Source: Sulfurospirillum multivorans DSM 12446
GTDB taxonomy: Bacteria; Campylobacterota; Campylobacteria; Campylobacterales; Sulfurospirillaceae
NCBI RefSeq assembly: GCF_000568815.1
Contig: NZ_CP007201.1
Span: forward strand, 186,001-250,000
Length of the DNA: 64,000 bases
Direction of reading: 5' to 3'
Shown: in pieces, positions 1-64,000 of the stretch
Position numbering within the stretch: the first letter of the stretch is position 1
How the letters are laid out: each line of letters starts with the position of its first letter
The notes under the pieces: generated by a model
Seen by the model: the letters and a program-made list of their open reading frames with translations, nothing else
The model's database searches: none
Told to the model about the DNA's origin: nothing
Made by a program: the position numbers and the translations under genes

Positions 1-1539
1 AAACTCTCGTTGGTGAAAGAGTTGATCGAGCAAGGGTGGATTGTTCAAAACAATTTTCTAACCTCAAAGATCATGGATGTCTCCAATTTAGAACTCTTAA
101 ACAGCAGTGTTACGCTGAGTTCTGCTTTTTTAAAGCTTTTGGAAGAGGGAACCCTAGAGGTTGTGTTACCAGACGTTACGCCATACGCCGATCATCTTGA
201 ATATCTTAAAGATCAGTTTTTCAGAATTGAGCTGTATCAAAAACTAAGCCAAACCAAACACAATGCAACGGAAAATTCACCCAGCATTGGACGCCTTAAA
301 AATAAACTCGATCTTTTAGAGAGTCGTATTGTTGAGCGTATTAAAGTCACTCAAAACGAGATCATCGTTGAAACTATTTTCAAAGAAAATGAGTTAAGTC
401 CTAAAGAACAGCTCATTTTTCTAGCACTTCTCAAAGAGGAGTATGCCGGTGAGTTCGAAAGTTTACGCGATATGAATACACTCATTAGTCTTATCAGCGT
501 CGATGATTATGAGAAGATTAAAAATCGTTCTTTGTTGGAAGAGGGCTCAAAACTCATCGAAAATCTCATTATTGACTACGATGAGATGCTGAGCACCTTT
601 GGTGGCGTGACGCGGAGCTTTTTCATCTCTGAAGAGATTTTACAAAAAATCATGCACCCCAATAAAGAGAAAAAAAGCAAGAAAATTAAGCTCGATATGC
701 TCATTGGCGAGCAAGAGCTTTTTGAACTGATCGACCCTAAGACTAATTTAGATGATGTGATTTTGCATCCAAAAACCAAAGAGGTGCTTGACAATTTACT
801 CAAACAAATTGATAAAAATGTGGTGAAATTGCTTCGGGAATGGGGGATAAAAGAGCGTCGCAGTGGCATTGATGCTAAGATCATTCTCTACGGTCCTCCG
901 GGTACGGGTAAAACGATGACAGCGCTCTCTTTAGCGAAGTCGATGAAAAAGCGCGTGCTCAGTTTTGACTGTTCTAAGATTCTCTCCAAGTACGTTGGTG
1001 AGAGTGAAAAAAATGTACGTAGTATCTTTGACACCTACAAAGAGTTGTGTAAAAAGACGAAAAGTGAGCCTCTTTTACTTTTAAATGAGGCGGATCAATT
1101 TTTAAGTGCGCGATCAACCGACAGTGGCGCAAGTGCGGATAAAATGCACAATCAGATGCAAAATATCTTTTTAGAGCAGATTGAGCGTTTTGATGGACTA
1201 CTTATTGCAACTACGAACCTTTTGGAGACGATCGATCCTGCATTTTCAAGGCGTTTTGATTATAAAATCGCGTTTGAAAAGCCTGATTTAAAACAGCGAA
1301 TAGCGCTTTGGAAAAAACTTTTACCTGAAAATGCTACCTATGAAGAGGGTTTAGATATTGAAAAACTCGCTTCGTATCCGCTCACGGGTGGGCAGATCAA
1401 AGTCGTGCTTAAAAACACAGCGCTCAAAGTCGCTGCCAAGGCAAAACCGCTGTTTACGTTTGAAGATTTTAAACTCTCGATTGACCGCGAAACCAAAGGC
1501 GCCTTTGGCGACGCAAAATCCGTTGGATTTATGAATTAA
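1..1539 (+). CDS. AAA-family ATPase, 5' end outside window
   Basis: The frame is open from base 1, so the true start is probably upstream; the first in-window start-like codon is TTG at 10. The visible ~512 codons have an N-terminal ~250-residue region with no motif I recognise, then one AAA module: Walker A GPPGTGKT near residue 297, a Walker B-like LLLLNEAD near 358, and an arginine-finger region FSRRFDYK near 415. Walker B carries Asn-Glu where Asp-Glu is usual, which may alter Mg/ATP handling. The module resembles the FtsH/Cdc48-type AAA class by motif, but no protease domain follows. Its substrate is unknown. It ends in a hairpin terminator and precedes the nuo operon without sharing it. 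Confidence 0.8.
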   Translation, partial: KLSLVKELIEQGWIVQNNFLTSKIMDVSNLELLNSSVTLSSAFLKLLEEGTLEVVLPDVTPYADHLEYLKDQFFRIELYQKLSQTKHNATENSPSIGRLKNKLDLLESRIVERIKVTQNEIIVETIFKENELSPKEQLIFLALLKEEYAGEFESLRDMNTLISLISVDDYEKIKNRSLLEEGSKLIENLIIDYDEMLSTFGGVTRSFFISEEILQKIMHPNKEKKSKKIKLDMLIGEQELFELIDPKTNLDDVILHPKTKEVLDNLLKQIDKNVVKLLREWGIKERRSGIDAKIILYGPPGTGKTMTALSLAKSMKKRVLSFDCSKILSKYVGESEKNVRSIFDTYKELCKKTKSEPLLLLNEADQFLSARSTDSGASADKMHNQMQNIFLEQIERFDGLLIATTNLLETIDPAFSRRFDYKIAFEKPDLKQRIALWKKLLPENATYEEGLDIEKLASYPLTGGQIKVVLKNTALKVAAKAKPLFTFEDFKLSIDRETKGAFGDAKSVGFMN

Positions 1540-1559
1540 AGGCATAAACAAGCCTTTTT
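1538..1559 (+). terminator. Hairpin terminator after AAA ATPase gene
   Basis: AAAGGC (1538-1543) pairs with GCCTTT (1552-1557) around an 8-nt loop and runs into a T tract. It overlaps the stop codon of the ATPase gene. Confidence 0.6.
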
Positions 1560-1584
1560 GAGTGCTTTACATGTAAAGCACTCA
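1559..1584. repeat. 26-bp perfect palindrome with TTTACATGTAAA core
   Basis: Bases 1559-1584 are a perfect inverted repeat centred on TTTACATGTAAA (1566-1577), the motif iterated through the window. Folded, it gives an 11-bp stem with a CATG loop. It lies between the ATPase gene and nuoA and could act as a second terminator or as a protein-binding palindrome. Confidence 0.85.
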
Positions 1585-1636
1585 GATGGATTTGTTGTGA
1601 AATGATAGATTCTGCCTTGATAGAGGTAGTAGCGTT

Positions 1637-1664
1637 TTGGGCTTTGCTCAAATAGCGTTATAAA
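1637..1664 (+). promoter_or_regulatory. Possible nuo operon promoter
   Basis: TATAAA at 1659-1664 stands 16 nt downstream of TTGGGC (1637-1642), just before the nuoA start region. The match to a housekeeping sigma consensus is only fair; it is proposed because the upstream gene appears terminated. Confidence 0.3.
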
Positions 1665-1686
1665 ATGAATGAATGAAGGAATGATG

Positions 1687-2085
1687 ATGACCCCTTTGTC
1701 GCATATGGATTTTGCCCATCCCTATTTTGGAGCTTTTTTCCTCCTTGTTTTTGGCGCCGTTGTCTTTTATGGCATTACCGTCTTAGCACGTCTTGTTAGC
1801 CGTAAAATGGCGCGACTCGATACGGAAAAACTTAAACTCAGCATTTACGAATGCGGTCCTGAAGTGACCAAACAGCCCAATAAAATTTCGGCACATTTTT
1901 ACCTTTTTGCGCTTTTGTTTATTTTATTTGATGTGGAGATTATCTTTATGTTTCCGTGGGCGGTGGATTTTAAAGTTTTAGGCATGTTTGGGTTTGTTGA
2001 GATGATTTTATTTGTCATTATTTTAACCATTGGTTTTGCATACGCATGGAAAAAAGGAGCGCTCGAATGGCACAGCATAAGATAA
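1687..2085 (+). CDS. nuoA: NADH-quinone oxidoreductase-type subunit A (NuoA)
   Basis: Small membrane subunit of respiratory complex I with three hydrophobic helices; the conserved [10 protein letters not shown]-like stretch (here [11 protein letters not shown]) and the acidic [12 protein letters not shown] segment identify it. Four in-frame ATGs compete (1669, 1681, 1684, 1687). The Shine-Dalgarno-like GAAGGA at 1675-1680 fits 1687 best (6-nt spacer), giving about 132 residues. It is the first gene of the nuo operon and overlaps nuoB by a few codons. Confidence 0.93.
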
Positions 2086-2576
2086 ATTACCTTCAAGAAG
2101 CAGGACTTCCTGTGGCACTGACCACAGTCGATAAGTTGGTTCAATGGGGTAGAAGTAACTCGTTGTGGCCACTGACCTACGGGCTTGCCTGTTGTGCGAT
2201 TGAGATGATGGCAACGGGTGCGAGTCGTTATGACTTTGACCGTTTTGGAACGATTTTTAGGGCGAGTCCTAGACAAGCAGACGTCATCGTCATTGCAGGA
2301 ACACTTACCAAAAAACACGCGCCGTTTATGCGTCGTTTGTATGACCAGATGCCCGATCCAAAATGGGTCATTAGTATGGGAAGTTGCGCCAATACGGGTG
2401 GTATGTTCAACACCTATGCCACCGTTCAAGGCGCTGATCGCATTATTCCTGTGGATATTTATTTACCAGGGTGCGCGCCTCGTCCTGAAACCCTTCAATA
2501 CGCACTTATGCTTCTACAAAAGAAAATTCGAACCGAGAAAGCATCACGCAGACTTTCTCCCAAAAGGTTGGTATGA
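2067..2576 (+). CDS. nuoB: Complex I subunit B (NuoB), N2 cluster
   Basis: Peripheral-arm subunit that holds the terminal [4Fe-4S] cluster N2 next to the quinone site. The four expected cysteines are visible: adjacent C42 and C43 in [13 protein letters not shown]107 in GSCANTGG, and C136 in LPGCAPRPE. The start is ATG 2067, preceded by AAGGAG (2054-2059) at a 7-nt spacing; an in-frame ATG at 2046 lacks such a site. The resulting 169 residues suit the family. It is translationally coupled to nuoA upstream and nuoC downstream. Confidence 0.96.
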
Positions 2577-3373
2577 TGAGACGTTACAGCGATAAACAAA
2601 ATGTTCAAAAAAAGCCGTATTACAGTGATCGTTACTTTGTAGCCCCTCAAATTCCAAAAGAGGCTGTGGAGAGTGACGAAATCTTTGCCAATGATGTCAA
2701 AGTATTGCAAGAGAGTTTTGAGATCAAAGAGGCGTATATTCAAAGGGGGCAATTGGTTGTTTATATTGACCCAAAAGATAACGTCGATGTTTTAATGGCT
2801 TTAAGAGATCAGCTCTCCTACAACTTTTTGAGTGAACACAGCGCGATTGACTGGTTAGCCAAAAGTGGTGAATTTGAGATTTTTTACCAGATGCTTTCAA
2901 CCTCAAAGCGTAAACGCATGCGTGTGAAATGTTTTATCAAAGAAAAAGAGGTGCTTAAAAGCGTTATTAACGTTTACAAAAGTGCCGATTGGGCGGAGCG
3001 CGAGATGTACGATATGTTCGGTGTTATTATCAGTGGACATCCGTATATGAAACGTATTTTAATGCCCGATGATTGGTATGACCATCCGCTTCGCAAAACC
3101 TATCCGTTGCACGGTGATGAAGTGGCGCAATGGTATGAGATCGATAAGATTTTTGGTAAAGAGTACCGTGACATCATAGGACCCGAAGATCGCGATAGTG
3201 CACGTGTGGATGTGAACGATACGTACCGTTTTGCACACCTTAACCACGAAGTGCCTTTTGGTGCTGAGCCAAGCCAAGAAAAAACGAACATCGATTACCA
3301 AGAAGAGGGTGGCGTATTTATCGTGAAAAAACTCAAAAAAGAAGATGCTAAAATCGTGAAAGAGAGATATTAA
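2573..3373 (+). CDS. nuoC: Complex I subunit C (NuoC)
   Basis: Peripheral-arm 30-kDa subunit of complex I. The family signature is seen late in the protein as [20 protein letters not shown] followed by KTYPL. At 266 residues it has extra sequence at both ends compared with short NuoC proteins; it is a separate NuoC, not a NuoCD fusion. The ATG overlaps the nuoB stop, and nuoD starts 2 nt after it, so the genes are tightly coupled. Confidence 0.95.
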
Positions 3374-3375
3374 TC

Positions 3376-4602
3376 ATGCAAAAAGTCAATCGTCTAAAAC
3401 CTTTTTTTGAGAATATTGCTTTTGAGCGTGAAGATAACCACATGATCGTTAACTTTGGCCCTCAACACCCAAGTGCACACGGTCAGCTTCGTTTGATTTT
3501 GGAACTTGATGGCGAAAAAGTGAGCAAAGCGACCCCTGATATTGGCTATTTGCATCGCGGTATGGAGAAAATGGCTGAGAATATGATCTACAACGAATTT
3601 TTACCAACGACCGATCGAATGGATTATATTGCCGCAACTGCCAATAACTACGGCTTTGCGCTCTCGGTTGAAAAACTCATCGGTCTTGAAGTGCCAAGAC
3701 GTGCTAAAGTGATTCGTATGATGCTTTTGGAGCTTAACCGCATCTCTTCTCACCTCTTTTGGCTCGCAACGCATGCCCTTGATGTGGGCGCGATGACAAT
3801 TTTCCTTTACACCTTTAGAGAGCGAGAATACACGCTGGATTTGATCGAAGATTATTGTGGTGCGCGTTTGACGCACTCTTCGGTGAGAATCGGTGGTGTG
3901 CCACTGGATTTGCCAAAGGGATGGATTGACGGGCTCAATAAATTTATTAACCATTTGCCGCTTGATATTGCAGATTACGAAGGCTTACTTGACCAAAACC
4001 GTATCTGGAAAATGCGTTTGGAAGATGTGGGCGTTGTGAGCCCTGAACAAGCGCAAAGTTGGGGCTGTTCAGGACCGATGCTCAGAGGAAGTGGCATTGC
4101 ATGGGATATTCGCAAAGAAGAGCCGTATGAACTCTACGATGAAGTGGAGTTTGATGTGCCTGTAAGTACGACCTGCGATAGTTATGGAAGGTATAAGCTT
4201 CACATGGAAGAGATGCGCCAAAGTGTTCGCATTCTCAAGCAACTCATTCCGATGTATGCGGAGACCTCACCCGAAATTATGGCCCATGCGCCTCAATATA
4301 TCTCTGCGCCTAAAGAGCAGATTATGACGCAAAATTATTCGTTGATGCAGCATTTTGTACTCGTGACGCAAGGGATGCGTCCTCCTGTTGGAGAAGTGTA
4401 TGTGGCGACCGAATCACCTAAAGGGGAGCTTGGTTTTTACATCAACTCTCAGGGCGATCCGTATCCTTACAGGTTAAAGCTTCGCGCACCGAGTTTCTTT
4501 CACACGGCACTTTTACAAGAGATTTTAGTGGGTGAATATTTAGCCGACGTGGTTGCGATTATTGGTAACGCGAACATCGTCTTTGGCGAAATTGACAGAT
4601 AG
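3376..4602 (+). CDS. nuoD: Complex I subunit D (NuoD)
   Basis: 49-kDa-type subunit forming the quinone-binding cavity together with NuoB. It shows the conserved N-terminal [15 protein letters not shown] motif, the [14 protein letters not shown] motif, the [20 protein letters not shown] segment and a C-terminal [11 protein letters not shown]...[18 protein letters not shown] end. Its 408 residues match the usual length. It sits between nuoC and the two Campylobacterota-type genes that take the place of nuoE and nuoF. Confidence 0.97.
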
Positions 4603-4611
4603 GAGAAGGCG

Positions 4612-4851
4612 ATGCAACGGTATGATTTACGCCATTTAGGGGATGATTTTTACGGACGTATGCTTGAGATTATCGATGAGACAGCCATGGGTGAAGTGTC
4701 CATTTTTATGTTTGAGATCGGTGATTTTTCTCCCATTCAAAAAAGTGCAGACGTCATCAAGGAGGCAGGTTGGACACTCATGAACTCGTTGAAATTCAAT
4801 GAAGCTGACTGGACAATTGTGGTTAAAAAAGTGAAAAGTGAAGTAGCATAG
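4612..4851 (+). CDS. Small NuoE-position protein of Campylobacterota complex I
   Basis: A 79-residue protein in the nuoE position. It lacks the four cysteines of the NuoE [2Fe-2S] domain, so it is not a classical NuoE. Helicobacter and Campylobacter nuo operons carry a comparable small protein here (HP1264, Cj1575c); this is established for those genera and inferred here from position and size. It has an AGGAG-like site before ATG 4612, and the next gene begins on the base after its stop. No catalytic motif is visible; a structural or donor-docking role is plausible. Confidence 0.8.
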   Translation: MQRYDLRHLGDDFYGRMLEIIDETAMGEVSIFMFEIGDFSPIQKSADVIKEAGWTLMNSLKFNEADWTIVVKKVKSEVA

Positions 4852-5694
4852 ATGGTAAAGAAGCAATTTATAGAAGCCTTAAATCAGCCGAGCCAAGACG
4901 CTTTTGCGTTTACATGTAAAGAGTTTGATCTTATTATTTGTCTAGGAACGCTTCCTTCTCGCCATGACACAACACTCTTGGAAGATTTGAGTGCGAGTGA
5001 GGCTAAAGTGGTCTATCTCTTTACGATGGAAGATTCCGATTTGGTTGAAAAAAGTACTTTTTTTAGCCGCTATGAAGTGGGTGCAGAAGAGGGTGTATTG
5101 GCACTTCTTGCCAAAAGTTTTCTTTTACATGTAAAGCTTCCAGAAACTGTTCAAAACTATTTTGAAGAACTCGATGAGGGTTACATCAGTGCGGAGAGCA
5201 ATCTAGGCGAAGAAGAGATTGAAGAGATCGAAGCGTTGTATCAAGAGGCTAACCGTGTGCTGATTGTTTTAGGTGATGATCTGATACGTCATCCACAAGC
5301 TGCTTCTATTGCACATCTTGCAGGATTGATCGCAAAGTTTGGCAAAGCGAAATTGCTTGTTGTGGGTAGCACACCTGAAATGATTGTCTCATCACACAAT
5401 GAGAGCGTTTTAGGCGCAGTTGAAAATCTGAAAAGTTTTGATGGGGTTGTGGTTTACCAATGCCCTGTAACGCAAGCGGATGAAGAGCAACTTCTCATCG
5501 GTTCCGCCCAGTTTCAAATGGCAGCCAAAGTGCAAAACAACGACAAAATCACGGTTGCCATCAACCAAGAGGTCTATCCGCGCACCTTTGTTCGCGACGA
5601 TAGTTTAAAAGGCGTGATCGCTTTAATGCCCTGTGCGAAAGCGGACTCTAACTATCCCTACCATGTAGTAAAAATAGTGAAGGCAGAGCAATGA
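4852..5694 (+). CDS. NuoF-position protein of Campylobacterota complex I
   Basis: A 280-residue protein in the nuoF position. It has none of the hallmarks of true NuoF: no glycine-rich NADH/FMN motif and no C-terminal 4Fe-4S cysteines. It resembles by position HP1265/Cj1574c, which belong to a complex I that in Campylobacter jejuni takes electrons from flavodoxin rather than NADH. The middle part (RVLIVLGDDLIRHPQAASIAHLAGLI) recalls a segment of NuoG, LIAGEDLYTHPRAENIAKLLGLI, suggesting a duplicated molybdopterin-oxidoreductase-like fold. The gene holds two copies of the iterated palindrome (4909-4920, 5124-5135). Confidence 0.78.
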   Translation: MVKKQFIEALNQPSQDAFAFTCKEFDLIICLGTLPSRHDTTLLEDLSASEAKVVYLFTMEDSDLVEKSTFFSRYEVGAEEGVLALLAKSFLLHVKLPETVQNYFEELDEGYISAESNLGEEEIEEIEALYQEANRVLIVLGDDLIRHPQAASIAHLAGLIAKFGKAKLLVVGSTPEMIVSSHNESVLGAVENLKSFDGVVVYQCPVTQADEEQLLIGSAQFQMAAKVQNNDKITVAINQEVYPRTFVRDDSLKGVIALMPCAKADSNYPYHVVKIVKAEQ

Positions 5695-8168
5695 GCGATG
5701 TTTTAATAACCATAGATGGAAAACAGTGTACCGCGACAGAGGGTGAATACGTTTTAGGCGTTGCGCGCAGAAACGATATTTTTATCCCAGCGCTCTGTTA
5801 TGTAACGAACTGTTCACCAACGCTTGCGTGTCGTTTGTGTTTGGTGGATATCGATGGCAAAAGGGCGTACAGTTGTAACGCACGCGCCAAAGAGGGCATG
5901 AACGTTATCACGAAAACGGAAGAGATCGAAAAAGAGCGAAGAGCGATCATGGAGATTTATGACATTAACCATCCTTTGGAGTGTGGTGTCTGCGACCAAA
6001 GTGGTGAATGCGAACTGCAAAACTACACCTTGCATATGGCTGTGGACAGCCAACACCACTGCATCGCCGACACGCACCGCCCAACCAAACAGTGGGGTAA
6101 AATCCATTACGATGCATCACTCTGTATCGTGTGTGAGCGTTGTGTCACGGTGTGTAAAGATATGATCGGCGAATCAGCCCTTAAAACCGTTCCTCGCGGT
6201 GGTGCTGAGCTTGATAAGGCATGGAAAGATAAAACCGAAAAAGACGCCTATGCGATGTGGAATAAACTCCAAAAGTCGATCATCGGTATTGCCAGTGGTG
6301 CTGAAACACTCGACTGTACACAGTGTGGCGAGTGTACGGCGGTATGTCCTGTAGGAGCGCTTGTTAGCTCAGACTTCCAATACACGTCTAACGCATGGGA
6401 ACTTCAAAAAATCCCAGCGTCTAATCCGCATAGCAGTGATTGTTCGCTTCTTTATTACGATGTCAAACACACCAGTACGAGTAATCCTGAACCTAAAATT
6501 TACCGCGTCAATAGTGACCATAACTACGCGCCCCTTCATGCGGCAGCTCGTTATGGTTTTGACTTCCAAAACGAGGTTACATGTAAAGATGAAAGTGCGT
6601 TTGCACGGGTGGTTGAACTGCTTCAAACCAAAGTTGATACCATCGTTTTTGACAGTTACATTACCAATGAAGAAGCGTTGATTTTACAAAAACTCAAAGA
6701 GAAATTTGGCTTTAAGTTAGTAAACGAAGATGCCAAAGCGTATCAAAACTTCCTCAAACATTTTGCAAGTACATCAGGTTCAAATCTCTACAGTGGCGAT
6801 TTAAAATTTATTTCTGAAAGCAATTTTGTCGTAAGCTTTGGATCTGCGATTAAAACTGATAGCCCTAATGCAGGGTATGCGATGAATAATGCGATTGGTA
6901 TGAACAAAGGTGCTGGACTTTATTTCCACCCTGTGGCAGACCCCATCGTTTCGGCTTACTCAAAAAATCTTCTTAGTATCACTCATAAAATTGGCGCAGA
7001 AGAAGCCATCGCTTATCTTCTACTTGACCTTTTTGGTGATAAAGCGGCGATGCCAAAAGGTGTCGTTGACTATCTTGCCTCTTTTCACGCAGTAGAGAAA
7101 AAAATCATTCAAGAGAGCGTCAAAGAAGAGATCAAAGAGATGGTCAAAGACGAAGAGAGTGGCGAAGAAAAAGAGGTTGTTAAAACCATCACGAAAATGG
7201 TGGAGACCGAGATTGAAGTTGACACCAATGCGCTTCTTGAGATGATTGGTGAGGAAGTGGATTTGGTTGAGAAAATTACTAAACTGCTGGATAAAAAAGA
7301 TAGCTTTAGTTTGATCGCGGGCGAAGACCTTTACACGCATCCACGAGCGGAAAATATCGCCAAACTGTTAGGCTTGATTGAGCGTTTTACCGCGTTTAAA
7401 CTGGTCATTATTCCTTCACGTACCAATACATTGGGTATTTCGCTCATCTGTGATTTGGACGATGTAAAAGGAAACTTTAGTCTAGGCTATAACGTGAAAG
7501 GTGATTTTACGCTGAGTAGTTTGGGTAAGGGTGATTTGGATATGCCAGCCCTTAATCAACAAGAAGGAACGTTTACGTCGATGAACAAATGCGTTGTTCC
7601 TACCAACGCGGCACTTGCTTTTAAAGGCTATTGTCTTAATGATATTGCTAATGCCGTGGGCTTGGAAGCGGAGTGGACGATTGATTATACGCCTTATTTA
7701 CCGAGTGAAAAAGGTTTTAAGAAAGAGAAATTTGATACCTTGCCGAACCGTTTTGAAAACGATGGTACTGAAAATCGTGGCTACGCCCTTGAGCCTCAAA
7801 CGTTTACATGTAAAGATAATGTTGAACCAATTGCAAGCTTTACATGTAAAGAGGGCGATGTGGTTTACCGTGCTAATCCAGTATATCAATTTAGCGCCTT
7901 CACCAACAAAGCGCATCAACTCAGTGAAGCAGGAGCGCTGTACGCATCGACGGCATTCTTAGAAGCTAAAAATCTTCACGATGGTGCAGTCGTTACCGTG
8001 GAAAATGAGGCAGGTGCGAAGTTGGTTATCGCTGTAAAAGAAGAGAAGATGATCGATGGATTGATCGCGTATCTTCCAACGTTCGATACCAAAATCGATA
8101 CCGCACCGTTTTTTAAAGAGGGTTACCGATTCGCTCACGTCGTGATTAAAGGAGTTGAACATGTTTGA
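5691..8168 (+). CDS. nuoG: Complex I subunit G (NuoG), iron-sulfur subunit
   Basis: Large iron-sulfur subunit of the peripheral arm, 825 residues. Visible cluster ligands: [2Fe-2S] C36, C47, C50, C62; the His-Cys cluster H94, C98, C101, C107; then two CxxCxxC...C sets, C145/C148/C151/C155 and C209/C212/C215/C219. The C-terminal part is molybdopterin-oxidoreductase-like. A charged, Glu/Lys-rich insert (about residues 468-515) looks helical and solvent exposed. Three copies of TTACATGTAA (6577, 7803, 7839) encode VTCK, FTCK and FTCK in the variable C-terminal half. Overlaps neighbours by 4-8 bases. Confidence 0.95.
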   Translation: MSDVLITIDGKQCTATEGEYVLGVARRNDIFIPALCYVTNCSPTLACRLCLVDIDGKRAYSCNARAKEGMNVITKTEEIEKERRAIMEIYDINHPLECGVCDQSGECELQNYTLHMAVDSQHHCIADTHRPTKQWGKIHYDASLCIVCERCVTVCKDMIGESALKTVPRGGAELDKAWKDKTEKDAYAMWNKLQKSIIGIASGAETLDCTQCGECTAVCPVGALVSSDFQYTSNAWELQKIPASNPHSSDCSLLYYDVKHTSTSNPEPKIYRVNSDHNYAPLHAAARYGFDFQNEVTCKDESAFARVVELLQTKVDTIVFDSYITNEEALILQKLKEKFGFKLVNEDAKAYQNFLKHFASTSGSNLYSGDLKFISESNFVVSFGSAIKTDSPNAGYAMNNAIGMNKGAGLYFHPVADPIVSAYSKNLLSITHKIGAEEAIAYLLLDLFGDKAAMPKGVVDYLASFHAVEKKIIQESVKEEIKEMVKDEESGEEKEVVKTITKMVETEIEVDTNALLEMIGEEVDLVEKITKLLDKKDSFSLIAGEDLYTHPRAENIAKLLGLIERFTAFKLVIIPSRTNTLGISLICDLDDVKGNFSLGYNVKGDFTLSSLGKGDLDMPALNQQEGTFTSMNKCVVPTNAALAFKGYCLNDIANAVGLEAEWTIDYTPYLPSEKGFKKEKFDTLPNRFENDGTENRGYALEPQTFTCKDNVEPIASFTCKEGDVVYRANPVYQFSAFTNKAHQLSEAGALYASTAFLEAKNLHDGAVVTVENEAGAKLVIAVKEEKMIDGLIAYLPTFDTKIDTAPFFKEGYRFAHVVIKGVEHV

Positions 8169-9153
8169 AACAGCCGTTTTGGTTGAAACCATTGTCAAAG
8201 CCGTCATTGTTGTTGCGGTGGTTGCAGGTATGGCAGGGTTTGCGACGTTTATTGAACGAAAAGTGTTAGCCTTTATGCAACGCCGTCTAGGACCCATGAA
8301 TGTGGGCCCGTATGGGTTATTACAACTCGCAGCCGATGGTATTAAACTCTTTACCAAAGAGGACATTGTCCCTCAAAATGCGGTCAAGCCTATTTTTATG
8401 ATAGCCCCCGTGATTGCTGCAACAACAGCGTTTGTGGCGATGGCAGCGGTTCCTTATTTTCCTGAATTCACCCTTTTTGGCTATGTGATTCATCCGATTA
8501 TCTCCGACATTAACGTAGCACTTTTGTATGTGATGGGCGTGGCATCGGTGGGCATTTATGGTCCACTACTAGCTGGTATGAGCAGTGCCAATAAATGGTC
8601 ACTTTTAGGTGCGGCACGCGCTGTGGTGCAGATGCTCTCGTTTGAAGTGGTCACGGGTTTATCGGTACTTGCACCGATTATGATGATAGGCTCTTTATCA
8701 CTGATTGATATTAACGATTACCAAAGTGATGGTCTTACCAGTTGGCTGATTTGGAAGCAACCTTTAGCCTTTATTTTGTTTGCGATGGCGGGATTCATGG
8801 AGACCAATCGTGCGCCTTTTGATACGATTGAGTTTGAAGCCGAAGTTGTGGCTGGGTATGCGACGGAGTATTCAGGTATGCGTTGGGGACTCTTTTTCAT
8901 TGGTGAATATGCCAATATGATCACGATTTCAGTCCTTGTCAGCATCCTCTTTATGGGCGGCTACAATTCACTTTGGTTTATTCCAGGAGCCGTGATGATG
9001 TTAGTGAAAGTCTCTTTTTGGGTCTTTTTATTTTTATGGGTAAGAGCAGCATGGCCACACATTAGACCCGATCAGTTGATGTGGGTCTGTTGGAAAGTCT
9101 TAATGCCTTTAGCGGTGATTAACATCTTAATCACTGGCTTTGTGCTGATTTAG
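8161..9153 (+). CDS. nuoH: Complex I subunit H (NuoH)
   Basis: Membrane subunit that links the quinone cavity to the proton pumps. It shows the FIERKVLAFMQRRLGPMNVGPYGLLQLAADGIKL-type N-terminal loop and the conserved ETNRAPFDTIEFEAEVVAGYATEYSGMRWG-type loop, with eight or so hydrophobic helices. The start is ATG 8161, preceded by AAAGGAG (8148-8154) at 6 nt; an upstream TTG at 8155 is poorly placed. About 330 residues. Overlaps the nuoG end. Confidence 0.97.
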   Translation: MFETAVLVETIVKAVIVVAVVAGMAGFATFIERKVLAFMQRRLGPMNVGPYGLLQLAADGIKLFTKEDIVPQNAVKPIFMIAPVIAATTAFVAMAAVPYFPEFTLFGYVIHPIISDINVALLYVMGVASVGIYGPLLAGMSSANKWSLLGAARAVVQMLSFEVVTGLSVLAPIMMIGSLSLIDINDYQSDGLTSWLIWKQPLAFILFAMAGFMETNRAPFDTIEFEAEVVAGYATEYSGMRWGLFFIGEYANMITISVLVSILFMGGYNSLWFIPGAVMMLVKVSFWVFLFLWVRAAWPHIRPDQLMWVCWKVLMPLAVINILITGFVLI

Positions 9154-9162
9154 GAGGATGAA

Positions 9163-9777
9163 ATGGAATTAAAAGATTTTAAGCAACGTAATATTTCTCC
9201 TGGATACATCTTTCTTGAGGGTGAAAAAGCACCTGAAAATGGGTGGCAAGCGTTTCAAAAAGTGGTCAAACGAACGCTCAAAGGCGAGCTTTTTGTTGGT
9301 CTTTGGATAGTGTTTCGAGAGATGATTCGTTTTGACATTCACACGATTCAGTACCCTGCCGAAAAAATGGAGATGAGTCCACGCTATCGTGCCATTCATC
9401 GTCTGCTTCGTCTGTTTGAAAGTGGTAGTGAGCGCTGCATTGGGTGTGGGTTGTGTGAGAAAATTTGTATCTCGAATTGTATTCGCATGGACACGCACAT
9501 TGATGAGAAAAGCCGAAAAATGGTGAGCGAATACAGCATTAACTTTGGGCGTTGTATCTTTTGTGGGTATTGCGCTGAGGTCTGTCCTGAACTTGCCATC
9601 GTGCATGGGGTAGAGTATGAAAATGCCAGTGAACAACGCGCTCATTTTGGTCTCAAAGAGGATATGTTAACCCCGCTTGATACCTTTAGAGCCAACGAAC
9701 AAAAAGAGTTTCCAGGGTTTGGTGCATTAAGTGATAATGCCGATGAAGCTGTGAAACAGACACCATTAGCGTATTGA
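9163..9777 (+). CDS. nuoI: Complex I subunit I (NuoI), two [4Fe-4S] clusters
   Basis: Ferredoxin-like subunit that carries clusters N6a and N6b. The two motifs are CIGCGLCEKIC (C92, C95, C98, C102) and CIFCGYCAEVCP (C131, C134, C137, C141). The first set is followed by Ile rather than the usual Pro. Length 204 residues. A GGAGG-type ribosome site precedes ATG 9163, ten bases after the nuoH stop. Confidence 0.96.
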   Translation: MELKDFKQRNISPGYIFLEGEKAPENGWQAFQKVVKRTLKGELFVGLWIVFREMIRFDIHTIQYPAEKMEMSPRYRAIHRLLRLFESGSERCIGCGLCEKICISNCIRMDTHIDEKSRKMVSEYSINFGRCIFCGYCAEVCPELAIVHGVEYENASEQRAHFGLKEDMLTPLDTFRANEQKEFPGFGALSDNADEAVKQTPLAY

Positions 9778-9784
9778 GGTAGCC

Positions 9785-10339
9785 ATGTATGAAATTATAG
9801 CATTTTATGTTTTTGCCGCATTGACCATCGGTATGTTTAGCATTGTGGTGACGAGTCGTAATGCCCTGTATGCGATGAGTGCATTAGCGGGCGGAATGAT
9901 CTTCATCTCGGGCTTCTTTTTCATTTTGGATGCCGAGTTTTTAGGGGTCGTTCAAATCGTCGTTTATTCGGGCGCTATTATGGCACTTTACGCGTTTGGT
10001 ATGATGTTTTTTGATACAACCCGCGATGTTTCAGAGAAAATGCGCTCCAAAAGAATCGCCTACAGCCTCTCCCTCTCCAGTGCGGTTTTGATTGTCGTCA
10101 TTTTATGCGCACCGCTTGTGGGCGAGAGTGTGGAAGCACTGTATCCTAGCATCGAGGGTGTAGGCAATGTTCAGATGATCGGCGTTGTGCTCTTTACCAA
10201 ATACTTAGTTCCGTTTGAGTTAGCCGCCATCATGCTTTTGGTTGCGATGATCTCAGGCATTGTGCTTGCGAGTAAAAAGATGGATGAGTATTTAGCCATC
10301 GAAGATGAAGATCTTGAAGATGTCAAGGAGGGCAGATGA
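9785..10339 (+). CDS. nuoJ: Complex I subunit J (NuoJ)
   Basis: Membrane subunit with five hydrophobic helices and the conserved third helix LGVVQIVVYSGAIMALYAFGMMFF, which contains the helix-distorting region seen in NuoJ/ND6. Length 184 residues with an acidic C-terminal tail (EDEDLEDVKEGR). The stop overlaps the nuoK ATG (ATGA). Confidence 0.95.
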   Translation: MYEIIAFYVFAALTIGMFSIVVTSRNALYAMSALAGGMIFISGFFFILDAEFLGVVQIVVYSGAIMALYAFGMMFFDTTRDVSEKMRSKRIAYSLSLSSAVLIVVILCAPLVGESVEALYPSIEGVGNVQMIGVVLFTKYLVPFELAAIMLLVAMISGIVLASKKMDEYLAIEDEDLEDVKEGR

Positions 10340-10638
10340 TCACCTTAACACACTATTTTATTTTAACAGGTATTCTATTTTCCATTGGGCTTGTCGGTGT
10401 GATGCGACGAACGAACCTTTTAATGCTTTTTTTCTCAACCGAGATTTTGCTCAATGCGATTAACGTAGGGTTTGTAGCGGTTTCAAAATATTACAACGAT
10501 CTGAGCGGTCAACTTTTCGCCTTTTTTATCATTGCCGTTGCGGCAAGTGAAGTTGCCGTGGGGCTTGGACTTCTCATCTTGTGGTACAAACGCAATGGCT
10601 CGGTTGATCTTAACAGCCTTCAAACGATGAAAGGGTAA
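10336..10638 (+). CDS. nuoK: Complex I subunit K (NuoK)
   Basis: Small three-helix antiporter-like subunit of 100 residues, the typical length. The acidic residues used in proton transfer are seen in STEILLNAINVGFVA (Glu) and AASEVAVGLGLLI (Glu). It starts inside the nuoJ stop and is followed two bases later by nuoL. Confidence 0.96.
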   Translation: MITLTHYFILTGILFSIGLVGVMRRTNLLMLFFSTEILLNAINVGFVAVSKYYNDLSGQLFAFFIIAVAASEVAVGLGLLILWYKRNGSVDLNSLQTMKG

Positions 10639-10640
10639 GC

Positions 10641-12497
10641 ATGGAAAATTATCTTTATACCGCACTCTTTGCACCCTTGGTAAGCTCACTGTTTGTCGCC
10701 TTGTTTGCGGCACGCCCTAAGATGCTTTTTACGGGCATTGTGGCTTCTCTTCTTATTGCGATTTCGATGATTGCCTCCTTTGTGTTGCTCATCGATGTGA
10801 ACACGTATGGCCCTTTACATGTAACGATGATGGACTGGATTGCCGCGGGCAATTTGGACGTTCCGTTTGGCTTTGTGGTCGATGAAATTTCTGTCATTAT
10901 GATGGTCACCGTCACGCTGGTTTCAACCATCGTTCATATCTATTCGATTGGGTATATGGATTACGATAAGAGCTTTAACCGCTTTTTCTCTTACCTTTCC
11001 GCCTTTGTTTTCTCGATGATGATTTTGGTCATGAGCGATAACTTTGTAGGGCTTTTCATTGGTTGGGAAGGCGTGGGACTGTGTTCATGGCTCCTCATTG
11101 GTTTTTGGTACCAAAAACACTCTGCCTCTTGGGCGGCGAATGAAGCGTTTATTATGAACCGAATTGCCGACCTTGGCATGTTGATGGGTCTTTTTCTGAT
11201 CTACTGGAGTGTGGGATCATTCCAATACGATGAATTTTTTGCCAGCGTAAAAACGATGGATTCTACGCTTCTGACAACGATTGGTATCTTCTTATTTATC
11301 GGTGCGATGGGTAAATCAGCACAGTTTCCCCTTCACACATGGCTCGCCGATGCGATGGAAGGTCCAACACCGGTTTCAGCACTCATTCACGCGGCGACCA
11401 TGGTAACCGCAGGTGTTTATCTGGTTATTCGTTGTGGCGAACTCTATGCCCTTATCCCCGATGTGGGCTTTGCAATCGCATCCTTAGGCGCATTTGTCGC
11501 ACTCTTTGCCGCTTCAATGGCATTGGTCAATAACGATCTTAAACGCATTATCGCCTACTCAACGCTTTCACAATTAGGTTACATGTTTGTGGCAGCAGGA
11601 CTGGGTGCCTACTGGATTGCACTGTTTCACTTGATGACACACGCCTTCTTTAAATCACTTCTTTTTTTGGGTGCGGGTAATGTGATGCACGCGATGCACG
11701 ATGAACTCAACATCAAAAAAATGGGTGGGTTGTATGGTTCGATGAAAGCAACGGCTATTTTGATGAGCGTGGCTTCGGTGGCATTGGCGGGAATTTATCC
11801 TTTCGCTGGCTTTTTCTCCAAAGATAAAATCTTGGAAGTTGCCTTTAATGAAGGTGCATACTTTTTATGGTTTGCCCTTTTCATCGGTGCGGGACTCACT
11901 GCATTTTACAGTTTCCGTTTGGTAATGCTCGTTTTCTTTGGCGAAAAAGAGCATGTGAAGTATGGCATTCATCCGCATGAAGCGCAACCGTTTGTCATTT
12001 ATGCCCTGCTTCCTTTAGGGCTCTTAGCTATTGTGGCAGGATTTCTAGAACATACGTTTGAAGGGTTTGTAACGCGTCTTTTGGCACAGTATGAGATTCA
12101 CATCGAACACGGTACGGAAGTGTTGCTCATTGCCGCCACATTGGGAATTGCGCTCAGTGGAATTGCTTTTGCAGTTTACATGTACAGGCACGGAGGTTTC
12201 CCAAAATCGTGGGAAGAACGTTTTTGCTACAAACTTTTAAGCAACCAATACTATATACCCAAACTCTATGAACTCTATATTATGCGTCCTTTTAGTGCTT
12301 TAGCAAACTTTGCATGGCAAAAAATTGATACGAAAGTGGTGGATTTAACAGTGGATTTAATTGCTAAAATGGTGTACTCCACAGGTGAAAAAAGCAGAAA
12401 AATGCAAAGTGGTAACCTCTCTGATATGCTCAGATGGATGGTGGTTGGTATGATTGGCTTACTCATTTTAGCCTTCGTTTATAGACCGATGGTTTAG
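10641..12497 (+). CDS. nuoL: Complex I subunit L (NuoL), proton channel
   Basis: Antiporter-like subunit of 618 residues with the long lateral-helix C-terminus. Diagnostic stretches include FIGWEGVGLCSWLLIGFWY (key Glu), FPLHTWLADAMEGPTPVSAL (key Lys/His region), and LVNNDLKRIIAYSTLSQLGYM. One copy of the iterated palindrome at 10815-10824 encodes LHVT. Confidence 0.96.
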   Translation: MENYLYTALFAPLVSSLFVALFAARPKMLFTGIVASLLIAISMIASFVLLIDVNTYGPLHVTMMDWIAAGNLDVPFGFVVDEISVIMMVTVTLVSTIVHIYSIGYMDYDKSFNRFFSYLSAFVFSMMILVMSDNFVGLFIGWEGVGLCSWLLIGFWYQKHSASWAANEAFIMNRIADLGMLMGLFLIYWSVGSFQYDEFFASVKTMDSTLLTTIGIFLFIGAMGKSAQFPLHTWLADAMEGPTPVSALIHAATMVTAGVYLVIRCGELYALIPDVGFAIASLGAFVALFAASMALVNNDLKRIIAYSTLSQLGYMFVAAGLGAYWIALFHLMTHAFFKSLLFLGAGNVMHAMHDELNIKKMGGLYGSMKATAILMSVASVALAGIYPFAGFFSKDKILEVAFNEGAYFLWFALFIGAGLTAFYSFRLVMLVFFGEKEHVKYGIHPHEAQPFVIYALLPLGLLAIVAGFLEHTFEGFVTRLLAQYEIHIEHGTEVLLIAATLGIALSGIAFAVYMYRHGGFPKSWEERFCYKLLSNQYYIPKLYELYIMRPFSALANFAWQKIDTKVVDLTVDLIAKMVYSTGEKSRKMQSGNLSDMLRWMVVGMIGLLILAFVYRPMV

Positions 12498-12507
12498 GGA
12501 GTAGAAG

Positions 12508-14034
12508 ATGGAACATATTTTATCACTTCTTGTATTTTTCCCTGCAATTGCAGGGCTCTTAGGCTTTTTGGTCGTTAAAGAGAGCATTCGAGCGTATGGT
12601 ATCAGTGTCAGTGCGATTGAGTTTTTTCTCTCGATTATTTTATGGATTGGCTATGATGGTTCCAATGCTGGCTATCAATTTGTCGAGTATTATCCTTTTA
12701 TCTCAAGCTATGGTATGAGTTATTATCTTGGCGTGGACGGTATTTCCCTTTTCTTAGTGATCTTATCGACCTTTATTACGATGATCGCACTTATTGCACT
12801 GAGTATCGAAAAAGAGATTAAAAACCTTATCATCTCCGTGCTCTTTTTAGAGATGACGATGGTGGGCGTATTTGTGATCTTGGATGTGATTTGGTTCTAC
12901 GCCTTTTGGGAACTCTCTTTGGTGCCGATGCTCTATATCATTGGTGCGTGGGGAAGTGCGAACCGTATGTACGCTTCGATAAAATTCTTTCTCTACACCT
13001 TTGCAGGCTCCGTTTTAATGCTTGTGGGCATTTTGTATATGGGCTTTTTATACCACGAGGCAACGGGTATTTGGAGTTTTGCATTGCCAGATTGGTATTT
13101 GTTGCAAGTACCATTTGAGACGCAACTGTGGCTTTTTGGAGCGTTCTTCTTAGCGTTTGCGATTAAAGTGCCGATGTTCCCGTTTCATACATGGCTGCCT
13201 TATGCGCACGGTCAAGCCCCAACGATTGGTTCGATCATCCTTGCAGCCGTGCTTCTTAAAATGGGAAGTTACGGTTTTGTCCGTTTTTCACTCCCGCTAT
13301 TTCCGGATGCGTCGGTCTATTTTCTGATCCCTGTGGCGGTGATTTGTATCATCATGGTGATTTACGCGGCGATGATTGCGTATGCACAAAAAGATATGAA
13401 ACAGGTGATTGCCTACAGTTCGATTTCGCATATGGGTATTGTCATCCTTGGAACGTTTGCAATGAATGCTGAGGGCATTACAGGCTCCATCTTCTTGATG
13501 CTGAGCCATGGTATTGTCAGTGGCGCTCTGTTTATGCTGGTGGGGGTCATTTACGATCGCCGTCATACGAAGCTTATGAGTGATTTTGGAGGTCTGGCTT
13601 CCGTGATGCCAAACTTTGCAACCATCTACGGCATTATGCTGATGGCCTCTGTTGGACTTCCTCTTTCCATCGGATTTGTTGGGGAGTTTTTATCCTTAGC
13701 AGGGTTTTACCGCATTAGCTGGGTAATGACATTGTTGGCGGGAACGGGCATTATTTTGGGTGCAGTTTACATGCTCGTTTTGTATAAAAAATCTTTTTTT
13801 GGTGAAGTCGTGCATGCTGAGAATAGAACCCTCAAAGATCTTAACGCAAAAGAGTTAACGGCACTGATTCCGTTAGTGGCACTGGTCGTCATTTTGGGTG
13901 TTTATCCCAAACCCGTACTCAGTGTGATTGATATGAGTGTTCAAAAGATGCTGGTACTCATGGATCAAAAAGCGGTTGTGCAAGAGACAAAAGATCTGTT
14001 GTTTAAAGCCAATACGATAGGAGGAGCCTACTAA
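12508..14034 (+). CDS. nuoM: Complex I subunit M (NuoM), proton channel
   Basis: Antiporter-like subunit of 508 residues, about 14 membrane helices. Recognised by [17 protein letters not shown] (key Glu), [20 protein letters not shown] and [18 protein letters not shown]. The stop and the nuoN ATG overlap (TAATG), so translation is coupled. Confidence 0.96.
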
Positions 14035-15521
14035 TGTTAGAGCCTATTATCATTGATGTCGCAAGCCTCAATCTGCCTGCGCTTCTTCCTATGGCAATTC
14101 TTGTTGTGGGTGCCCTAGCGGTTATTTGTGCTGATTTAGCGGTTAAAGGGCTCAATCGTAGTTTTTTAACGATGATTACAGTGCTCTTCATTATCTTGGA
14201 TTTTGGCGCGGTGATTGGCTACACAGGTCCTTCACGTGGATTTTTTGATGTGCTTTTGGTCGATGGCATTGCCATAATGGCACAAGTGATTATTTTAGTC
14301 GCTTCGGCTCTTTTCTTACCGCTCTCGTTAAGTCATCGCCACTTTAGAGAGTTTCGAATGGCAGAATTTTACGCCCTCTTTATGTTTATGATCGTAGGGT
14401 TCCAATGTATGGTGGTCAGCGACAATCTCATTTTGATTTTTATTGGATTAGAAACTTCAAGCCTTGCGCTTTACACACTCATTGCGCTACACAACCGTGC
14501 TAAAGCCTTTGAAGCAGCGATTAAATACTTCACTATGGGTGCATTGGCGGCTGGATTTTACGGAATGTCCGCACTTATTTTTTATGCTCTCACGGGGAGT
14601 GTTGAGATTTATCAGATCGAAAAAGTACTGATGGCGCGTCATTTTGAGCCACTTATTGGTGTGTTAGCGGCAACGGTATTTATGTTAGGTGCGCTTGGAT
14701 TTAAACTCTCCTTGGTGCCATCACACACATGGACACCTGATGTGTACGAAGGAAGTTCAGCACCACTGGCTGGGTATATGTCCGTTGTACCAAAAATCGC
14801 AGGATTTGTGGTCGCAATGCGTCTGTTTGAGATGCTCGTAGCTTCGGGTGTGGTATGGGTAGAGCACATTCTTTACGTAGCCGTAGTGCTCACAATGACG
14901 TTAGCCAATCTTACAGCTCTTGTGCAAGAAGATGTCAAACGAATGTTAGCCTTTAGCTCCATTTCGCATGCGGGCTTTATGATGGCAGCCATTTTAATCG
15001 GAACAACCCAAGCCAATACTGCTCTTTTTCTCTATTGGACGCTTTTTATGTTTACCAACCTTGGCGCATTTACAATGCTTTGGATTGTCCGACATCGTAA
15101 AAATCTTTGGGATGAGCGTTATCAACACCCCTACACCAAATTTTCTGGCTTGGTCAAGATTATGCCTACAACGGCAACGATTATGGGTATTTTCATGTTT
15201 GCACTTGCGGGTATGCCACCTTTTTCTGTCTTTTGGGGTAAGCTCTATCTGATCAGTGCTGCGATTAACAGTGAGTTTATTTTCTTAGCTGTTATCATCG
15301 CGCTCAACAGTGCTATTGCGGTGTACTATTACATGAAGTTGGTCATTTACATGTTCTTAAAAGAGCCTGTCACTATCGATGCAAAGTTGTATGCCACCAA
15401 TGCGTCAACCCCATTAAAAGTTATTGTGGGTGTTGCGGTTATTTTCACTATTTTTGCGATTGTTTTCGTGGATCCTTTATTAATGGTTATTACCAAATAT
15501 GTGATCGCTAGCGGTTTTTAA
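14034..15521 (+). CDS. nuoN: Complex I subunit N (NuoN), proton channel
   Basis: Third antiporter-like subunit, 495 residues. Seen: [16 protein letters not shown] (key Glu), [19 protein letters not shown], and [19 protein letters not shown]. It is the last nuo gene; a strong hairpin with a T tract starts on its stop codon, marking the operon end. pflA follows, the same order as in Helicobacter and Campylobacter. Confidence 0.96.
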
Positions 15522-15546
15522 TAAGGGGTGAAAAACCCCTTATTTT
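15520..15546 (+). terminator. Rho-independent terminator of the nuo operon
   Basis: AATAAGGGG (15520-15528) pairs fully with CCCCTTATT (15536-15544) around TGAAAAA, followed by more T. It begins in the nuoN stop codon. Confidence 0.88.
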
Positions 15547-15548
15547 GC

Positions 15549-15554
15549 TATAAT
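15549..15554 (+). promoter_or_regulatory. -10 box for pflA, possibly leaderless
   Basis: TATAAT lies only 6 nt before the ATG at 15561, right after the nuo terminator. Transcription from it would start at or near the A of the ATG, and no ribosome-binding site is visible, so the message may be leaderless. No good -35 is seen because the terminator occupies that space. Confidence 0.45.
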
Positions 15555-15560
15555 GCACGC

Positions 15561-16883
15561 ATGAAATCTATTTTAATCTTCCTTTTAGCATCGGTACAAC
15601 TCTTCGCTTTGGAGATTGTTTTAAACAGTGGAAAAGAGAGTAGGGTGAATTACGCCATCTTACATGTAATGGATGCAAAGCCCTTTTTATGCCAAACAAT
15701 CCCTGATGCCCTCGATAAAAAACACTACATTTGTACGATCAATCGACCCATTGACAAACCCATAGATTCGAAGAAAATGAAGCTCGTAGAGCTTGATTTT
15801 TATGAAAAAGAGGGTCTGTTTTATGTCGCGATTGAGCCAAAAGTCGATTCAAAACTGATCCCTGTGGAAGAGAGTCTTTATACGACCAGTGAGATTTTAA
15901 CGAAACCTCAAGAGAAGCTTTATTCCCACTGGACGATTCTCTTGCAAGAAAAACCCCTTTATGAAGAGAAGAGTGTTCAAGATGGAATTGACTTTCCTGT
16001 TGAATTCCCCAAATATCAAAAGCCTTACATCGGCGCACTTGATCTCAATGGTGCTCCTATTTCATACGCACAAAGCAAAGATATAGGGCTCTATTTAGAG
16101 ATTAAGAAGGCGTATGAGAGTGGTTATTATGATAATGTGGTGAAAGATGTCAAACGTGTTTTAACGCTTTTTCCTAACTCGATTTTTCGAAGTGAACTGG
16201 AACTGTATCAGATGCGCGCCATGGATAAAGTCTTGAGCGCTAAAGGTGAAGACAAATCCGATAATCTCGCTTTCAATGAAAATGACATTATCACTGTGGG
16301 TAAACGGTGGACAAAAGAGTTTGCCAGCGATGAGAATATTCCTGAAGTGTTAATGTTGATGACCAAAGCGTATATCAAAAGTGGCTCTAAATCGGATACC
16401 AATTATTTTATTGATATTTTAATCAGCGAGCATCCCGATAGTCTTTTTACCAAACGTGCCATTTTGCTCTATGCCGATAATCTTTTCCTTAAAAAAGAGA
16501 AAGATAAGGCGATGAAACTCTACCTCGATGTTCTCTTTAGCGCGCAAGATTTGGACATAGCATCCGAAGCGGCGATTCGCTTGAGTGATCATCAGATGGA
16601 TGCGGGTAAGATGAAAGAGGCTAAAGAGTATCTGCTAAAAGTGCTCAATGTCAATGCGCAGTATCTTCTTAAAGACAAAGAGGCCAGTTATAAGTTAGCA
16701 CGAAGACTTTTTGAACATCGGCTGTATGACTTAGCGGCGAAGATTACCGATTTGCTCTTAGATAACGCATCGAAGCGAGAGGATAATCGAGAGCTCTTAC
16801 TTAAAGAGAGTGGAGATTGGCATGCCAAAGCCAATGAGGTGGAAGCGGCACATGCACGCTATCAAGAGTATTTAAATGATTAG
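15561..16883 (+). pseudogene. pflA: pflA, 5' part (interrupted by IS)
   Basis: PflA is a periplasmic flagellar-motor disk protein needed for stator recruitment; C. jejuni mutants make flagella but do not swim. This part has a signal peptide (MKSILIFLLASVQLFA), a beta-rich region, then TPR-like helical repeats. The start is ATG 15561; an upstream GTG at 15528 lies inside the terminator. The frame ends at TAG 16881-16883, created where a mobile element inserted. Identity rests on position after nuoN, signal peptide, TPR-like content and total length (440+359=799 residues when rejoined, close to ~790-800 for PflA as I recall). A 440-residue secreted fragment could still be made. Confidence 0.82.
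15660..15669. repeat. TTACATGTAA copy within pflA
   Basis: Exact 10-bp palindrome inside the 5' part of pflA, read as LHV. One of at least 23 exact copies listed under the dispersed-repeat entry. Confidence 0.85.
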
Positions 16884-16897
16884 ACATCTTGCAAAAC

Positions 16898-17362
16898 TCA
16901 TTTGTATTCCACAGCAAAACCACGGTCAAAGTTGATTAATCCACATATCAAATTAAAGCGTAGATTGAATCGTTTTCTTCTGTTTCTGTATTTTTGGGTG
17001 AGTATCTGAAATGTTTTGATTTTAGCATTCACATGTTCAACACATATTCTAGCACTTGCTTTTTGTCTGTTTTCCTCTTTTTGCTCCTCACTCAAAGGAT
17101 GAAGTTTGGAGGCTTTATGGGGAATTTGACAATGGCTATGTTCTTTGGCAATACCCAGATATCCCAAATCAACATAAACACAGGTCTTGGGCATCAAGGG
17201 GAGATTAGATTCTTGAAACAGTCTAAAATCATGTGTCGTACCTTTAGCGGTATGCACACACATAATCCTCTCCTCTTTATCAATCACAATCTGTCCTTTA
17301 AGGGTATGACGCTTTTGCTTACCTGAGTAGTACTCTCTTTGCTTTTTTTGGGTCTTTGACAA
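16898..17362 (-). CDS. IS5-like transposase, C-terminal DDE frame (OrfB)
   Basis: The open frame is 154 residues. Its start is nominal; the real product is probably made by -1 frameshifting from OrfA, giving ...RPKKKQREYYSGKQKRHTLK. The second catalytic Asp is in CVYVDLGYLG and the Glu in CVEHVNAKIK, typical of DDE_Tnp_4-type transposases. It ends 15 bp inside the left inverted repeat end. Confidence 0.85.
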   Translation of the reverse strand: MSKTQKKQREYYSGKQKRHTLKGQIVIDKEERIMCVHTAKGTTHDFRLFQESNLPLMPKTCVYVDLGYLGIAKEHSHCQIPHKASKLHPLSEEQKEENRQKASARICVEHVNAKIKTFQILTQKYRNRRKRFNLRFNLICGLINFDRGFAVEYK

Positions 17363-17757
17363 GGCGTTTCTGTCGCATCAATGACAACAAAAGAGAGGGC
17401 AACATCACTTTTATAGAGTTCTCTCTTGCTTGGCAATGAAAATCTACCAGACTTAATCAACACTTCTTCTACTTCACATACAATCCTTGAAGCCGTTGAT
17501 TCACTCACACCATAATCAAATCCAATATGTTCAAGGGTGCGATACTCACGATAATAGCCAAGCATCAAAAGTACTTTATTTTCTGGTGAAAGAGATCTCC
17601 TCCCTCCTACACCTAATCCTTTTTTACGATTCTCATCGTATTGCCTAAACACCTCTATCATTGCGTTAAATGTCTCTTCATTAACGCCAATATGGCGCTT
17701 AAAATCTTTGGGTTTATGCTTTTGCATTTGTTCATATTTTTTCATGCCTCTTGCCAA
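17284..17757 (-). CDS. IS5-like transposase, N-terminal frame (OrfA)
   Basis: 157 residues. It carries a helix-turn-helix region (LEHIGFDYGVSESTASRIV, residues ~75-93) and the first catalytic Asp in FVVIDATETPCQRPKK near the end. After PKK the frame drifts into unrelated residues. The minus-strand sequence CCCAAAAAAAGC (A7 run at 17343-17349) allows a -1 slip to the second frame, so a ~286-residue fused transposase is expected. Confidence 0.85.
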   Translation of the reverse strand: MARGMKKYEQMQKHKPKDFKRHIGVNEETFNAMIEVFRQYDENRKKGLGVGGRRSLSPENKVLLMLGYYREYRTLEHIGFDYGVSESTASRIVCEVEEVLIKSGRFSLPSKRELYKSDVALSFVVIDATETPCQRPKKSKESTTQVSKSVIPLKDRL

Positions 17758-17796
17758 GCATTTTTAGTGCCTTTTATTTGAGTTTTGCAAGATGTC

Positions 17797-18876
17797 TATT
17801 ATAAAAACAGTGGTGATTATGTTCAAGAAGTAACGGAGAGTTTGGATGAGCTCTTTTTTAAACGGAACGAAAACAATGAGACAAAACTTGCCAATTACTA
17901 TGATAAATTGATCGAAAAATACAACAATGAAATTGGGCAAAAAGCGCTGTTTGAAAAAGCAAAATTATTGCTCAAACAAGAGCGATTTGAAGAGGTTTTA
18001 AACCTTCAAAAAGAGCTTGAGCGCGTACCGGACCGCTTTGAAATTAAGCCTGAAGAGTTGGTCTATGAAGCGGCAAAAGCTTTGGCATTGCAACAACTTC
18101 AGAAAGATGAATGCCATACTGTGGTCAATCTCATTGAAACCTATAAACTTCAAATTACTGAGCCTGAATACGAAGAGAAACTTTTTCAATGTTTTATGCG
18201 TGTATCGCGCTTTGATCGAGCTAGGGAGATTTCAACAGCACATCTTAAAGACAGCACTCTTTCAAACAGGTACTACTGGGCTCAAAAAGAGGTTCAAGCA
18301 CTCTTTAAAATGGGCAAATACCCAGAAGCACTTGCGTTTAAAGAAGATCTGAAAACCCTCTCTTTTTCACTCAGAGAAACCATTGGACTAGAGACGATTC
18401 GCGATCTTTTCTTCTCGTTGGTCAAACTCAAAAACCTTGAAGGTGCCGCTTCGTTGGCGGAGGGTATTAAAATTCTCTATCCTAATGAAGCGAGCAATTT
18501 GGATATCTATTATGAGATTGTGAAAATGGCGAGTGATGCTAAAAACGATCTTCTGCTCGTAACATACGCAGAGGCAAGCCTTGAGATGCAAAAGAAGTTT
18601 AACTCCACAGCCCTTAGCCCCACACTGGAGTTTAGTTATGTGGATGCGCTAAAGCGTTTGGGTCGAGATGAAGAGGCTTTACGTATCGCAGAGTCGCTTC
18701 TACCTCAAAATTTAACACCTAAAGATAGAATACGACTCTTCTATCAAGCAGGAGAGCTCAGTTTAAAATTGCAAGATACGGCTAAAGCCAAATCGTATTT
18801 TACACAGTGCGTCGCCATTAACGATAACAGCTCATGGAAAAATATCTGCCAACAAAATCTTGATTTAATGCCTTAA
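17797..18876 (+). pseudogene. pflA: pflA, 3' part (interrupted by IS)
   Basis: Continuation of pflA after the IS. Removing bases 16883-17798 (element plus one TA) joins AAT GAT to TAT TAT AAA AAC in frame, giving ...EYLND-YYKNSGDYVQEV. This part holds 359 codons of TPR-like helices through the natural stop at 18874-18876. It has no start signal or ribosome site of its own, so it is probably not translated. No other stops or frameshifts are visible, which suggests a recent insertion. Confidence 0.85.
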
Positions 18877-19018
18877 AACGTATTTTGTAAGAAGTAAAAA
18901 GCACCAAAGGTGCGTGGGCTTACTGCCGAAGTAAACCCAGTGTTAACGTAGTTTTTTCACAGAAACTTCGTTTTGAGCTTTGCTTTAAAAACGTGTTCAG
19001 AGTTCTGTAAGAACTCTA
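18872..19018. repeat. MITE-like structured repeat, copy 1
   Basis: About 147 bp between the convergent pflA 3' end and the aldehyde dehydrogenase gene. It aligns along its length with 39791-39945. Right end AGAGTTCT-GTA-AGAACTCT then TA resembles the IS5-like terminal repeat; the left end is more decayed. Inside are a GCACC/GGTGC hairpin, a TGGGCTTACT/AGTAAACCCA hairpin (18915-18939, one C-A mismatch) and a GTTTTT/AAAAAC pairing (18951-18956 with 18987-18992). It may also terminate both genes. Confidence 0.8.
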
Positions 19019-20437
19019 TTAAAACAATATAGACTTGATCTCGCAAAAAGCGTCCATGGAGTAGCGTCCACCCATTCTGCCTAGACCTGATTGTTTCATG
19101 CCACCAAAGGGAGGGTTTTTTGCCTTTGATGCAGCAGTATTGATCAGAACTCTTCCACTTCGTATCTGTTTAGCAAATTCATACGCCTTCGTTTCATCGC
19201 TTGAAAAGACATATGCAGAGAGCCCAAAAAGAGTGTCGTTTGCCATGCTGAGCGCTTCTTGCTCACTCTCGTAAGGTAGAACGCATAAAACGGGGCCAAA
19301 GATCTCTTCTTGCACGATTTTTAATGTTTGATCGTGACAGATAAAAACGGTTGGTTTGACAAAATAGCCTTTCTCAAATTCTTGAACCCTTCCAAGTCCA
19401 CCGCACAAAAGCTGCGCCCCTTCTTCAATACCACTTTTGATGTAGGCTTGTACCGTATTAAACTGGGTTTGGTTGATCATTGGACCAATCTTTGTCTCTT
19501 CGTTTTTTGGATCGCCGATTGTGAGTTTTTGGATCGTTTCGAGGAGTAGCCGTTTGACTTCGTTCAATTTTGCTTTGGGGACTAAAAGTCTACTGCCTGC
19601 ATGGCACGCTTGCCCGCTATTGCTATAGGCACTGCTTAAGACATGAGGAATCACTTTGGCTAAATTCGCATCTTCTAAAAGAATCGTAGGGGATTTTCCA
19701 CCGAGTTCGAGGGTCATACGTTTAATGGTTTTAGAGCAGTTTTCAAAAATTTTTTTGCCTGTTTTGGTACTTCCAATAAACGAAATAGCATTGACAAGCG
19801 GATGTTTTGTTAAAATTTCACCGACACTCTCACCGGTGCCATGAACGACATTGACAACACCTTTGGGAACATTGGCTCTGTGCAAACACTCTAAAAACGC
19901 TTGGGTTTCAAGGGCATTAAATTCACTGGGTTTAATCACCAGTGTACATCCAAGTGCGATGGCAGGAGCGATATTACTACATAAATGCGCTAGATTGGCA
20001 TTCCACGGAATGATCACGCCAATGACGCCCACGCCCTCTTTGATTGTTATGGAGTAGTCATCTTTTTTGATAAAATCGTAGCTTTTAAGCTCTTCTTTGA
20101 TCGCTAAAAAGAGGTTGATAGCATTTTTGGTTCGTCTGCGTGTCGTGGTAATCGTCGCGCCAAATTCTAAAACGGCTAAGTCAATCAGTCTCTCTTCGTG
20201 CTTGATCAGTTCATCATGAATATGCTGTAAAATCTCCATTCGTTCCTGAATCGACGTTTTTGAAAAGGATTCAAACGTCGTCGCTGCGCAATGAATGGCT
20301 TCGTCCATTTCAGAAGGCATGCTCAAATAAATTTGAGCGATTTCCTCTTCGGTTGTAGGATTTTTCAGCGTTAAGCTTTTGCTCGAATCAATTTTTTTAA
20401 ATTCGCCGTTGATGTAGTTTTGGTCGATTATTTTCAT
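19019..20437 (-). CDS. NAD(P)-dependent aldehyde dehydrogenase
   Basis: 472 residues of the aldehyde dehydrogenase superfamily. The catalytic Glu lies in LELGGKSP and the catalytic Cys in NSGQACHAGSR; the cofactor-binding GSTKTGKKIF and the C-terminal FGLSAYVFS and PPFGGMKQSGLGRMGG motifs are present. It oxidises an aldehyde to its acid; the substrate cannot be read from sequence. AAGG upstream of the ATG supports the start. It runs convergent to pflA and lies upstream of no obvious pathway partner. Confidence 0.9.
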   Translation of the reverse strand: MKIIDQNYINGEFKKIDSSKSLTLKNPTTEEEIAQIYLSMPSEMDEAIHCAATTFESFSKTSIQERMEILQHIHDELIKHEERLIDLAVLEFGATITTTRRRTKNAINLFLAIKEELKSYDFIKKDDYSITIKEGVGVIGVIIPWNANLAHLCSNIAPAIALGCTLVIKPSEFNALETQAFLECLHRANVPKGVVNVVHGTGESVGEILTKHPLVNAISFIGSTKTGKKIFENCSKTIKRMTLELGGKSPTILLEDANLAKVIPHVLSSAYSNSGQACHAGSRLLVPKAKLNEVKRLLLETIQKLTIGDPKNEETKIGPMINQTQFNTVQAYIKSGIEEGAQLLCGGLGRVQEFEKGYFVKPTVFICHDQTLKIVQEEIFGPVLCVLPYESEQEALSMANDTLFGLSAYVFSSDETKAYEFAKQIRSGRVLINTAASKAKNPPFGGMKQSGLGRMGGRYSMDAFCEIKSILF

Positions 20438-20461
20438 TTAATGAGATTACCTTTATCGTTG

Positions 20462-21358
20462 TTAAGATTTAAAATGCGTTTCAATGGCGCCAAAAAGATC
20501 ATTCACATCGCCTTTGGGATGCGGCGGAAATTGCGAAGCATTGAAGGTGCGTTGGCGTTTGGCTAAATGAATTGTATTAAAGCTAATGCGCTCGCTAAGA
20601 GCATTAAACGTCAATTTCCCATCGAAATAATCCAACACCTCTTTGATGCCAATCGCTTTCATACATTGGGGCGCTCTGCTGTACCGTTTTTCCAACCCAA
20701 AGACTTCATCCACCAAACCTTGTGTGAGCATGTTCTGCGTGCGCAGTGCAATTCTTTGCGCAAGAATTTCTCGTGGCGTATCAATTTCAAACAGGGCAAC
20801 CTCTTTAATGAGAGGCGCTTGCTTGGCATGCAAAAGATAGGCTGAGGGAATTTCACCTGTTGTCAAAAAGATCTCCAACCATTTCTCGATGCGGTAACGA
20901 TCACTGGAAGCAATTTTACTCGCAAATGCCTCATCATGCGCGTTTATGAGCGCATACGATGTTTCGAGATTCAGCAGGAGATGATCGATTTTTTCTTTTA
21001 CATATAAAGATATTTCAGGCTTGATACTGAGTCCTTCCATCATCGCTTTGAGGTAAAAACCTGTACCACCTACGATGATCAGATTTTTCCCCTCACGCAA
21101 AGCTTCGTGTTTTGCTTCGTTAAAGAGCTCAAAAAACATCGTGACATCAAAATGCTCGCTGGGCAAAAGAACATCCATCCCAAAATGCTTTATGCCTTGT
21201 CGCTCCTCAAGGGTGGGTTTTGCAGAAGCAATATCAATCTCTTTATAGATGCTGAGCGAATCAAGCGATACAATATGTGCGTTATATTTCAGCGCCAATT
21301 CGATGGAAAGTGCTGTTTTACCTGAAGCCGTTGGTCCTAAAATAGCGATGGTTTTCAA
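20462..21358 (-). CDS. miaA: tRNA dimethylallyltransferase (MiaA)
   Basis: Transfers the dimethylallyl group to A37 of tRNAs that read UNN codons. The P-loop GPTASGKT is at residues 8-15, with the DSLSIYKEIDIASAKPT and GGTGFYLKAM motifs following; 298 residues is normal. The start is TTG at 21356-21358 (on the minus strand). It is followed 24 bp later by the aldehyde dehydrogenase gene on the same strand, possibly an operon. Confidence 0.95.
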   Translation of the reverse strand: MKTIAILGPTASGKTALSIELALKYNAHIVSLDSLSIYKEIDIASAKPTLEERQGIKHFGMDVLLPSEHFDVTMFFELFNEAKHEALREGKNLIIVGGTGFYLKAMMEGLSIKPEISLYVKEKIDHLLLNLETSYALINAHDEAFASKIASSDRYRIEKWLEIFLTTGEIPSAYLLHAKQAPLIKEVALFEIDTPREILAQRIALRTQNMLTQGLVDEVFGLEKRYSRAPQCMKAIGIKEVLDYFDGKLTFNALSERISFNTIHLAKRQRTFNASQFPPHPKGDVNDLFGAIETHFKS

Positions 21359-21367
21359 TGAGTTTCT

Positions 21368-21379
21368 CTTACATGTAAG
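21368..21379. repeat. Palindrome CTTACATGTAAG upstream of miaA
   Basis: An exact copy of the iterated palindrome in the 131-bp region between divergent miaA and the UbiA-family gene, 10 bp upstream of the miaA start. It could influence either gene, but most copies elsewhere are inside genes. Confidence 0.8.
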
Positions 21380-21489
21380 TCTGAGTACCGTTGTACTTTT
21401 GCGCCTTTTAGCGGTGCTGTGCGTGCAATTATAACACTTTTAAAGGGTTTTGTTGTAAAATCAAGCCATCTTAAACGTAAAGGTTAGTA

Positions 21490-22359
21490 TTGCAACAACT
21501 CTGGCTCAAACTCAAAGATATTAGTGATTTGATCGTCTTTAAACACTCCGTTTTCGCACTCCCTTTTATTTTCGTGGCGATGATTGTCTCCTCCAAAGCG
21601 CAAAGTGGCACCGTCTGGTTTGGATTTAAACTGTTAATTTTTGGACTACTCGCCGCTGTAAGTGCGCGTAATTTTGCGATGGCATTTAACCGCTATGCCG
21701 ATCGCGATATTGATAAGTACAATCCACGAACCGCCAATCGCCCGAGTGTCGATGGACGCATTGGTACGTTCAATATGCAGCTTTTTATTGCGCTCAATGC
21801 TATTGTTTTTATTGTCGTCGCATATCTTATTAATGATCTTGCCTTTTACCTCAGCATTCCAATTTTGATTATTTTGGGCGGTTATTCCCTGTTTAAACGT
21901 TTTTCACCGTATGCACATTTGGTACTTGGAGTTTCGCTTGGATTGGCACCTATTGCGGGTGTCGTCGCGATTCAAGAATCCATTCCGTTGTGGTCGATTT
22001 TACTCTCCATTGGGGTGATGTACTGGGTGGCAGGGTTTGATCTGCTTTACTCCTTGCAAGATATGGAGTATGATAAAGCCAATGGACTTTTCTCGATTCC
22101 CTCCCGCTTTGGCAAAGAGGCGACTTTTTTTATCTCACGGCTGTTTCATGCCCAAACCGTACTGTTTTGGTTTCTATTTGTGCTCAGCGCTGATCTTGGA
22201 TTTTTGGCGTATGTGGGTGTTTTAATCTCTGCGATTGTGCTCTTTTTTGAACATCGCATTGTGCTCAAAGATTTTTCCAAAATTGATCGCGCTTTTTTCA
22301 CGCTCAATGGCTATTTGGGAATCATCTTTTTTGCCTTGATCTTTTTAGATAGGATCTGA
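21490..22359 (+). CDS. mqnP: UbiA-family prenyltransferase, likely MqnP (menaquinone pathway)
   Basis: 289-residue membrane protein with about eight helices and the two Asp-rich motifs of UbiA prenyltransferases: NRYADRDIDKYNPRTANRP (~61-79) and DLLYSLQDMEYDKANGLFS (~182-200). It attaches a polyprenyl tail to an aromatic ring. Campylobacterota make menaquinone by the futalosine route, where MqnP does this step; that assignment is inference. TTG 21490 is used as the start, with AAAGG 6 nt upstream. Confidence 0.85.
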   Translation: MQQLWLKLKDISDLIVFKHSVFALPFIFVAMIVSSKAQSGTVWFGFKLLIFGLLAAVSARNFAMAFNRYADRDIDKYNPRTANRPSVDGRIGTFNMQLFIALNAIVFIVVAYLINDLAFYLSIPILIILGGYSLFKRFSPYAHLVLGVSLGLAPIAGVVAIQESIPLWSILLSIGVMYWVAGFDLLYSLQDMEYDKANGLFSIPSRFGKEATFFISRLFHAQTVLFWFLFVLSADLGFLAYVGVLISAIVLFFEHRIVLKDFSKIDRAFFTLNGYLGIIFFALIFLDRI

Positions 22360-22361
22360 AT

Positions 22362-22892
22362 ATGGAAACCATTCGTTTCGTGACCGCTTTTTTAAAGATC
22401 GCCTTTGAGCCAAGTGATGTGGAAAATTCACCGTTGATGCAAGAGTATTACACACTTTTGCAGATCAATGATGACCCGTTAGGCGTTTGGCTCAAATCTT
22501 CTAGAATTCGCAAAGAAGCCGAAGCGAGCGATCAGGTACTTTTAACACTGTTGATTGAACTGCACCGCAAAATCGATAAATTGACCCATCTGTCGACCAG
22601 TGACACACCGTTGTATGTGCCTTTAGCGATGCACGGAAATCTCAAAGCGATTGGGCATGGGTACATTGAGTTTGATAGCGCTGTTTTAAAATTAAACGAG
22701 AGCTATTATGCACGCATTGATATGCCAACGTTTCCAAGGCGTCAGATTCCCATTTTTTTTGAAGCGCACACGCAGAGCATCGGTAAAATTGTGATGATGC
22801 ACGAAGATGATGAGAACGATTGGAACGCTTATATGGTAGCGTGTGAGCGTGTGATGATACGCCAAATGAAAGGAAATCAAAGTGAGTATTGA
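22362..22892 (+). CDS. Conserved protein, possible PilZ-like C-terminus
   Basis: 176 residues, no membrane segment. The C-terminal ~90 residues (LKAIGHGYIEFDSAVLKLNESYYARIDMPTFP split by short loops) look like a small beta barrel, and the following RRQIPIFFEAH is weakly PilZ-like; the canonical RxxxR and D/NxSxxG motifs are not clear. It starts 2 nt after the prenyltransferase gene and overlaps the next gene, so it is in that operon. Function unknown. Confidence 0.7.
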   Translation: METIRFVTAFLKIAFEPSDVENSPLMQEYYTLLQINDDPLGVWLKSSRIRKEAEASDQVLLTLLIELHRKIDKLTHLSTSDTPLYVPLAMHGNLKAIGHGYIEFDSAVLKLNESYYARIDMPTFPRRQIPIFFEAHTQSIGKIVMMHEDDENDWNAYMVACERVMIRQMKGNQSEY

Positions 22893-23397
22893 AACCCTCG
22901 CCTTTATAGCATTAGCAGCCCTTGTGGTGATCATTTTTTTAATGGTCTATATTCGCGATATCGAGGTCAATAAAAAACTGATGATTTATGAAAAAAGCAT
23001 CGAAGAGCTGAACTACCAAAATCATGTGCTCAATAAGACATTAAACGAACTCACTTCCGCTTCTAAAGAGCCTGCACTCGATGCTAAGGCGTTGGAGAGT
23101 AAGATTCTTGGGAGTGTAAAAGAGGAGATCCATCAAAGCGTGTTTCCTCTGGTGGCTTCCCTCCAAGATGTTGAAAAAATTATGCAAAATTTCAGAGATG
23201 AGCAAAGTGGTCGCATTGATCGTTTGGAGAGCCGTACCAAAGAGATGGGATTTGCCTCCTCGTCGCCTTCAAGCTCGAATGAAAAAGTGATCGTTTCCCA
23301 ATACGCCAAAGGCAGAAGCGAAGCTGAAATTGCCAAAGATTTACGTATTGGCATTGGTGAAGTTGATCTTGTGTTGAAATTGGCAAATTTAAAATAA
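22882..23397 (+). CDS. Membrane-anchored coiled-coil protein with C-terminal HTH-like motif
   Basis: 171 residues. It has one N-terminal helix (TLAFIALAALVVIIFLMVYI), a long charged coiled coil, and a C-terminal segment VSQYAKGRSEAEIAKDLRIGIGEVDLVLKL resembling the small HTH of DUF6115/DUF2802-type proteins. The start is GTG 22882 with AAAGGA upstream, overlapping the previous stop. It ends three bases before a 30-bp palindromic terminator. Role unknown. Confidence 0.75.
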   Translation: MSIETLAFIALAALVVIIFLMVYIRDIEVNKKLMIYEKSIEELNYQNHVLNKTLNELTSASKEPALDAKALESKILGSVKEEIHQSVFPLVASLQDVEKIMQNFRDEQSGRIDRLESRTKEMGFASSSPSSSNEKVIVSQYAKGRSEAEIAKDLRIGIGEVDLVLKLANLK

Positions 23398-23399
23398 TG

Positions 23400-23429
23400 T
23401 AAAACGGCTTTACATGTAAAGCCGTTTTA
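23400..23429. terminator. 30-bp perfect palindrome, bidirectional terminator
   Basis: A perfect palindrome between convergent genes, with TTTACATGTAAA (23409-23420) at its centre. It folds into a 13-bp stem with a CATG loop; one arm begins AAAACGGC and the other ends GCCGTTTT, so a T tract follows on both strands. The iterated palindrome has been built into a terminator here. Confidence 0.85.
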
Positions 23430-23434
23430 AGTAC

Positions 23435-24883
23435 TTACTTCCCTGTAGAACGGCACTCCGAAGCGGATTCTTGGATCATGGAATCTAAAAGAGTAAAGAG
23501 GCTGGTACTCGCATCTTCCATCTTTTTAAAATTGTTAATGAAGTGTGAAATCGTCTCACTGGTATACCCATTTTTAAGCAGTTGCATATTTTCAAGCACA
23601 GAGTGATGCACCGTTTTGTGCGGTTCGTGAAGCATCGGATACGATTTGGTACTACCAAAGCGCTGTTGAGTCGTAGGCTCTTGGTACCACTTTCCAAGCC
23701 TACACGTCTCATGGTCTGAGAATGCAATATCTTGTTTTTCATTGAGAACGGCAGAGTAAGCATTGGTTTTATAGACAACATGATCGATCTTCGCCAAAAT
23801 TGTAAAGATTTTATTTTCAAGCTTATACGAGATGTCCGCTGTAGCATTAGCATCTTTGTTAAAGGCACGCAGTGCATCTTCAAAGTGAATGACATTTTGA
23901 CCGCTCGTGTTAGCAATAACGCTAATACGATCCGAATTGGAGTGAATGCCATTGGTCTCTTGTTGCAAGGTTTGAATCGTCATGGCGATCTCTTGCGTCG
24001 CTTTTTGGGTACGTTCAGCAAGCTTTCGCACTTCATCCGCAACAACGGCAAAGCCACGTCCGTGTTCACCTGCACGTGCTGCTTCAATGGCGGCGTTGAG
24101 TGCGAGCAAATTGGTTTGATCGGCGATGTCTTTAATGAGGTTTGCCACAGAAGAGATTTCCGAAGTGCGTTCACTCAAAGAAGTAATCGCCTCATTGGTG
24201 CTGGCTAAAAGTTCTAGGAGCTCTTGAATGCCTGAAGAGAGCTCGATGACAGTTTCTAAACTATCATTGGATTTTTCAGCGGTCATATTGGAAACTTCAG
24301 TGATTTGCGACATCTCTTGAATGCTGTTGGAGAGGTCTTGTTGAATGCTAATCACACCGTTATTTCCATTGCCAAGGTCTGAGAATGCCGAAGAGAGCAT
24401 GCCTCTGGCTTTTCCTTTTTGCCCTTCTGAGATGCCACTAACCCCCTGGGAAAGATAACGTGCATTAATCGCAAAGAGTCCACGGAACCCTTCGTTAAAG
24501 ATATTACGATACGTTTTGCCTTGACTAGCTGATTCGATAGAGGTTTTTGTCTCTCTCATCAATGCTTCCATTTGGTCTAACAGATCGTTGATGGCGTACG
24601 CCACTTCGCTCATCGGTTGTTTGGGATTGACATTAACGACACGAGGCTCTAGGTTACCTTTAGCCGCCTCTTTAACCACATTGAGCACTTTTTCATAGAT
24701 GTCAACATCACACTGCATACTCTTACGGCTTCCAAAAAAAGAGCCGACACCCACACCCAGAAGCAATCCAGACGTCGCCATCGTATCGGTATAGCCTGCA
24801 AAGTAACTTCCACAAGCGATGAGAACGAAAAGAGCAAAAAAAGTCAGTTTAGAGTCGTTGAAGCGTGTTAGAAAGCTCTGCAT
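23435..24883 (-). CDS. Methyl-accepting chemotaxis protein with CZB-like end (CetA-like)
   Basis: 482 residues from ATG 24881-24883. Two N-terminal hydrophobic helices with almost no periplasmic loop are followed by a HAMP-like region, and the receptor signalling hairpin contains [19 protein letters not shown]. The C-terminus carries [13 protein letters not shown] and later H..H residues, the pattern of the chemoreceptor zinc-binding (CZB) domain. With no sensor domain outside the membrane and a PAS protein encoded just upstream, it resembles CetA/CetB energy-taxis receptors. The longer frame to 24961 overlaps the PAS gene and is less likely. Confidence 0.85.
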
Positions 24884-25361
24884 AGCTGACTCCTTTTTGA
24901 TTGAGTAGATCGGTAATATAGGCTTGTGAAGCATCGATGCCGCCTGTTTTTTCCAATTCAAGTAATTTGGCGTACAGAGGTTTGATAATTTCTAACGCTT
25001 TAGGATTGGCTTTGCGTCTGACGGAGTAATACCCGATAATGTTGCCTGATTGATCGGTTGAAGCGGTGACATTGGCATACACCCAGTAACATCCTCCATC
25101 AAAACTAAGATTTTTAACATACGCAAAAATCTCTTCTTTATTTTTGACATGATCCCATAACAGTTTAAAGATGATGCGAGGCATATCAGGATGACGAATA
25201 ATACTGTGAGGTTTACCAAGAATTTCTTGCTCGCTCGCACCTACGATTTTGATGAAAGGTTCATTGCAGTAAGTGACTTTGCCATGGATATCGGTTTTAG
25301 AAACCAAAAAGGCATCCGCACTTACGGAATGTTCCTTACTATTGGGAATAGGCTTTTGCAT
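24849..25361 (-). CDS. PAS-domain energy sensor (CetB-like)
   Basis: 170 residues, soluble. One PAS domain (about 15-125) with the Aer-type stretch [21 protein letters not shown], which in Aer/CetB binds FAD and senses redox state. The ATG has AAGGAG at a good distance upstream. Its 3' end overlaps the start of the receptor gene by 35 bp, implying coupled translation of a sensor and transducer that are fused in E. coli Aer. FAD binding is inferred from family. Confidence 0.85.
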
Positions 25362-25479
25362 ACCTATACTCCTTGCAAAGATTATTTAAAAAATGTCACA
25401 CATTCTAGCTCAATCAATTTTAGAAATAGCTTGAAAGTTCTGAGAATCACTTTTGCAATCTATATTGTGGATATTTATG

Positions 25480-25485
25480 TATAAT
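25480..25485 (+). promoter_or_regulatory. -10 box upstream of moaA
   Basis: TATAAT 31 bp before the moaA ATG in a T-rich context; the -35 is poor, as is common in Campylobacterota. AAGGA at 25506-25510 serves as the ribosome site. Confidence 0.5.
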
Positions 25486-25516
25486 GACCTCCGCATTAAA
25501 GTAACAAGGAACAAAA

Positions 25517-26485
25517 ATGTTAGTGGATGGATTTGGAAGAAACGTCACTTATTTAAGGGTTTCCGTAACGGAGAGGTGTAATTTTAGGTGTCAGTATTGT
25601 ATGCCTGAAAAGCCTTTTTCATGGGTGCCTAAAGAGAATTTACTGAGCTTTGAAGAACTTTTTTTATTTGTAAAAGTCGCCATTGATGAAGGCATCACCA
25701 AGATCAGAATCACTGGAGGCGAGCCTCTTTTAAGAACCGATTTAGATAAATTTATCGCCATGATCAATCAGCACAAGAGTGGATTGGATTTAGCGCTCAC
25801 GACCAACGGTTTTTTACTCAAAGATGCGGCGCAAAAACTCAAAAATGCTGGACTTCAACGCGTTAATATCTCATTGGATAGCCTAAAGCCTGAGGTCGCC
25901 AGTAAAATGGCGCAAAAAGATGTCTTAGCTAAAGTGCAAGCCGGTATTGAAGAAGCACTCAAAGTGGGACTCAATGTTAAAATTAACATGGTGCCTATTA
26001 AAGGCATTAACGCTGATGAGGTTTTAGATGTGCTTGAATATGCGAAAGAGCGTGGCATGTCGATTCGCTTTATCGAATACATGGAAAACACCCATGCCAA
26101 AGAGCAACTCAAAGGTTTGAGTGGCGATGAGGTGCAAGCACTGATCGCGCAACGATACCCCTTTAAAGCGATAGGCCGTGTGGGACCCAGTCCTGCGCAT
26201 CTTTTTGAGTTGGATGATGGGTATGTTTTTGGCATTATTGACCCGCATAAACACGATTTTTGTGAAGATTGTAACCGTATTCGACTCACCGCAGAGGGCA
26301 TGCTCATACCCTGTCTTTATTTCGATGAGGCGATGAGTATCAAAGATGCGGTGCATAAAGGCGATGTTGCCGCAGCGGCTGAGATTTTAAAAGAGGTACT
26401 CCGCAATAAACCTGAAAAGAATAAATGGAGCGATGATGATCAAAATGAGACATCAAGTCGCGCCTTTTACGAAACGGGTGGGTGA
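25517..26485 (+). CDS. moaA: GTP 3',8-cyclase (MoaA), molybdenum cofactor
   Basis: Radical-SAM enzyme for the first step of molybdopterin synthesis. N-terminal cluster CNFRCQYC (C21, C25, C28) and a C-terminal cluster [18 protein letters not shown] are both present; 322 residues is normal, though the usual C-terminal GG is inside ETGG at the end. It overlaps the 3' end of moeA, which points toward it, by 19 bp. Confidence 0.95.
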
Positions 26486-27621
26486 GTAAAATAGAAGAAG
26501 GGGATCTCTTCGCCTTCTTCTATACTCTCTTTGCCTTCGCTTAGGGTATAACCATTGCATTGACTGAGGATATTAAGCCGTCCTGCCTCGTAATAGGGAG
26601 CGCATACAAAGTGTCTTCCATCGCTGTAACCTGGAATGGCACTCATCGAATTATCTTTACATGTAATGCGTTTTTGGTTGATGCAGGTGATAAAATCAGG
26701 AATAATGCAATGCCGGTGTTGCAGGTGTCGAAGCAGTGGAACACCCAACATTTCAAATCCCAACATGCACCCCAGCGGAAGTCCTGGAAGATGTAAAATA
26801 GGCGTGTTCTCAAAAAGTGTCAGTGCACTTGGCTTAGCAGGCGTAATGCGGACTTGGTGAAAAAGAGGCAGAAGTGTTTTGGTCTCCAAGAGATGGCGCA
26901 TCGCATCGTGACGACTGAGTGCTCCCGTTGTTATCACACAATCTGCTTTGCCAACCAGTTCTTGCAGTGCTTTTAAAATCTTAGCGTCATCCTCTTCGCC
27001 AATAACAATTTCCCCTACTTTCCCCCCTAATTCGATAACCCGTGCCGCTAAACTCATCGCATTGGAGTTATGAATTTCGCCCGTTGCGAGTTGAGAGCCA
27101 ATGCTTAAAATACTTACCGTTGGTCTTTGAACGGCTTTGACGGTATTAATGCCTTGTGACGAGAGGGCGGTGATTTTTTGCGCACTGATGCGCTCATATT
27201 TTTTCAACAACAACTCTCCCTTAGAAATGTCTTCGCCCTCTTTTTTGATGTGTTGGGATTGGCTTACATGTAAAGGAATTTTGATGCACTCATCGTGGTC
27301 AACCAAGACATCTTCTTCGGCAATAATGGTATCGGCACCTTCGGGAATGCTCTCCCCCGTGGAAAGCCTAACACCGTACCCCAACGGAATGGGCGTAGGA
27401 TAGGGTGGATTTAAAAGTGTGTAGGTAAGGGTAGTTGGCTCAAATGCAATGCCATAGCCTTCTTTCAGGCTCATCGGATGTTTTGGGAGCGCAAATTTGG
27501 CGTAAACATCGCTACTGGAAATGCGGTTGATCGCTTTTAAAAGAGGCAATGTTTGGTTTACATGTAAAGGTTGAATCTGCGTCTGAATGATCTGAAGCGC
27601 TTCTTGGTACGAAATAGGCAT
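26467..27621 (-). CDS. moeA: Molybdopterin molybdotransferase (MoeA)
   Basis: Inserts molybdenum into molybdopterin. 384 residues, slightly short. Visible: the [17 protein letters not shown] segment, [20 protein letters not shown] (where many MoeA have GGVSxGxxD), and the [15 protein letters not shown] segment. The GGVS motif is altered to TGALSRHD, so activity should not be assumed. Three copies of TTACATGTAA (26657, 27264, 27557) fall in it, encoding ITCK, PLHV and PLHV on the minus strand. Confidence 0.85.
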
Positions 27622-27700
27622 GGTTTAACCTTATGATTTATGGGTACTATTATACTAAAATGGGTAGAATCTGTGATTATTTTTTGAAGGATTTTTCATT

Positions 27701-28111
27701 ATGGAAGAACTGATCCAATTATCGAGTCAACTGCATTTGGTTTTTATCATCCTTTTAGTCGTACTCATCGCACTCAATCTCTATTTGCTCAAAAGTGACA
27801 AAACATTTCTTAAACTCTCCAAAAGACTTGAACTGATTGCTCCTCAATACTACATCGTCCTCTCCGCCATCTTTTTCACAGGCATTATTGTCATGGCAGT
27901 GCGTCAATTTACCTTTTCGCTTTCGGTGTGGGTGATGATTGTTGTCTGGATTGGTATTGTCGCTTTTGGCATCAGAGGGCATAAAATGTACAAAAAATTG
28001 GAGCGAACCGAAGCGTCTCAAAGCGCTTATAAACGTTATGCCATTAAAAAATACACGCTCGATTTACTCGCACTCGTGCTCACAAGCGCGCTCTTTTATA
28101 CGGTGCATTAA
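27701..28111 (+). CDS. Small integral membrane protein of unknown function
   Basis: 136 residues with four predicted membrane helices (about 13-30, 48-65, 72-90, 118-134) and a positively charged loop (KMYKKLERTEASQSAYKRYAIKKY). No motif recognised. It starts an apparent run ending in rsmE, which begins on the base after its stop. Confidence 0.75.
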   Translation: MEELIQLSSQLHLVFIILLVVLIALNLYLLKSDKTFLKLSKRLELIAPQYYIVLSAIFFTGIIVMAVRQFTFSLSVWVMIVVWIGIVAFGIRGHKMYKKLERTEASQSAYKRYAIKKYTLDLLALVLTSALFYTVH

Positions 28112-28780
28112 ATGCAGTTTGTCTATCATCCCCGTGCAGGTGAGCCACTCCTCAAAGTAGATACGAGGGAATACGAACATCTCTTTAAAGTGCGTCGTAT
28201 CAGCGTGGGAGAGAAGCTTTCGTGGCGAAATTTAGAAGATGCGTTTATCTATGAGTATGAAATTACCCAGATTGGTAAAAAAGAGGCAGAGCTCGCACTT
28301 GTGTCTCAAAAAGAGTTGCCATTGATGCCTTCAAACGTTTTACATGTAGGTTGGAGTATCATCGATCCTAAGATCATTGAAAAGACACTTCCGATGCTCA
28401 ATGAACTCGGTGTTTCTAAGATCAGTTTTGTTTATGCCGAATTTTCGCAAAAAGGGCATAAACTGGACTTGGAGCGCATGAAGCGTATTTTGATCAACTC
28501 TTCCCAACAGTGTGGGCGAAGTTTATTGATGCCAATCGAAGTGTTTACTTCGCTTCAAACCTATTTAGAAGCGTATCCGAAAAGTCATGTCTTGGACTTT
28601 TCAGAGGTCAAATTAAAGGGCGATGAAGCGATTAGTTCAATCTTGATTGGACCGGAGGGCGGATTTAGCCAAAAAGAGCGATTGTTACTTCAAACTCAAC
28701 CGATTGTGGGTCTTACATGTAACACAATTTTACGAAGTGAAACGGCAGTAGTGGCTGCGGCTTCCAAAATATTGGCATGA
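28112..28780 (+). CDS. rsmE: 16S rRNA m3U1498 methyltransferase (RsmE)
   Basis: SPOUT-class methyltransferase, 222 residues. N-terminal PUA-like part, then the knotted domain with LIGPEGGFSQKE and the C-terminal ILRSETAVVAA SAM-binding loops. Contains one exact palindrome copy (28713-28722, LTCN) and one 9/10 copy near 28339. Confidence 0.92.
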   Translation: MQFVYHPRAGEPLLKVDTREYEHLFKVRRISVGEKLSWRNLEDAFIYEYEITQIGKKEAELALVSQKELPLMPSNVLHVGWSIIDPKIIEKTLPMLNELGVSKISFVYAEFSQKGHKLDLERMKRILINSSQQCGRSLLMPIEVFTSLQTYLEAYPKSHVLDFSEVKLKGDEAISSILIGPEGGFSQKERLLLQTQPIVGLTCNTILRSETAVVAAASKILA

Positions 28781-28781
28781 C

Positions 28782-28810
28782 TTGAAATAATGAATCTTTT
28801 GTGCTATAAT
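28782..28810 (+). promoter_or_regulatory. rpmE: Strong promoter for rpmE
   Basis: TTGAAA (28782-28787) and TATAAT (28805-28810) are separated by 17 bp, the best housekeeping promoter in the window, placed right after rsmE and ~67 bp before the L31 start. Confidence 0.8.
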
Positions 28811-28877
28811 TTGCACCCTTTGGCAAGACGTGCCAAATAATAGATTTTATTTTTATGAACAATTAAGGAAAAGCATT

Positions 28878-29078
28878 ATGAAAAAAGATATTCATCCAGA
28901 ATATGTACCATGTGTTGTAACGTGCGCATGTGGAAATAGTTTCGAGACTATGTCCAACAAAGCCGAGTTAAGAATTGACATTTGCAGTTCATGCCATCCG
29001 TTCTTCACGGGCAGTGAGAAGATCGTAGATGCTGCAGGTAGAGTTGAGAAATTTAAGAAAAAATATAGCTTAAAATAG
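28878..29078 (+). CDS. rpmE: 50S ribosomal protein L31, zinc-type
   Basis: 66 residues from ATG 28878, preceded by AAGGA (28865-28869). An upstream in-frame start at 28830 is rejected because L31 begins MKKDIHPEY. Four zinc-binding residues are present (C16, C18, C37, C40: CACG and CSSC), so this is the zinc-containing form. The rRNA methylase gene rsmI follows 12 bp later. Confidence 0.97.
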
Positions 29079-29090
29079 TTCTTAAACCCA

Positions 29091-29903
29091 TTGATCTATT
29101 TCATTCCTACCCCTATAGGAAATTTAGATGACATCTCCGTTAGAAGCCTTAAACTTTTAACGGAGTGCAAAACCCTTTTCTGCGAAGACACCAGAATCAC
29201 TAAAAGACTTCTCTCCCTCCTTGCTCAAAGACATAACGTAACCTTTCAGATCCAAAATTTTATCTCCATGCATTCACATAACGAAGAGGCTGTTTTAGCG
29301 AGTATTGATAAAAAAATCTTTGAAGAGCATGTAGGCTATCTTAGTGATGCAGGCATGCCCGGTATCAGCGATCCAGGCGCTGCATTGGTACGTTTTTGCC
29401 AAGCAAATGCCCTAGCGTATGAGATCCTCCCAGGTGCGAATGCTGCCTTACTAGCGTATGTCACCAGCGGCATTAAAACCCATCAGTTTTTGTTTTATGG
29501 CTTTTTATCGCACAAAGGAATGGACCGTCAAAACGAGCTGTTTGAGGTGTTGAACGCTCCGTACGCGGTGATTGTGTATGAGTCGCCTCATCGGATTGAG
29601 AAATTGATTGAAGAACTCGCCCAGTTTGCCCCCAACCGTCAGATATTTGCGATCAAAGAGGCAACCAAGCTGTATGAAAAACGTTTTTTTGGAACTGCAC
29701 TTGAGGTGCAAAAAGCGTCTAAAACAGCGAATCTCAAAGGCGAATGGGTCGTAGTGATTACGCCTGAAACAAAGCACGGTGGTGAAGCCATTACCAAAGA
29801 AGATTTGATTGATCTTGACCTTCCTCCAAAACAAAAAGCCAAACTGCTTTCCAAACTCACCGGAGAGAGTATCAAAGAGTGGTATACGAAACTTCAAAAT
29901 TAA
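29091..29903 (+). CDS. rsmI: 16S rRNA C1402 2'-O-methyltransferase (RsmI)
   Basis: Tetrapyrrole-methylase-fold enzyme, 270 residues, beginning IYFIPTPIGNLDDISVRSLK at a TTG start. CEDTRITKRLL, YLSDAGMPGISDPGAALV and GANAALLAYVTSG motifs are typical. Directly follows rpmE, consistent with ribosome-related co-expression. Confidence 0.94.
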   Translation: MIYFIPTPIGNLDDISVRSLKLLTECKTLFCEDTRITKRLLSLLAQRHNVTFQIQNFISMHSHNEEAVLASIDKKIFEEHVGYLSDAGMPGISDPGAALVRFCQANALAYEILPGANAALLAYVTSGIKTHQFLFYGFLSHKGMDRQNELFEVLNAPYAVIVYESPHRIEKLIEELAQFAPNRQIFAIKEATKLYEKRFFGTALEVQKASKTANLKGEWVVVITPETKHGGEAITKEDLIDLDLPPKQKAKLLSKLTGESIKEWYTKLQN

Positions 29904-29916
29904 TGTCCCTCTTTTG

Positions 29917-29926
29917 TTACATGTAA
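29917..29926. repeat. Intergenic TTACATGTAA copy
   Basis: Exact palindrome in the short gap between rsmI and the next rRNA methyltransferase gene, 13 bp after the rsmI stop. Confidence 0.8.
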
Positions 29927-29994
29927 ACTCTTAAAAATGGTATTTTACATTCAAGCTAGTATTATTTTAAGCCAGTTTGGATACAATAATTGCC

Positions 29995-30678
29995 ATGATA
30001 ATCTATGGAAAACAACTCTTTTTACATCTGTTAAATCACTATCCTTCAAGGATTGAAACGGTCTTCTTGCCCAAGCAGTGTGACCCTAAGCTCTTCTCTC
30101 AGATTGCGCGTGTCACGCAAAAGATCTGCACCATTGATGAGCGAAAAGCACAAGCGTTGTGTCATGGAGGAAACCATCAAGGCTTTATTGCTGAGATTAA
30201 GGATTTTGAACTTGCTTCGTTTAATGAAATAAAGCATGGCTCTTTCTTGGTCATTTTGGATGAAGTCACCGATGTGGGAAATATTGGTGCTATTGTACGC
30301 AGTGCGTATGCCTTTGGGGCGGATGGCTTGATCTTAAGTGGTATGAAAACATGCAACTTGGAGGCAATTTTGCGTACTAGCAGTGCTGCTGCATTTGAAT
30401 TGCCCATTGCACTTTGTCCTTCAACACGCGATATGCTCAATGAACTCAAGCAAATAGGGTTTACACTCTATGGCGCCGACATGAGTGGCGTGGATGTGAA
30501 AGAGGTCACCTTTGCACCCAAACGGGCTTTGATTATGGGAAGCGAAGGCAAGGGTTTGTCTCCTAAGGTAAAAGAGCGATTGGATACACTTATTTCAATC
30601 AAAATGACAAGAGCATTTGACTCTTTAAACGTAAGCGCAGCTGCCGCGGTACTGTGTGATAGGATTGCCAATGGATAA
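29995..30678 (+). CDS. TrmH/SpoU-family RNA 2'-O-methyltransferase (RlmB-like)
   Basis: About 227 residues from ATG 29995 (MIIYGKQLFLHLL); an upstream TTG at 29977 is also possible. SpoU signature: ILDEVTDVGNIGAIVRSAYAFG, IMGSEGKGLSP, and IKMTRAFDSLNVSAAAAVL. Likely acts on 23S rRNA as RlmB does, but the exact nucleotide cannot be told. Confidence 0.9.
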   Translation: MIIYGKQLFLHLLNHYPSRIETVFLPKQCDPKLFSQIARVTQKICTIDERKAQALCHGGNHQGFIAEIKDFELASFNEIKHGSFLVILDEVTDVGNIGAIVRSAYAFGADGLILSGMKTCNLEAILRTSSAAAFELPIALCPSTRDMLNELKQIGFTLYGADMSGVDVKEVTFAPKRALIMGSEGKGLSPKVKERLDTLISIKMTRAFDSLNVSAAAAVLCDRIANG

Positions 30679-31594
30679 GGATATCAGGGTCTTAGAAAAG
30701 GTTGGTTTACAAGAGGTTTGCAAACAAACCCATATTGAAGTCAAGCAACTCGAATACATGGTTAACAATCAGTATGACAAGCTTAATCAAGTCAATACTT
30801 TAGGCTTTGTCAAAATCTTATCCAGAGAGTACAAGCTTGATTTAACCGATTGGCTTGAAGGCTTTTATGATTACTGGGCTGAGCACAGTGTTGAAGAGGA
30901 TTCTCATAAAGATAGGATTTTTATTCGCGCTAAAAGCGATCGCGCTTCTAAAAAAGGGGCATGGCTTTTTCTCTTTATCTTCTTAATTGCAGGCATCTTT
31001 GGTGTTGTCTCTATTTTTAACGGTGAGATTACTATTGATCTTATGGCTCTTTTGGATAAAGCCAAAATTGAAACCAATCAGACCAGCGCTTTTCAAAGTG
31101 CCCCTATCGTTCAAGAAGCAGCGACATCTTTAGGTGTCAAAGTGGAAGAGCGTGTTGTTGAAACGAACAGTAGCAATAGCACCGTGGAAGCTGTTGTGGT
31201 CAGTATTGATGAGAATTTAACACGTAAAGCAGAAGGGAATGATAGCAATGCTTCAAGCATACCTCTGCCAATGCTTCCAGAATCCAATACGACGTTGATC
31301 AATACAGTTCCTCACAATAATGCAATCATTATGCCAACAAAACGTATTTGGATTGGTCGTGTCAATCTTGAAACCTTTAGCCGTAATGAGAGTACCAACG
31401 ATCAAAATATTACCATCGATTTAAGTAAGAATCAAATCATTAAAACAGGAAATGGCTTTTTCAAACTCTCCTACGATGGAAGTGTGGAAGATTTTAGTGA
31501 ACAAGGATCAACTCGTTTCTTAGTGGAAAATGGTGTAATGAAAAAAATCTCTGAAGAGAAATTTGTAGAGCTCAATCGAGGCAAAAACTGGTGA
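30671..31594 (+). CDS. RodZ-like protein with N-terminal HTH and one membrane helix
   Basis: 307 residues from ATG 30671, overlapping the previous gene by 8 bp. An N-terminal HTH_25-like domain (LQEVCKQTHIEVKQLEYMV...LNQVNTLGFVKILSREYKLDL) is followed by a basic stretch, one membrane helix (~101-119) and a Ser/Asn/Thr-rich periplasmic region. This is the RodZ layout, which links MreB filaments to the wall machinery; mreB is 20 kb away here. The cell-shape role is inference. Confidence 0.7.
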   Translation: MDKDIRVLEKVGLQEVCKQTHIEVKQLEYMVNNQYDKLNQVNTLGFVKILSREYKLDLTDWLEGFYDYWAEHSVEEDSHKDRIFIRAKSDRASKKGAWLFLFIFLIAGIFGVVSIFNGEITIDLMALLDKAKIETNQTSAFQSAPIVQEAATSLGVKVEERVVETNSSNSTVEAVVVSIDENLTRKAEGNDSNASSIPLPMLPESNTTLINTVPHNNAIIMPTKRIWIGRVNLETFSRNESTNDQNITIDLSKNQIIKTGNGFFKLSYDGSVEDFSEQGSTRFLVENGVMKKISEEKFVELNRGKNW

Positions 31595-32406
31595 AAAAAT
31601 TATGTCTTATTCTCATCCTTTCACTCTCTTTATTTGGGGCGCAGAGCCTTCAAGAAAAGATTCGAAGTTTTGTGGGTGCTTCAAAATATGAAACACAAAA
31701 AAACCTAATTCAAGTCCTTTTTGCGCAAAATAGCACCTTTGTAAAACCCAATGGTGAAGTGGACAGTGTCAAAGTGATTTCAACGCTTAAAAAAAATGGG
31801 TTGCTCCAACTTTTATACGATAGACCCATCCAGTTACGTTTGGCATTTCGTACACAAAGTGATCCGCTTATTTTTCTCAAAATTGTGAATGAATCCCTTG
31901 AAGCGATGGGGTATAACTATTTTTTAACAAACAATGCACTGCGCGATAGTGCGGGTTTCGTATGGGAGATTTACCTTCAAACCGAGCATATCGTCGATCC
32001 TGAAACCTTCGCGAATGCCCTTGAGGCTAGAGGATGCACTGTAACGAATATCGTAAAAAATGAAGACCATTACTGGTTTTATGACATTGATTCAAGTAAC
32101 GCTTATCTGGGCGCTAAAAAGGTAGAAAGTGGTGTTACAACACCCTTAGGCAAGCCTTTAAAGCCTTATTGGATTGATGTGAAAAATAGGAGAGAGGTCA
32201 CCATAACCGTTCACTCAGGTGATCGTTGGTTTCCCGATGTTGTCTTTTTTGATGAAAATTTGCATCTACTCAGTGATGTCAAATCGGAAGAATCGACACG
32301 AACGCTGAAGCTAAAAGTTCCTAGTAATGCCGTTTATTTGAAAATTGGCGATGCTTTTATGCTTGAGAATATAAAACATGGATTATCTTTACATGTAAAA
32401 GAGTAA
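31591..32406 (+). CDS. Periplasmic protein of unknown function
   Basis: 271 residues with a clear signal peptide (KKLCLILILSLSLFGAQS). The start GTG 31591 overlaps the RodZ-like stop. Two modules may be present: an N-terminal alpha/beta part and a C-terminal beta part (HSGDRWFPDVVFFDENLHLL). The C. jejuni neighbourhood has a periplasmic protein in the same slot. It ends with a palindrome copy encoding SLHVKE (32388-32399). Confidence 0.75.
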   Translation: MKKLCLILILSLSLFGAQSLQEKIRSFVGASKYETQKNLIQVLFAQNSTFVKPNGEVDSVKVISTLKKNGLLQLLYDRPIQLRLAFRTQSDPLIFLKIVNESLEAMGYNYFLTNNALRDSAGFVWEIYLQTEHIVDPETFANALEARGCTVTNIVKNEDHYWFYDIDSSNAYLGAKKVESGVTTPLGKPLKPYWIDVKNRREVTITVHSGDRWFPDVVFFDENLHLLSDVKSEESTRTLKLKVPSNAVYLKIGDAFMLENIKHGLSLHVKE

Positions 32407-32420
32407 TAGGAGAAATAAAG

Positions 32421-33632
32421 ATGTTTGATGAGATTAGATTTAATACCATTGATAGATTACCAGGGTATGTTTTTGCCGAAATTAATGAACTAAAGCTTGC
32501 AGCACGTCATGCGGGTGATGATATTATCGACTTTTCGATGGGCAATCCTGATGGAAGAACCCCACAGCATATTATTGACAAACTCGTAGAATCTGCTCAA
32601 AAAGATGGCACACATGGCTATTCGGTGAGCAAGGGTATTTATAAATTGCGATTGGCAATTTGCAATTGGTATGCACGGAAATACGGTGTTACACTTGATC
32701 CTAATACTGAAGCGGTTGCAACCCTAGGAAGTAAAGAGGGCTTTGTGCATTTAGCCCAAGCGATTATGAATCCAGGTGACGTGGCGGTTGTGCCTGATCC
32801 TGCGTATCCGATTCATGCCTATGCGTTTATGATTGCTGGTGGAAATGTTCATAAATTTAGCCTTGATTATGATGAAAAATATGTCTTGGATAAAGAGCTA
32901 TTTTTTACAAAACTCAAAAAAGTGTTTAAAGAATCAGCTCCCAAGCCAAAATTTGTCGTCGTAAATTTTCCACACAATCCGACCTGTGTGACCACCGATG
33001 TCTCTTTTTACGAAGAGTTGGTTGCGTATGCTAAAGAAGAGCGCTTTTACATTATCAGCGATATTGCCTATGCAGATCTCTCCTTTGATGGCTATGAGAC
33101 ACCTTCCATTTTCCAAGTTGAAGGTGCTAAAGATGTCGCAGTTGAGTGCTATACGCTCTCCAAAAGTTACAATATGGCAGGCTGGCGTGTCGGTTTTGTT
33201 GTGGGTAACAAAAAACTTGTGGGTGCACTTCAAAAGATTAAATCATGGTTTGATTATGGCATGTTTACACCGATTCAAGTCGCTTCTACGGTAGCACTCG
33301 ATGGCCCGCAAGAGTGTGTGGATGAAATCAGATCTACGTATCAAAAACGTCGCGATGTTTTAGTAGAGAGCTTTAACAATGCTGGCTGGCCGATGGAAAA
33401 ACCGCAATCAACGATGTTTGTCTGGGCAAAAATTCCTAAAGTGGCAGCACATTTAGGCAGCATGGAGTTTGCAAAACAGTTGCTTCAAGAGGCAAAAATT
33501 GCTGTGAGCCCCGGTATTGGTTTTGGTGAAAGTGGCGATGGTTATGTGAGAATTGCGCTCATCGAAAATGAGAACAGAATCCGCCAAGCCGCACGTAATG
33601 TGAAGAAGTATTTGAAGAGTTTAGAAGGTTAA
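32421..33632 (+). CDS. Class I/II aminotransferase (LL-DAP/alanine aminotransferase type)
   Basis: 403 residues, PLP fold type I. The PLP lysine lies in YTLSKSYNMAGWRVGFVVG, and NFPHNPTC contains the conserved Asn-Pro. Closest in style to AlaC/AlaT and LL-diaminopimelate aminotransferases. It lies 3 bp before hom, and dapB is 3 kb downstream, so a role in aspartate-family amino acid metabolism is plausible but unproven. Confidence 0.85.
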   Translation: MFDEIRFNTIDRLPGYVFAEINELKLAARHAGDDIIDFSMGNPDGRTPQHIIDKLVESAQKDGTHGYSVSKGIYKLRLAICNWYARKYGVTLDPNTEAVATLGSKEGFVHLAQAIMNPGDVAVVPDPAYPIHAYAFMIAGGNVHKFSLDYDEKYVLDKELFFTKLKKVFKESAPKPKFVVVNFPHNPTCVTTDVSFYEELVAYAKEERFYIISDIAYADLSFDGYETPSIFQVEGAKDVAVECYTLSKSYNMAGWRVGFVVGNKKLVGALQKIKSWFDYGMFTPIQVASTVALDGPQECVDEIRSTYQKRRDVLVESFNNAGWPMEKPQSTMFVWAKIPKVAAHLGSMEFAKQLLQEAKIAVSPGIGFGESGDGYVRIALIENENRIRQAARNVKKYLKSLEG

Positions 33633-33635
33633 AGA

Positions 33636-34907
33636 ATGATCAGAGTCGGAATTATAGGCGTAGGAACCGTTGGTAGCCACGTGGTTAAAATTTTACAAGA
33701 GAATGAAGACATTATCACAGCGCGTAGTGGCAAAAAAATTATTCCTATCATCGGTGTCGTCAAAGATACAACCAAAAAAAGGGATGTTAACCTCCCTTTG
33801 AGCAGCGATGTTAATGACGTTTTAGACAATCCTGAAGTCGACGTTGTGGTTGAACTCATGGGCGGCGTGGATGAAGCCTATAAAATTGTCACCCGTGCAC
33901 TTAAAAATAAAAAAGCTGTTGTCACCGCCAATAAAGCACTTTTGGCGTACCATCGCTATGAATTACGCGATCTTGCTGGCGATACCCCCATTGGCTATGA
34001 AGCTAGTGTTGCGGGTGGAATACCCATTATTAAAGCATTGCGCGAGGGCTTAAGTGCCAATCATATTGAAGCGATTAAGGGCATTATGAATGGTACATGT
34101 AATTTCATTTTGACTAAAATGATGAATGAAAAAGCGGAATTTGCAGATGTTTTAAGAGAAGCGCAAGCGCTAGGATATGCCGAAGCTGATCCAACCTTTG
34201 ATGTTGGTGGATTTGATGCTGCGCATAAACTGCTAATTTTAGCGAGCATTGCGTATGGCATTGATGTCAAGCCTGAAGAGATTTTGATCGAAGGCATTGA
34301 GCATATCAATAGCGAAGACATCTACTTTGCCAAAGAGTTTGGGTACAACATCAAACTGCTAACGATTGCGAAGAAAAGTGGCGATCAAGTTGAGCTTCGT
34401 GTGCATCCTGCCCTTGTGCCGATCACGCAGATGATCGCTAAAGTGGATGGTGTGATGAACGGCATTAGCGTTATCGGTGATCGTGTCGGCGAGACGATGT
34501 ATTATGGACCAGGAGCTGGTGGAAGCGCTACGGCGAGTGCGGTTGTTTCAGACCTCATTGACATCGCGCGGCATACGCAAAATTCACCCATGCTTGGATT
34601 TATCAAACCGCTTGAAAAAAGTGGTTTGACGCTGATGAATAGGGATAATATTTGCACACAATATTACATTCGTGTTACGGTGGAAGATAAAATTGGTGTT
34701 CTCTCTAAAATCTCAGAGATTTTGGGAAAACACTCTATTTCTATCAGCAGTTTTTTACAAAAACAAGATGTGAAAAAAGAAGAGCGTGCGGTATTGCTCT
34801 TTTCAACCCATACATGTAAAGAGAGCGATATTCAAAAAGCACTCCAAGAGCTCAGTCAGTTGGAATTTGTTGAGCTTAAACCTGCAATGATCCGTATCGA
34901 GGCGTAA
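33636..34907 (+). CDS. hom: Homoserine dehydrogenase
   Basis: Reduces aspartate semialdehyde to homoserine (threonine, methionine and isoleucine supply). 423 residues: N-terminal GIIGVGTVGSHVV NAD(P) fold, ANKALLAYH, the family signature region GYAEADPTFDVGGFDAAHKL, and a C-terminal ACT domain (YYIRVTVEDKIGVLSKISEIL) for feedback by amino acids. Two near-copies (9/10) of the palindrome fall at ~34092 and ~34810. Confidence 0.96.
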   Translation: MIRVGIIGVGTVGSHVVKILQENEDIITARSGKKIIPIIGVVKDTTKKRDVNLPLSSDVNDVLDNPEVDVVVELMGGVDEAYKIVTRALKNKKAVVTANKALLAYHRYELRDLAGDTPIGYEASVAGGIPIIKALREGLSANHIEAIKGIMNGTCNFILTKMMNEKAEFADVLREAQALGYAEADPTFDVGGFDAAHKLLILASIAYGIDVKPEEILIEGIEHINSEDIYFAKEFGYNIKLLTIAKKSGDQVELRVHPALVPITQMIAKVDGVMNGISVIGDRVGETMYYGPGAGGSATASAVVSDLIDIARHTQNSPMLGFIKPLEKSGLTLMNRDNICTQYYIRVTVEDKIGVLSKISEILGKHSISISSFLQKQDVKKEERAVLLFSTHTCKESDIQKALQELSQLEFVELKPAMIRIEA

Positions 34908-34908
34908 A

Positions 34909-35235
34909 ATGAGTTTAAAGGTAGGAAAAGAGGCTGAAGAGAAGGCCTCTGCCTACCTTAAAAAAGAGGGACATACGATCCTTGCACAAAATTTTCACTC
35001 GAAATTTGGCGAAATCGATATTATTACATGTAAAGAGAATACCCTTCATTTCTGCGAAGTTAAATTTTCACACAAATACGATCCTATCACGCGTATTACC
35101 CCTTCTAAAATGACAAAAATCATCAAAACAATACAGTATTATTTGCTAACGCACCCCAATTCGTATGATTATCAAATTGATGCTATTTTAGTAACGCCAG
35201 AAACCATTGAAATAATAAAAAATATTAGTTACTAA
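34909..35235 (+). CDS. YraN/UPF0102 family nuclease-fold protein
   Basis: 108 residues, one base after hom. Shows the restriction-endonuclease-like core of the family: GKEAEEKASAYLKKEGHTIL, GEIDIIT and HFCEVKF. Function of the family is not settled. Palindrome copy 35024-35033 encodes IITCK, immediately after the GEID motif. Confidence 0.9.
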   Translation: MSLKVGKEAEEKASAYLKKEGHTILAQNFHSKFGEIDIITCKENTLHFCEVKFSHKYDPITRITPSKMTKIIKTIQYYLLTHPNSYDYQIDAILVTPETIEIIKNISY

Positions 35236-35279
35236 AAAAATAACTTTATCCACTATGGTAATTTTAAAGTTAGAGTGAG

Positions 35280-35285
35280 TATAAT
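35280..35285 (+). promoter_or_regulatory. trxA: -10 box upstream of trxA
   Basis: TATAAT 37 bp before the trxA ATG in an AT-rich gap; the -35 is weak. AGGGG at 35310-35314 precedes the ATG as ribosome site. Confidence 0.45.
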
Positions 35286-35321
35286 TGACCATCTATAAAA
35301 TAACGTTTTAGGGGAAAAAAA

Positions 35322-35639
35322 ATGGGAAAATATTTAGAGTTGAATGCATCAAATTTTGATAGTACCGTAGCAGAAGGCGTAGCCCTAGTAGATTTTTGGG
35401 CACCTTGGTGTGGACCTTGTCGTATGATCGCTCCCGTTATTGATGAATTAGCAGGTGATTTTGAAGGTAAAGCAAAAATTTGTAAAGTCAATACCGATGA
35501 AGAGCAAGATGTTGCGATTAAATATGGCATTAGATCTATCCCTACGATCCTTTTCTTTAAAAATGGTGAGTTAGTAGACCAAATGATTGGTGCATCATCA
35601 AAACAAGTTTTAGCGGACAAAGTTAATTCACTTCTTTAA
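35322..35639 (+). CDS. trxA: Thioredoxin
   Basis: 105 residues, single thioredoxin domain with the active site WCGPC (C33, C36 region) and the cis-proline in RSIPT. Reduced by the thioredoxin reductase encoded 130 bp downstream, and a likely donor for the Bcp peroxidase encoded at 44 kb. Confidence 0.97.
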   Translation: MGKYLELNASNFDSTVAEGVALVDFWAPWCGPCRMIAPVIDELAGDFEGKAKICKVNTDEEQDVAIKYGIRSIPTILFFKNGELVDQMIGASSKQVLADKVNSLL

Positions 35640-35650
35640 TTAAAATTTTG

Positions 35651-35674
35651 CACGGAAGCCGTTAGACTTCCGTG
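35651..35674 (+). terminator. Hairpin between trxA and trxB
   Basis: CACGGAAG (35651-35658) pairs with CTTCCGTG (35667-35674) around 8 nt. No T run follows directly, so it may attenuate or stabilise the trxA transcript rather than stop transcription fully. Confidence 0.5.
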
Positions 35675-35767
35675 ACTACGTTACCTCTTTTGAACCATAA
35701 ACATGATTTGTACGAGTATAGATACAACGTGTCATTCGGTCACTCTAAAAAAAGATAAGGAAAAATT

Positions 35768-36700
35768 ATGTTAGATCTAGCAATTATTGGCGGCGGCCCA
35801 GCAGGTCTTAGTGCTGGATTGTACGCAACACGCGGTGGTTTGAAAAATGTAGTGATGTTTGAAAAAGGACTTCCTGGCGGACAAATCACCAGCAGTAGTG
35901 AAATCGAAAATTATCCAGGCAGTGCAGAAATACTCAGTGGTTTAGACTTTATGGCTCCTTGGTCAGAACAGTGTATGCGCTTTGGTCTTAAACATGCGAT
36001 GGAAGAGGTCTCCCGCATTTCAAAAAATGCAGATGGCACGTTTACAATAGCGCTATCAGGCGGTAAAAGTGAACAGGCTAAAAGCGTCATTGTTTGTACT
36101 GGAAGTACGCCTAAAAAAGCCAATTTTGAAGGTGAAGCCGAATTTTTTGGAAAAGGGGTAAGCACCTGCGCAACCTGCGATGGCTTTTTTTATAAAAACA
36201 AAGAAGTTGTAGCCCTAGGTGGCGGTGACACTGCTCTTGAAGAGGCACTTTATCTCTCCCATATCTGCTCAAAAGTTTATCTTGTTCACAGACGTGATAC
36301 CTTTAGAGCCAGTCCAAGTACCATCGAAAAAGTTAAAAATAATCCAAAAATTGAACTTATTTTAAATGTGACGGTCAAAAAAGCGTATGGCGATAAAACG
36401 GGACTGAACGGCATTATTGTCGTTGATGCTGAAGGCAAAGAGCGTGACATTGCCGTTCCTGGTGTCTTTGTCTTTGTTGGAATGAATGTCAATAATGCTA
36501 TTTTGAAGCAAGAAGATGGTAGTTTTTTATGCGATATGGATGAAAATGGCAATGTGGTTGTTGATCTGAACATGCACACCTCGGTAAAAGGACTTTTTGC
36601 GGCAGGCGATTTAAGAATTAAAGCTTCAAAACAAGTGGTATGTGCGGCAGGCGATGGCGCAACGGCAGGTATTCAAGCTTTAGAATATGTGAACCATTAA
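35768..36700 (+). CDS. trxB: Thioredoxin reductase
   Basis: 310 residues. FAD-binding [13 protein letters not shown] at the N-terminus, redox pair C-A-T-C in [15 protein letters not shown]-binding [11 protein letters not shown], and C-terminal AAGDLR...[11 protein letters not shown]. Follows trxA on the same strand. Confidence 0.96.
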
Positions 36701-36715
36701 GAAGGAAACGCGCGA

Positions 36716-37483
36716 ATGATAGATGTTGGAATCCATGGCTCGACCGGTAGAGTAGGCAGATTGTTGATTGAAAACCTCATAAAAGATAAAGAGGCAAGAC
36801 CACACGTTTTGCATGCACTGGAAGATTTTAACTTTATGCCTCCCAAAGAGGCAATCGTAACGGATGATGTTGTAGAACTGTTACAAAAAAGTGCTGTTAT
36901 CATTGACTTTACCATTGCTATGGGGTGTGAAACATTGCTTGAAAATGCGCTGAAGCATCCTACTCCTCTTGTTATTGGAACGACAGGGCTTAACGAACAT
37001 CAACAAAATCTCTTAAAAGAAGCGGCGAATAATATGCCTATTCTTTACTCTACTAATATGTCTTTGGGTGTAGCCGTACTCAACCGTTTGGTTGAGCTTG
37101 CTTCTAAAAGCCTGAGTGATTTTGACATTGAGATCGTGGAGCAACACCACCGTTTTAAAAAAGATGCACCCAGTGGTACGGCATTAACCCTTGGAGAGCA
37201 CGCTGCTCGTGGACGAGGTCTTAATTTAGATGATGTACGTGTCAGTGGTCGTAATGGTCTTATTGGTGAACGTAGTAAAGATGAGATTGCTATAATGGCA
37301 CTTCGTGGTGGTGACATTGTTGGGCGCCATACGGTAGGATTTTACAATGATGGTGAATTTATTGAGATGAACCATACGGCAACCAGTCGTGATACCTTTG
37401 CCAAAGGCGCTATCAAAGCCGCAAAGTGGATCATCAATCAACCAAATGGTCTTTATACCATTAGTGACTGTTTAGGTCTTTAA
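36716..37483 (+). CDS. dapB: 4-hydroxy-tetrahydrodipicolinate reductase
   Basis: Lysine and meso-diaminopimelate pathway enzyme. 255 residues with the N-terminal GIHGSTGRVGRLL nucleotide fold, EQHHRFKKDAPSGTAL catalytic segment (His and Lys), and a C-terminal FAKGAIKAAKWI. Begins 15 bp after trxB. Confidence 0.95.
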   Translation: MIDVGIHGSTGRVGRLLIENLIKDKEARPHVLHALEDFNFMPPKEAIVTDDVVELLQKSAVIIDFTIAMGCETLLENALKHPTPLVIGTTGLNEHQQNLLKEAANNMPILYSTNMSLGVAVLNRLVELASKSLSDFDIEIVEQHHRFKKDAPSGTALTLGEHAARGRGLNLDDVRVSGRNGLIGERSKDEIAIMALRGGDIVGRHTVGFYNDGEFIEMNHTATSRDTFAKGAIKAAKWIINQPNGLYTISDCLGL

Positions 37484-37502
37484 AAAAAGGTGATATGAAC
37501 TT

Positions 37503-38840
37503 ATGTGTGCAATTGTTGGTGTATTTGATGTAAAACATGCTTCTAAGATAGCCTATTATGCTCTGTTTGCGATGCAACATCGTGGTCAAGAAGCAACAGG
37601 TATCAGTGCCAGTGATGGCAAGAAAATCCGAACGATTAAAGATAATGGTTTAGTCACCGAAGTCTTTAACGAAGAAAAACTCGCTTTCTTACATGGCGAC
37701 ATGGCGATCGGGCATAACCGTTATTCAACCGCAGGAAGTGACTCGGTAAGAGATGCACAACCTGTCGCCGCTAGTTATAAACTGGGCGATATTTCTATTG
37801 TTCATAATGGAAATTTGATCAATAAACATGAAGTGCGAAGTAAATTGGTGGAACAAGGTGCTATTTTCCAATCTTCCATGGATACGGAAAATATCATCCA
37901 TCTCATCGCTCGTTCCCAACAAGGCAAACTCAAAGACCGTATCATTGAAGCTTTACATGTAATCAAGGGAGCGTATTGTCTTTTGATTCAAAGTAGATCC
38001 AAAATGTTTGCTATCCGTGATCGTTACGGAGTTCGTCCGTTATCGATTGGTAAAATGAAAGAGGGCGGTTACATCGTTGCAAGTGAGACATGCGCACTTG
38101 ATCTCGTAGATGCTGAGTTTGTAAGAGACGTCAGACCTGGCGAGATGGTTATTTTTCAACACGGTAAAGAGACCTTTGAAAGCATCCAACTTTTTGAGCC
38201 CGATCCACATATCTGCGCCTTTGAATTTATCTATTTCGCTCGTCCTGATAGCGTCATTGAAGGTAAAAATGTTTATGCCGCACGCAAAAAAATGGGTATG
38301 AAGCTCGCAGAACTCGCTCCTGTTGAAGCAGACTTTGTGATTCCCGTTCCTGATAGTGGCGTTAGTGCAGCATTAGGATATGCACAAGCCAGTGGCATTC
38401 CTTTTGAAATGGCGATTGTTCGAAATCATTACGTTGGAAGAACGTTCATTGAGCCAACCCAAGCCGTACGTGATCTCAAAGTAAAACTCAAACTCTCTCC
38501 AATTCATAAAATTTTAGAAGGTAAAAAAATCGTTGTGATTGATGATAGTATCGTAAGAGGTACCACGTCACGTCAGATTGTAAAATTACTTAAACGTGCG
38601 GGTGCTGCTGAAGTGCATATGCGCATCGCGGCTCCAACGATTGAGCATCCGTGTTTGTATGGCATTGATACCCCAAGCTATAAAGAGCTTATTAGTGCCA
38701 ATAAAACTGTTGAAGAAGTCAGAGAGTATATTGAAGCAGATTCATTGGCTTTTTTAAGTATTGAAGCGCTTAAAGAGAGTATTGGCAACGATATGAACTA
38801 TTCACTGGTTAGCTTTGATGGAAACTATTTTATTAAATAA
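37503..38840 (+). CDS. purF: Amidophosphoribosyltransferase
   Basis: First committed step of purine synthesis. 445 residues. The N-terminal nucleophile Cys follows Met directly (MCAIVGVFDV), so no propeptide is needed. NRYSTAG and HNGNLIN lie in the glutaminase half, and the PRPP loop VVIDDSIVRGTTSRQIV in the transferase half. Stop overlaps the next ATG (TAATG). Confidence 0.96.
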   Translation: MCAIVGVFDVKHASKIAYYALFAMQHRGQEATGISASDGKKIRTIKDNGLVTEVFNEEKLAFLHGDMAIGHNRYSTAGSDSVRDAQPVAASYKLGDISIVHNGNLINKHEVRSKLVEQGAIFQSSMDTENIIHLIARSQQGKLKDRIIEALHVIKGAYCLLIQSRSKMFAIRDRYGVRPLSIGKMKEGGYIVASETCALDLVDAEFVRDVRPGEMVIFQHGKETFESIQLFEPDPHICAFEFIYFARPDSVIEGKNVYAARKKMGMKLAELAPVEADFVIPVPDSGVSAALGYAQASGIPFEMAIVRNHYVGRTFIEPTQAVRDLKVKLKLSPIHKILEGKKIVVIDDSIVRGTTSRQIVKLLKRAGAAEVHMRIAAPTIEHPCLYGIDTPSYKELISANKTVEEVREYIEADSLAFLSIEALKESIGNDMNYSLVSFDGNYFIK

Positions 38841-39793
38841 TGCGCGAGATTTTAACCGCTGGGCGGTACTTTAGGAGAAAATTTGGGGAAAATGTGTACA
38901 AAATCCCCATCTCTATCTCTGGATTTACCTGTCCGAATATCGATGGTACGGTTGCGCGAGGTGGCTGTGTTTTTTGTGAAAATGAATCATTCAGCCCCAA
39001 TTTAGAGCACAACCAGCCGAAACGATTTTTCCTCAACCCGACTTCAGAAAATCCTTACTTAGCATTTCAACTGATTCAGTTAGAAGCACAGTATAAGAAG
39101 ACCAAAAAAGTACTGGCTAAAAAATTTGGCGCTCAAAAATTTATCATCTATTTTCAATCCTTTACCAACACCTACGCTCCACTTACGACACTTCAAGCCC
39201 TTTATACGAAAGCGCTTAGTTTTGAAGGGGTTGTGGGGCTTAGCATTGGCACGCGTACCGATAGCATCAACGAAGAGGTGCTTGCGTATTTGGCTGAGCT
39301 TTCCACACAGCATGAAATTTGGGTCGAGTATGGGGTGCAATCTTCATCGGATGAGACACTTAAACGCATCAATCGTGGACATGATAGTGGTAATATTGAG
39401 AGATACATCACTTTAACGCATCAGTACGGGCTTAAAATGTGTGCGCATGTTATCTTTGGACTCCCTGGAGAAACACCTGAAATGGCGTTGGAAAGTGTGA
39501 AGTTTGCCCTTAGACTTGGCGTTCACTCGTTCAAATTTCATCCCTTGTATGTTGTCAAACGAACAGCCTTGGCGAATGATTTTAAAAAAGGAGAGTTTTC
39601 GCCTATCTCAGAGGAGTGCTACATTCAAACGTTGATTGAAGCGATCAAGCTTTTGCCAGAAGAGGTGATGTTACAACGTGTGAGTGCAGGCATTGAAGAT
39701 GAAACACTGCTCTCTCCTGCATGGTGTTATACCAAACATCAGCAGATGTTTAATATTCGACAAGCCTTAAAAAAAGAGGGGTTTATGTATTAG
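38840..39793 (+). CDS. Radical-SAM protein, TIGR01212/YhcC type
   Basis: 317 residues. The cluster motif is spaced as C-x9-C-x2-C (FTCPNIDGTVARGGCVFC), typical of the YhcC-like/TIGR01212 group of Elp3-like radical-SAM proteins. GLSIGTRTD and VEYGVQSSSDETL follow. Its TAG stop (39791-39793) lies at the left boundary of the MITE-like repeat, so the element may supply the stop and part of the natural C-terminus may be lost. Confidence 0.85.
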   Translation: MREILTAGRYFRRKFGENVYKIPISISGFTCPNIDGTVARGGCVFCENESFSPNLEHNQPKRFFLNPTSENPYLAFQLIQLEAQYKKTKKVLAKKFGAQKFIIYFQSFTNTYAPLTTLQALYTKALSFEGVVGLSIGTRTDSINEEVLAYLAELSTQHEIWVEYGVQSSSDETLKRINRGHDSGNIERYITLTHQYGLKMCAHVIFGLPGETPEMALESVKFALRLGVHSFKFHPLYVVKRTALANDFKKGEFSPISEECYIQTLIEAIKLLPEEVMLQRVSAGIEDETLLSPAWCYTKHQQMFNIRQALKKEGFMY

Positions 39794-39945
39794 ACTTCTT
39801 GCAAAATACATTTTGCAAGAAGAAAAAGCACCAAAGGTGCGTGGGCATTGCGCCGAGCAAAACCCAGTGTTAGCGTAGTCTTTTCACAGAAACTTCGTTT
39901 TGAGCTTTGCTTTAAAGACGTGTAAAGAGTTCTGCAAGAACTCTA
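39791..39945. repeat. MITE-like structured repeat, copy 2
   Basis: About 151 bp flanked by TA, between convergent genes. Left end TAGACTTCTTGCAAAATACA and right end (reverse complement) TAGAGTTCTTGCAGAACTCT both resemble the IS5-like end TAGACATCTTGCAAAACTCA. Hairpins: CTTCTTGCAAAA/TTTTGCAAGAAG, GCACC/GGTGC, TGGGCATTGC/GCAAAACCCA (39842-39866) and GTCTTT/AAAGAC (39878-39883 with 39914-39919). Compared with copy 1, four pairs change on both strands of the stem. No reading frame of note inside. Confidence 0.85.
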
Positions 39946-39951
39946 ATAGCA

Positions 39952-40533
39952 CTAGTGGCAGAAAAGCTCGTAGCGTGTATAAGGTTTTGCATAAGAGGGT
40001 GGATAGCGCATAAAGACGGTGAAGTTGCGCATCTCACCTTTATATAAATTCTCAGCAATCACAAACTCTTTCGTTGTCTCAACACTATGGCTCTCTTCTC
40101 CCCAATTAAACAGGTTATCAAACGCAGATTTTGGAACAAAGCTTATACCTTCTGTGCCAGCTCGCTCAAACGATTCATTGGAAATTTTGACTTCCAAAAC
40201 ACATGCGCCAATTTTAAAATGACCAATATTACGAATTTGTCCTGAGATAGAAAACGATTCATTGATCAGGACTTTTTTCTGTACTATATTTTCAAGTCGT
40301 GCAATTTTAGTGTATTTATCAAGACCATAAATAGCAAAAGCTGCAAAAACAGTTGCAATAAAAAATGCAGTAAAAATAGGTGGATAGAGGGAAGATTTGC
40401 CATCATGGCTACGAATGGTCAATACGATGGCCAAGATAAAGAGTAAAAAAATAACAATCATAGCGAACCAATGGAGTATGGTAAAATAAGTCATTTGCAC
40501 TCCTTTAGTAGCATTCTGCGCTAAGTGACGCAT
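39952..40533 (-). CDS. DUF2393-like membrane protein
   Basis: 193 residues: two N-terminal hydrophobic helices, then a beta-rich domain (KKVLINESFSISGQIRNIGHFKIGACVLEVKI in pieces). It resembles the product of the overlapping upstream gene in layout and in the [20 protein letters not shown] segment, so the two look like tandem paralogues. The DUF2393 label is from memory of Campylobacterota proteins. Function unknown. Confidence 0.65.
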   Translation of the reverse strand: MRHLAQNATKGVQMTYFTILHWFAMIVIFLLFILAIVLTIRSHDGKSSLYPPIFTAFFIATVFAAFAIYGLDKYTKIARLENIVQKKVLINESFSISGQIRNIGHFKIGACVLEVKISNESFERAGTEGISFVPKSAFDNLFNWGEESHSVETTKEFVIAENLYKGEMRNFTVFMRYPPSYAKPYTRYELFCH

Positions 40534-41041
40534 TCACATCGCCACTGTAGACAAAATCATCGAAGACACTTTGGAATTCCATGACACCCTCTTTGAGAAG
40601 CGTTTGTTTTACTAGTATCGACTGATTCGCGATCGGTTTTAATCTGTTAATAAACGCTTTAATCCCTTGTGCATCGGTTTGTTTGAAAACAGTGGTATGC
40701 ACTAAACAGAGTGAAAAATCTTTTGTTGAATGGTTAGTAATGGACCCCTCAACAATCAAAGAGTCAGAAAAGGTCAATTTTTTCACCAGACTGATTTCCG
40801 TTGTGGTCGCTCGTGTGATTTCACTGAGTTTTAGTTTGATAAAAAAAGGTGAAACCACAAGAAGAATCAGTGCAATAATAATCATAAAAAGTGAGGCAAC
40901 AGAAGATTTTTTGGCAATTAAACTTGCCAAGATAATCAATGCTAAAAAGGTAAAAAGTAGCCATCCAAATGCCAAATAATCATAAAGACCAAAATGTTTT
41001 ACATAGGTCAATAGTGATAATTTAAGGGCATCAATGTTCAT
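40505..41041 (-). CDS. DUF2393-like membrane protein
   Basis: 178 residues: two hydrophobic helices (about 22-42, 50-68), then an extracytoplasmic beta domain ([25 protein letters not shown] split). Overlaps hisIE upstream (stop/start region at 41031-41041) and its paralogue downstream by 29 bp, so all three are co-transcribed. Function unknown. Confidence 0.65.
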
Positions 41042-41714
41042 TGCGGCTATTTTTCTCCTCTATTCCACTGAGTCCAAAGCGCCTCTCAAGCTCTTTGGAA
41101 ATGAGTGATGGATGAATGTTTTTAGCGCCGAGTGCTACGAGGGCATGAAACATAAGATCGGCCGCTTCATAGACAATCTCTTTACTCTCACCATCTTTAC
41201 ATGCAAAACAAAACTCACCCGCTTCTTCAACCACTTTTTTCAAAATGCTGTTATCGCCTTTGTGCAGCAGTGATGCAACATAAGAGCTTTTAGGATCAGC
41301 GTGTTTACGCTCTTGAATGATATGGTAAATTTTATCGGTGATCGAATAAGCTTCGATCTTTATTTCTGGCTCTTTAGGTATCTCTTCAACGTCTACACGG
41401 TTAAAAAAGCACGATTTACGACCCGTATGACATGCAACACCCTCTTGCTCGACTTTGAGCAATAAGGTATCGCTATCACAATCCAAATAAGCCTCTTTAA
41501 CGTGTTGAAGATGCCCACTGGTTTCACCCTTTTTCCAGAGGCTTTGGCGGCTTCTGGAATAGTAGTGTGCAAGTCCTGTTTGCAGTGTTAATGCAAGCGC
41601 TTCTTGGTTCATGTAGGCAAGCATCAGCACTTCACCACTTATAACGTCCTGTGCGATGACAGGCAAAAGCGGTGAAGCATTCCAGTCGATGGAATTTAAA
41701 AGTGTTGAACTCAT
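41031..41714 (-). CDS. hisIE: Bifunctional phosphoribosyl-AMP cyclohydrolase / phosphoribosyl-ATP pyrophosphatase
   Basis: Histidine pathway steps 2 and 3 in one 227-residue chain. HisI part: [27 protein letters not shown] with metal ligands; HisE part: [24 protein letters not shown] with the Mg-binding Glu cluster. Overlaps the SPFH gene by 4 bp (ATGA type). Confidence 0.95.
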
Positions 41715-42805
41715 TTGCTTATACTAACTGCTTTCTGGCTATCTTTAGTATCAACCCAAATGTTTGGCACTGCGCCACCAGGTGTTAGGAAAATTTTTGC
41801 ATCTTTGTTTTCACGAAGTGCTTCATTAAACTTTCCTTGAACTTCAATTTGTCTAAGTGTCAAAAGAGGTGTTGAGATACTGTCGCTGATTTTTTTGTTG
41901 GCATACGCATCCGCTTCTGCTTCAATTTTAATCGCATTGGCTTGACCTTGCGCATTAATTTCTCTCGCTTTTGCTTGACCTTCTGCTTCAGCAGCACGTT
42001 TTAAAGCTTGTTGGTTAGCGATTTCAACCTCATAACGTGTTCGTTCTACCTCTTGTTTTGCTACTTGTACACGCTCAATTTGCTCTTTGATTTTCACCGG
42101 CAAAACAATTTCTCTAAGTTGCATCGTGAGAAGTTCAACAGGTTGACCCGGTTGTGCATCAATCGCTTTACGAATGCCTTCTTCAATGTTAACCGCAATT
42201 TCATTCCGTTTTTGAGGAAGTTCCTCAGCGTTAAATTTACCAACAACGGCACGTGTTACATCTCGAACGACGGGATTGATAATTTTATCTTCCCATGACA
42301 TACCCCATGTTGCAATGGTTTGTGGTGCTGTGGTTGGTTCAAGTTTGTATTGAACGGTGAGTTCAATCGAAACAGGAAGACCTCTAGCATCAAGAACGGA
42401 GATAGCAGCATTTCGTTTAATGCCTGAGCCTCTTTGCAGCACTTCGCCCAAATCTTCTGTGGAGGAGTAGTTCATAATACGCACTTTCGTATCAACAATA
42501 AAAACTTGTTGAATAAACGGAATGAAAAGGTGAAAACCTGGTTCCATCGGCGTTGATTCAAATTTACCTGCGGTGGCTTTAATACCCATTTCACCTGAGT
42601 TAATAATAACAAAAGGTTTTGCCACAACGGCAATGATAATAATGGCAATGAGCACATAGATAATCCCGGCTTTTTTGCCAAGGTTTTTCAAAAAATCAGG
42701 AGGTTCGATATTAAAAGGCGTACGATTGTCATTGTCACCGCCACCGCTGTTTCCGCTTCCTCCACCGTTTTTCTTTTTAAAATAATCGTTTAAATCTGCT
42801 GGCAT
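41711..42805 (-). CDS. SPFH/band-7 (HflK/prohibitin-like) membrane protein
   Basis: 364 residues. A Gly/Asn-rich N-terminus ([18 protein letters not shown]), one membrane helix (~48-66), a band-7 domain, then an Ala/Glu/Gln coiled coil ([21 protein letters not shown]). Such proteins form ring scaffolds that often hold the FtsH protease in check; no hflC partner is adjacent. Neighbour of ilvE as in C. jejuni. Confidence 0.85.
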
Positions 42806-42823
42806 AATGTTCCTTTTAGTTGT

Positions 42824-43738
42824 TTAGATAAATGTTAATAAGTGTTTGTATTTTGGATTGCGTCCGTAGACAACATCAAAGTACGCATCTTGAAGTTGTT
42901 TGGTTACGGGACCTCGGTTACCATCCCCTATGATGTAGTTATCGATGTCTTTAATCGGTGTGACTTCAGCAGCTGTACCTGTAAAGAAAGACTCATCGGC
43001 AATATATGCTTCATCACGAGTAATGCGTCTGCGCTCAATGGGGATACCTGCTTCGCGTGCAAGATCTAACACGGTTGCTTGGGTAATGCTTTCAAGTGAA
43101 GTGTCATTTGGTGGTGTAATTAAAACACCGTCTCTTACGATAAAAAAGCATTCACCACTGCCTTCTGCGATAAAGCCATCTTTATCGAGCAATAAGGCCT
43201 CTTCATAACCAGCTTCTAAAGCTTCGTATTTTGCCATTTGTGAGTTAAGGTAGTTTGCCGCGGCTTTGGCTTTACCCATGGTTGAACTCACAGGGTTTCG
43301 TGCAAACGAAGAGATTTTAACACGAATGCCATTCTCTAACCCTTCATCACCGAGGTAACTTCCCCATTGCCAAGCCGCGATGGCTGTTTTGACAGGCGCT
43401 TGAACGTGGTTTAGTCCCATAATACCGTAGCCTAGATAGATCAAAGGTCTAATATAAACATTTGACGTAAAGTTATTGGATCTTAGCACTTCAATGTGCG
43501 CAGCTTCAAGTTCTTCAAGTGAATAAGTTGCTTTAATACGTGTGATTTTAGCAGAATTGAGCAAGCGTTTGGTGTGCTCTCTGAGCTTAAAAATTGCCAG
43601 ACCATTGTCTGTCATATACGCACGCGTACCTTCAAAAACACCATTGCCATAGTGAAGTGTATGGGTCAAAATATGTACTTTTGCATCGTCCCATGCAACG
43701 AGTTCGCCATCCATCCAAATGTATTTTGCTTTATCCAT
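42824..43738 (-). CDS. ilvE: Branched-chain amino acid aminotransferase
   Basis: Last step of leucine, isoleucine and valine synthesis. 304 residues, PLP fold type IV: HTLHYGNGVFEGTRAY, the PLP lysine in GKAKAAANYLNSQMAKYEAL, EGSGECFFIVRDG and FFTGTAAEVTPI. A ribosome site (AAGAAGG) precedes the ATG. Confidence 0.95.
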   Translation of the reverse strand: MDKAKYIWMDGELVAWDDAKVHILTHTLHYGNGVFEGTRAYMTDNGLAIFKLREHTKRLLNSAKITRIKATYSLEELEAAHIEVLRSNNFTSNVYIRPLIYLGYGIMGLNHVQAPVKTAIAAWQWGSYLGDEGLENGIRVKISSFARNPVSSTMGKAKAAANYLNSQMAKYEALEAGYEEALLLDKDGFIAEGSGECFFIVRDGVLITPPNDTSLESITQATVLDLAREAGIPIERRRITRDEAYIADESFFTGTAAEVTPIKDIDNYIIGDGNRGPVTKQLQDAYFDVVYGRNPKYKHLLTFI

Positions 43739-43825
43739 TTTCTACCTTCTTAAAAGTCGTTTTCTAAAGAGATACTATGTTAGCCAAAAATTAATTAAAG
43801 ATAGTTTTAGTATGAAAAGTTGCGT

Positions 43826-43831
43826 TATAAT
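43826..43831 (+). promoter_or_regulatory. -10 box upstream of small Cys-rich ORF
   Basis: TATAAT 27 bp before the ATG at 43859, in the 258-bp gap between divergent ilvE and bcp. It could drive the small ORF and bcp together. Confidence 0.5.
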
Positions 43832-43858
43832 TTGGTGACAAACCAAGGCGTAAAAATC

Positions 43859-43963
43859 ATGAAAGTAATGCTTTATTGTGGTTTTACATGTAAAGATATA
43901 GGAGCGTATAAAGAGGTGCATTCACCTTGCGATGGGTGCATGACACTGTATTTTTCGCTCTGA
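43859..43963 (+). CDS. Possible 34-residue Cys-rich mini-protein
   Basis: A short frame, ATG 43859 to TGA 43961-43963, with AAGG (43845-43848) upstream and a good -10 box. The product has four cysteines in a zinc-ribbon-like spacing: CGFTC (C7, C11) and CDGC (C24, C27), ending hydrophobic (MTLYFSL). The FTCK segment is written by the iterated palindrome (43883-43894), so one Cys may be incidental. No family recognised; it could also be a non-coding leader of bcp. Confidence 0.45.
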   Translation: MKVMLYCGFTCKDIGAYKEVHSPCDGCMTLYFSL

Positions 43964-44025
43964 GATGACGATACTCAGATAAAATCTGTGGTAATATGCT
44001 GAAAAATATAAACAAAGGAAATACT

Positions 44026-44490
44026 ATGTTAACCATAGGCGATAAAGCTCCCGCTCTAAGTCTTCCCAATCAAGACAATGTCGAAATTTCACTCAGAGAC
44101 CTTGAGGGCAAATGGATCGTGCTCTACTTCTACCCCAAAGACAGCACACCTGGATGTACCACTGAGGCGTGCGATTTTACAGCAGCACTTCCCGCATTTG
44201 AAGATCTTAATGCGGTTGTGTTAGGTGTAAGTCCTGATAGCACAGCGTCGCATCAAAAGTTTATAGCCAAGCAAAAATTGGACATTACACTGCTTTCGGA
44301 TGTGAGTACCGAAGTAGCGCAAAGTTATGGGGTTTGGCAACTCAAAAAGTTTTGCGGCAAAGAGTATATGGGCATTGTGCGCTCAACGTTTTTGATCGAT
44401 CCCAGCGGTAAAATTGCCAAGCTTTGGTCCAATGTGAAAGTGAAAGACCACGCAAGTGACGTTAAAAAAGCTTTGGAATCACTAAGCTAA
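44026..44490 (+). CDS. bcp: Thioredoxin-dependent peroxiredoxin (Bcp)
   Basis: 154 residues from ATG 44026, with AAAGGA upstream; the in-frame start at 43996 has no such site. Peroxidatic Cys in STPGCTTEACDF, where the second Cys five residues on is the resolving one of the Bcp/PrxQ class. Detoxifies peroxides with electrons from thioredoxin. Confidence 0.94.
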   Translation: MLTIGDKAPALSLPNQDNVEISLRDLEGKWIVLYFYPKDSTPGCTTEACDFTAALPAFEDLNAVVLGVSPDSTASHQKFIAKQKLDITLLSDVSTEVAQSYGVWQLKKFCGKEYMGIVRSTFLIDPSGKIAKLWSNVKVKDHASDVKKALESLS

Positions 44491-44497
44491 AGTGTCA

Positions 44498-44525
44498 TTT
44501 GGAGGCTTAAATGCGAGCCTCCAAA
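44498..44525. terminator. Bidirectional terminator between bcp and DUF748-like gene
   Basis: TTTGGAGGCT (44498-44507) pairs with AGCCTCCAAA (44516-44525) around an 8-nt loop, between convergent stops at 44490 and 44531; followed by CTTTC. Confidence 0.8.
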
Positions 44526-44530
44526 CTTTC

Positions 44531-47407
44531 TTAGTTACTCACTGAAATCGAACATCCCACCCACTCTTCACGAATCGCATCACTGGCTTGAGGCTCATTT
44601 TTTATAAGTCGCGCAGGTGCTATTTTATACTTTGTCGTCAAGGTTTGAAAGATAGTATCGAAGCGCTTAAGTGCTAAAGCGTGAAGTGCTTCAGGTGCTA
44701 TCGTAATGCTTTCTGCAATCTTAGAGATCAAAGAATCGTGAATAGCACCAAGATCTAAATTCTCTTCTTTATAGGTTTTCATCAGCTTACTGTACGCATC
44801 ATCCGAGTATTTTTGAATGAAAAGTTTTTTGATCGTTTTGCCATAACTATCATCTTCTTTGCTTTTTTTAGGAATCAAGGTTTCGATTTGTGCTGTGACA
44901 TTTTGTTCTTGAAGCGCCTTGGTATCGAGGGTTTCATTGTAACTTGGCGTAATGATGAGTTTGAGTTCCGCTCTTTTGTCTAAAATTTGACGATACTGCT
45001 CCATTTTTTCCTCTTCCGAGGCAATAAGTACAGATTCACCAGCCGCAAAATCGATACTTTTAAGATTTTCCGTTTCAATTCCTAGCATAGAGCCTAAAAG
45101 TTTAAACGGAGATGTCACAATGCTCCCGATGAGGTTTCCAATCGCTTTCCATACAATGCTTCCATAACGAAATTCAGGGTCATTCAAGTCGCCACTCACG
45201 GAGAGGTCAAGGTCAATTTGCCCTCTAGAATCTTTCAAAATAGCAATCGCAAGTCCTAAAGGAAGATTGGATGCGTCTTTACTTTCGATCTTTTCACCCA
45301 GGATGAGTGAATCGAGGTTGATTTTATTGGCACCTTCCATGACTCCTTTTTTAATTTTATAGTTCAGATCCATCGAGAGTTTTCCCTCTTTAATCGCATA
45401 CCCTATGAATTTACTCGTATAAGGTGAAAGAGAAGGCATATCGATGTTTTTAAAGAGGATTTTGAGTGCGGCTCGATCTTTAAAATCAAACGGCAAAACA
45501 GATCCATCAATTTTTGTATAGCCGTATTTATCCACTTTTCCTTCGAGTTTGAGCACGGAGGGTTTGGTGCTTTTAGTGTCAAGGGTTGACATCGATCCAT
45601 TGAGGCGATCTGCAAATGTCGCAAAAGGAAGGAGCAAGGAAGCATCTTTAAAATGCGTTGTTCCTCTTTTGAGTACGATATTGCCAATATACATGGACAT
45701 CGCATCGTGTGTGGTTGTGGCTTTTTGTGTTTGAGACGACTTTTGGGGTTGTGTGGTTGATGTGTTTAAAAGATTGGAAAAATTGGTGGTGCCATCTTTT
45801 TTGATGTCAAGATTGATATAAGGTTTATCCAGCGTGATCTTTTGAATACTAAGTGCTGCAGGAGAGAGATTGTAAGCGATACTGTTAACATTTAGCGTTT
45901 CCCATGCCACAAGCGAGTTTTTGAATTTATCGGCGAGTGAAAATTTAGAGACGGTTGCATCTCCTTCGATTTTGAACGTTGGCTTTTGATCAAACGAAGC
46001 GGTGAGCTTAGACGTGAGCGATAAGGAACCGTCTTGAATGAGCGTTGTTGTAAAAAGCGTGATGTAAGGTTGCGCTTTTTCTAAAGAGAGTTTAGAGGCA
46101 TTCATTACCATCTCAAGTGAAGCCGTCGCAGGGATAAAAATACCTTTTGCGTTTAAAGAAGCGGTGGTGTCGATGGTGCTGTTAAAATCATAACTAATAG
46201 GGCTATTTTGATCGTGCGTAATGTTTTGAGCCGTTAGTTTCAAAGGTGCCAAGTGGATAGGCGTACTTTTGACATTTTTGTCCGTAACATCAATGGTTGC
46301 TTCATTGATTTCGAACGTTTTGAGTGCAAATTTCCACTCATTTTTAGTTTCTTGCGCGGCAGGTGTTGGAGTTTTGGGTTGCGTTGGTCCACTTTTAGGG
46401 GTAAACAGTTGTACCAAATTCACCGCATACTCTTTCTCCAACTGCACATCCACAAACGGTTTGGAAAGGGTGGCTTTTTCGATGCTGATGTTAGACGTTT
46501 GCAGGTCAAAATCAATCGTTTCAAGTTTGAGAGAAGGCACTTCAACGACTGTTTTTTGCTCCGTATCGACGAAGCGAATTTTTTCCAATAAGGCAGATGC
46601 TTTTTCGAAAGATACCAGTGGTTTTTCTTTGCTTAGATCTATGGAAAAAGGAACTTTAAGTGAGAGCTCGCCTTGGGTAAGGGTTGCTGGAATGTTGGGT
46701 AATGCGTATCGCCAAAAGTGTGAAATTGGAAGATGTGAAATACCCAGTTCCCCGTAAAATTTGAGAGGTTCAAAGGAAGCACTGCTGGCGAGCGTTATTT
46801 TTTCTTCATTTTTTAACATCACTTTGAGTGCGTGAATGCTCAGATCATCTTTGTAAAAACTGAGATTGTTGACCGCATAATTGATAGGGCCAATTTCGAG
46901 TTTAAACGGCTCACTGGGGCGTTCATCGCTAAAGTTAGTTTTCGCATTTTGAATTTCAACATGCTCGATGATAAAAGGCATCATCAGACTCGTATCCGTG
47001 GTTGTATTGCTTTCGCTCGAAGGGTTTGTTGGAAAAAGGCTCAGGAGTGTTAGATTCCCTTTTGGATCGATTTTAAGGTCAACAAAGGGTTGCTCAAGCA
47101 GGAGTGATTTGACAAAAAACTCTTTCTTGAAAAGATAGGTTGGATCGTAATTGATGTAAAGATGCTCCAGCGTTGCAACATCGTTTTTTGCCGTATCGCG
47201 CAGTGCAAAATGGTTTACATGTAACTCAAACGTAAAGGGGTTAAAAAGCACTTTTTCCATGGAAACAAAGAGATGAAATTTCTCTTCCAAAAGGGAAGGC
47301 ATTTGGGTACGCACCCACCATGGAAGGATCACAAAACCACTCAACGTATAAAGCAAAGGGAGAAAAATCAACCAGAATAGTAGACTTTTGAGACACTTTT
47401 TGATCAT
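44531..47407 (-). CDS. AsmA/DUF748-like envelope protein
   Basis: 958 residues. One N-terminal membrane helix (SLLFWLIFLPLLYTLSGFVI), then long beta-rich repeats of the kind YINYDPTYLFKKEFFVKSLL...PFVDLKIDPKGNLTLLSL, typical of DUF748/AsmA-like proteins that may form bridges for lipid transport to the outer membrane. AAGGAG lies just upstream of the ATG and a TATAAT on the minus strand near 47435-47440. One palindrome copy (47215-47224, LHVN) is near the N-terminus. Confidence 0.85.
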   Translation of the reverse strand: MIKKCLKSLLFWLIFLPLLYTLSGFVILPWWVRTQMPSLLEEKFHLFVSMEKVLFNPFTFELHVNHFALRDTAKNDVATLEHLYINYDPTYLFKKEFFVKSLLLEQPFVDLKIDPKGNLTLLSLFPTNPSSESNTTTDTSLMMPFIIEHVEIQNAKTNFSDERPSEPFKLEIGPINYAVNNLSFYKDDLSIHALKVMLKNEEKITLASSASFEPLKFYGELGISHLPISHFWRYALPNIPATLTQGELSLKVPFSIDLSKEKPLVSFEKASALLEKIRFVDTEQKTVVEVPSLKLETIDFDLQTSNISIEKATLSKPFVDVQLEKEYAVNLVQLFTPKSGPTQPKTPTPAAQETKNEWKFALKTFEINEATIDVTDKNVKSTPIHLAPLKLTAQNITHDQNSPISYDFNSTIDTTASLNAKGIFIPATASLEMVMNASKLSLEKAQPYITLFTTTLIQDGSLSLTSKLTASFDQKPTFKIEGDATVSKFSLADKFKNSLVAWETLNVNSIAYNLSPAALSIQKITLDKPYINLDIKKDGTTNFSNLLNTSTTQPQKSSQTQKATTTHDAMSMYIGNIVLKRGTTHFKDASLLLPFATFADRLNGSMSTLDTKSTKPSVLKLEGKVDKYGYTKIDGSVLPFDFKDRAALKILFKNIDMPSLSPYTSKFIGYAIKEGKLSMDLNYKIKKGVMEGANKINLDSLILGEKIESKDASNLPLGLAIAILKDSRGQIDLDLSVSGDLNDPEFRYGSIVWKAIGNLIGSIVTSPFKLLGSMLGIETENLKSIDFAAGESVLIASEEEKMEQYRQILDKRAELKLIITPSYNETLDTKALQEQNVTAQIETLIPKKSKEDDSYGKTIKKLFIQKYSDDAYSKLMKTYKEENLDLGAIHDSLISKIAESITIAPEALHALALKRFDTIFQTLTTKYKIAPARLIKNEPQASDAIREEWVGCSISVSN

Positions 47408-47550
47408 AGTATTCTCCTTCGGTGGTAAATTTATTATACTACAAAATACAAAATTCTATTTAAAAATACGATTAGTTGTATGAGGCAGGAAAGGTTATAT
47501 GTTACCTATGTTATACTTTATACAAAATTTAAACGTGATAAAGAAATGCC

Positions 47551-48639
47551 ATGCTCGTACATATTTGCTGCTCCGTCGATAGCCACTTTTTTCTTCAAAA
47601 ACTACAACAAGCGTATCCCAAAGAGAGACTGGTAGGCTTTTTTTACGATCCTAACATTCATCCTTTTAGTGAGTATGAACTAAGGCTTTTAGATGTGAAA
47701 CGCAGTTGCGATAAATTGGGTATTCCTTTACATGTAGGCGCGTATAATTATGAAGGATGGATCGAAGCCGTACGAGGACTAGAAAAAGAACCAGAAAAAG
47801 GAAAACGCTGTTTAGTCTGTTTTGATAACAGGTTAGAAGAGACTGCACGAAAAGCACTGGAACTGGGTGAGAAAGTGATAACAACGACCTTACTAACAAG
47901 TCCCAAAAAATCACTCGATCAGTTAGGAAACGCATTGCGTTTGATTGCCGATCGGTACCATCTTGAAATCGCCGTACCTGATTTTAGAAAAGGGGGTGGC
48001 ACGCAAGAACAATTTGCTCTTGCTAAAGAGGCGATGTTGTACCACCAAGATTATTGCGGGTGCATTTTCGCACTCAGTGTTCAAAGGCAACAGCAACAAA
48101 GATGGGCAGATGAATTAAGCTCTCCTTTGCGACCGCAGATACTTCCCTCTTCCATTGAAGCACGCACCGTTTTGTATGAAAAGGTCATGGAATGTGAAGC
48201 GCAAAAAATTCCGTTTAAACTGGTGCGCGAAAAGTTTTTAAATTACAGATTGCTTCGCGCATGGGTGAAAAACAGTGAAAAAGAAGTGGTTCCCAGTTAT
48301 GTTCTTTTTTACTCTACATGTAAAAAAGAGAAGATCAAAGCAAACATCGAATTTATCAACGAAGGTGTTGGTTTTTTAAGCAAAGAAGAGGCGCGGTTTA
48401 TTGCGCTTGAAACGTTTAATACGTTAGCCAATACGCACTATGAAACACTCAAAGAAATGCTACAAAATCCCCCAACGGTGGAAATTGAAATGGCAGTGAG
48501 AAACGCGATAATGAAGTTATCCTTTGCCTCTTTAACCCCTCTTATCGTACTGGATGAGGTGAACGTGGGTGCTTATGAACTCTTCCTTCAAAGCAAAACC
48601 TACCATGACATTAGAGAAAATTTAGTATTTATTAGCTAA
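47551..48639 (+). CDS. queH: Epoxyqueuosine reductase QueH with C-terminal extension
   Basis: Last step of tRNA queuosine synthesis. Residues 1-190 are QueH (DUF208): HICCSVDSHFF, FYDPNIHPFSEYELR, RCLVCFDNRLEETA, TTLLTSPKKSLDQLG, YCGCIFALS. About 170 further residues (190-362) of unknown function follow, longer than minimal QueH proteins; I see no known domain there. Confidence 0.88.
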   Translation: MLVHICCSVDSHFFLQKLQQAYPKERLVGFFYDPNIHPFSEYELRLLDVKRSCDKLGIPLHVGAYNYEGWIEAVRGLEKEPEKGKRCLVCFDNRLEETARKALELGEKVITTTLLTSPKKSLDQLGNALRLIADRYHLEIAVPDFRKGGGTQEQFALAKEAMLYHQDYCGCIFALSVQRQQQQRWADELSSPLRPQILPSSIEARTVLYEKVMECEAQKIPFKLVREKFLNYRLLRAWVKNSEKEVVPSYVLFYSTCKKEKIKANIEFINEGVGFLSKEEARFIALETFNTLANTHYETLKEMLQNPPTVEIEMAVRNAIMKLSFASLTPLIVLDEVNVGAYELFLQSKTYHDIRENLVFIS

Positions 48640-48672
48640 AATATTAGAATTTTCATTGATAAGGTTTCAAGA

Positions 48673-49116
48673 ATGATAGATGTTATAGAAATTCAAAAAA
48701 TACTTCCCCATCGTTACCCTTTTTTATTGATTGATCGTGTTGAAGAGCTGATTCCAGAGCAATCAATCAAGGCGTATAAAAACGTGACCATTGGAGAACA
48801 AATTTTTCAGGGGCATTTCCCTGGTCATCCCATCTATCCGGGTGTTATGATTTTAGAGGGCATGGCGCAAGCTGGTGGCGTGCTAGCATTTAAGAGTATG
48901 AACATGACCAATGAAGAGGCAGCGCAAAAAGTGGTTTACTTTATGAGCATTGACGGTGCTAAGTTTCGAGCTCCTGTTCGTCCTGGTGATAAATTGGAAT
49001 ATCACATGAATGTTGTGAAACATAAAGGCTCCATTTGGGTTCTATCAGGCAAGGCGTATGTCGGTGATGTGCTGATGAGTGAGGCTGAACTTAAAGCCAT
49101 GATCGTTGATAAATAG
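48673..49116 (+). CDS. fabZ: 3-hydroxyacyl-ACP dehydratase FabZ
   Basis: 147 residues, hot-dog fold. [14 protein letters not shown], then the catalytic His/Glu region [22 protein letters not shown]. Supplies unsaturated acyl chains; lies 9 bp before lpxA, the usual lipid A pairing. Confidence 0.96.
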
Positions 49117-49125
49117 GCGGTTACG

Positions 49126-49917
49126 ATGAGTTTAATTTCCCCCCATGCCCTTATCGAAGAGGGTGCTATTATCGGACCTGATGTTGAAATCGGGGCGTTT
49201 TGTTTTATTTCAAGTCAAGCTAAAATTGGACAAGGGACAAAAATTGCTCCAGGTGTTCACATCTGTGGCAGTACCACCATTGGCAAGCACAATGAGATTT
49301 TTTCGCATGCCGTTTTAGGGTCTATCCCACAAGATCTCAAATACGCAGGTGAAGCGGTTGAACTGATTATTGGCGATTACAATAAAATTCGTGAATTTAC
49401 TCTGTTCAACCCAGGAACCCTTGGCGGTGGTGGTAAAACGATCATCGGAGACCATAACTTGTTTATGGGCTATGTCCATCTAGGGCACGATGTCATTGTG
49501 GGTAATCACTGTATTTTAGCCAATGCCGCAACGATTGCTGGGCATGTTGAGATGGGAAATTACGTGGTCGTTGGTGGAATGACACCGGTGCATCAATTTG
49601 TTAAAATTGGCAGTTACGCGATGATTGCAGGAGCGGCGGCACTTTCACAAGATGTTCCTCCGTTTTGTTTAGCAGAAGGCAATCGTGCGGTTTTAAGAGG
49701 ACTGAATCTGACAGGACTTCGCCGTCATCTGGATCGCCAAGACATTGATGCCCTTAGAAGTGCTTACCGTGAATTATTTGAGTCGGGTCAACCGTTACAA
49801 ACACAAGCTGCAAAATTGTTAGAAGAACAGCCTAATGTTCATGTTCAACAAATGTGCAATTTTATTATGGAGTCCACACGTGGCATTCCATTTGAGAGGA
49901 AAAATAATGGTCAATAG
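49126..49917 (+). CDS. lpxA: UDP-GlcNAc acyltransferase LpxA
   Basis: First step of lipid A synthesis. 263 residues of left-handed beta-helix hexapeptide repeats ([19 protein letters not shown]...), the catalytic His in [16 protein letters not shown], and an alpha-helical C-terminus. The last codons overlap the clpX start. Confidence 0.95.
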
Positions 49918-51139
49918 AGAGTGTAGTTTTTGTGGCACGAAAGAGAGTAGTGACACACGTTTGATCGCAGGCGATGATGTTTTCATCTGCGAGCATTGTG
50001 TTATCTCCGCCCATAAGATATTTTTTGGAGAAATCCCAGAGCCTTCTGTAAGTGGCAATGAAGAAGCGTTCGATCAAGAGCTTTTAGCACCCAAAGAGCT
50101 CAAAAAAGTGCTCGATGATTTTGTGATCGGACAAGACCATGCCAAAAAGATTTTTTCGGTGGGTGTGTATAACCACTATAAGAGAATTTTCAAACAAAGC
50201 ACTATTGCTGACGATACTGAAATTTCTAAATCCAACATTTTACTCATTGGCCCAACGGGTAGCGGTAAAACTTTGATGGCTCAAACTTTAGCACGCTTTT
50301 TAGATGTGCCGATTGCCATCTGTGACGCTACGAGTTTAACGGAAGCAGGTTACGTGGGTGAAGATGTTGAAAACATTCTTACAAAATTGCTTCAATCCGC
50401 CAATGGCGATATTAAAAAAGCAGAGCAAGGTATTGTGTTTATCGACGAGATCGATAAAATAGCTCGTATGAGTGAAAACCGCTCCATCACCAGAGATGTT
50501 TCAGGCGAGGGCGTTCAACAAGCATTGCTTAAAATCATCGAGGGTAGCGTGGTCAACATTCCACCCAAAGGTGGACGAAAACACCCAAATCAAGATTTTA
50601 TTCAGATTGATACCACCAATATTTTATTTGTCTGTGCGGGTGCTTTTAATGGCTTGGAAGAGATCATCAAACGTCGTATCGGCAAAAATGTGCTTGGATT
50701 TGAGCAAGAAAAACGCACCAAAAGCCAAGATGCAGGACTGTTTGATTTGGCAGAGCCCGATGATTTAGTGCATTACGGTCTGATTCCAGAGCTCATTGGA
50801 CGTTTACATGTAACCGCAAAACTCTCACCAATTACGCAAGAAGACATGGTGCGTATTTTGACGGAACCTAAAAATGCGATCTATAAACAGTACCGAAAAC
50901 TCTTTGCAATTGATAACGTCGAGCTCTCTTTTGAGAAAGAAGCGCTTGATTCTGTGGCAGAGCTTGCGATCAAACGCAAAACGGGAGCGCGTGGACTTCG
51001 AAGTATTATAGAAGACATTATGGTGGATGTAATGTATGAGCTTCCAGAGTTGGATGGGTACGAAGTGGTGATTACAAAAGATGTGGTTACAAAAGGTGAA
51101 AAACCGCTTTATATCAAAAAAGATAAAAAAAGTGCGTAA
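49907..51139 (+). CDS. clpX: ATP-dependent Clp protease ATPase subunit ClpX
   Basis: 410 residues from ATG 49907, with GAGAGGA just upstream; the frame extends back to 49835 but that part lacks a site and lies inside lpxA. N-terminal zinc domain CSFCGTKES...CEHC, Walker A GPTGSGKT, Walker B VFIDEIDK, and GGRKHPNQ and [11 protein letters not shown] pore and loop motifs. Palindrome copy at 50814 encodes RLHVT. Confidence 0.97.
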
Positions 51140-51154
51140 AAAAGGATTAGAGAG

Positions 51155-52189
51155 ATGATTTTAGACAAGATAATAGGATTTTTCTCAAGTGATATGAGTA
51201 TCGACCTTGGAACGGCTAATACATTGGTATTGGTCAAAGGTAAAGGTATTATTATCAATGAGCCTTCCGTTGTTGCTGTACAACGCAACCGTTATGGTAA
51301 ACAAAATATCCTAGCGGTGGGTAAAGAAGCGAAAAATATGGTGGGTAAAACACCAGGTGACATTGAAGCGATTCGTCCGATGCGTGATGGCGTTATTGCT
51401 GATTTTGATATGACAGAAAAGATGATTCGTTACTTCATTGAAAAAGCGCACAAAAGAAAAAGCTTTTTACGACCGCGCATCATTATCTGTGTCCCTTATG
51501 GTTTGACGCAAGTGGAGCGTAAAGCGGTACGTGAGTCTGCAATGAGTGCGGGTGCGCGTGAAGTTTTCTTGATCGAAGAGCCTATGGCAGCAGCGATTGG
51601 CGCAGGACTACCGGTTCGTGAACCCCAAGGAAGTTTGGTCGTTGATATCGGTGGTGGTACGACAGAAATCGGCGTGGTTTCCCTGGGTGGTTTGGTTATT
51701 AGTAAATCAATTCGCGTTGCGGGTGATAAGATAGATCTTGCCATCGTGGATTATGTGAAGAAAAAATACAACCTTCTCATTGGTGAGCGAACCGGTGAAG
51801 AGATTAAAATCGCCATCGGTACAGCGGTTCCTATGGATGAGCCTATCTCCATGATGGTCAAAGGTCGTGACCAAGTGAGCGGACTTTTAAGCCGCATTGA
51901 GCTTACCAGTGAAGATGTGAGAGACGCGATTAAAGAGCCACTTAAAGAGATTGCAGACGCGCTTAAAGATGTGCTTGAAGTGATGCCTCCTGATCTTGCG
52001 GGTGATATCGTTGAAAACGGTGTTGTCCTCACAGGTGGTGGTGCATTGATCCGCGGGTTTGATAAATACCTCTCAGACATCGTCAAGTTGCCTGTTTTTG
52101 TTGCAGATGAGCCACTGTTAGCGGTTGCAAAAGGTACGGGTAAAGCACTCGAAGAGATCGAACTTTTACAACAATTGTCGAATGAGTAA
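51155..52189 (+). CDS. mreB: Rod-shape actin homologue MreB
   Basis: 344 residues. SIDLGTANTLVLVKGKGIIINEPSVVA, VVDIGGGTTEIGVVSLGG and VLTGGGALIRGFDK are the phosphate and adenosine motifs of the actin fold. Followed by mreC in an overlapping frame. Confidence 0.97.
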   Translation: MILDKIIGFFSSDMSIDLGTANTLVLVKGKGIIINEPSVVAVQRNRYGKQNILAVGKEAKNMVGKTPGDIEAIRPMRDGVIADFDMTEKMIRYFIEKAHKRKSFLRPRIIICVPYGLTQVERKAVRESAMSAGAREVFLIEEPMAAAIGAGLPVREPQGSLVVDIGGGTTEIGVVSLGGLVISKSIRVAGDKIDLAIVDYVKKKYNLLIGERTGEEIKIAIGTAVPMDEPISMMVKGRDQVSGLLSRIELTSEDVRDAIKEPLKEIADALKDVLEVMPPDLAGDIVENGVVLTGGGALIRGFDKYLSDIVKLPVFVADEPLLAVAKGTGKALEEIELLQQLSNE

Positions 52190-52928
52190 ATTAAAAATTA
52201 TCATTTTGCTTGGCATCTTTGTGTTTGTATCGTTTCGGTACAGCACGGAGGCTAGGCACATCATAGGTAGCGCGAACACAAAAATTCTTGCTTTCTATGT
52301 TGAGATAAAGACCAAAATTCAAGATAAGATCGACGAGCATTTCTCTCAACAAGAAGAGATACAGCGACTCAGAACTGAAAATCAAACCTTGCAAAAATCA
52401 GCCGTTCTTTCGATCGCTTTTGCCAGTAAACTCAACGATATGTTAAAAGAACACAATACCACAGGGTATGATCCTCAGGTGAAGATGGTTCAATCCATTG
52501 GGTATACCAATCTGAATGATTATGGCAAAGTGTGGCTGAAATTTGATGATTTTAATCAAAGCAAGATTTACGGCTTGTTGCAACAAGGGTATGCTGCGGG
52601 CATTGTGGTTTCAAATGATGGGCATCCTCAAGGTTTGCTTTTGAGTGACCCCAAAGCTATTTTTGCGGTTTATGTGGGCAATCAAAAGATGCAAGGTGTT
52701 GCGCAAGGCAATAGCAAAGAGCTTTTGGTCAAATACATTTCCCAATGGCTTCAACCTCATGTAGGCGATGAGGTCATTACAAGTGGGCTCGATACGCTCT
52801 TTTTTGAGGGAATTAAAGTGGGCGTGGTCACCGAAGTGATTGAAGAAGAGTCTTCAAAAACAGTGGTCGTTAAACCCTATGCAACATCGCATGTACCTTC
52901 GTATATGCACGTGATCGTACGCAACTAG
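52182..52928 (+). CDS. mreC: Rod-shape protein MreC
   Basis: 248 residues from ATG 52182, which overlaps the mreB stop; the frame is open from 52125 but an MreC-like start (short cytoplasmic tail, then IIILLGIFVFVSF helix) fits 52182. A coiled coil is followed by the beta-barrel domain (VGDEVITSGLDTLFFEGIKVGVVTEV). mreD is not adjacent. Confidence 0.92.
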   Translation: MSKLKIIILLGIFVFVSFRYSTEARHIIGSANTKILAFYVEIKTKIQDKIDEHFSQQEEIQRLRTENQTLQKSAVLSIAFASKLNDMLKEHNTTGYDPQVKMVQSIGYTNLNDYGKVWLKFDDFNQSKIYGLLQQGYAAGIVVSNDGHPQGLLLSDPKAIFAVYVGNQKMQGVAQGNSKELLVKYISQWLQPHVGDEVITSGLDTLFFEGIKVGVVTEVIEEESSKTVVVKPYATSHVPSYMHVIVRN

Positions 52929-52989
52929 TTTTGAATCCAGAGCCTAAGAGGCATTGGGTTGAATACTACATGTAGAATAAAGGAAAGAG

Positions 52990-55900
52990 ATGCCAAAACG
53001 TCAAGATATTAAAACCATATTATTAATCGGATCAGGTCCTATTGTTATCGGACAGGCATGTGAATTTGACTATTCAGGAACTCAAGCAGCGAAAACGTTA
53101 AAAGAGCTCGGATACCGAGTCGTACTTGTTAACTCCAATCCAGCGACCATTATGACAGACCCTGAATTTGCAGATCGCACCTATATCGAACCGATCACGC
53201 CTGAAGTGATCGCACGCATTATCGAAAAAGAGGGTGTTGATGCGGTACTTCCAACAATGGGTGGACAAACCGCACTCAATGTCGCGATGACGATGCACGA
53301 TCAAGGCATGCTAGAAGGCATCATCTTTTTAGGTGCCAATCCTGAAGCGATTAAAAAAGGCGAAGACAGACAAGCCTTTAAAGAGGCGATGATCAAAATT
53401 GGTATGGATTTACCTATTAGTGCGTATGCGTACAATTTAGAAGAGGCGTATGCGGCAGCGGAGAAAATTGGCTTTCCTCTCATTATTCGTGCTTCTTATA
53501 CCTTAGCAGGTGGCGGTAGTGGCGTTGCGTATAACATCGATGAATTCAAAGAGCTTGCGATGGCAGGTATTGATGCCAGTCCGATTAATGAGATTTTGAT
53601 CGAAGAGTCACTCCTTGGTTGGAAAGAGTATGAGATGGAAGTTATCCGTGATCGTGCCGATAACTGCATCATTGTTTGCTCCATCGAAAACTTTGACCCC
53701 ATGGGTGTTCATACGGGAGATTCCATTACCATTGCTCCAGCTCTTACCTTAACCGATAAAGAGTACCAACGTATGCGCAATGCCTCGTTTGCGATTCTTC
53801 GTGAAATTGGTGTGGATACGGGTGGTAGTAACGTACAATTTTCCATCTGTCCTGAAACAGGCAGAATGACCGTTATCGAGATGAACCCACGTGTAAGTCG
53901 TAGTTCTGCCCTTGCTTCTAAAGCGACGGGGTATCCTATCGCTAAAGTAGCGACGCTTTTAGCGGTTGGTTTTACACTCGATGAGATTAAAAATGACATT
54001 ACAGGCACAGCGGCAAGTTTTGAGCCTGTTATTGACTACATCGTGACTAAAATCCCTCGTTTTACGTTTGAAAAATTCCCTCTGGCGGATTCTACACTCA
54101 CCACTTCGATGAAAAGTGTGGGTGAAGTGATGGCGATTGGTCGAACGTTTAAAGAGTCTTTCCAAAAAGCACTCTGCTCACTTGAAACCAATTTGAGCGG
54201 ATTTGAAAGTATCAAAGCAGATGAAGACAAACTCAAAAACGAGATTAGAAGACCCAATGCCGATAGAGTTCTTTATGTGGGCGAAGCATTCCGTAGAGGT
54301 TACAGCGTGGAAGATGTTTTTGCGCTGAGCAAAATCGATCCATGGTTTTTAAGACAAATCAAAGAGATCATTGATTTTGAGAAAAAGATCGATATGTTTA
54401 TTCTCAACGATGAAAAACTGTTACGTCAAGCCAAAACAATGGGCTTCTCCGACAAGATGATCGCCAAACTGATCAACAAAGAGGACAATTTAGAGCTCAC
54501 AACCAATGACATCTATTTTGCACGCAACAAACTGGGTATCGATTTTGAGTACAACGAGGTCGATACGTGTGCGGCAGAGTTTAAAGCGCTTACACCGTAC
54601 CTTTACTCAACGACCAATGTGACCAAACTTCCTTTACATGTAAAGGAAGAAGAGACACAGAAAAAAGTGATGATCATCGGTGGTGGACCAAATAGAATAG
54701 GGCAGGGCATCGAGTTTGACTACTGTTGTGTGCATGCGGCGTACGCGTTAAATGATATGGGTGTTAAAACCATTATGTACAATTGTAACCCAGAAACCGT
54801 TTCGACTGACTATGACACGAGCGATATTCTTTACTTTGAACCGATTGATTTTGAACACGTGAGAAGTGTGGTTGAAAAAGAGCAACCCGATGGCGTCATT
54901 GTCCATTTTGGTGGTCAAACACCCCTTAAGTTAGCGAAAAAACTCACCGTGATGGGTGTTAAGATCATCGGTACAACGGCGCGTGTGATCGATATGGCAG
55001 AAGATAGAGAAAAATTCTCCAAGTTTATTACAGAAAACAACATTAAACAACCAAACAATGCAACCGCAACGAGTGAAGAAGAGGCGATCGAAAAAGCAAA
55101 AGAGATCGGCTATCCCGTTCTTGTACGCCCAAGTTATGTTTTGGGTGGAAGGGCGATGCGTATCGTTTACAACGAGAGCGAACTTCGCACGTACATGAAG
55201 GAAGCGGTGAGTGTAAGCCATAATTCACCTGTTCTGATCGATCAATTCCTTGATCGCGCCATTGAAGTGGATGTGGATGCGATTTGTGATGGTAAAGAGG
55301 TGTATATCGGTGGTATTATGCAACACATCGAAGAAGCGGGTATTCACAGTGGCGATAGCGCATGTTCATTACCTTCAATTAGCCTCAGTGATGAACTGCT
55401 TGCTAAGATTGAGTCACAAACTAAACAAATCGCCCTTAACCTTGGCGTTGTCGGTTTGATGAACATTCAATACGCCATCTATCAAGATGATGTCTATATG
55501 ATCGAAGTCAATCCTCGTGCGAGCCGTACGGTTCCATTTGTGAGTAAAGCGACAGGTATGCCGATGGCAAAAATCGCGACACGCGTCATGTACCAAGGCA
55601 ATCTGAGAGAAGCGCTTGCTTTTTATGACAAATTTGACGTGGTACGCGAAGGCAATGGCATCTTGAAACCTAAAAAGTTCGACCATGTTGCAGTTAAAGA
55701 AGCGGTTTTCCCGTTCAACAAACTTCAAGGTGCAGACCTCATTTTAGGACCTGAGATGAAATCAACAGGCGAAGTTATGGGCATTAGCAAAAATTTCCCA
55801 GCGTCGTTTGCAAAAAGTCAAATCGCTTCAGCTAACGTGCTTCCTAAAAGTGGTTCTGTCTTTATCTCGTTAGTCGACATTGACAAATCGTTTGCCAAAG

Positions 55901-56247
55901 AGATCGGGACGAAATTTGAAGCCTTAGGCTTTAAAGTCGTCGCAACGGGTGGCACACACAAAGCCCTTCAAGAAGCAGGTGTCAATGCAGAGTTTGTCTA
56001 TAAAATCTCCGAAGGTCGTCCAAATATCGAAGATAAACTCAAAAATGGCGATATCGCCCTTGTGATTAACACGAGTGATGCCAAATCAAGCAAAGACGAT
56101 GCAAAGAAAATTCGCCAAGCGGTTCTTCGCTTTAAAATCCCATACTTTACCACCGTTGCCGCAGCCGCAGCAGCAACGACGGCGATAGAGTACATCCAAG
56201 ACAAAAGTGCGCTTGAGCCACGTGCTTTACAAGATTATCTAAACTAA
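52990..56247 (+). CDS. carB: Carbamoyl-phosphate synthase large subunit
   Basis: 1085 residues with two ATP-grasp halves: first begins [17 protein letters not shown], second [17 protein letters not shown] (~residue 557), then an allosteric MGS-like C-terminus. Feeds arginine and pyrimidine synthesis. A 22-bp perfect palindrome (54628-54649) around the iterated motif sits in the linker just before the second half and encodes [20 protein letters not shown] variant lies 12 bp upstream of the start. Confidence 0.97.
54628..54649. repeat. 22-bp palindrome in carB interdomain linker
   Basis: Perfect inverted repeat with TTTACATGTAAA at its core (54633-54644), inside coding sequence between the two ATP-grasp halves. 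The core is shared with the dispersed repeat; the outer 5 bp on each side are unique to this site. Confidence 0.8.
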
Positions 56248-56252
56248 ATCCC

Positions 56253-56693
56253 ATGAACCCCGACCTTGTTTATCTAGCCCAAACAGAGACAACGGCGGGG
56301 TTCCTCTCCCAAAATGCTGAGGCACTCGCTCGCATCAAAAATCGCCCAAGCGGTAAATCTTTTCTCATCAGTGTCGATTCGCTGAGCACACTTCGTAGTT
56401 TTACCAGAGTTCCAAAAAGACATAAAAAAAGTGTTCGTAAATCCCAAAAAACAACCTTTGCTTATCCCTGTGGTTTAGCCATTCGTGTGGTTAAAGATGC
56501 AGAGCATTTACAGTTTTTACAAAAACTAAAATGGAGTTATTCTACTTCATCCAATCCCAGTGGAAAGGGCTTTGATGAAGTTTATGCCCAAGAGAAAGCT
56601 GACGTCATACTCTTTATATGTAAAGGTTTTTTCGAGTCCAAACCTTCTTCGATTTTGAAGCTTGGAAAAAGAAAAATGAGGAAATTACGGTAA
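56253..56693 (+). CDS. Short TsaC/Sua5/YrdC-like protein
   Basis: 146 residues. It starts PDLVYLAQTETTAGFLSQNA, the YrdC-type threonylcarbamoyl-AMP synthase N-terminus, and has SVDSL, VPKRHKKSVRKSQ and a short end, shorter than E. coli TsaC (190). Its 3' end (...KRKMRKLR) has a diverged duplicate 1 kb downstream, so the current C-terminus may have come with an insertion. Whether it makes t6A alone is not clear. Confidence 0.7.
   Translation: MNPDLVYLAQTETTAGFLSQNAEALARIKNRPSGKSFLISVDSLSTLRSFTRVPKRHKKSVRKSQKTTFAYPCGLAIRVVKDAEHLQFLQKLKWSYSTSSNPSGKGFDEVYAQEKADVILFICKGFFESKPSSILKLGKRKMRKLR
56673..56691 (+). repeat. 19-bp direct repeat, left copy
   Basis: AAAATGAGGAAATTACGGT occurs here at the 3' end of the TsaC-like gene and again at 57686-57704, on both sides of the inserted membrane-protein gene. 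Confidence 0.9.
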
Positions 56694-56739
56694 GATTTGA
56701 ATGGTGTTCTCTAACTAACTCAAAGTGAGAAGCAGATTT

Positions 56740-57648
56740 ATGCAAACGCAAAACGATCAAGTGCCCAATCATTTCGATGCGCATTTTATTTTCCAAGCGT
56801 TAAATCAAGATATTCATAAAGATAGATGGTCGATTCCTTTCATCATTCTTCTTTTTTTAGCTCTGACGCTTTTACTCTTTCCGATCACTTTTTTATATTT
56901 AGTGGGTATGGTAGCTTATGCCGATTTGCCAATTGTAAACCACAGTCTCCTCTCTACATTTAGTACTACAAAATTTGTTTTAGTGCCGTACTCTTTGGTC
57001 TTAATCTTTTACTTTTATGCAACCTATAACTCCATTCAAGATAAAAAACAGCATGCGTATGAAAAAGCACACTTTTTTCTTATCACCTCCTTGGTTGTAG
57101 GGTGTTTCCCTTTTATATGGTACGAGTATCGCTTAATATGGTATGTCATCTATGCACTGCTTTTTGGCGCAAGTATTTATTACCTTTCGATTGCTTATTT
57201 AGGTTATGAAGACAAAAAAGGCGATTTTACGCCCATGAATGAAAATAATTTTATCCGCAATGAAGACATGGGCATCTATGGATTTATCGACGATCCACTG
57301 AGCACATCCGATGATATAAACAGGGCAAAACTAACCGTTGCAACCGCTTCGGCTGGATTTACATTGATAGGATTTTTAACGAAAATGGCTTTGCATTCAT
57401 GGATCTATTTTATTGCAACGGGGAACAAAAAGTATATCTTAGAAGCAGTGCGTTTTTTAGATGCTCTCTTTGAAAATAAGATGAATCAACCGCGTACCAA
57501 TTTAAGTCATTATGCAAAAGCAATTTTGAGCTATAAAGGGTATATTGTCTTTGCATCAAGCGGTTTGGAAGTCACAGAAAAAAGCAAACAATTAGCAGAT
57601 AGGGCAAGAAAAATTACAAGAGAAAAAGAATTTTATGAAAACCATTGA
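56740..57648 (+). CDS. Membrane protein of unknown function (inserted gene)
   Basis: 302 residues from ATG 56740; an upstream GTG (56725) is possible. About four hydrophobic helices in the first half (residues ~30-60, 75-95, 115-135, 138-155), then a soluble region with one further apolar stretch (ASAGFTLIGFL). No family recognised. It is flanked by two versions of the TsaC-like 3' end, so it looks acquired. Confidence 0.75.
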   Translation: MQTQNDQVPNHFDAHFIFQALNQDIHKDRWSIPFIILLFLALTLLLFPITFLYLVGMVAYADLPIVNHSLLSTFSTTKFVLVPYSLVLIFYFYATYNSIQDKKQHAYEKAHFFLITSLVVGCFPFIWYEYRLIWYVIYALLFGASIYYLSIAYLGYEDKKGDFTPMNENNFIRNEDMGIYGFIDDPLSTSDDINRAKLTVATASAGFTLIGFLTKMALHSWIYFIATGNKKYILEAVRFLDALFENKMNQPRTNLSHYAKAILSYKGYIVFASSGLEVTEKSKQLADRARKITREKEFYENH

Positions 57649-57709
57649 AGCAAAAGCCTCTTTACATGTAAAGACGTTAAAAAAGAAAATGAGGAAATTA
57701 CGGTCATGA
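57644..57709 (+). pseudogene. Orphan 3' end of a TsaC-like gene
   Basis: Read in the frame of 57644, this stretch gives IEAKASLHVKTLKKKMRKLR then Ser and stop, matching the TsaC-like gene end FESKPSSILKLGKRKMRKLR in about 12 of 19 positions. Its TGA overlaps the ATG of the next gene (ATGA), as in a coupled operon, so it may be the native end left stranded by the insertion. Confidence 0.7.
57686..57704 (+). repeat. 19-bp direct repeat, right copy
   Basis: Second copy of AAAATGAGGAAATTACGGT, just before the ATG of the 207-residue gene; 1,013 bp from the first copy. Confidence 0.9.
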
Positions 57710-58329
57710 ATCTGCATAAGCTCAAAGAGGCAGAAGCCTATTTTTTGGAAATCTACCCACAAGGTTTTGAAGATGTAGGACTTTTGCCCATCATCAAACG
57801 ACACAATACCGCGAAAATCGGCGAACAAGTCCGTGAGCTGTTCGCCAAAGAGAACTTCACACAGCCCGAGATCATCTGCGAAAACTTCACCAAAATCGTC
57901 TCAAAATCAACCCTCATATCACTCTTTGAAAAACCAAAAGTAAGAGATATGATCAAATCGATGCGTATGGAGCGAAGAGATATGTTCGCTATTGGTCTGT
58001 ATGAAATGCTTTATGGTGATCAAAAAGAGGGATTTGACACTTTGGTAGAGGTGCTCTCATTTTATAGTTTGGCAAAATGGTCTATTGTAACACTCATTCC
58101 TTATTATTTCTACAGAGACAAAGAGTTTTTCATCAAGCCTACAACCACCAAAAATATCATCACATTTTTTGAGATAGAAGGGTTAGTCTATAAGCCAAGA
58201 CCGAGCTATGAATTTTACGTGCAGTATACAAAAGTTTTAGAATGTATGAGAGCGGAAGTTAGTGAGAAGATAAGTCCTAATGATAATGCTGGGTTTACGG
58301 GATTTTTGATGATGGCGATGGAAGAGTAA
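57706..58329 (+). CDS. Conserved helical protein of unknown function
   Basis: 207 residues, soluble, mostly helical by composition (LKEAEAYFLEIYPQGFED..., KVRDMIKSMRMERRDMFAIGLYEMLYG). No catalytic motif recognised. Probably once coupled to the TsaC-like gene through an ATGA overlap. Codon use looks like the core genes. Confidence 0.7.
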   Translation: MNLHKLKEAEAYFLEIYPQGFEDVGLLPIIKRHNTAKIGEQVRELFAKENFTQPEIICENFTKIVSKSTLISLFEKPKVRDMIKSMRMERRDMFAIGLYEMLYGDQKEGFDTLVEVLSFYSLAKWSIVTLIPYYFYRDKEFFIKPTTTKNIITFFEIEGLVYKPRPSYEFYVQYTKVLECMRAEVSEKISPNDNAGFTGFLMMAMEE

Positions 58330-58391
58330 TTGGATATAAAAGACAATATTGGAAAAGTTTTTAAAATAGACAATTTGGTGTGGAGACATAT

Positions 58392-59012
58392 ATGAGATGT
58401 TCTATCTTGATATTTATTCTTTTAGTGATTAGTAGCGAAAATATGTATAGTGCCAGTTTTGACTGCACAAATTCAAAAACAACAATTGAGAACATGATTT
58501 GCTCCGATGAACTCTTATCTGAGGTTGATGAACAATTAAACCATGAGTATCAAGATATTCTTAATAACTTGGAAATGGAAGAAGCTGAACAAATAAAATA
58601 TAAACAAATAGAATTAGAACGCAAAAAATGGTTAATAAAAAGAGATCAATGTAGAAATATAGAGTGTGTCTATGAGGCGTATATTGAGCTCGCATGCGAA
58701 GGAAATCGCATAGGTTCATATAGAGGAGCTGGTGAATGTTTTGATCTAAAACTTAATACTTTAGAGCGATACTTAAACGCGATAGAAGAAGAATACGTGA
58801 AAAAAATTCTTGTTCAATCTGAGAATCCAGAATATTTGAAAAGCGTAGTGGAAGATGAAAGAATCAAATGGAAGCAGTACCGTAACTCCTATTGTGAGCT
58901 TGTAGGTCAAGTTACAGGTGGTACGGACGGATGGAAAAGTGTTTGGACAGTTGATTGTAAAGTTGAAGAGACAAACAAACGGATAGATTGGTTAAAAAAT
59001 GGTTGGCACTAA
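58392..59012 (+). CDS. LprI/DUF1311-like secreted protein
   Basis: About 206 residues from ATG 58392, with a signal peptide (MRCSILIFILLVISSENMYSAS). The mature part starts FDCTNSKTTIENMICSDELLSEVDEQLNHEY, the LprI/DUF1311 motif (CxxxxxxxExxIC..LxxLDxxLxxxY). Six to eight cysteines suggest disulfides. Related proteins inhibit lysozyme; that is not shown here. The gene is AT-rich compared with its neighbours, suggesting transfer. Confidence 0.75.
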   Translation: MRCSILIFILLVISSENMYSASFDCTNSKTTIENMICSDELLSEVDEQLNHEYQDILNNLEMEEAEQIKYKQIELERKKWLIKRDQCRNIECVYEAYIELACEGNRIGSYRGAGECFDLKLNTLERYLNAIEEEYVKKILVQSENPEYLKSVVEDERIKWKQYRNSYCELVGQVTGGTDGWKSVWTVDCKVEETNKRIDWLKNGWH

Positions 59013-59046
59013 CAATTAAGAAGAGGTTGTGTATTCCTCTCCTTTT

Positions 59047-59691
59047 TTACATTTTATCCGTTAATTTACGAATCGCCAACGAAGCAAGCGTCAAACCAAA
59101 CGAAGCGGTCACACACATCAAACTTCCCATCTCTTTACAAATAGGCTTTTCATCCGAAAACACCGTTAAAAACGAGCCTTGAAAACCTGTTTTTTTAAGC
59201 CCATCTCTAAAGCCCTTTGCTAGCATATCGCCATACGTGTCCCAAATAGGGGCATAGTGAATTTTAGTTGGGTCAATTTTTTTCGCACCACCTGCGGAGC
59301 TTAGAAGTTTGGTGTGGGCTTTGTGCGCCACGGCGATTTTCGCTTCCATATCATCGATCGCGTCAATGACGATGTCGTAGGGTTCAAAGTCAAAACTCTC
59401 GACCCATTCAGGGGTAACTTTTGCTTCGATGGGTGTTACGCCTTTGTAAAGGCTTGCCATATGCAAGACTTTGACTTCGCCCACGGCTTCAGAGCCTAGC
59501 TGTCTGTTTTGGTTGGTCACATCGTAGGTATCAAAATCAACGATGGTGATGTCACTGATACCTGTGCGGTAGAGTGCGTCCAAACAAGGGCTTCCGACAC
59601 CGCCGATGCCTAAAAGAAGTATTTTTGCTTGTTGGAGTTTTTCAAAGTCTTCACCAAAAACGCGTCTAACACGTGAATAACGATCTTCCAT
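59047..59691 (-). CDS. tcdA: tRNA threonylcarbamoyladenosine dehydratase (TcdA/CsdL-like)
   Basis: 214 residues from ATG 59689-59691, coupled to surE by TAATG. E1-like ThiF fold: RYSRVRRVFGEDFEKLQQAKILLLGIGGVGSPCLDAL, IVDFDTYDVTNQNRQ, IDAIDDMEAKIAV. Cyclises t6A37 to ct6A in tRNA; the TsaC-like gene nearby is an earlier step of the same modification. Confidence 0.88.
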   Translation of the reverse strand: MEDRYSRVRRVFGEDFEKLQQAKILLLGIGGVGSPCLDALYRTGISDITIVDFDTYDVTNQNRQLGSEAVGEVKVLHMASLYKGVTPIEAKVTPEWVESFDFEPYDIVIDAIDDMEAKIAVAHKAHTKLLSSAGGAKKIDPTKIHYAPIWDTYGDMLAKGFRDGLKKTGFQGSFLTVFSDEKPICKEMGSLMCVTASFGLTLASLAIRKLTDKM

Positions 59692-60476
59692 TATTTTATC
59701 CATTCTTTTAACGTTTCAAGTTCATCGTGTGCGGTCATATCGAGTTTGATCGGGGTGATGGAGACGTAGCCATCATCAATGGCGCTGAGGTCACAGTCAT
59801 CTGCCTCACCTTTTTTCCACTCCAGCGTATGAACGCCCAGCCAGTAGTACTCTTCTCCTCGTGGATTTCGGTGCAGATGCGCGTCGTTGCCGTACATTCT
59901 ATAGCCTGCGCGTGTAATTTTGTAGCCTTTGCACTCTTCGGGTTTGAGCGGAGGAATATTGACATTTAAAAAGCGACGCTCTGCAAGAGGAAAAGTGCCG
60001 TCTAAAATGCGTTTAGCCAGATCGTACACGGTTTGCTCTGCGAGATCATAGCCGTGGGTGAGTTCAATGTTTTGAGGACCACCGGTGTAGACTTGGGAGA
60101 TGGCGATGGCGGGAACACCGTGCAAGGCTGCTTCCATTGCCGCACTCGCTGTTCCGCTATACGTGATGTCTTCGCCTAAATTGGAGCCTTTATTGATGCC
60201 ACTTACGATCAAATCAGGTTTTGACTCTCCCTCAAAAAGGGCGTTCAAGGAGAGATAAATACAGTCCGTGGGCGTGCCATCGTCAAGTTTGAAAAAATCA
60301 TCGCCTATGGCAACAAAACGAAGGGGACGTGTAAGAGTAAGTGAGTGTCCGCAGGCGGATTTTTCAGACGTGGGGGCTACAATGGTTACTTGCCCTAAAG
60401 GACGAAGTGCGCGAGCAAGGGCGTGAAGTCCAGGACTTTCAAAGCCATCATCGTTGGTAATTAAAATACGTTTCAT
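59691..60476 (-). CDS. surE: 5'-nucleotidase SurE
   Basis: 261 residues. Metal-binding ILITNDDGFESPGLHALA at the start (Asp-Asp), SGINKGSNLGEDITYSGTASAAMEA and PTDCIYLSLNAL. Stationary-phase survival nucleotidase in many bacteria. Confidence 0.95.
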   Translation of the reverse strand: MKRILITNDDGFESPGLHALARALRPLGQVTIVAPTSEKSACGHSLTLTRPLRFVAIGDDFFKLDDGTPTDCIYLSLNALFEGESKPDLIVSGINKGSNLGEDITYSGTASAAMEAALHGVPAIAISQVYTGGPQNIELTHGYDLAEQTVYDLAKRILDGTFPLAERRFLNVNIPPLKPEECKGYKITRAGYRMYGNDAHLHRNPRGEEYYWLGVHTLEWKKGEADDCDLSAIDDGYVSITPIKLDMTAHDELETLKEWIK

Positions 60477-60609
60477 TGAAATGCCTATTTTTTAGTTACA
60501 TTATAACGAAAGAGGCTTATAGTTGACTTCCTTTTTAGCTCGTAAAAGAAGTCTATTTTTAAGAGATTTTTGTATAGACTTCGTGTAATAGAATGTAAAA
60601 GGTACCATT

Positions 60610-61644
60610 TTGAAATTACTTGTCTCCGCCCTAGAGCCATCCGCCAATTTACACTTAGAGCCTATTTTAAATGCCCTTGAGCAGTGCGAAATTTATGGCA
60701 TCTTTGATGAGCGTTTTGGCAAACCTTTGATGCCCAGTCGAGCTTTTTCGATTATGGGTTTTTTAGATGCTTTACCAAAAATCCGTAAAGCCAAAAAGGC
60801 GATTAAGATTATGGCGCGTATGAGTTTTTTTGTGGATAAAGTGCTGCTCATCGACTCACCTGCGTTTAATCTTCCGCTTGCCAAGGCGATTAAAACGATC
60901 AATCCGAATGTCGAAATCATTTATTATATTTTGCCAAAAGTGTGGGCTTGGAAACCCAAACGTGTCGCCGCGATGGAGAAGTATTGCACCGTTTTAGCTT
61001 CCATCTTTCCGTTTGAACAGCAGTTTTACACCAAAGCAACCTATGTGGGCAATCCTTTGCTGGATGAAATTCCTCTGTTTAAACTGCGCTATGAAGAGAC
61101 GGGGATTGTTTCTTTTTTCCCAGGGAGTCGTAAGAGTGAGATTCGCAGTCTTTTCCCGATTTATAAGGAGTTGGCTTCTAAAATTGAGGGAAAAGAGAAA
61201 TGGCTGGTGATTCCTGCGCATTATGATTACCGTGAAATTGCAGAGATTTATGGCGATATTCATGACTTTAAAATTTGTCGTAACACGTATGAGGCGTTAG
61301 AGCAAAGTGAATTTGCGTTTGTCTGTTCAGGAACGGCGACGCTTGAAGCTGCCCTTGTAGGAGTTCCATTTGTCTTGGCGTATAAAGCCAAAGCGCTGGA
61401 TTATTGGATCGCGAAGCAGTTTGTGAAGCTTAAACACGTGGGATTGGCGAATATCATTTTCGACTTTGAAAACAAAGAACCATTGCATGAGGAACTGTTG
61501 CAAGAAGAGGTGTATGCGCAACGTCTGTTTGAAGCGTATGAGAGTGTGGACAGAGAAGCATTTTTTAGCCGTATCACCGAGCTTAGGAAGATATTGGGGC
61601 ATGGAAGTCAAGAGGCAATGATAAGCATAATGAAGATTATATGA
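60610..61644 (+). CDS. lpxB: Lipid-A-disaccharide synthase LpxB
   Basis: 344 residues from a TTG start with AAGG upstream. KLLVSALEPSANLHLEPIL, then the YYILPKVWAWKPKRV motif, PGSRKSEIRSLFP and CSGTATLEAALVGVPFVLAYK. Acts after LpxA in lipid A assembly. Divergent from surE across 133 bp. Confidence 0.95.
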   Translation: MKLLVSALEPSANLHLEPILNALEQCEIYGIFDERFGKPLMPSRAFSIMGFLDALPKIRKAKKAIKIMARMSFFVDKVLLIDSPAFNLPLAKAIKTINPNVEIIYYILPKVWAWKPKRVAAMEKYCTVLASIFPFEQQFYTKATYVGNPLLDEIPLFKLRYEETGIVSFFPGSRKSEIRSLFPIYKELASKIEGKEKWLVIPAHYDYREIAEIYGDIHDFKICRNTYEALEQSEFAFVCSGTATLEAALVGVPFVLAYKAKALDYWIAKQFVKLKHVGLANIIFDFENKEPLHEELLQEEVYAQRLFEAYESVDREAFFSRITELRKILGHGSQEAMISIMKII

Positions 61645-61709
61645 TGATTTGTCAAGAGGTAAAGCGGTTTTTTTAAAAGATTGTGATTTTTTTGAAGTTT
61701 TTAGAGGAA

Positions 61710-61727
61710 AGAGGCGTTTAAGCCTCT
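61710..61727 (-). terminator. Hairpin at end of small membrane-protein gene
   Basis: AGAGGC (61710-61715) pairs with GCCTCT (61722-61727), covering the minus-strand stop codon; a short T run follows on that strand. Confidence 0.5.
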
Positions 61728-61951
61728 AACCTTGTTTTAGAGTCAAGTTGCTTGATAACCATGTCAAGCTTAGTGTTCAGAACTGCTAAAAGCTCATGTT
61801 TTTCTGTAGCATCTTTTTGTGCTTCTTTTAATTCTCGAATATCTTCCTCATTACGTTTTACTCGTTCTCTAAGAGAGAGAATAACAGAACCAAAAGCGAT
61901 CACATAACCAAAAATGGCAAGAGCTAAAGAAATCCACTCAAAAACTGACAT
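61718..61951 (-). CDS. Small membrane protein with coiled coil
   Basis: 77 residues: one N-terminal membrane helix (WISLALAIFGYVIAFGSVIL) then a charged coiled coil (LRERVKRNEEDIRELKEAQKDATEK). The ATG overlaps the stop of the upstream small gene (TAATG), so the two are co-translated. Resembles holin-like or membrane-anchored accessory proteins only in layout; function unknown. Confidence 0.65.
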   Translation of the reverse strand: MSVFEWISLALAIFGYVIAFGSVILSLRERVKRNEEDIRELKEAQKDATEKHELLAVLNTKLDMVIKQLDSKTRLEA

Positions 61952-62199
61952 TAAGCGCCTACCGCAACTTCACGCATTGTAACAAAAACAGTATCAGCTT
62001 TAACACCGTTGATTGTTTTACCAACGAGAGCCGTTTGAATTTCAACATCGGTTACACCTGCTTTAGCTAAAAAGCCAAAGTATGTTTTAGAACCCGTTGA
62101 AGAAGCAATTTGGATACGTACATCGTGATATGATGTGATACCTGAATCGGTACCGCTCTCACTTTGTTTTGTATAACCTACATATTCACCATCCAACAT
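61951..62199 (-). CDS. Small protein of unknown function, possibly 5'-truncated
   Basis: 82 residues from ATG 62199. The frame stays open upstream to 62344 with no ATG, GTG or TTG, and the residues before the Met (PADDTAASAFCAAMLDGEYVGYTK) look like genuine protein. The upstream part runs toward the IS21 element, so the native start may have been removed by its insertion. Beta-rich composition; function unknown. Confidence 0.5.
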   Translation of the reverse strand: MLDGEYVGYTKQSESGTDSGITSYHDVRIQIASSTGSKTYFGFLAKAGVTDVEIQTALVGKTINGVKADTVFVTMREVAVGA

Positions 62200-62363
62200 A
62201 GCCGCGCAAAATGCGCTAGCCGCGGTGTCATCAGCAGGTGTCAGACGAAGTGCTAAACTCGTCAGTTGAAAATGTAATTTGAACGTTGCATTTTGATTTA
62301 AAACCTTAAGAAACCAAGTTAAATTGGTTAAACTCCATTTTCAAATTTCTGGAAAGGAGTTGA

Positions 62364-63476
62364 GTGTTAAAAAAAGGTGAAATTAAAATGATAAAGAAGT
62401 TTTTAGCTGAGGGTTTGAGTAAGAGTGCCATTGCACGAAAGTTAGGTATTTCAAGAGATACCGTAAGGCGTTACGCCAATCTTCCTGATGATTATGTTCC
62501 TCATATTAATCGACCTCCTGTCATCAATAGTGTTGATCCTTATCTACCGCATATTGCCAAGATGTTAGAGATGGCAGAAGCGACGAAAAGTGAAATCCCT
62601 TTAACGGTTATTTATGAAGAGATTAAGAAGCTAGGCTATGAGGGAAGTTTGCGTTGGTTGCAGCAAGTTATCCAAAGATATGAGTTAAGAAGTCGAGCCA
62701 AATTGGATGAACCTATCATTCGCTTTGAAACCAAACCTGCCCAACAGATGCAAGTCGATTGGATAGAGTTTCCAAAGGATAATTTATCAGCATTTGTGGC
62801 AACGATGGGATATTCTAGGGCTTCGTATGTGGAATATGTCAATAATGAGAAGATAGAGACGCTCATTGGATGCCATATGAATGCCTTTAGCTACTTTGGA
62901 GGTGTTCCAACGGAGTGTTTGTATGACAATATGAAAACGGTTATTTTAGGACGGAATAGTTATGGCAGAGGCAAACATAAACTCAATCCACTCTTTGAGG
63001 ACTTTGCCAAACACTGTGGCTTTAGCATCAAAGTCTGCAAACCCTACCGTGCCAAGACCAAAGGAAAAGTAGAGAGATTTAACCATTATCTACGGTATAA
63101 CTTTCATAATGGATTGATAGTGAGACTTTCTATGAAGCATTATGCATTAACGCTGGATAATGCGAATGCAGAAGTGCTCAAATGGTTGGATAATACCGCC
63201 AATAAACGCATCCACCAAACAACATTACAGATACCATTTGAATTATTAGCACAAGAGCAGCTGCAACTGCGTCCTGTGCCTAAAGCCTATCAAGGAATCC
63301 ACCCTAAAGCTTTGATTGAAAGTGTAGCTAAAAAATATACGCCAATCAATTCATACCATGACATCGATAAGCTCTACATTCCCCATCGTGACATTCAATG
63401 CTACGATGAGTTTATCCCGATCGTTGCCAATATTATTCTTCCAGTTGGATTATACGGTGGTGCATTATGGAATTAA
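62364..63476 (+). CDS. istA: IS21-family transposase IstA
   Basis: 370 residues from GTG 62364, with AAAGGAG just upstream. N-terminal helix-turn-helix (LSKSAIARKLGISRDTVRRY, ~14-33), then an integrase-type DDE core: QMQVDWIEF (Asp), CLYDNMKTVILG (Asp) and TKGKVERFNHYLR (Glu). Stop overlaps istB by 10 bp. Confidence 0.93.
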   Translation: MLKKGEIKMIKKFLAEGLSKSAIARKLGISRDTVRRYANLPDDYVPHINRPPVINSVDPYLPHIAKMLEMAEATKSEIPLTVIYEEIKKLGYEGSLRWLQQVIQRYELRSRAKLDEPIIRFETKPAQQMQVDWIEFPKDNLSAFVATMGYSRASYVEYVNNEKIETLIGCHMNAFSYFGGVPTECLYDNMKTVILGRNSYGRGKHKLNPLFEDFAKHCGFSIKVCKPYRAKTKGKVERFNHYLRYNFHNGLIVRLSMKHYALTLDNANAEVLKWLDNTANKRIHQTTLQIPFELLAQEQLQLRPVPKAYQGIHPKALIESVAKKYTPINSYHDIDKLYIPHRDIQCYDEFIPIVANIILPVGLYGGALWN

Positions 63477-64000
63477 TTGTATCCATTGAAGCACTCTGTA
63501 AAGAGCTGAATCTCTCCACCATTAGTACACACTATCATGAGATAGCAACAACAGCAGCCAAAGAGAATTGGCAGTATGTTCAGTTCCTTGAGGAACTCTT
63601 ACGCCAAGAGGTGGATAATCGCTTAGGACGCTCCAAAAACACATTGACAAAGCTTGCAGGCTTCCCCGTTATTAAAACCCTAGAGCAATTTGATTACACT
63701 TTCTCAGTAGGCGTAAACAGAAAACAGATTGAAGAGTTATCCAATCTCACCTTTGTAAAGAAGCATGAGAATATCATCCTCTTAGGTGAAAGCGGTGTGG
63801 GTAAAACCCATCTGGCTATTGCTCTAGCATTAAGAGCTGTACAACATCGCTACAAAGTGAGATTTACCACCATCAGTGAACTCTTAAGCAGTGCCAATAG
63901 AGCTAAAAAAGAGAAAAAATACGATAGCTTTCTCAAATCCATCACAAGCCCATCGGTTCTTGTTATCGATGAGATTGGATACTTTAATATGAGTAAAGAA
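63467..64000 (+). CDS. istB: IS21-family helper ATPase IstB, 3' end outside window
   Basis: 178 codons visible from ATG 63467, which lies inside the istA end. Walker A GESGVGKTHLAIALALRA (~108) and Walker B VLVIDEIGY (~167); a DnaC-like AAA+ protein that helps IstA choose its target. Continues past the window. Confidence 0.92.
   Translation, partial: MELIVSIEALCKELNLSTISTHYHEIATTAAKENWQYVQFLEELLRQEVDNRLGRSKNTLTKLAGFPVIKTLEQFDYTFSVGVNRKQIEELSNLTFVKKHENIILLGESGVGKTHLAIALALRAVQHRYKVRFTTISELLSSANRAKKEKKYDSFLKSITSPSVLVIDEIGYFNMSKE

Follow-up and report, generated by a model that had tools for sequence, protein, structure and literature searches.

Mobile intergenic repeats such as ERIC, the Correia elements (CREE/Nemis) and RUP are ~100–150 bp long, can fold in mRNA and come in long and short subtypes distinguished by an internal indel. 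Duplication of an ANT target is a feature of the ISL2 group. The repeat analyzed here, which we call repeat A, resembles ERIC, Correia and RUP, on a comparison by description only, in being mobile, intergenic, foldable and divided into long and short subtypes, but differs from them in that its core is also found, throughout an order, apart from any transposon ends. It likewise shares with IS5-family MITEs having ISL2-group-like ends the terminal inverted repeats of a resident IS5-family element, a 3-bp ANT duplication, a length of ~125–160 bp and tens of intergenic copies, while departing from them in that its interior is under a strand-specific pairing constraint and its 3' half exists without transposon ends. 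We consider it probable that repeat A is a MITE of the ISL2 type whose interior contains an RNA-like folded module, one that also exists free-standing and whose function we infer below. The MITE itself belongs to a known type, and the novelty lies in the structured core that it has captured, which is distributed across the order and has no entry in Rfam.

The window, that is, the whole stretch of 64,000 nucleotides analyzed (bases 186001–250000 of a single-contig genome of 3,175,729 bases), contains two copies of repeat A, both on the plus strand, both of the long subtype and both located between convergent genes. Copy 1 (18881–19017) has its left terminal hairpin reduced to the right arm (18881–18893), the left arm being missing, followed by hairpin H2 (18901–18913, GCACC-AAA-GGTGC), hairpin H3 (18915–18939, reading TGGGCTTACT-GCCGA-AGTAAACCCA, with covarying inner pairs), helix H4 (18951–18992), which forms part of the shared 3' core, and the right terminal hairpin H5 (18999–19017), which is the right inverted repeat. 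The 3-bp flank on its right is ATT (19018–19020), and its orthologue in genome G019 is 99% identical. Copy 2 (39792–39944) is complete, with both terminal hairpins, H3 at 39842–39866 (reading TGGGCATTGC-GCCGA-GCAAAACCCA) and H4 at 39878–39919, between target-site flanks ATT (39789–39791) and AAT (39945–39947) that differ in the middle base. This insertion hit the stop codon of the gene upstream, which the first two bases of the element, AG, restore by completing TAG. In both copies H4 contains the insert TCACAGAAACTTCGTTTTG; most copies of the family are ~20 bases shorter, the difference being this insert in the last long hairpin. The family was present in all 24 genomes of the genus that were searched (the source genome, with 41 BLAST matches, and 23 others), including named Sulfurospirillum genomes, and almost no matches appeared outside the genus. 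A search of IMG/VR with a 43-base pattern gave no match, on which account viral spread of the repeat was rejected.

The ends of repeat A relate it to an IS5-family insertion sequence at 16882–17797 on the minus strand, 1.1 kb from copy 1, which we regard as its putative autonomous partner. This element has perfect 19-bp inverted repeats (AGACATCTTGCAAAACTCA), an ATT duplication at 16879–16881 and 17798–17800, and two ORFs, 17284–17757 (HTH_Tnp_4) and 16898–17362 (DDE_Tnp_4); the best NCBIfam model for its transposase is IS5_4, with each of the split ORFs below the model cut-off. Four copies occur in the first 2.4 Mb of the genome, with five ORF matches genome-wide, and in 4/4 examined copies ATT stands on either side of AGACATC...GATGTCT. 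The left end of repeat A, AGACTTCTTGCAAAACTCA, matches the repeat of the insertion sequence at 18 of 19 bases, and the right end, which reads inward as AGAGTTCTTGCAGAACTCT, is related. Identical 3-bp flanks, mostly AAT or ATT, were found in 32 of the 52 end-complete copies of the family against 15.0 expected (permutation, p<1e-4), and the two flanks conformed to ANT in 43/52 and 41/52. Many empty sites were detected in relatives, some of them exact to the base (for instance L228 versus GCTATAATAATGA), and at the 39.8-kb site the joined flanks were uninterrupted in at least nine relatives (nine inspected). Common ends, target duplication, empty sites and high copy number show that repeat A is a MITE that has been mobile in the past. 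The sequence-only reading had held that the element was not a transposon relic, a view contradicted by the IS5-type terminal repeats, 3-bp duplication and empty sites that make most copies MITEs.

Mechanistically, repeat A is a non-autonomous transposon with IS5-family (ISL2-group-like) ends that inserts into ANT and generates a 3-bp duplication, the likeness to the ISL2 group resting on the target site, since the ANT duplication is present in the insertion sequence as well as in the repeat. Judging from the ends, the enzyme that moved it was probably the DDE transposase encoded by the resident element (16882–17797) or a relative of it. Close copies of this insertion sequence were present in only ~6 of the 24 genomes of the genus, which suggests that most copies of repeat A were moved by a transposase that was lost or by a different one; many of these genomes may once have had the partner and lost it.

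With flanking genes called by a crude home-made ORF and hexamer method, the 86 deduplicated copies of repeat A were distributed without bias among the four gene orientations (++24, --19, -+23, +-20), so that the proposal of an element carried at gene 3' ends does not hold for this family; it fits the related free-standing element described below better. The right end of the repeat lay ≤60 bases from the start of the following gene in 34/47 cases, versus 13/42 for the left end (Fisher p 1.2e-4). At three loci of S. cavolei (L209, L235 and L236), two to four core-A units follow one another head to tail, with no terminal hairpins. Solo left hairpins, possibly independent mini-MITEs, were seen once or twice.

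The claim that the two window copies differ by compensated changes was borne out by direct reading of the sequence. Three inner pairs of H3 change on both sides (A-T to T-A, C-G to G-C and T-A to C-G) while the GCCGA loop stays constant, and the H4 pairing GTTTTT/AAAAAC (18951–18956/18987–18992) becomes GTCTTT/AAAGAC (39878–39883/39914–39919); the stretch between the H4 arms is identical as claimed, though 30 nt long and not 36. Two features had gone unmentioned: the T-A pair that copy 1 has next outward in H3 is replaced in copy 2 by an A.A mismatch, which is found at that position in 17 of 53 copies, and the stem is interrupted by a C.A mismatch. Over independent copies, double-change cells in the structure numbered 61, compared with 16.5 in shuffles, none of 500 of which reached that value, so the base changes in H3 and H4 are not due to chance. 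A home-made tree-based covariation null, applied to the proposed pairs at E<0.05 with structures slid by 1–3 columns as controls, passed 6 of 46 pairs in family A, namely four of the five inner H3 pairs and two in the GTTTTT helix, and none in the slid controls or in the terminal hairpins. Under a strict test over all pairs, only one pair of family A passes alone, the proposed-pairs test being the one that is passed. The minimum free energy (MFE) of the window copies on the plus strand gave z-scores of -3.2 and -1.7, and the MFE fold of copy 2 differs from the covariation-supported fold, so that thermodynamics alone would mislead.

Profile searches recovered weaker relatives having only the 3' core of repeat A in common, which define a free-standing element, core B, of ~85 nt with three hairpins, often in tandem. 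It consists of hairpin P1, the conserved linker AGCUUUAG, a short hairpin P2, the conserved linker UAGCGUAG, a long and variable hairpin P3 capped by GCUUUGC, and CGU, with the consensus TCTGCCTC-NNNN-GAGGCAAGCTTTAGYGCC-NYAGY-GGC-TARCGTAG-hairpin-CGTG. About 20 copies are present in the first 2.4 Mb of the genome, most of them without transposon ends; some are flanked by the same terminal hairpins as repeat A, and one of these, L272, is an insertion absent from the source genome. The core-B profile matches the 3' half of repeat A copies with E-values down to 4e-7, and on this sequence similarity the 3' half is a diverged, homologous form of core B, a homology that covers this half and is not extended from H2 and H3 to P1 and P2. 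Cores of both kinds form tandem arrays. Within the window, a degenerate core B with P1 and P3 present and linker and P2 deleted (1609–1670, plus strand, E 5e-8) stands directly upstream of a gene for NADH-quinone oxidoreductase subunit A/3, and a partial match at 36833–36893 (plus strand, E 0.017) is weak and doubtful.

A covariance model of core B, built from 42 genus copies, had matches in 65 of the 200 order genomes searched. The element is thereby found in at least 23 of the 70 genera sampled, with up to 40 copies per genome, and a second model run over a sample of the phylum listed matches only within the order. Like the structured RNA families of Rfam 15, both elements have a conserved fold with covariation; unlike them, they belong to no family there, as the Rfam 15 covariance models gave no match to repeat A or core B, at genus or distant loci, even at permissive E-values. 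The open-access literature yielded no published description of either, and core B is apparently undescribed so far.

The fold of core B is likewise conserved by covariation among the copies of the genus, and 8 of its 16 pairs passed the tree-based null at E<0.05, again with none passing in the slid controls. In an alignment of 38 distant matches from other families, a few of them partial, helix P2 emerges, 17 of 18 base pairs show two-sided changes that keep the pair, 97.0% of cells are paired against 40–50% in slid versions, and 177 double-change cells were counted against 42.9 after shuffling. Outside the nested helices, the linker after P2 contains a base that covaries with the final base of the P2 loop (C-G 21 and U-A 19 of 48; A1 alignment, AGYGGC...UARCG), and the two perhaps form a tertiary or pseudoknot contact.

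Counts of G-U against A-C, from which wobble pairs that are themselves conserved were omitted, were 16:4 and 11:2 in the inner helices of repeat A and 18:2 in distant and 18:8 in genus copies of core B, while the two terminal hairpins gave 8:10 and 11:8. The strong excess of G-U in the core, unlike the terminal hairpins, indicates that one strand is selected for folding. These data show that core pairing is kept by compensated changes and that one strand only is selected, and they fit terminal ends that act as double-stranded DNA around a core that folds as one strand, either RNA or single-stranded DNA. Overall, the sequence-only reading is partly supported: its conserved fold stands, with strand specificity and many compensated pairs, and stem positions varying without pairing were not found in the core.

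The location of core B was examined with respect to neighboring genes. Within the genus, orientations were ++22, --3, -+4 and +-10 (++ versus --, p 1.6e-4), the upstream gene being in sense in 32 of 39 cases, and the 3' end of the element often lay inside an operon, 5–30 bases ahead of a ribosome-binding site and start codon, as before sucC, hisG and metX (proteins judged by inspection). At 30 distant loci no sense bias was observed (++10, --12, +-3, -+0 and five without assigned orientation), the neighbors by inspection including dnaK, an rpsP-like gene and tRNA-Arg genes. The core tolerates placement in sense and, within the genus, favors it. Divergent regions held only 4 of 64 copies, though 24% of intergenic bases are divergent (p 3.5e-4). 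By eye, no common functional class was obvious among the neighbors (sucC, hisG, metX, dnaK, rpsP, rplL-like genes and tRNA-Arg).

Strand-specific pairing is also what folding of single-stranded DNA would produce, the core then being a strand-specific hairpin for a single-strand transposase, as in REP sequences moved by RAYT/Y1, with the GTAG beside P3 as the signature. Core B does resemble REP/BIME with RAYT in its short intergenic hairpins, its tandem arrays and the GTAG directly 5' of P3, but it lacks any association with Y1 and has two further helices and long conserved linkers. We regard this explanation as unlikely, because a Y1 gene is absent from 17 of 30 core-bearing genomes, including complete ones with 14 and 12 copies, no core was found within 1.5 kb of 25 Y1 loci from the genus and its near relatives or of 24 Y1 loci from distant core-bearing genomes, and the Y1 genes of the genus have ends of their own. 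With Y1 genes that have other ends and are often absent, a RAYT/REP origin of the core is largely refuted. The Y1 transposase genes of the genus, of ~220–290 aa, have flanking palindromes, either GGGGTCAGGGCTAAA or GGGGACAGGCTACTTT (G000:C1 378549–378875; L083–L103).

Compensated changes might also arise with no selection on structure, if template switching during replication (quasi-palindrome correction) transferred a change in one arm to its partner. At single loci the arms do differ between species in a compensated way, and whole arms change together (L023 versus L219 in the left hairpin, L266 versus L241 in P3), differences that may derive from template switching or from replacement by another copy. 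However, this process predicts equal numbers of G-U and A-C, as found in the terminal hairpins (19:18) and not in the core helices (63:16), and it leaves the linkers AGCUUUAG and UAGCGUAG, conserved across families, unexplained. As an account of the core it seems improbable, whereas a contribution to the terminal hairpins is quite plausible.

An equally doubtful alternative is a plain intrinsic (bidirectional) terminator spread by the MITE. The convergent setting of both window copies favors it, and H2 is terminator-like when read on the minus strand, where GCACCTTTGGTGC is followed by TTTTT, but the hairpins of the sense strand have no T-run, core B lacks one on both strands and is located within operons upstream of start codons, and repeat A is not biased to gene 3' ends. 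A structured RNA that is autonomous, lies at the 3' ends of genes and is not a transposon, as the sequence-only reading proposed, would suit the conserved fold and the sense positions of core B behind genes, but is very improbable as a whole and is refuted for family A by its terminal inverted repeats, target duplication and empty sites.

The reading that we prefer, an ISL2-type MITE with a captured folded module, gives core B a role of its own, one that it probably performs in folded form, as RNA or as a single strand. In what is the least certain step of the proposed mechanism, the core would fold as RNA between cistrons and in the 3' untranslated parts of mRNA, where it would most likely serve as an exonuclease block or as a processing or insulation site between the genes of an operon. 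Such a role would explain both why copies can lie in sense shortly before ribosome-binding sites and why they avoid divergent promoter regions. More tentatively, the order could have in core B a new class of structured RNA present in many copies, a self-spreading three-helix module captured as MITE cargo in one genus and serving a common function in operon mRNA, namely control of processing or stability; self-spreading is suggested in that case by tandem and free-standing insertions without transposon ends or a Y1 enzyme. The system links a DNA transposon with a selected RNA-like fold, two subjects usually treated apart, and provides an order-wide multi-copy structured element, absent from Rfam, with a tested alignment and model. 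Its hosts are culturable, and the dozens of natural variants per genome constitute internal replicates for a role in mRNA processing or stability.

Two other observations concern the window. At 10–1539 it encodes an AAA ATPase of 509 aa; the model that it matches best, in part and far under the cut-off, is that of the anti-phage ATPase IteA. In 2.4 Mb we counted 1100 occurrences of the palindrome TTACATGTAA, where a third-order Markov model predicts 3.4, a ~300-fold over-representation, with 416 of the 1100 sites in intergenic DNA, which makes up 11% of the sequence. Throughout the genus there is one per ~2.2–2.4 kb, and loci from other families have almost none, a pattern that looks like that of a DNA uptake sequence, and 23 sites lie in the window, including those at 1567, 4910, 5125, 6577, 7804, 7840, 10815, 15660, 21369 and 23410.

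Follow-up and report, generated by a model that had tools for sequence, protein, structure and literature searches.

The convergent junction of two genes in Sulfurospirillum multivorans DSM 12446 carries a 30-bp perfect palindrome (positions 23400-23429), which we read, with a probability of roughly 0.7, as a bidirectional terminator-like hairpin capped by one copy of a separate, highly iterated palindrome, TTACATGTAA. All positions are those of the window, the whole 64,000-nucleotide stretch of DNA that was analyzed. The observations behind this reading are the sequence of the element, its copy number, its conservation, the compensatory changes in its arms, and its genomic position. The hairpin would end transcription, with T-runs that are weak.

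A palindromic hairpin at the convergent junction

The junction spans 37 bp (23398-23434) and separates the end of a DUF6115 protein gene (22882-23397, + strand) from the end of a methyl-accepting chemotaxis protein gene with a CZB domain (23435-24883, - strand). Gene calls were made with a simple custom finder. Most of the junction is occupied by the palindrome (TAAAACGGCTTTACATGTAAAGCCGTTTTA). As originally predicted, it is perfect over 30 bp, and if it folds, the loop is CATG. The arms have zero gap between them, and the loop would be closed by a stem of 13 bp. The core TTACATGTAA lies at the apex (23410-23419). This palindrome is the longest among the 27 even palindromes of at least 12 bp in the window. 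Around the 386 core copies of a larger 864-kb sample (the window and 40 stretches of 20 kb, approximately 27% of the genome), none sits in a longer one.

The hairpin begins 2 nt past one stop codon and finishes 5 nt short of the other, and the predicted folding energies were -15.2 and -15.3 kcal/mol for the two strands. A stable hairpin just past the stop codon, as in Rho-independent terminators, was thus found at this site. A terminator consensus scan accepted the hairpin on the - strand only and rejected it on the + strand, so the hairpin is probably weaker in the + direction. The tail on the - strand, TTTTACATTATTTTAAATTT, is T-rich. The A/T ends had been proposed to suit termination on both strands; a hairpin capped by the iterated palindrome is supported on both strands, the T-runs are short, and the scan agrees for the - strand only.

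The hairpin in related genomes

Across the genus, 21 of 24 genomes yielded a readable orthologous junction; orthology was assigned when the gene end beyond the junction matched. The core was present in 13 of these junctions, as a single apex in 10 and as a pair in three (G012, G025, and G021, where one member of the pair is a one-base core variant), and absent from the remaining eight. Folding was performed for 19 junctions (11 with and eight without the core; those of G015 and G022 were left out), and all 19 gave a stable hairpin, with energies of -12.4 to -29.3 kcal/mol and z values of -2.7 to -9.4 against base shuffles. Most of the eight core-less junctions carry a different hairpin rather than the same stem. 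Two of them belong to G018 and G019, which are motif-rich genomes, and absence of the core at the junction therefore needs no genome-wide loss. The junction of G022 shows a one-base deletion in one arm.

Compensatory changes were counted in eight of the 21 junctions, those giving gap-free alignable rows. In these rows, 95.2% of the cells were paired, and slid structures reached at most 52.1%. Changes on both sides were observed at five of the 13 stem pairs, a number that 16 of 500 shuffles reached; the covariation score was reached by none of 500 shuffles, which ignore shared descent. A stem kept with compensatory changes, another trait of Rho-independent terminators, was accordingly observed in the eight junctions counted. 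The inner part of the hairpin reads ACGGGTTTA-CATG-TAAACCCGT in G013 and ACGGGTTTA-GGAA-TAAACCCGT in the core-poor genome G028 (238 copies). Because G028 keeps the inner stem of G013 with a GGAA loop, the hairpin and the motif appear to be under separate constraints at the junction.

Copy number and distribution of the core

In the one-contig genome of 3,175,729 bp, 1,484 copies of the core were counted, against two occurrences of its reversed control. The 864-kb sample contained 386 copies, compared with approximately two predicted from base composition. Within the window, 23 copies were found. Apart from the apex copy and the copy at 1567-1576, which is described below, they lie at 4910-4919, 5125-5134, 6577-6586, 10815-10824, 15660-15669, 21369-21378, 26657-26666, 27264-27273, 27558-27567, 28713-28722, 29917-29926, 32389-32398, 35024-35033, 37953-37962, 43884-43893, 47215-47224, 50804-50813, 54634-54643 (genic, within a 22-bp palindrome), and 57662-57671 (within a 16-bp palindrome). 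Two further cores lie together within a gene (7804-7849), separated by 26 bp; no other two cores of the window are within 40 bp of each other.

The spectrum of the core was nearly all-or-none over 10 bp. In the sample, one-base variants at core positions 2-9 were near background (0 to 7 each), and the ends were more tolerant, with C at position 1 in 26 cases and G at position 10 in 16 cases. The hexamer ACATGT outside TACATGTA was counted 123 times, against approximately 250 predicted by base composition. Adjacent to the core, T and then C were preferred, followed by A/T at 4 to 8 bases out; beyond approximately three bases, the flanks of the sampled copies had only A/T richness in common.

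Copies were also counted across the family (44 genomes). Within the genus (g1), 21 of 24 genomes carried 411-1,496 copies, and the other three carried 49 (G020), 168 (G033), and 238 (G028). The ten genomes of g2 carried 6-97 copies. A sample of the order comprised 149 genomes, of which 138 belong to other families; among these 138, G139 and G160 carried 367 and 340 copies, and the remaining 136 carried 0-10. Both G139 and G160 belong to family f17, whose other nine sampled genomes carried 0-10 copies, a pattern that points to acquisition by transfer or to repeated loss.

Several minor observations were made during these counts. On contig C1 of G000, two stretches of more than 20 kb (approximately 20.1-43.0 kb and 243.7-265.6 kb) contain no motif copy and are possibly acquired DNA or rRNA operons. 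The palindromes AAGCGCTT (83 versus 11.5 expected) and CATCGATG (58 versus 11.5 expected) were also overrepresented in the 864-kb sample, and CCGG, GGCC, and CTAG were rare there (0.17, 0.18, and 0.27 of expectation, respectively). A scan of 180 kb of G020 gave no strong candidate for a replacement palindrome, and the window gave no Rfam match at gathering scores.

Conservation of the core at the DNA level

Among the 386 sampled copies, 250 lie inside genes, where 171 are read as Leu-His-Val and three fall in the stop-codon frame. The 23 window copies were compared with the same places in five relatives and were identical in 21 (G017), 16 (G012), 16 (G015), 18 (G013), and 0 (G020) cases. A clear orthologous sequence was available for 16 of the genic copies; identity was found for 15 in G017, 12 in G012, 14 in G015, and 13 in G013, whereas random genic 10-mers, used as a control, were identical in 62%, 20%, 17%, and 13% of cases, respectively. 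Because the genic copies were kept far above random 10-mers, the motif appears to be under its own constraint in these four genomes, and we infer that selection holds it. In G020, none of the 16 genic copies was kept versus 10% of random 10-mers, which is no difference.

Most sampled copies are thus genic, and the genic copies that were compared are conserved far above background, yet absent in G020. For this reason, the core is most readily interpreted as a DNA-level signal and not as a product of terminators. The ATPase protein identity to the own genome was 96% for G020 and 97% for G028, versus 94% for the motif-rich G013, G014, and G027. Since these identities place G020 and G028 nearer than the three motif-rich genomes, they suggest that G020 and G028 lost the motif.

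Gene ends, extended palindromes, and paired copies

Core density per kb was 2.66 in convergent gaps, 2.01 in tandem gaps, 0.96 in divergent gaps, and 0.32 within genes (250 copies in approximately 781 kb). In the sample, 22 of the 75 convergent gaps contained a core, as did 75 of the 451 tandem gaps and 16 of the 88 divergent ones. Among gaps of 31-60 bp, one of six size classes and chosen after viewing, 14 of 25 convergent gaps had a core versus nine of 50 tandem gaps (P = 0.0013).

In the sample, five intergenic copies had palindromes of at least 22 bp, four of them at a 3' gene end. These five, among 135 intergenic copies, compare with 0.59 expected from re-paired flanks (Poisson P = 0.0004). 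Genic copies showed no excess at this length (1 of 249 versus 0.46 expected). Mean flank pairing was within 2 standard deviations of re-paired flanks in every context, with a z value of 0.5 for convergent gaps (n = 30). As the flank pairing in convergent gaps stayed at the re-paired level, only a minority of the copies are likely to be hairpin apexes. Long intergenic palindromes are rare, yet above chance. The suggestion that some copies grew into terminators has to be recast, since the hairpin and the palindrome are separable at the junction, where eight of 21 orthologs have a hairpin that lacks the core.

Close core copies can also fold on each other, and this paired form is commoner than long apex palindromes. 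The arrangement core-N(3-30)-core was found 903 times, compared with 249 for core-N(60-87)-core (3.6-fold), and close pairs were the commoner form in all 24 genomes. In the sample, the two cores were separated by 2-28 bp in 21 pairs, and 16 of these pairs were intergenic: seven in convergent, nine in tandem, and none in divergent gaps. Only 19 of the 135 intergenic copies lie in divergent gaps, so the absence of pairs there is a weak result. In four relatives (360 kb), three of eight pairs were intergenic, and the proportion of 16 in 21 should therefore be taken for the sample only. The 12 nt after paired copies contained 35% T (23 tails, six of them with at least six T), compared with 34% for random sequence downstream of genes (44 of 208 tails with at least six T) and 28% for single copies (9 of 99). 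Paired copies thus showed no T enrichment in their 12-nt tails relative to random downstream-of-gene sequence.

In G012, nine of 45 paired copies are near-identical, with the form core-GGA-(short A/T stretch, in one case with a C)-TCC-core, and look like one hairpin type recurring at many places. A search of viral contigs for one paired form (13-bp copies with six free bases) gave no match.

A second extended copy, at 1559-1584 (+), lies downstream of an AAA ATPase gene (10-1539, +) and upstream of a nuoA-like gene (Oxidored_q4; 1669-2085, +). The palindrome (TGAGTGCTTTACATGTAAAGCACTCA) is indeed perfect over 26 bp, begins 20 bp downstream of the final base of the ATPase gene, and contains the core at 1567-1576. 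Its proposed role as a terminator fared less well. The scan accepts it loosely, but its tail, TGGATTTGTT, has no clean T-run, and a separate small terminator-like hairpin of the form GGC...GCC-TTTTT (AAGGC..GCCTTTTT; 1538-1559, +) lies just upstream, at and just past the ATPase stop codon. This small hairpin was seen in several relatives.

Proposed mechanism and alternative explanations

We propose that the 30-bp hairpin is common to the convergent DUF6115 and chemotaxis receptor genes and would work as a terminator from either side. A transcript from either strand would fold into the 13-bp stem with the loop CATG, and the A/T ends would supply each direction with a short T-run, of which the one on the - strand is the better. 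The apex would be one copy of the genus-wide TTACATGTAA, a DNA-level signal in its own right that is maintained for a different reason, and the constraint on the stem (an RNA hairpin) would be independent of that on the core (a DNA motif). Because TTACATGTAA is its own reverse complement, it could fit terminators in two ways whatever its orientation: a single copy may cap a stem, as at 23400, or two neighboring copies may pair to make the stem.

Bidirectional intrinsic terminators consist of an A-tract, a stem, and a T-tract between convergent stop codons and undergo compensatory evolution. The element at 23400-23429 is alike, but its apex is fixed as CATG by the iterated motif, and its T-run is short. 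REP hairpins protect or trim the 3' ends of messages. Such a function, in which the hairpin would protect or trim the ends of messages that end elsewhere (e.g., after Rho termination) and would not itself terminate, agrees with the weak T-runs and with the location of the 26-bp copy downstream of a separate T-run hairpin. We regard it as unlikely at the convergent junction. The hairpin is 2 nt and 5 nt from the stop codons, which leaves little room for another terminator, and the T-rich tail TTTTACATTATTTTAAATTT on the - strand also speaks against it.

Alternatively, the palindrome could serve solely as a DNA target of a protein or methyltransferase, with its greater length and its position being incidental. 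The DNA-level signal with its nearly all-or-none 10-bp spectrum, the mostly genic copies, and the average flank pairing at chance are all consistent with this explanation. It is nevertheless very unlikely to account for the junction, where orthologs keep a hairpin without the core and the arms change in a compensatory way; moreover, extended palindromes are above chance between genes only. Least credible is a genus-wide repeat that was born from terminators, as the original prediction had suggested, or that spreads as a small mobile repeat (REP/MITE-like). An approximately five-fold higher density between genes than within them is in its favor, but it is contradicted by the 250 of 386 copies that are genic, by the conservation of genic copies as DNA, by mean flank pairing not above that of re-paired flanks, and by the finding of copies at matching positions in relatives (21, 16, 16, and 18 of 23 in G017, G012, G015, and G013, respectively). 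Classification as REP/BIME or MITE, which implies shared sequence beyond the core and mobile copies, was rejected: beyond approximately three bases the flanks share only A/T richness, and the positions are common to relatives.

Relation to known iterated motifs

According to Kingsford et al. 2007 (PMC1852404), the uptake motifs of Neisseria and Pasteurellaceae are 9-11 nt long and generally number at least 1,000 per genome, and closely spaced complementary copies form terminator hairpins, which in Neisseria have long stems and fewer T residues in the tail. Uptake sequences in the terminators of Neisseria and Pasteurellaceae (Haemophilus) are, by analogy, probably the closest parallel to the TTACATGTAA hairpins, which likewise combine a copy number of approximately 1,000 or more per genome with close hairpin-capable pairs. 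Those uptake motifs are nonpalindromic and need an inverted pair to form a hairpin, whereas TTACATGTAA can cap a stem as a single copy and can form a pair from any two. TTACATGTAA is likened to uptake sequences by copy number and paired hairpins.

HIP1, as presented by Elhai 2015 (PMC4390886), is a highly iterated palindrome with a link to orphan methyltransferases; some lineages have few copies of it, and its one-base deviants are biased to end positions. TTACATGTAA resembles the cyanobacterial HIP1 and alternate HIPs described there as an iterated palindrome, far above expectation genome-wide and rare in some lineages. In contrast to HIP1 (GCGATCGC), TTACATGTAA is AT-rich, 10 bp long, found in Campylobacterota, and has internal one-base variants at background; its methyltransferase link is also imperfect. 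A word search of Elhai 2015 (PMC4390886) gave no mention of Sulfurospirillum, ACATGT, epsilon, Campylobacter, or terminator. Judged by title and the start of the abstract, none of the matches listed from the open-licence literature describes such a repeat, and the sole mention of "palindrom" in the available part of PMC8865925 concerns CRISPR.

The present case lies outside Neisseria, Pasteurellaceae, and cyanobacteria and is one in which a genome-wide motif and terminators have sequence in common. Because motif-bearing and motif-free species are close relatives, the two constraints can be separated. With the same set of species, it becomes testable what maintains highly iterated palindromes in genomes, through a factor whose presence follows that of the motif. 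Software for terminator prediction or motif discovery can confuse one signal with the other.

Candidate cognate factors

A tentative explanation, which we consider possible but on balance doubtful, is that Sulfurospirillum and its kin use TTACATGTAA as a self-recognition address that has gone unreported. It would be read by a dimeric DNA-binding protein (in DNA uptake, repair, or nucleoid organization), possibly marked by an orphan D12 methyltransferase, and present at approximately 1,000-1,500 sites per genome, with selection or biased conversion clearing one-base variants. It would double as a terminator module, and whole lineages would lose all sites at once.

A 327-aa D12-class orphan methyltransferase or a homologue was found in 16 of the 19 genus genomes with at least 600 copies and in one of the five with fewer (P = 0.014, with the threshold set afterwards and descent not corrected). 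The gene at L231:5666-6649 (-) encodes such an orphan D12-class DNA methyltransferase of 327 aa, and no restriction gene was recognized among the neighboring reading frames. In G000, the orphan methyltransferase has the coordinates C1:2827666-2828649. Within the genus, the methyltransferase tracks the motif imperfectly. Homologues without the motif were found in seven of ten g2 genomes (6-97 copies), in G040 (29), G076 (2), and G090 (1), and at the loci L301, L302, L306 (titled Helicobacter), and L305, where 11.8-21 kb contained no motif copy. Conversely, G024, G035, G160, and G011 have the motif without a full-length homologue, as do G029 and G030, whose assemblies are 86 and 77% complete. 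The methyltransferase was rejected as the sole cause, being neither sufficient nor necessary. PF01555 methyltransferases, present in 16 of 38 genomes, showed no evident association with the motif. ComEC was present in 41 of 44 family genomes, including the motif-poor G020, G028, and G033; it is therefore nondiscriminating and was rejected as a companion of the motif.

Alternative folds in the ATPase-nuoA gap

Relatives also carry a hairpin at the 1559-1584 site, with altered arms; in G020 and G028 it lacks an intact core. The comparison used 13 of 20 loci, with G018, G019, G021, G023, G024, G032, and G033 left out of the folds. Pairing of AACAAGCC with GGATTTGTT could enclose the 26-bp palindrome and compete with the small GGC/GCC-TTTTT hairpin. 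The predicted folds went one way in G000 and G017 and the other way in G012, G016, G022, G028, G020, G027, G013, and G014. From its sequence, the site may be read as a compound terminator or a leader structure. In the segment 1538-1600, the small T-run hairpin and the AACAAGCC/GGATTTGTT pairing look mutually exclusive, and this segment is possibly an attenuator ahead of a nuo operon.

Follow-up and report, generated by a model that had tools for sequence, protein, structure and literature searches.

The window, that is, the whole 64-kb stretch of DNA analysed here (positions 186001-250000 of one contig of 3,175,729 bases), contains a TsaC-like gene, a membrane-protein gene and a gene of 207 residues in succession. 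They are called tsaC, mem and 207 here, and the window genome is G000. The features of the locus are the following, in window positions.

56253-56693, plus strand: intact TsaC-like gene with a Sua5/YciO/YrdC domain (Pfam PF01300), with a gene match in 23 of 24 same-genus genomes
56666-56691, plus strand: left copy of the repeated tsaC 3' end, from the repeat search
56740-57648, plus strand: membrane-protein gene, 302 aa from ATG, or 307 aa from the GTG at 56725
57601-57650, plus strand: scar consisting of a brnT 3' end and a brnA start (MKTIE), from the alignment with G019
57635-57709, plus strand: 24-codon fused frame, MKTIE (BrnA start) followed by AKASLHVKTLKKKMRKLRS (tsaC tail), read from the sequence
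57644-57650, plus strand: ATTGAAG deletion joint, where brnA is lost and the sequence switches to the tsaC remnant; the word occurs twice in the G019 interval
57644-57705, plus strand: displaced, decayed tsaC 3' end in which the GAGG that serves as start signal for 207 is preserved, from the repeat and alignments
57706-58329, plus strand: conserved 207-residue gene with no assigned family, directly behind tsaC in empty loci
58395-59012, plus strand: accessory gene with an LprI domain (PF07007, 1.2e-13), between the 207 gene and thiF
59047-59703, minus strand: gene that we take to be ThiF-like, the convergent far border of the variable interval

The TsaC-like protein passes the PF01300 (Sua5_yciO_yrdC) cut-off, with 34.3 bits against 25.1, and falls under the equivalog cut-off for threonylcarbamoyladenylate synthase (TIGR00057, 31.2 bits against 123.2). 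The closest TsaC-like genes on named contigs are those of Sulfurospirillum. The membrane protein gave no family over cut-off in the Pfam scan, and the LprI-domain gene had no homologue among the matches listed for the same-genus loci (in part for G010-G012). Outside the tsaC-thiF interval, an open frame at 62364-63476 is presumably an IS21-type transposase.

The repeated 3' end and the ancestral junction

The initial annotation described two diverged versions of one C-terminus on either side of mem, with an exact 19-bp direct repeat 1,013 bp apart. The coordinates were reproduced: the direct repeat lies at 56666-56691 and 57679-57704, covers 26 nt at 92% identity with a spacing of 1013, and includes the 19-bp exact core. 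When AATGAGGAAATTACGGT, a 17-base core of the repeat, was searched with up to two mismatches, only two sites were found in the 3,175,729-bp genome, both of them here. Moreover, in a comparison of the window with itself (E<=0.01), the repeat was the sole self-match besides a 140-bp intergenic pair. The upstream 110 nt were also aligned locally with tsaC tails, using 2000 dinucleotide shuffles as the null. For G000 and two further loci, G019 and G006a, none of the 2000 shuffles matched the score, either against the own tail or against the tail of G014, and for G002 the score was reached by 1/2000 shuffles against its own tail and by 0/2000 against that of G014. Genome-wide uniqueness, shuffles and self-comparison dismiss a chance similarity of the two tails, and the view that versions of one C-terminus flank mem holds.

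Two alignments are possible upstream of the last ~26 nt, one in frame and without gaps, the other gapped and anchored by the palindrome TTTACATGTAAA; because they compete, the G000 remnant taken alone is firm only for its last ~26 nt and its position. With a tsaC-tail profile it gave a weak match (E 0.32), compared with E 0.0028 for G019 and 0.0015 for G006a. As it misses E<=0.01 by itself, its assignment rests on position and on identity with the G019 remnant. The frame of the remnant ends in ...MRKLRS with a stop at 57707-57709, and its overlap with the 207 start is the ATGA that had been pointed out initially.

Among the 24 same-genus genomes searched (our own included), a TsaC-like gene was found in 23, and G018 (77% complete) was without it. 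Because the fragmented bin G006 holds three versions of the locus, these 23 genomes give 25 loci. The tsaC stop overlaps the 207 start as TAATG at nine of them (eight genomes), the two genes are set apart by inserts of 674 to 3767 bases at seven, and at nine, including G001, where the contig ends, the stretch gave no 207 gene. The direct tsaC-207 order that the initial annotation looked for in relatives is thus present in 9/25 loci; the relatives do not all carry the membrane gene with a single conserved 3' end, as nine loci adjoin directly. These comparisons support tsaC directly followed by the 207 gene as the probable ancestral state.

The part of tsaC that is repeated is exactly the part that lies directly before 207 at these nine of the 25 loci. 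The 3' end of the TsaC-like gene includes a Shine-Dalgarno-like GAGG, ancestral for the 207 gene, and GAGG or AAGGA occurs in the last tsaC codons at 9/9 adjacent loci, 4/7 loci with an insert and 1/9 loci without the 207 gene. We infer that the end of tsaC also provides the ribosome-binding site for 207; this would account for the conservation of the final ~26 nt in a displaced copy whose remainder decays. The second copy is an end left from an older neighbour. The right-hand tail is a decaying leftover that carries the start signal of 207, not a restored or functional 3' end. The locus had been likened to islands that restore the 3' end of the gene they enter, here without an integrase. A Pfam scan of four window proteins and nine proteins from relatives gave no integrase and no transposase, which agrees with the second half of this proposal, but the first half falls with the nature of the tail.

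At one of the G006 loci (G006c; L060, minus strand, 945-1567), the 207 gene is broken by an in-frame stop and a frameshift. A putative second copy of the gene at this locus is really the one frame-disrupted gene.

The brnTA insert and the membrane-protein gene

Of the relatives examined, G019 is nearest to the window, with 92.9% identity for the 207 gene and 93.2% for tsaC. Its slot between these two genes is occupied by BrnT (PF04365, 1.5e-22) and BrnA (PF14384, 2.1e-9), and the tsaC-tail remnant that follows brnTA is identical to that of the window over 73 nt (57644-57716, the last 11 belonging to the 207 gene). Unrelated sites in G017 (474/569) and G021 (471/569) carry this cassette too, from the promoter region through to the brnA stop, with about 83% identity; in both, brnT ends in EKEFYENH and brnA starts within the last brnT codons. 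Around the G019 cassette, no inverted terminal repeats of the insertion-sequence type were recognised, and only the palindrome TTTACATGTAAA forms a long-range inverted pair at the borders.

In the window, mem ends in RARKITREKEFYENH, and 50 bases (57601-57650) align, in G019, to the end of brnT and the beginning of brnA, with an exact 23-bp block (57628-57650) shared with its brnT/brnA junction. The alignment scores 59, against 32 for the best of 3562 background windows. The last ~14 residues of mem are derived from BrnT and the first five codons of brnA are kept; the BrnT-derived end is absent from the mem homologues of G005, G015 and G022. The type II toxin-antitoxin pair BrnT/BrnA is intact in G019, whereas the window locus is without complete brnT and brnA and keeps only end and start fragments within 57601-57650. 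Elsewhere in G000 there are two more BrnT-like genes, at 1277097-1277363 and 1136385-1136636 (40% and 35% against the G019 toxin).

In the 690-bp interval of G019, the word ATTGAAG has exactly two occurrences, one where brnA starts and one in the remnant, and the identity between the window and G019 picks up again at 57644. The arrangement in G006a is the same as in the window. The simplest reading would be that brnA was deleted between the two ATTGAAG words and that the last brnT codons were fused in frame to mem. Given the brnT/brnA ends within the mem 3' end and the ATTGAAG joint, it is therefore likely that brnTA came first and that mem replaced it later. Of the original suggestion, the displaced 3' end without an integrase holds, but the one-gene insertion does not, given the earlier brnTA insert that mem replaced. 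The resulting 24-codon frame overlaps both the mem stop and the 207 start. Its counterpart is also open in G006a, and in G019 no start codon for it was seen by eye.

As to the origin of mem, homologues at 43-44% identity lie directly behind tsaC in three other genomes, at loci with no 207 gene. The closest relatives outside G006 are 42-44% identical, and no donor was found. Elsewhere in the order (298 genomes searched), the nearest relative is about 26% identical (G257), with no tsaC beside it in the stretch fetched. The idea of mem as a phage or plasmid passenger was rejected, with zero matches in either collection at E<=1e-5.

The variable interval and its displaced tails

The tsaC-207 site belongs to a larger interval of variable content that runs from tsaC to thiF, with two conserved blocks, carB-tsaC and thiF-surE, converging on it. 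Within the interval, gene content also varies at another junction, that of 207 and thiF. Behind tsaC there are at least five kinds of content (25 loci, 23 genomes), different genes between the same conserved flanks, including brnTA, mem, a TetR regulator and others. The cargo of relatives presumably also comprises a nitrogenase-cofactor-like and ParA-like gene cluster, as well as what we take to be an EamA-like transporter. One HNH endonuclease was found, at the 207-thiF junction of G023.

The 25 intervals (75,671 bases) were searched at E<=0.01 with one profile for the 3' end of tsaC and one for that of thiF. For tsaC, displaced tails came up in G017 (63.1 bits), G002 (22.5 bits), G006a and G019. 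For thiF, they came up in G006a (169.3 bits) and G004 (120.1 bits); a further thiF match is the native, frame-disrupted thiF of G003. At the same threshold, neither the reversed intervals nor a carB-tail profile gave any match. The extent of the remnants varies: that of G017 is without the last ~50 nt, and that of G002 covers ~95 profile positions. In G009, G010 and G011, three of the seven loci with an insert, no tsaC remnant was detected before 207. The ThiF-like displaced 3' ends of G006a (L054) and G004 (L058), on the minus strand, mirror the tsaC tails.

Three of these tails fit the allele of another species better than the intact copy next to them. The thiF remnant of G006a matches the G002 allele at 180/210 positions and its own at 134/175, the tsaC remnant of G017 matches G001 at 87/99 and its own at 78/98, and that of G002 matches G006a at 64/73 and its own at 56/72. 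The thiF remnant of G004 does not discriminate between alleles (128/147 to G011, 124/148 to its own), and the tsaC remnants of G000, G019 and G006a are about equally close to their own tail and to others. The foreign-allele tails point to recombination between species and speak against both a local duplication and a fixed attachment site. The uneven gene identities of G009 to G000 (84.7% for 207, 67.9% for thiF and 79.8% for the carB end) point in the same direction. The ComEC and DprA families are present; because ComEC was also found in 10 and DprA in 11 of the 14 control genomes, competence is an assumption here.

Probable one-sided imports and their precedents

These genomes show directly the empty junction, the junction filled by brnTA, the scar with its joint, and additional displaced tails. 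From their anatomy we infer a recombination route, an order for mem entry and brnA loss, and a probable translational coupling. We propose, with a probability of about 0.75, that the locus is a layered scar in a gene-exchange hotspot that works without an integrase, in which the ancestral tsaC-207 junction was entered by brnTA and brnTA was then replaced by mem. At the outset, tsaC would overlap 207 (TAATG), its last codons doubling as the ribosome-binding site of 207. DNA bearing brnTA would then be taken in behind tsaC; at one side the probable route is homologous recombination in tsaC, at the other a non-homologous join within the resident tsaC tail. The product would be a second tsaC 3' end of ~60-75 nt before 207, which would decay except for the start signal. 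Later, mem would replace brnT up to its last ~14 codons, which would turn into the mem C-terminus, and brnA would be deleted across the 7-bp repeat ATTGAAG. The remaining 24-codon fused frame probably couples translation from mem to 207, as tsaC would have done before. The direction of the tail may be read two ways, as an old tail left behind or as a tail imported together with the 207 block. More generally, incoming DNA would pair with tsaC or thiF and its other end would join with no or minimal homology, so that a complete core gene would be kept and a stub of the other allele left beyond the cargo. Recurrent homologous import with one sloppy end would explain the interval.

Other routes to the same gene order have to be weighed. 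A non-replicating circle holding a tsaC 3' fragment and cargo, integrated by a single crossover in tsaC, yields the same succession of intact gene, cargo and displaced tail. A model of this kind is put forward for rhs tips (PMC2935791), and in E. coli linear DNA may circularise and integrate by a single crossover (PMC3240628). Such a circle must form first, however, and by itself it leaves the second step, the mem-brnT join without visible homology, unexplained; we hold it to be rather unlikely. A tandem duplication or slippage of the tsaC tail within one genome, followed by insertion of a gene between the copies, agrees with remnants in G000, G006a and G019 that are about as close to their own tail as to others, but those of G002, G017 and G006a (thiF) are closer to the allele of another species, and we give this route little credit.

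The direct repeat at both borders, with its left copy intact, and the several different cargos at one junction would also suit an integrase-dependent or cassette-like element whose att site is the restored tsaC 3' end, the integrase acting in trans or having been lost. Yet neither an integrase nor a transposase was found among the scanned proteins of the window and relatives, the remnants differ in length and in the part kept and come from two genes (tsaC and thiF), three of them carry the allele of another species, and three of the seven inserts are without the repeat. One fixed attachment core common to all inserts was not found. With no integrase among the scanned proteins, variable remnants and two genes involved, an integrase island was dropped as very improbable. 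Finally, mem may have come first, with BrnTA as a later replacement in G019, and a mem homologue does lie behind tsaC in three other genomes. Against this order, the brnT/brnA junction in the mem 3' end is native to brnTA cassettes elsewhere and its sequence is absent from other mem homologues; we hold this order to be very improbable.

The proposed layered scar of one-sided imports has close precedents. Hotspots without mobile elements, accounted for by recombination in core genes on their flanks, are established (PMC5635113), and the minimal mobile elements of Neisseria are a named precedent (PMC2649163). As in these systems (PMC5635113), varied small gene sets lie here between the same conserved flanks, and no mobility gene was recognised among the proteins scanned. 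Exchange may proceed via the flanking core genes. Unlike in the Neisseria elements, the flanks here leave short displaced 3' ends on both sides, which record successive exchanges, and donors and competence are assumed. In the C-terminal displacement of rhs genes (PMC2935791), a new 3' part is joined and the old one is left behind the cargo, as seen here. In contrast to rhs, the tsaC-like tail encodes the same C-terminus before and after, so that the tail is a by-product that brings no gain; alternative non-homologous C-termini are absent from the locus, whose two tails represent a single C-terminus in two versions. In homology-facilitated illegitimate recombination, one end is homologous and the other non-homologous (PMC3240628), and T6SS effector swaps are reported in which a conserved gene has the breakpoint at its 3' end (PMC11751169). 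The same traits would recur here, with the difference that they are read from anatomy alone. The locus is a well-recorded instance of a known process, and not a new mobile element. A literature search gave no description of it among the titles and abstract openings listed, though a published one may exist.

Hotspots without mobile elements are usually a statistical inference; here single exchanges are readable base by base, from the empty site through the toxin-antitoxin insert and its replacement to an exact 7-bp deletion joint. Displaced 3' ends, some with a foreign allele, offer a simple searchable mark of one-sided imports, countable across genomes. In addition, a start signal within the last codons of the upstream gene limits which part of a scar survives.

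There are 11 copies of the 12-bp palindrome TTTACATGTAAA in the 64 kb, where 0.00 are expected (window positions 1566, 4909, 5124, 7803, 7839, 23409, 27557, 32388, 43883, 54633 and 57661), and the locus stretches of the genus, 168 kb in all, have 70, well over every other 12-mer palindrome. Most relatives have it in their tsaC tail, and it also lies in the displaced tails of G000, G006a, G019 and G002. Presumably, it resembles the HIP1-like over-represented palindromes. That it acts in recombination or uptake as a signal guiding foreign genes to the 3' ends of certain core genes seems very doubtful to us; if real, such a role would amount to an integrase-free insertion route that restores gene tails. 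The 140-bp intergenic pair met in the self-comparison of the window lies at 18882-19021 and 39810-39948; its copies are 88.6% identical, and each is located between two convergent genes.
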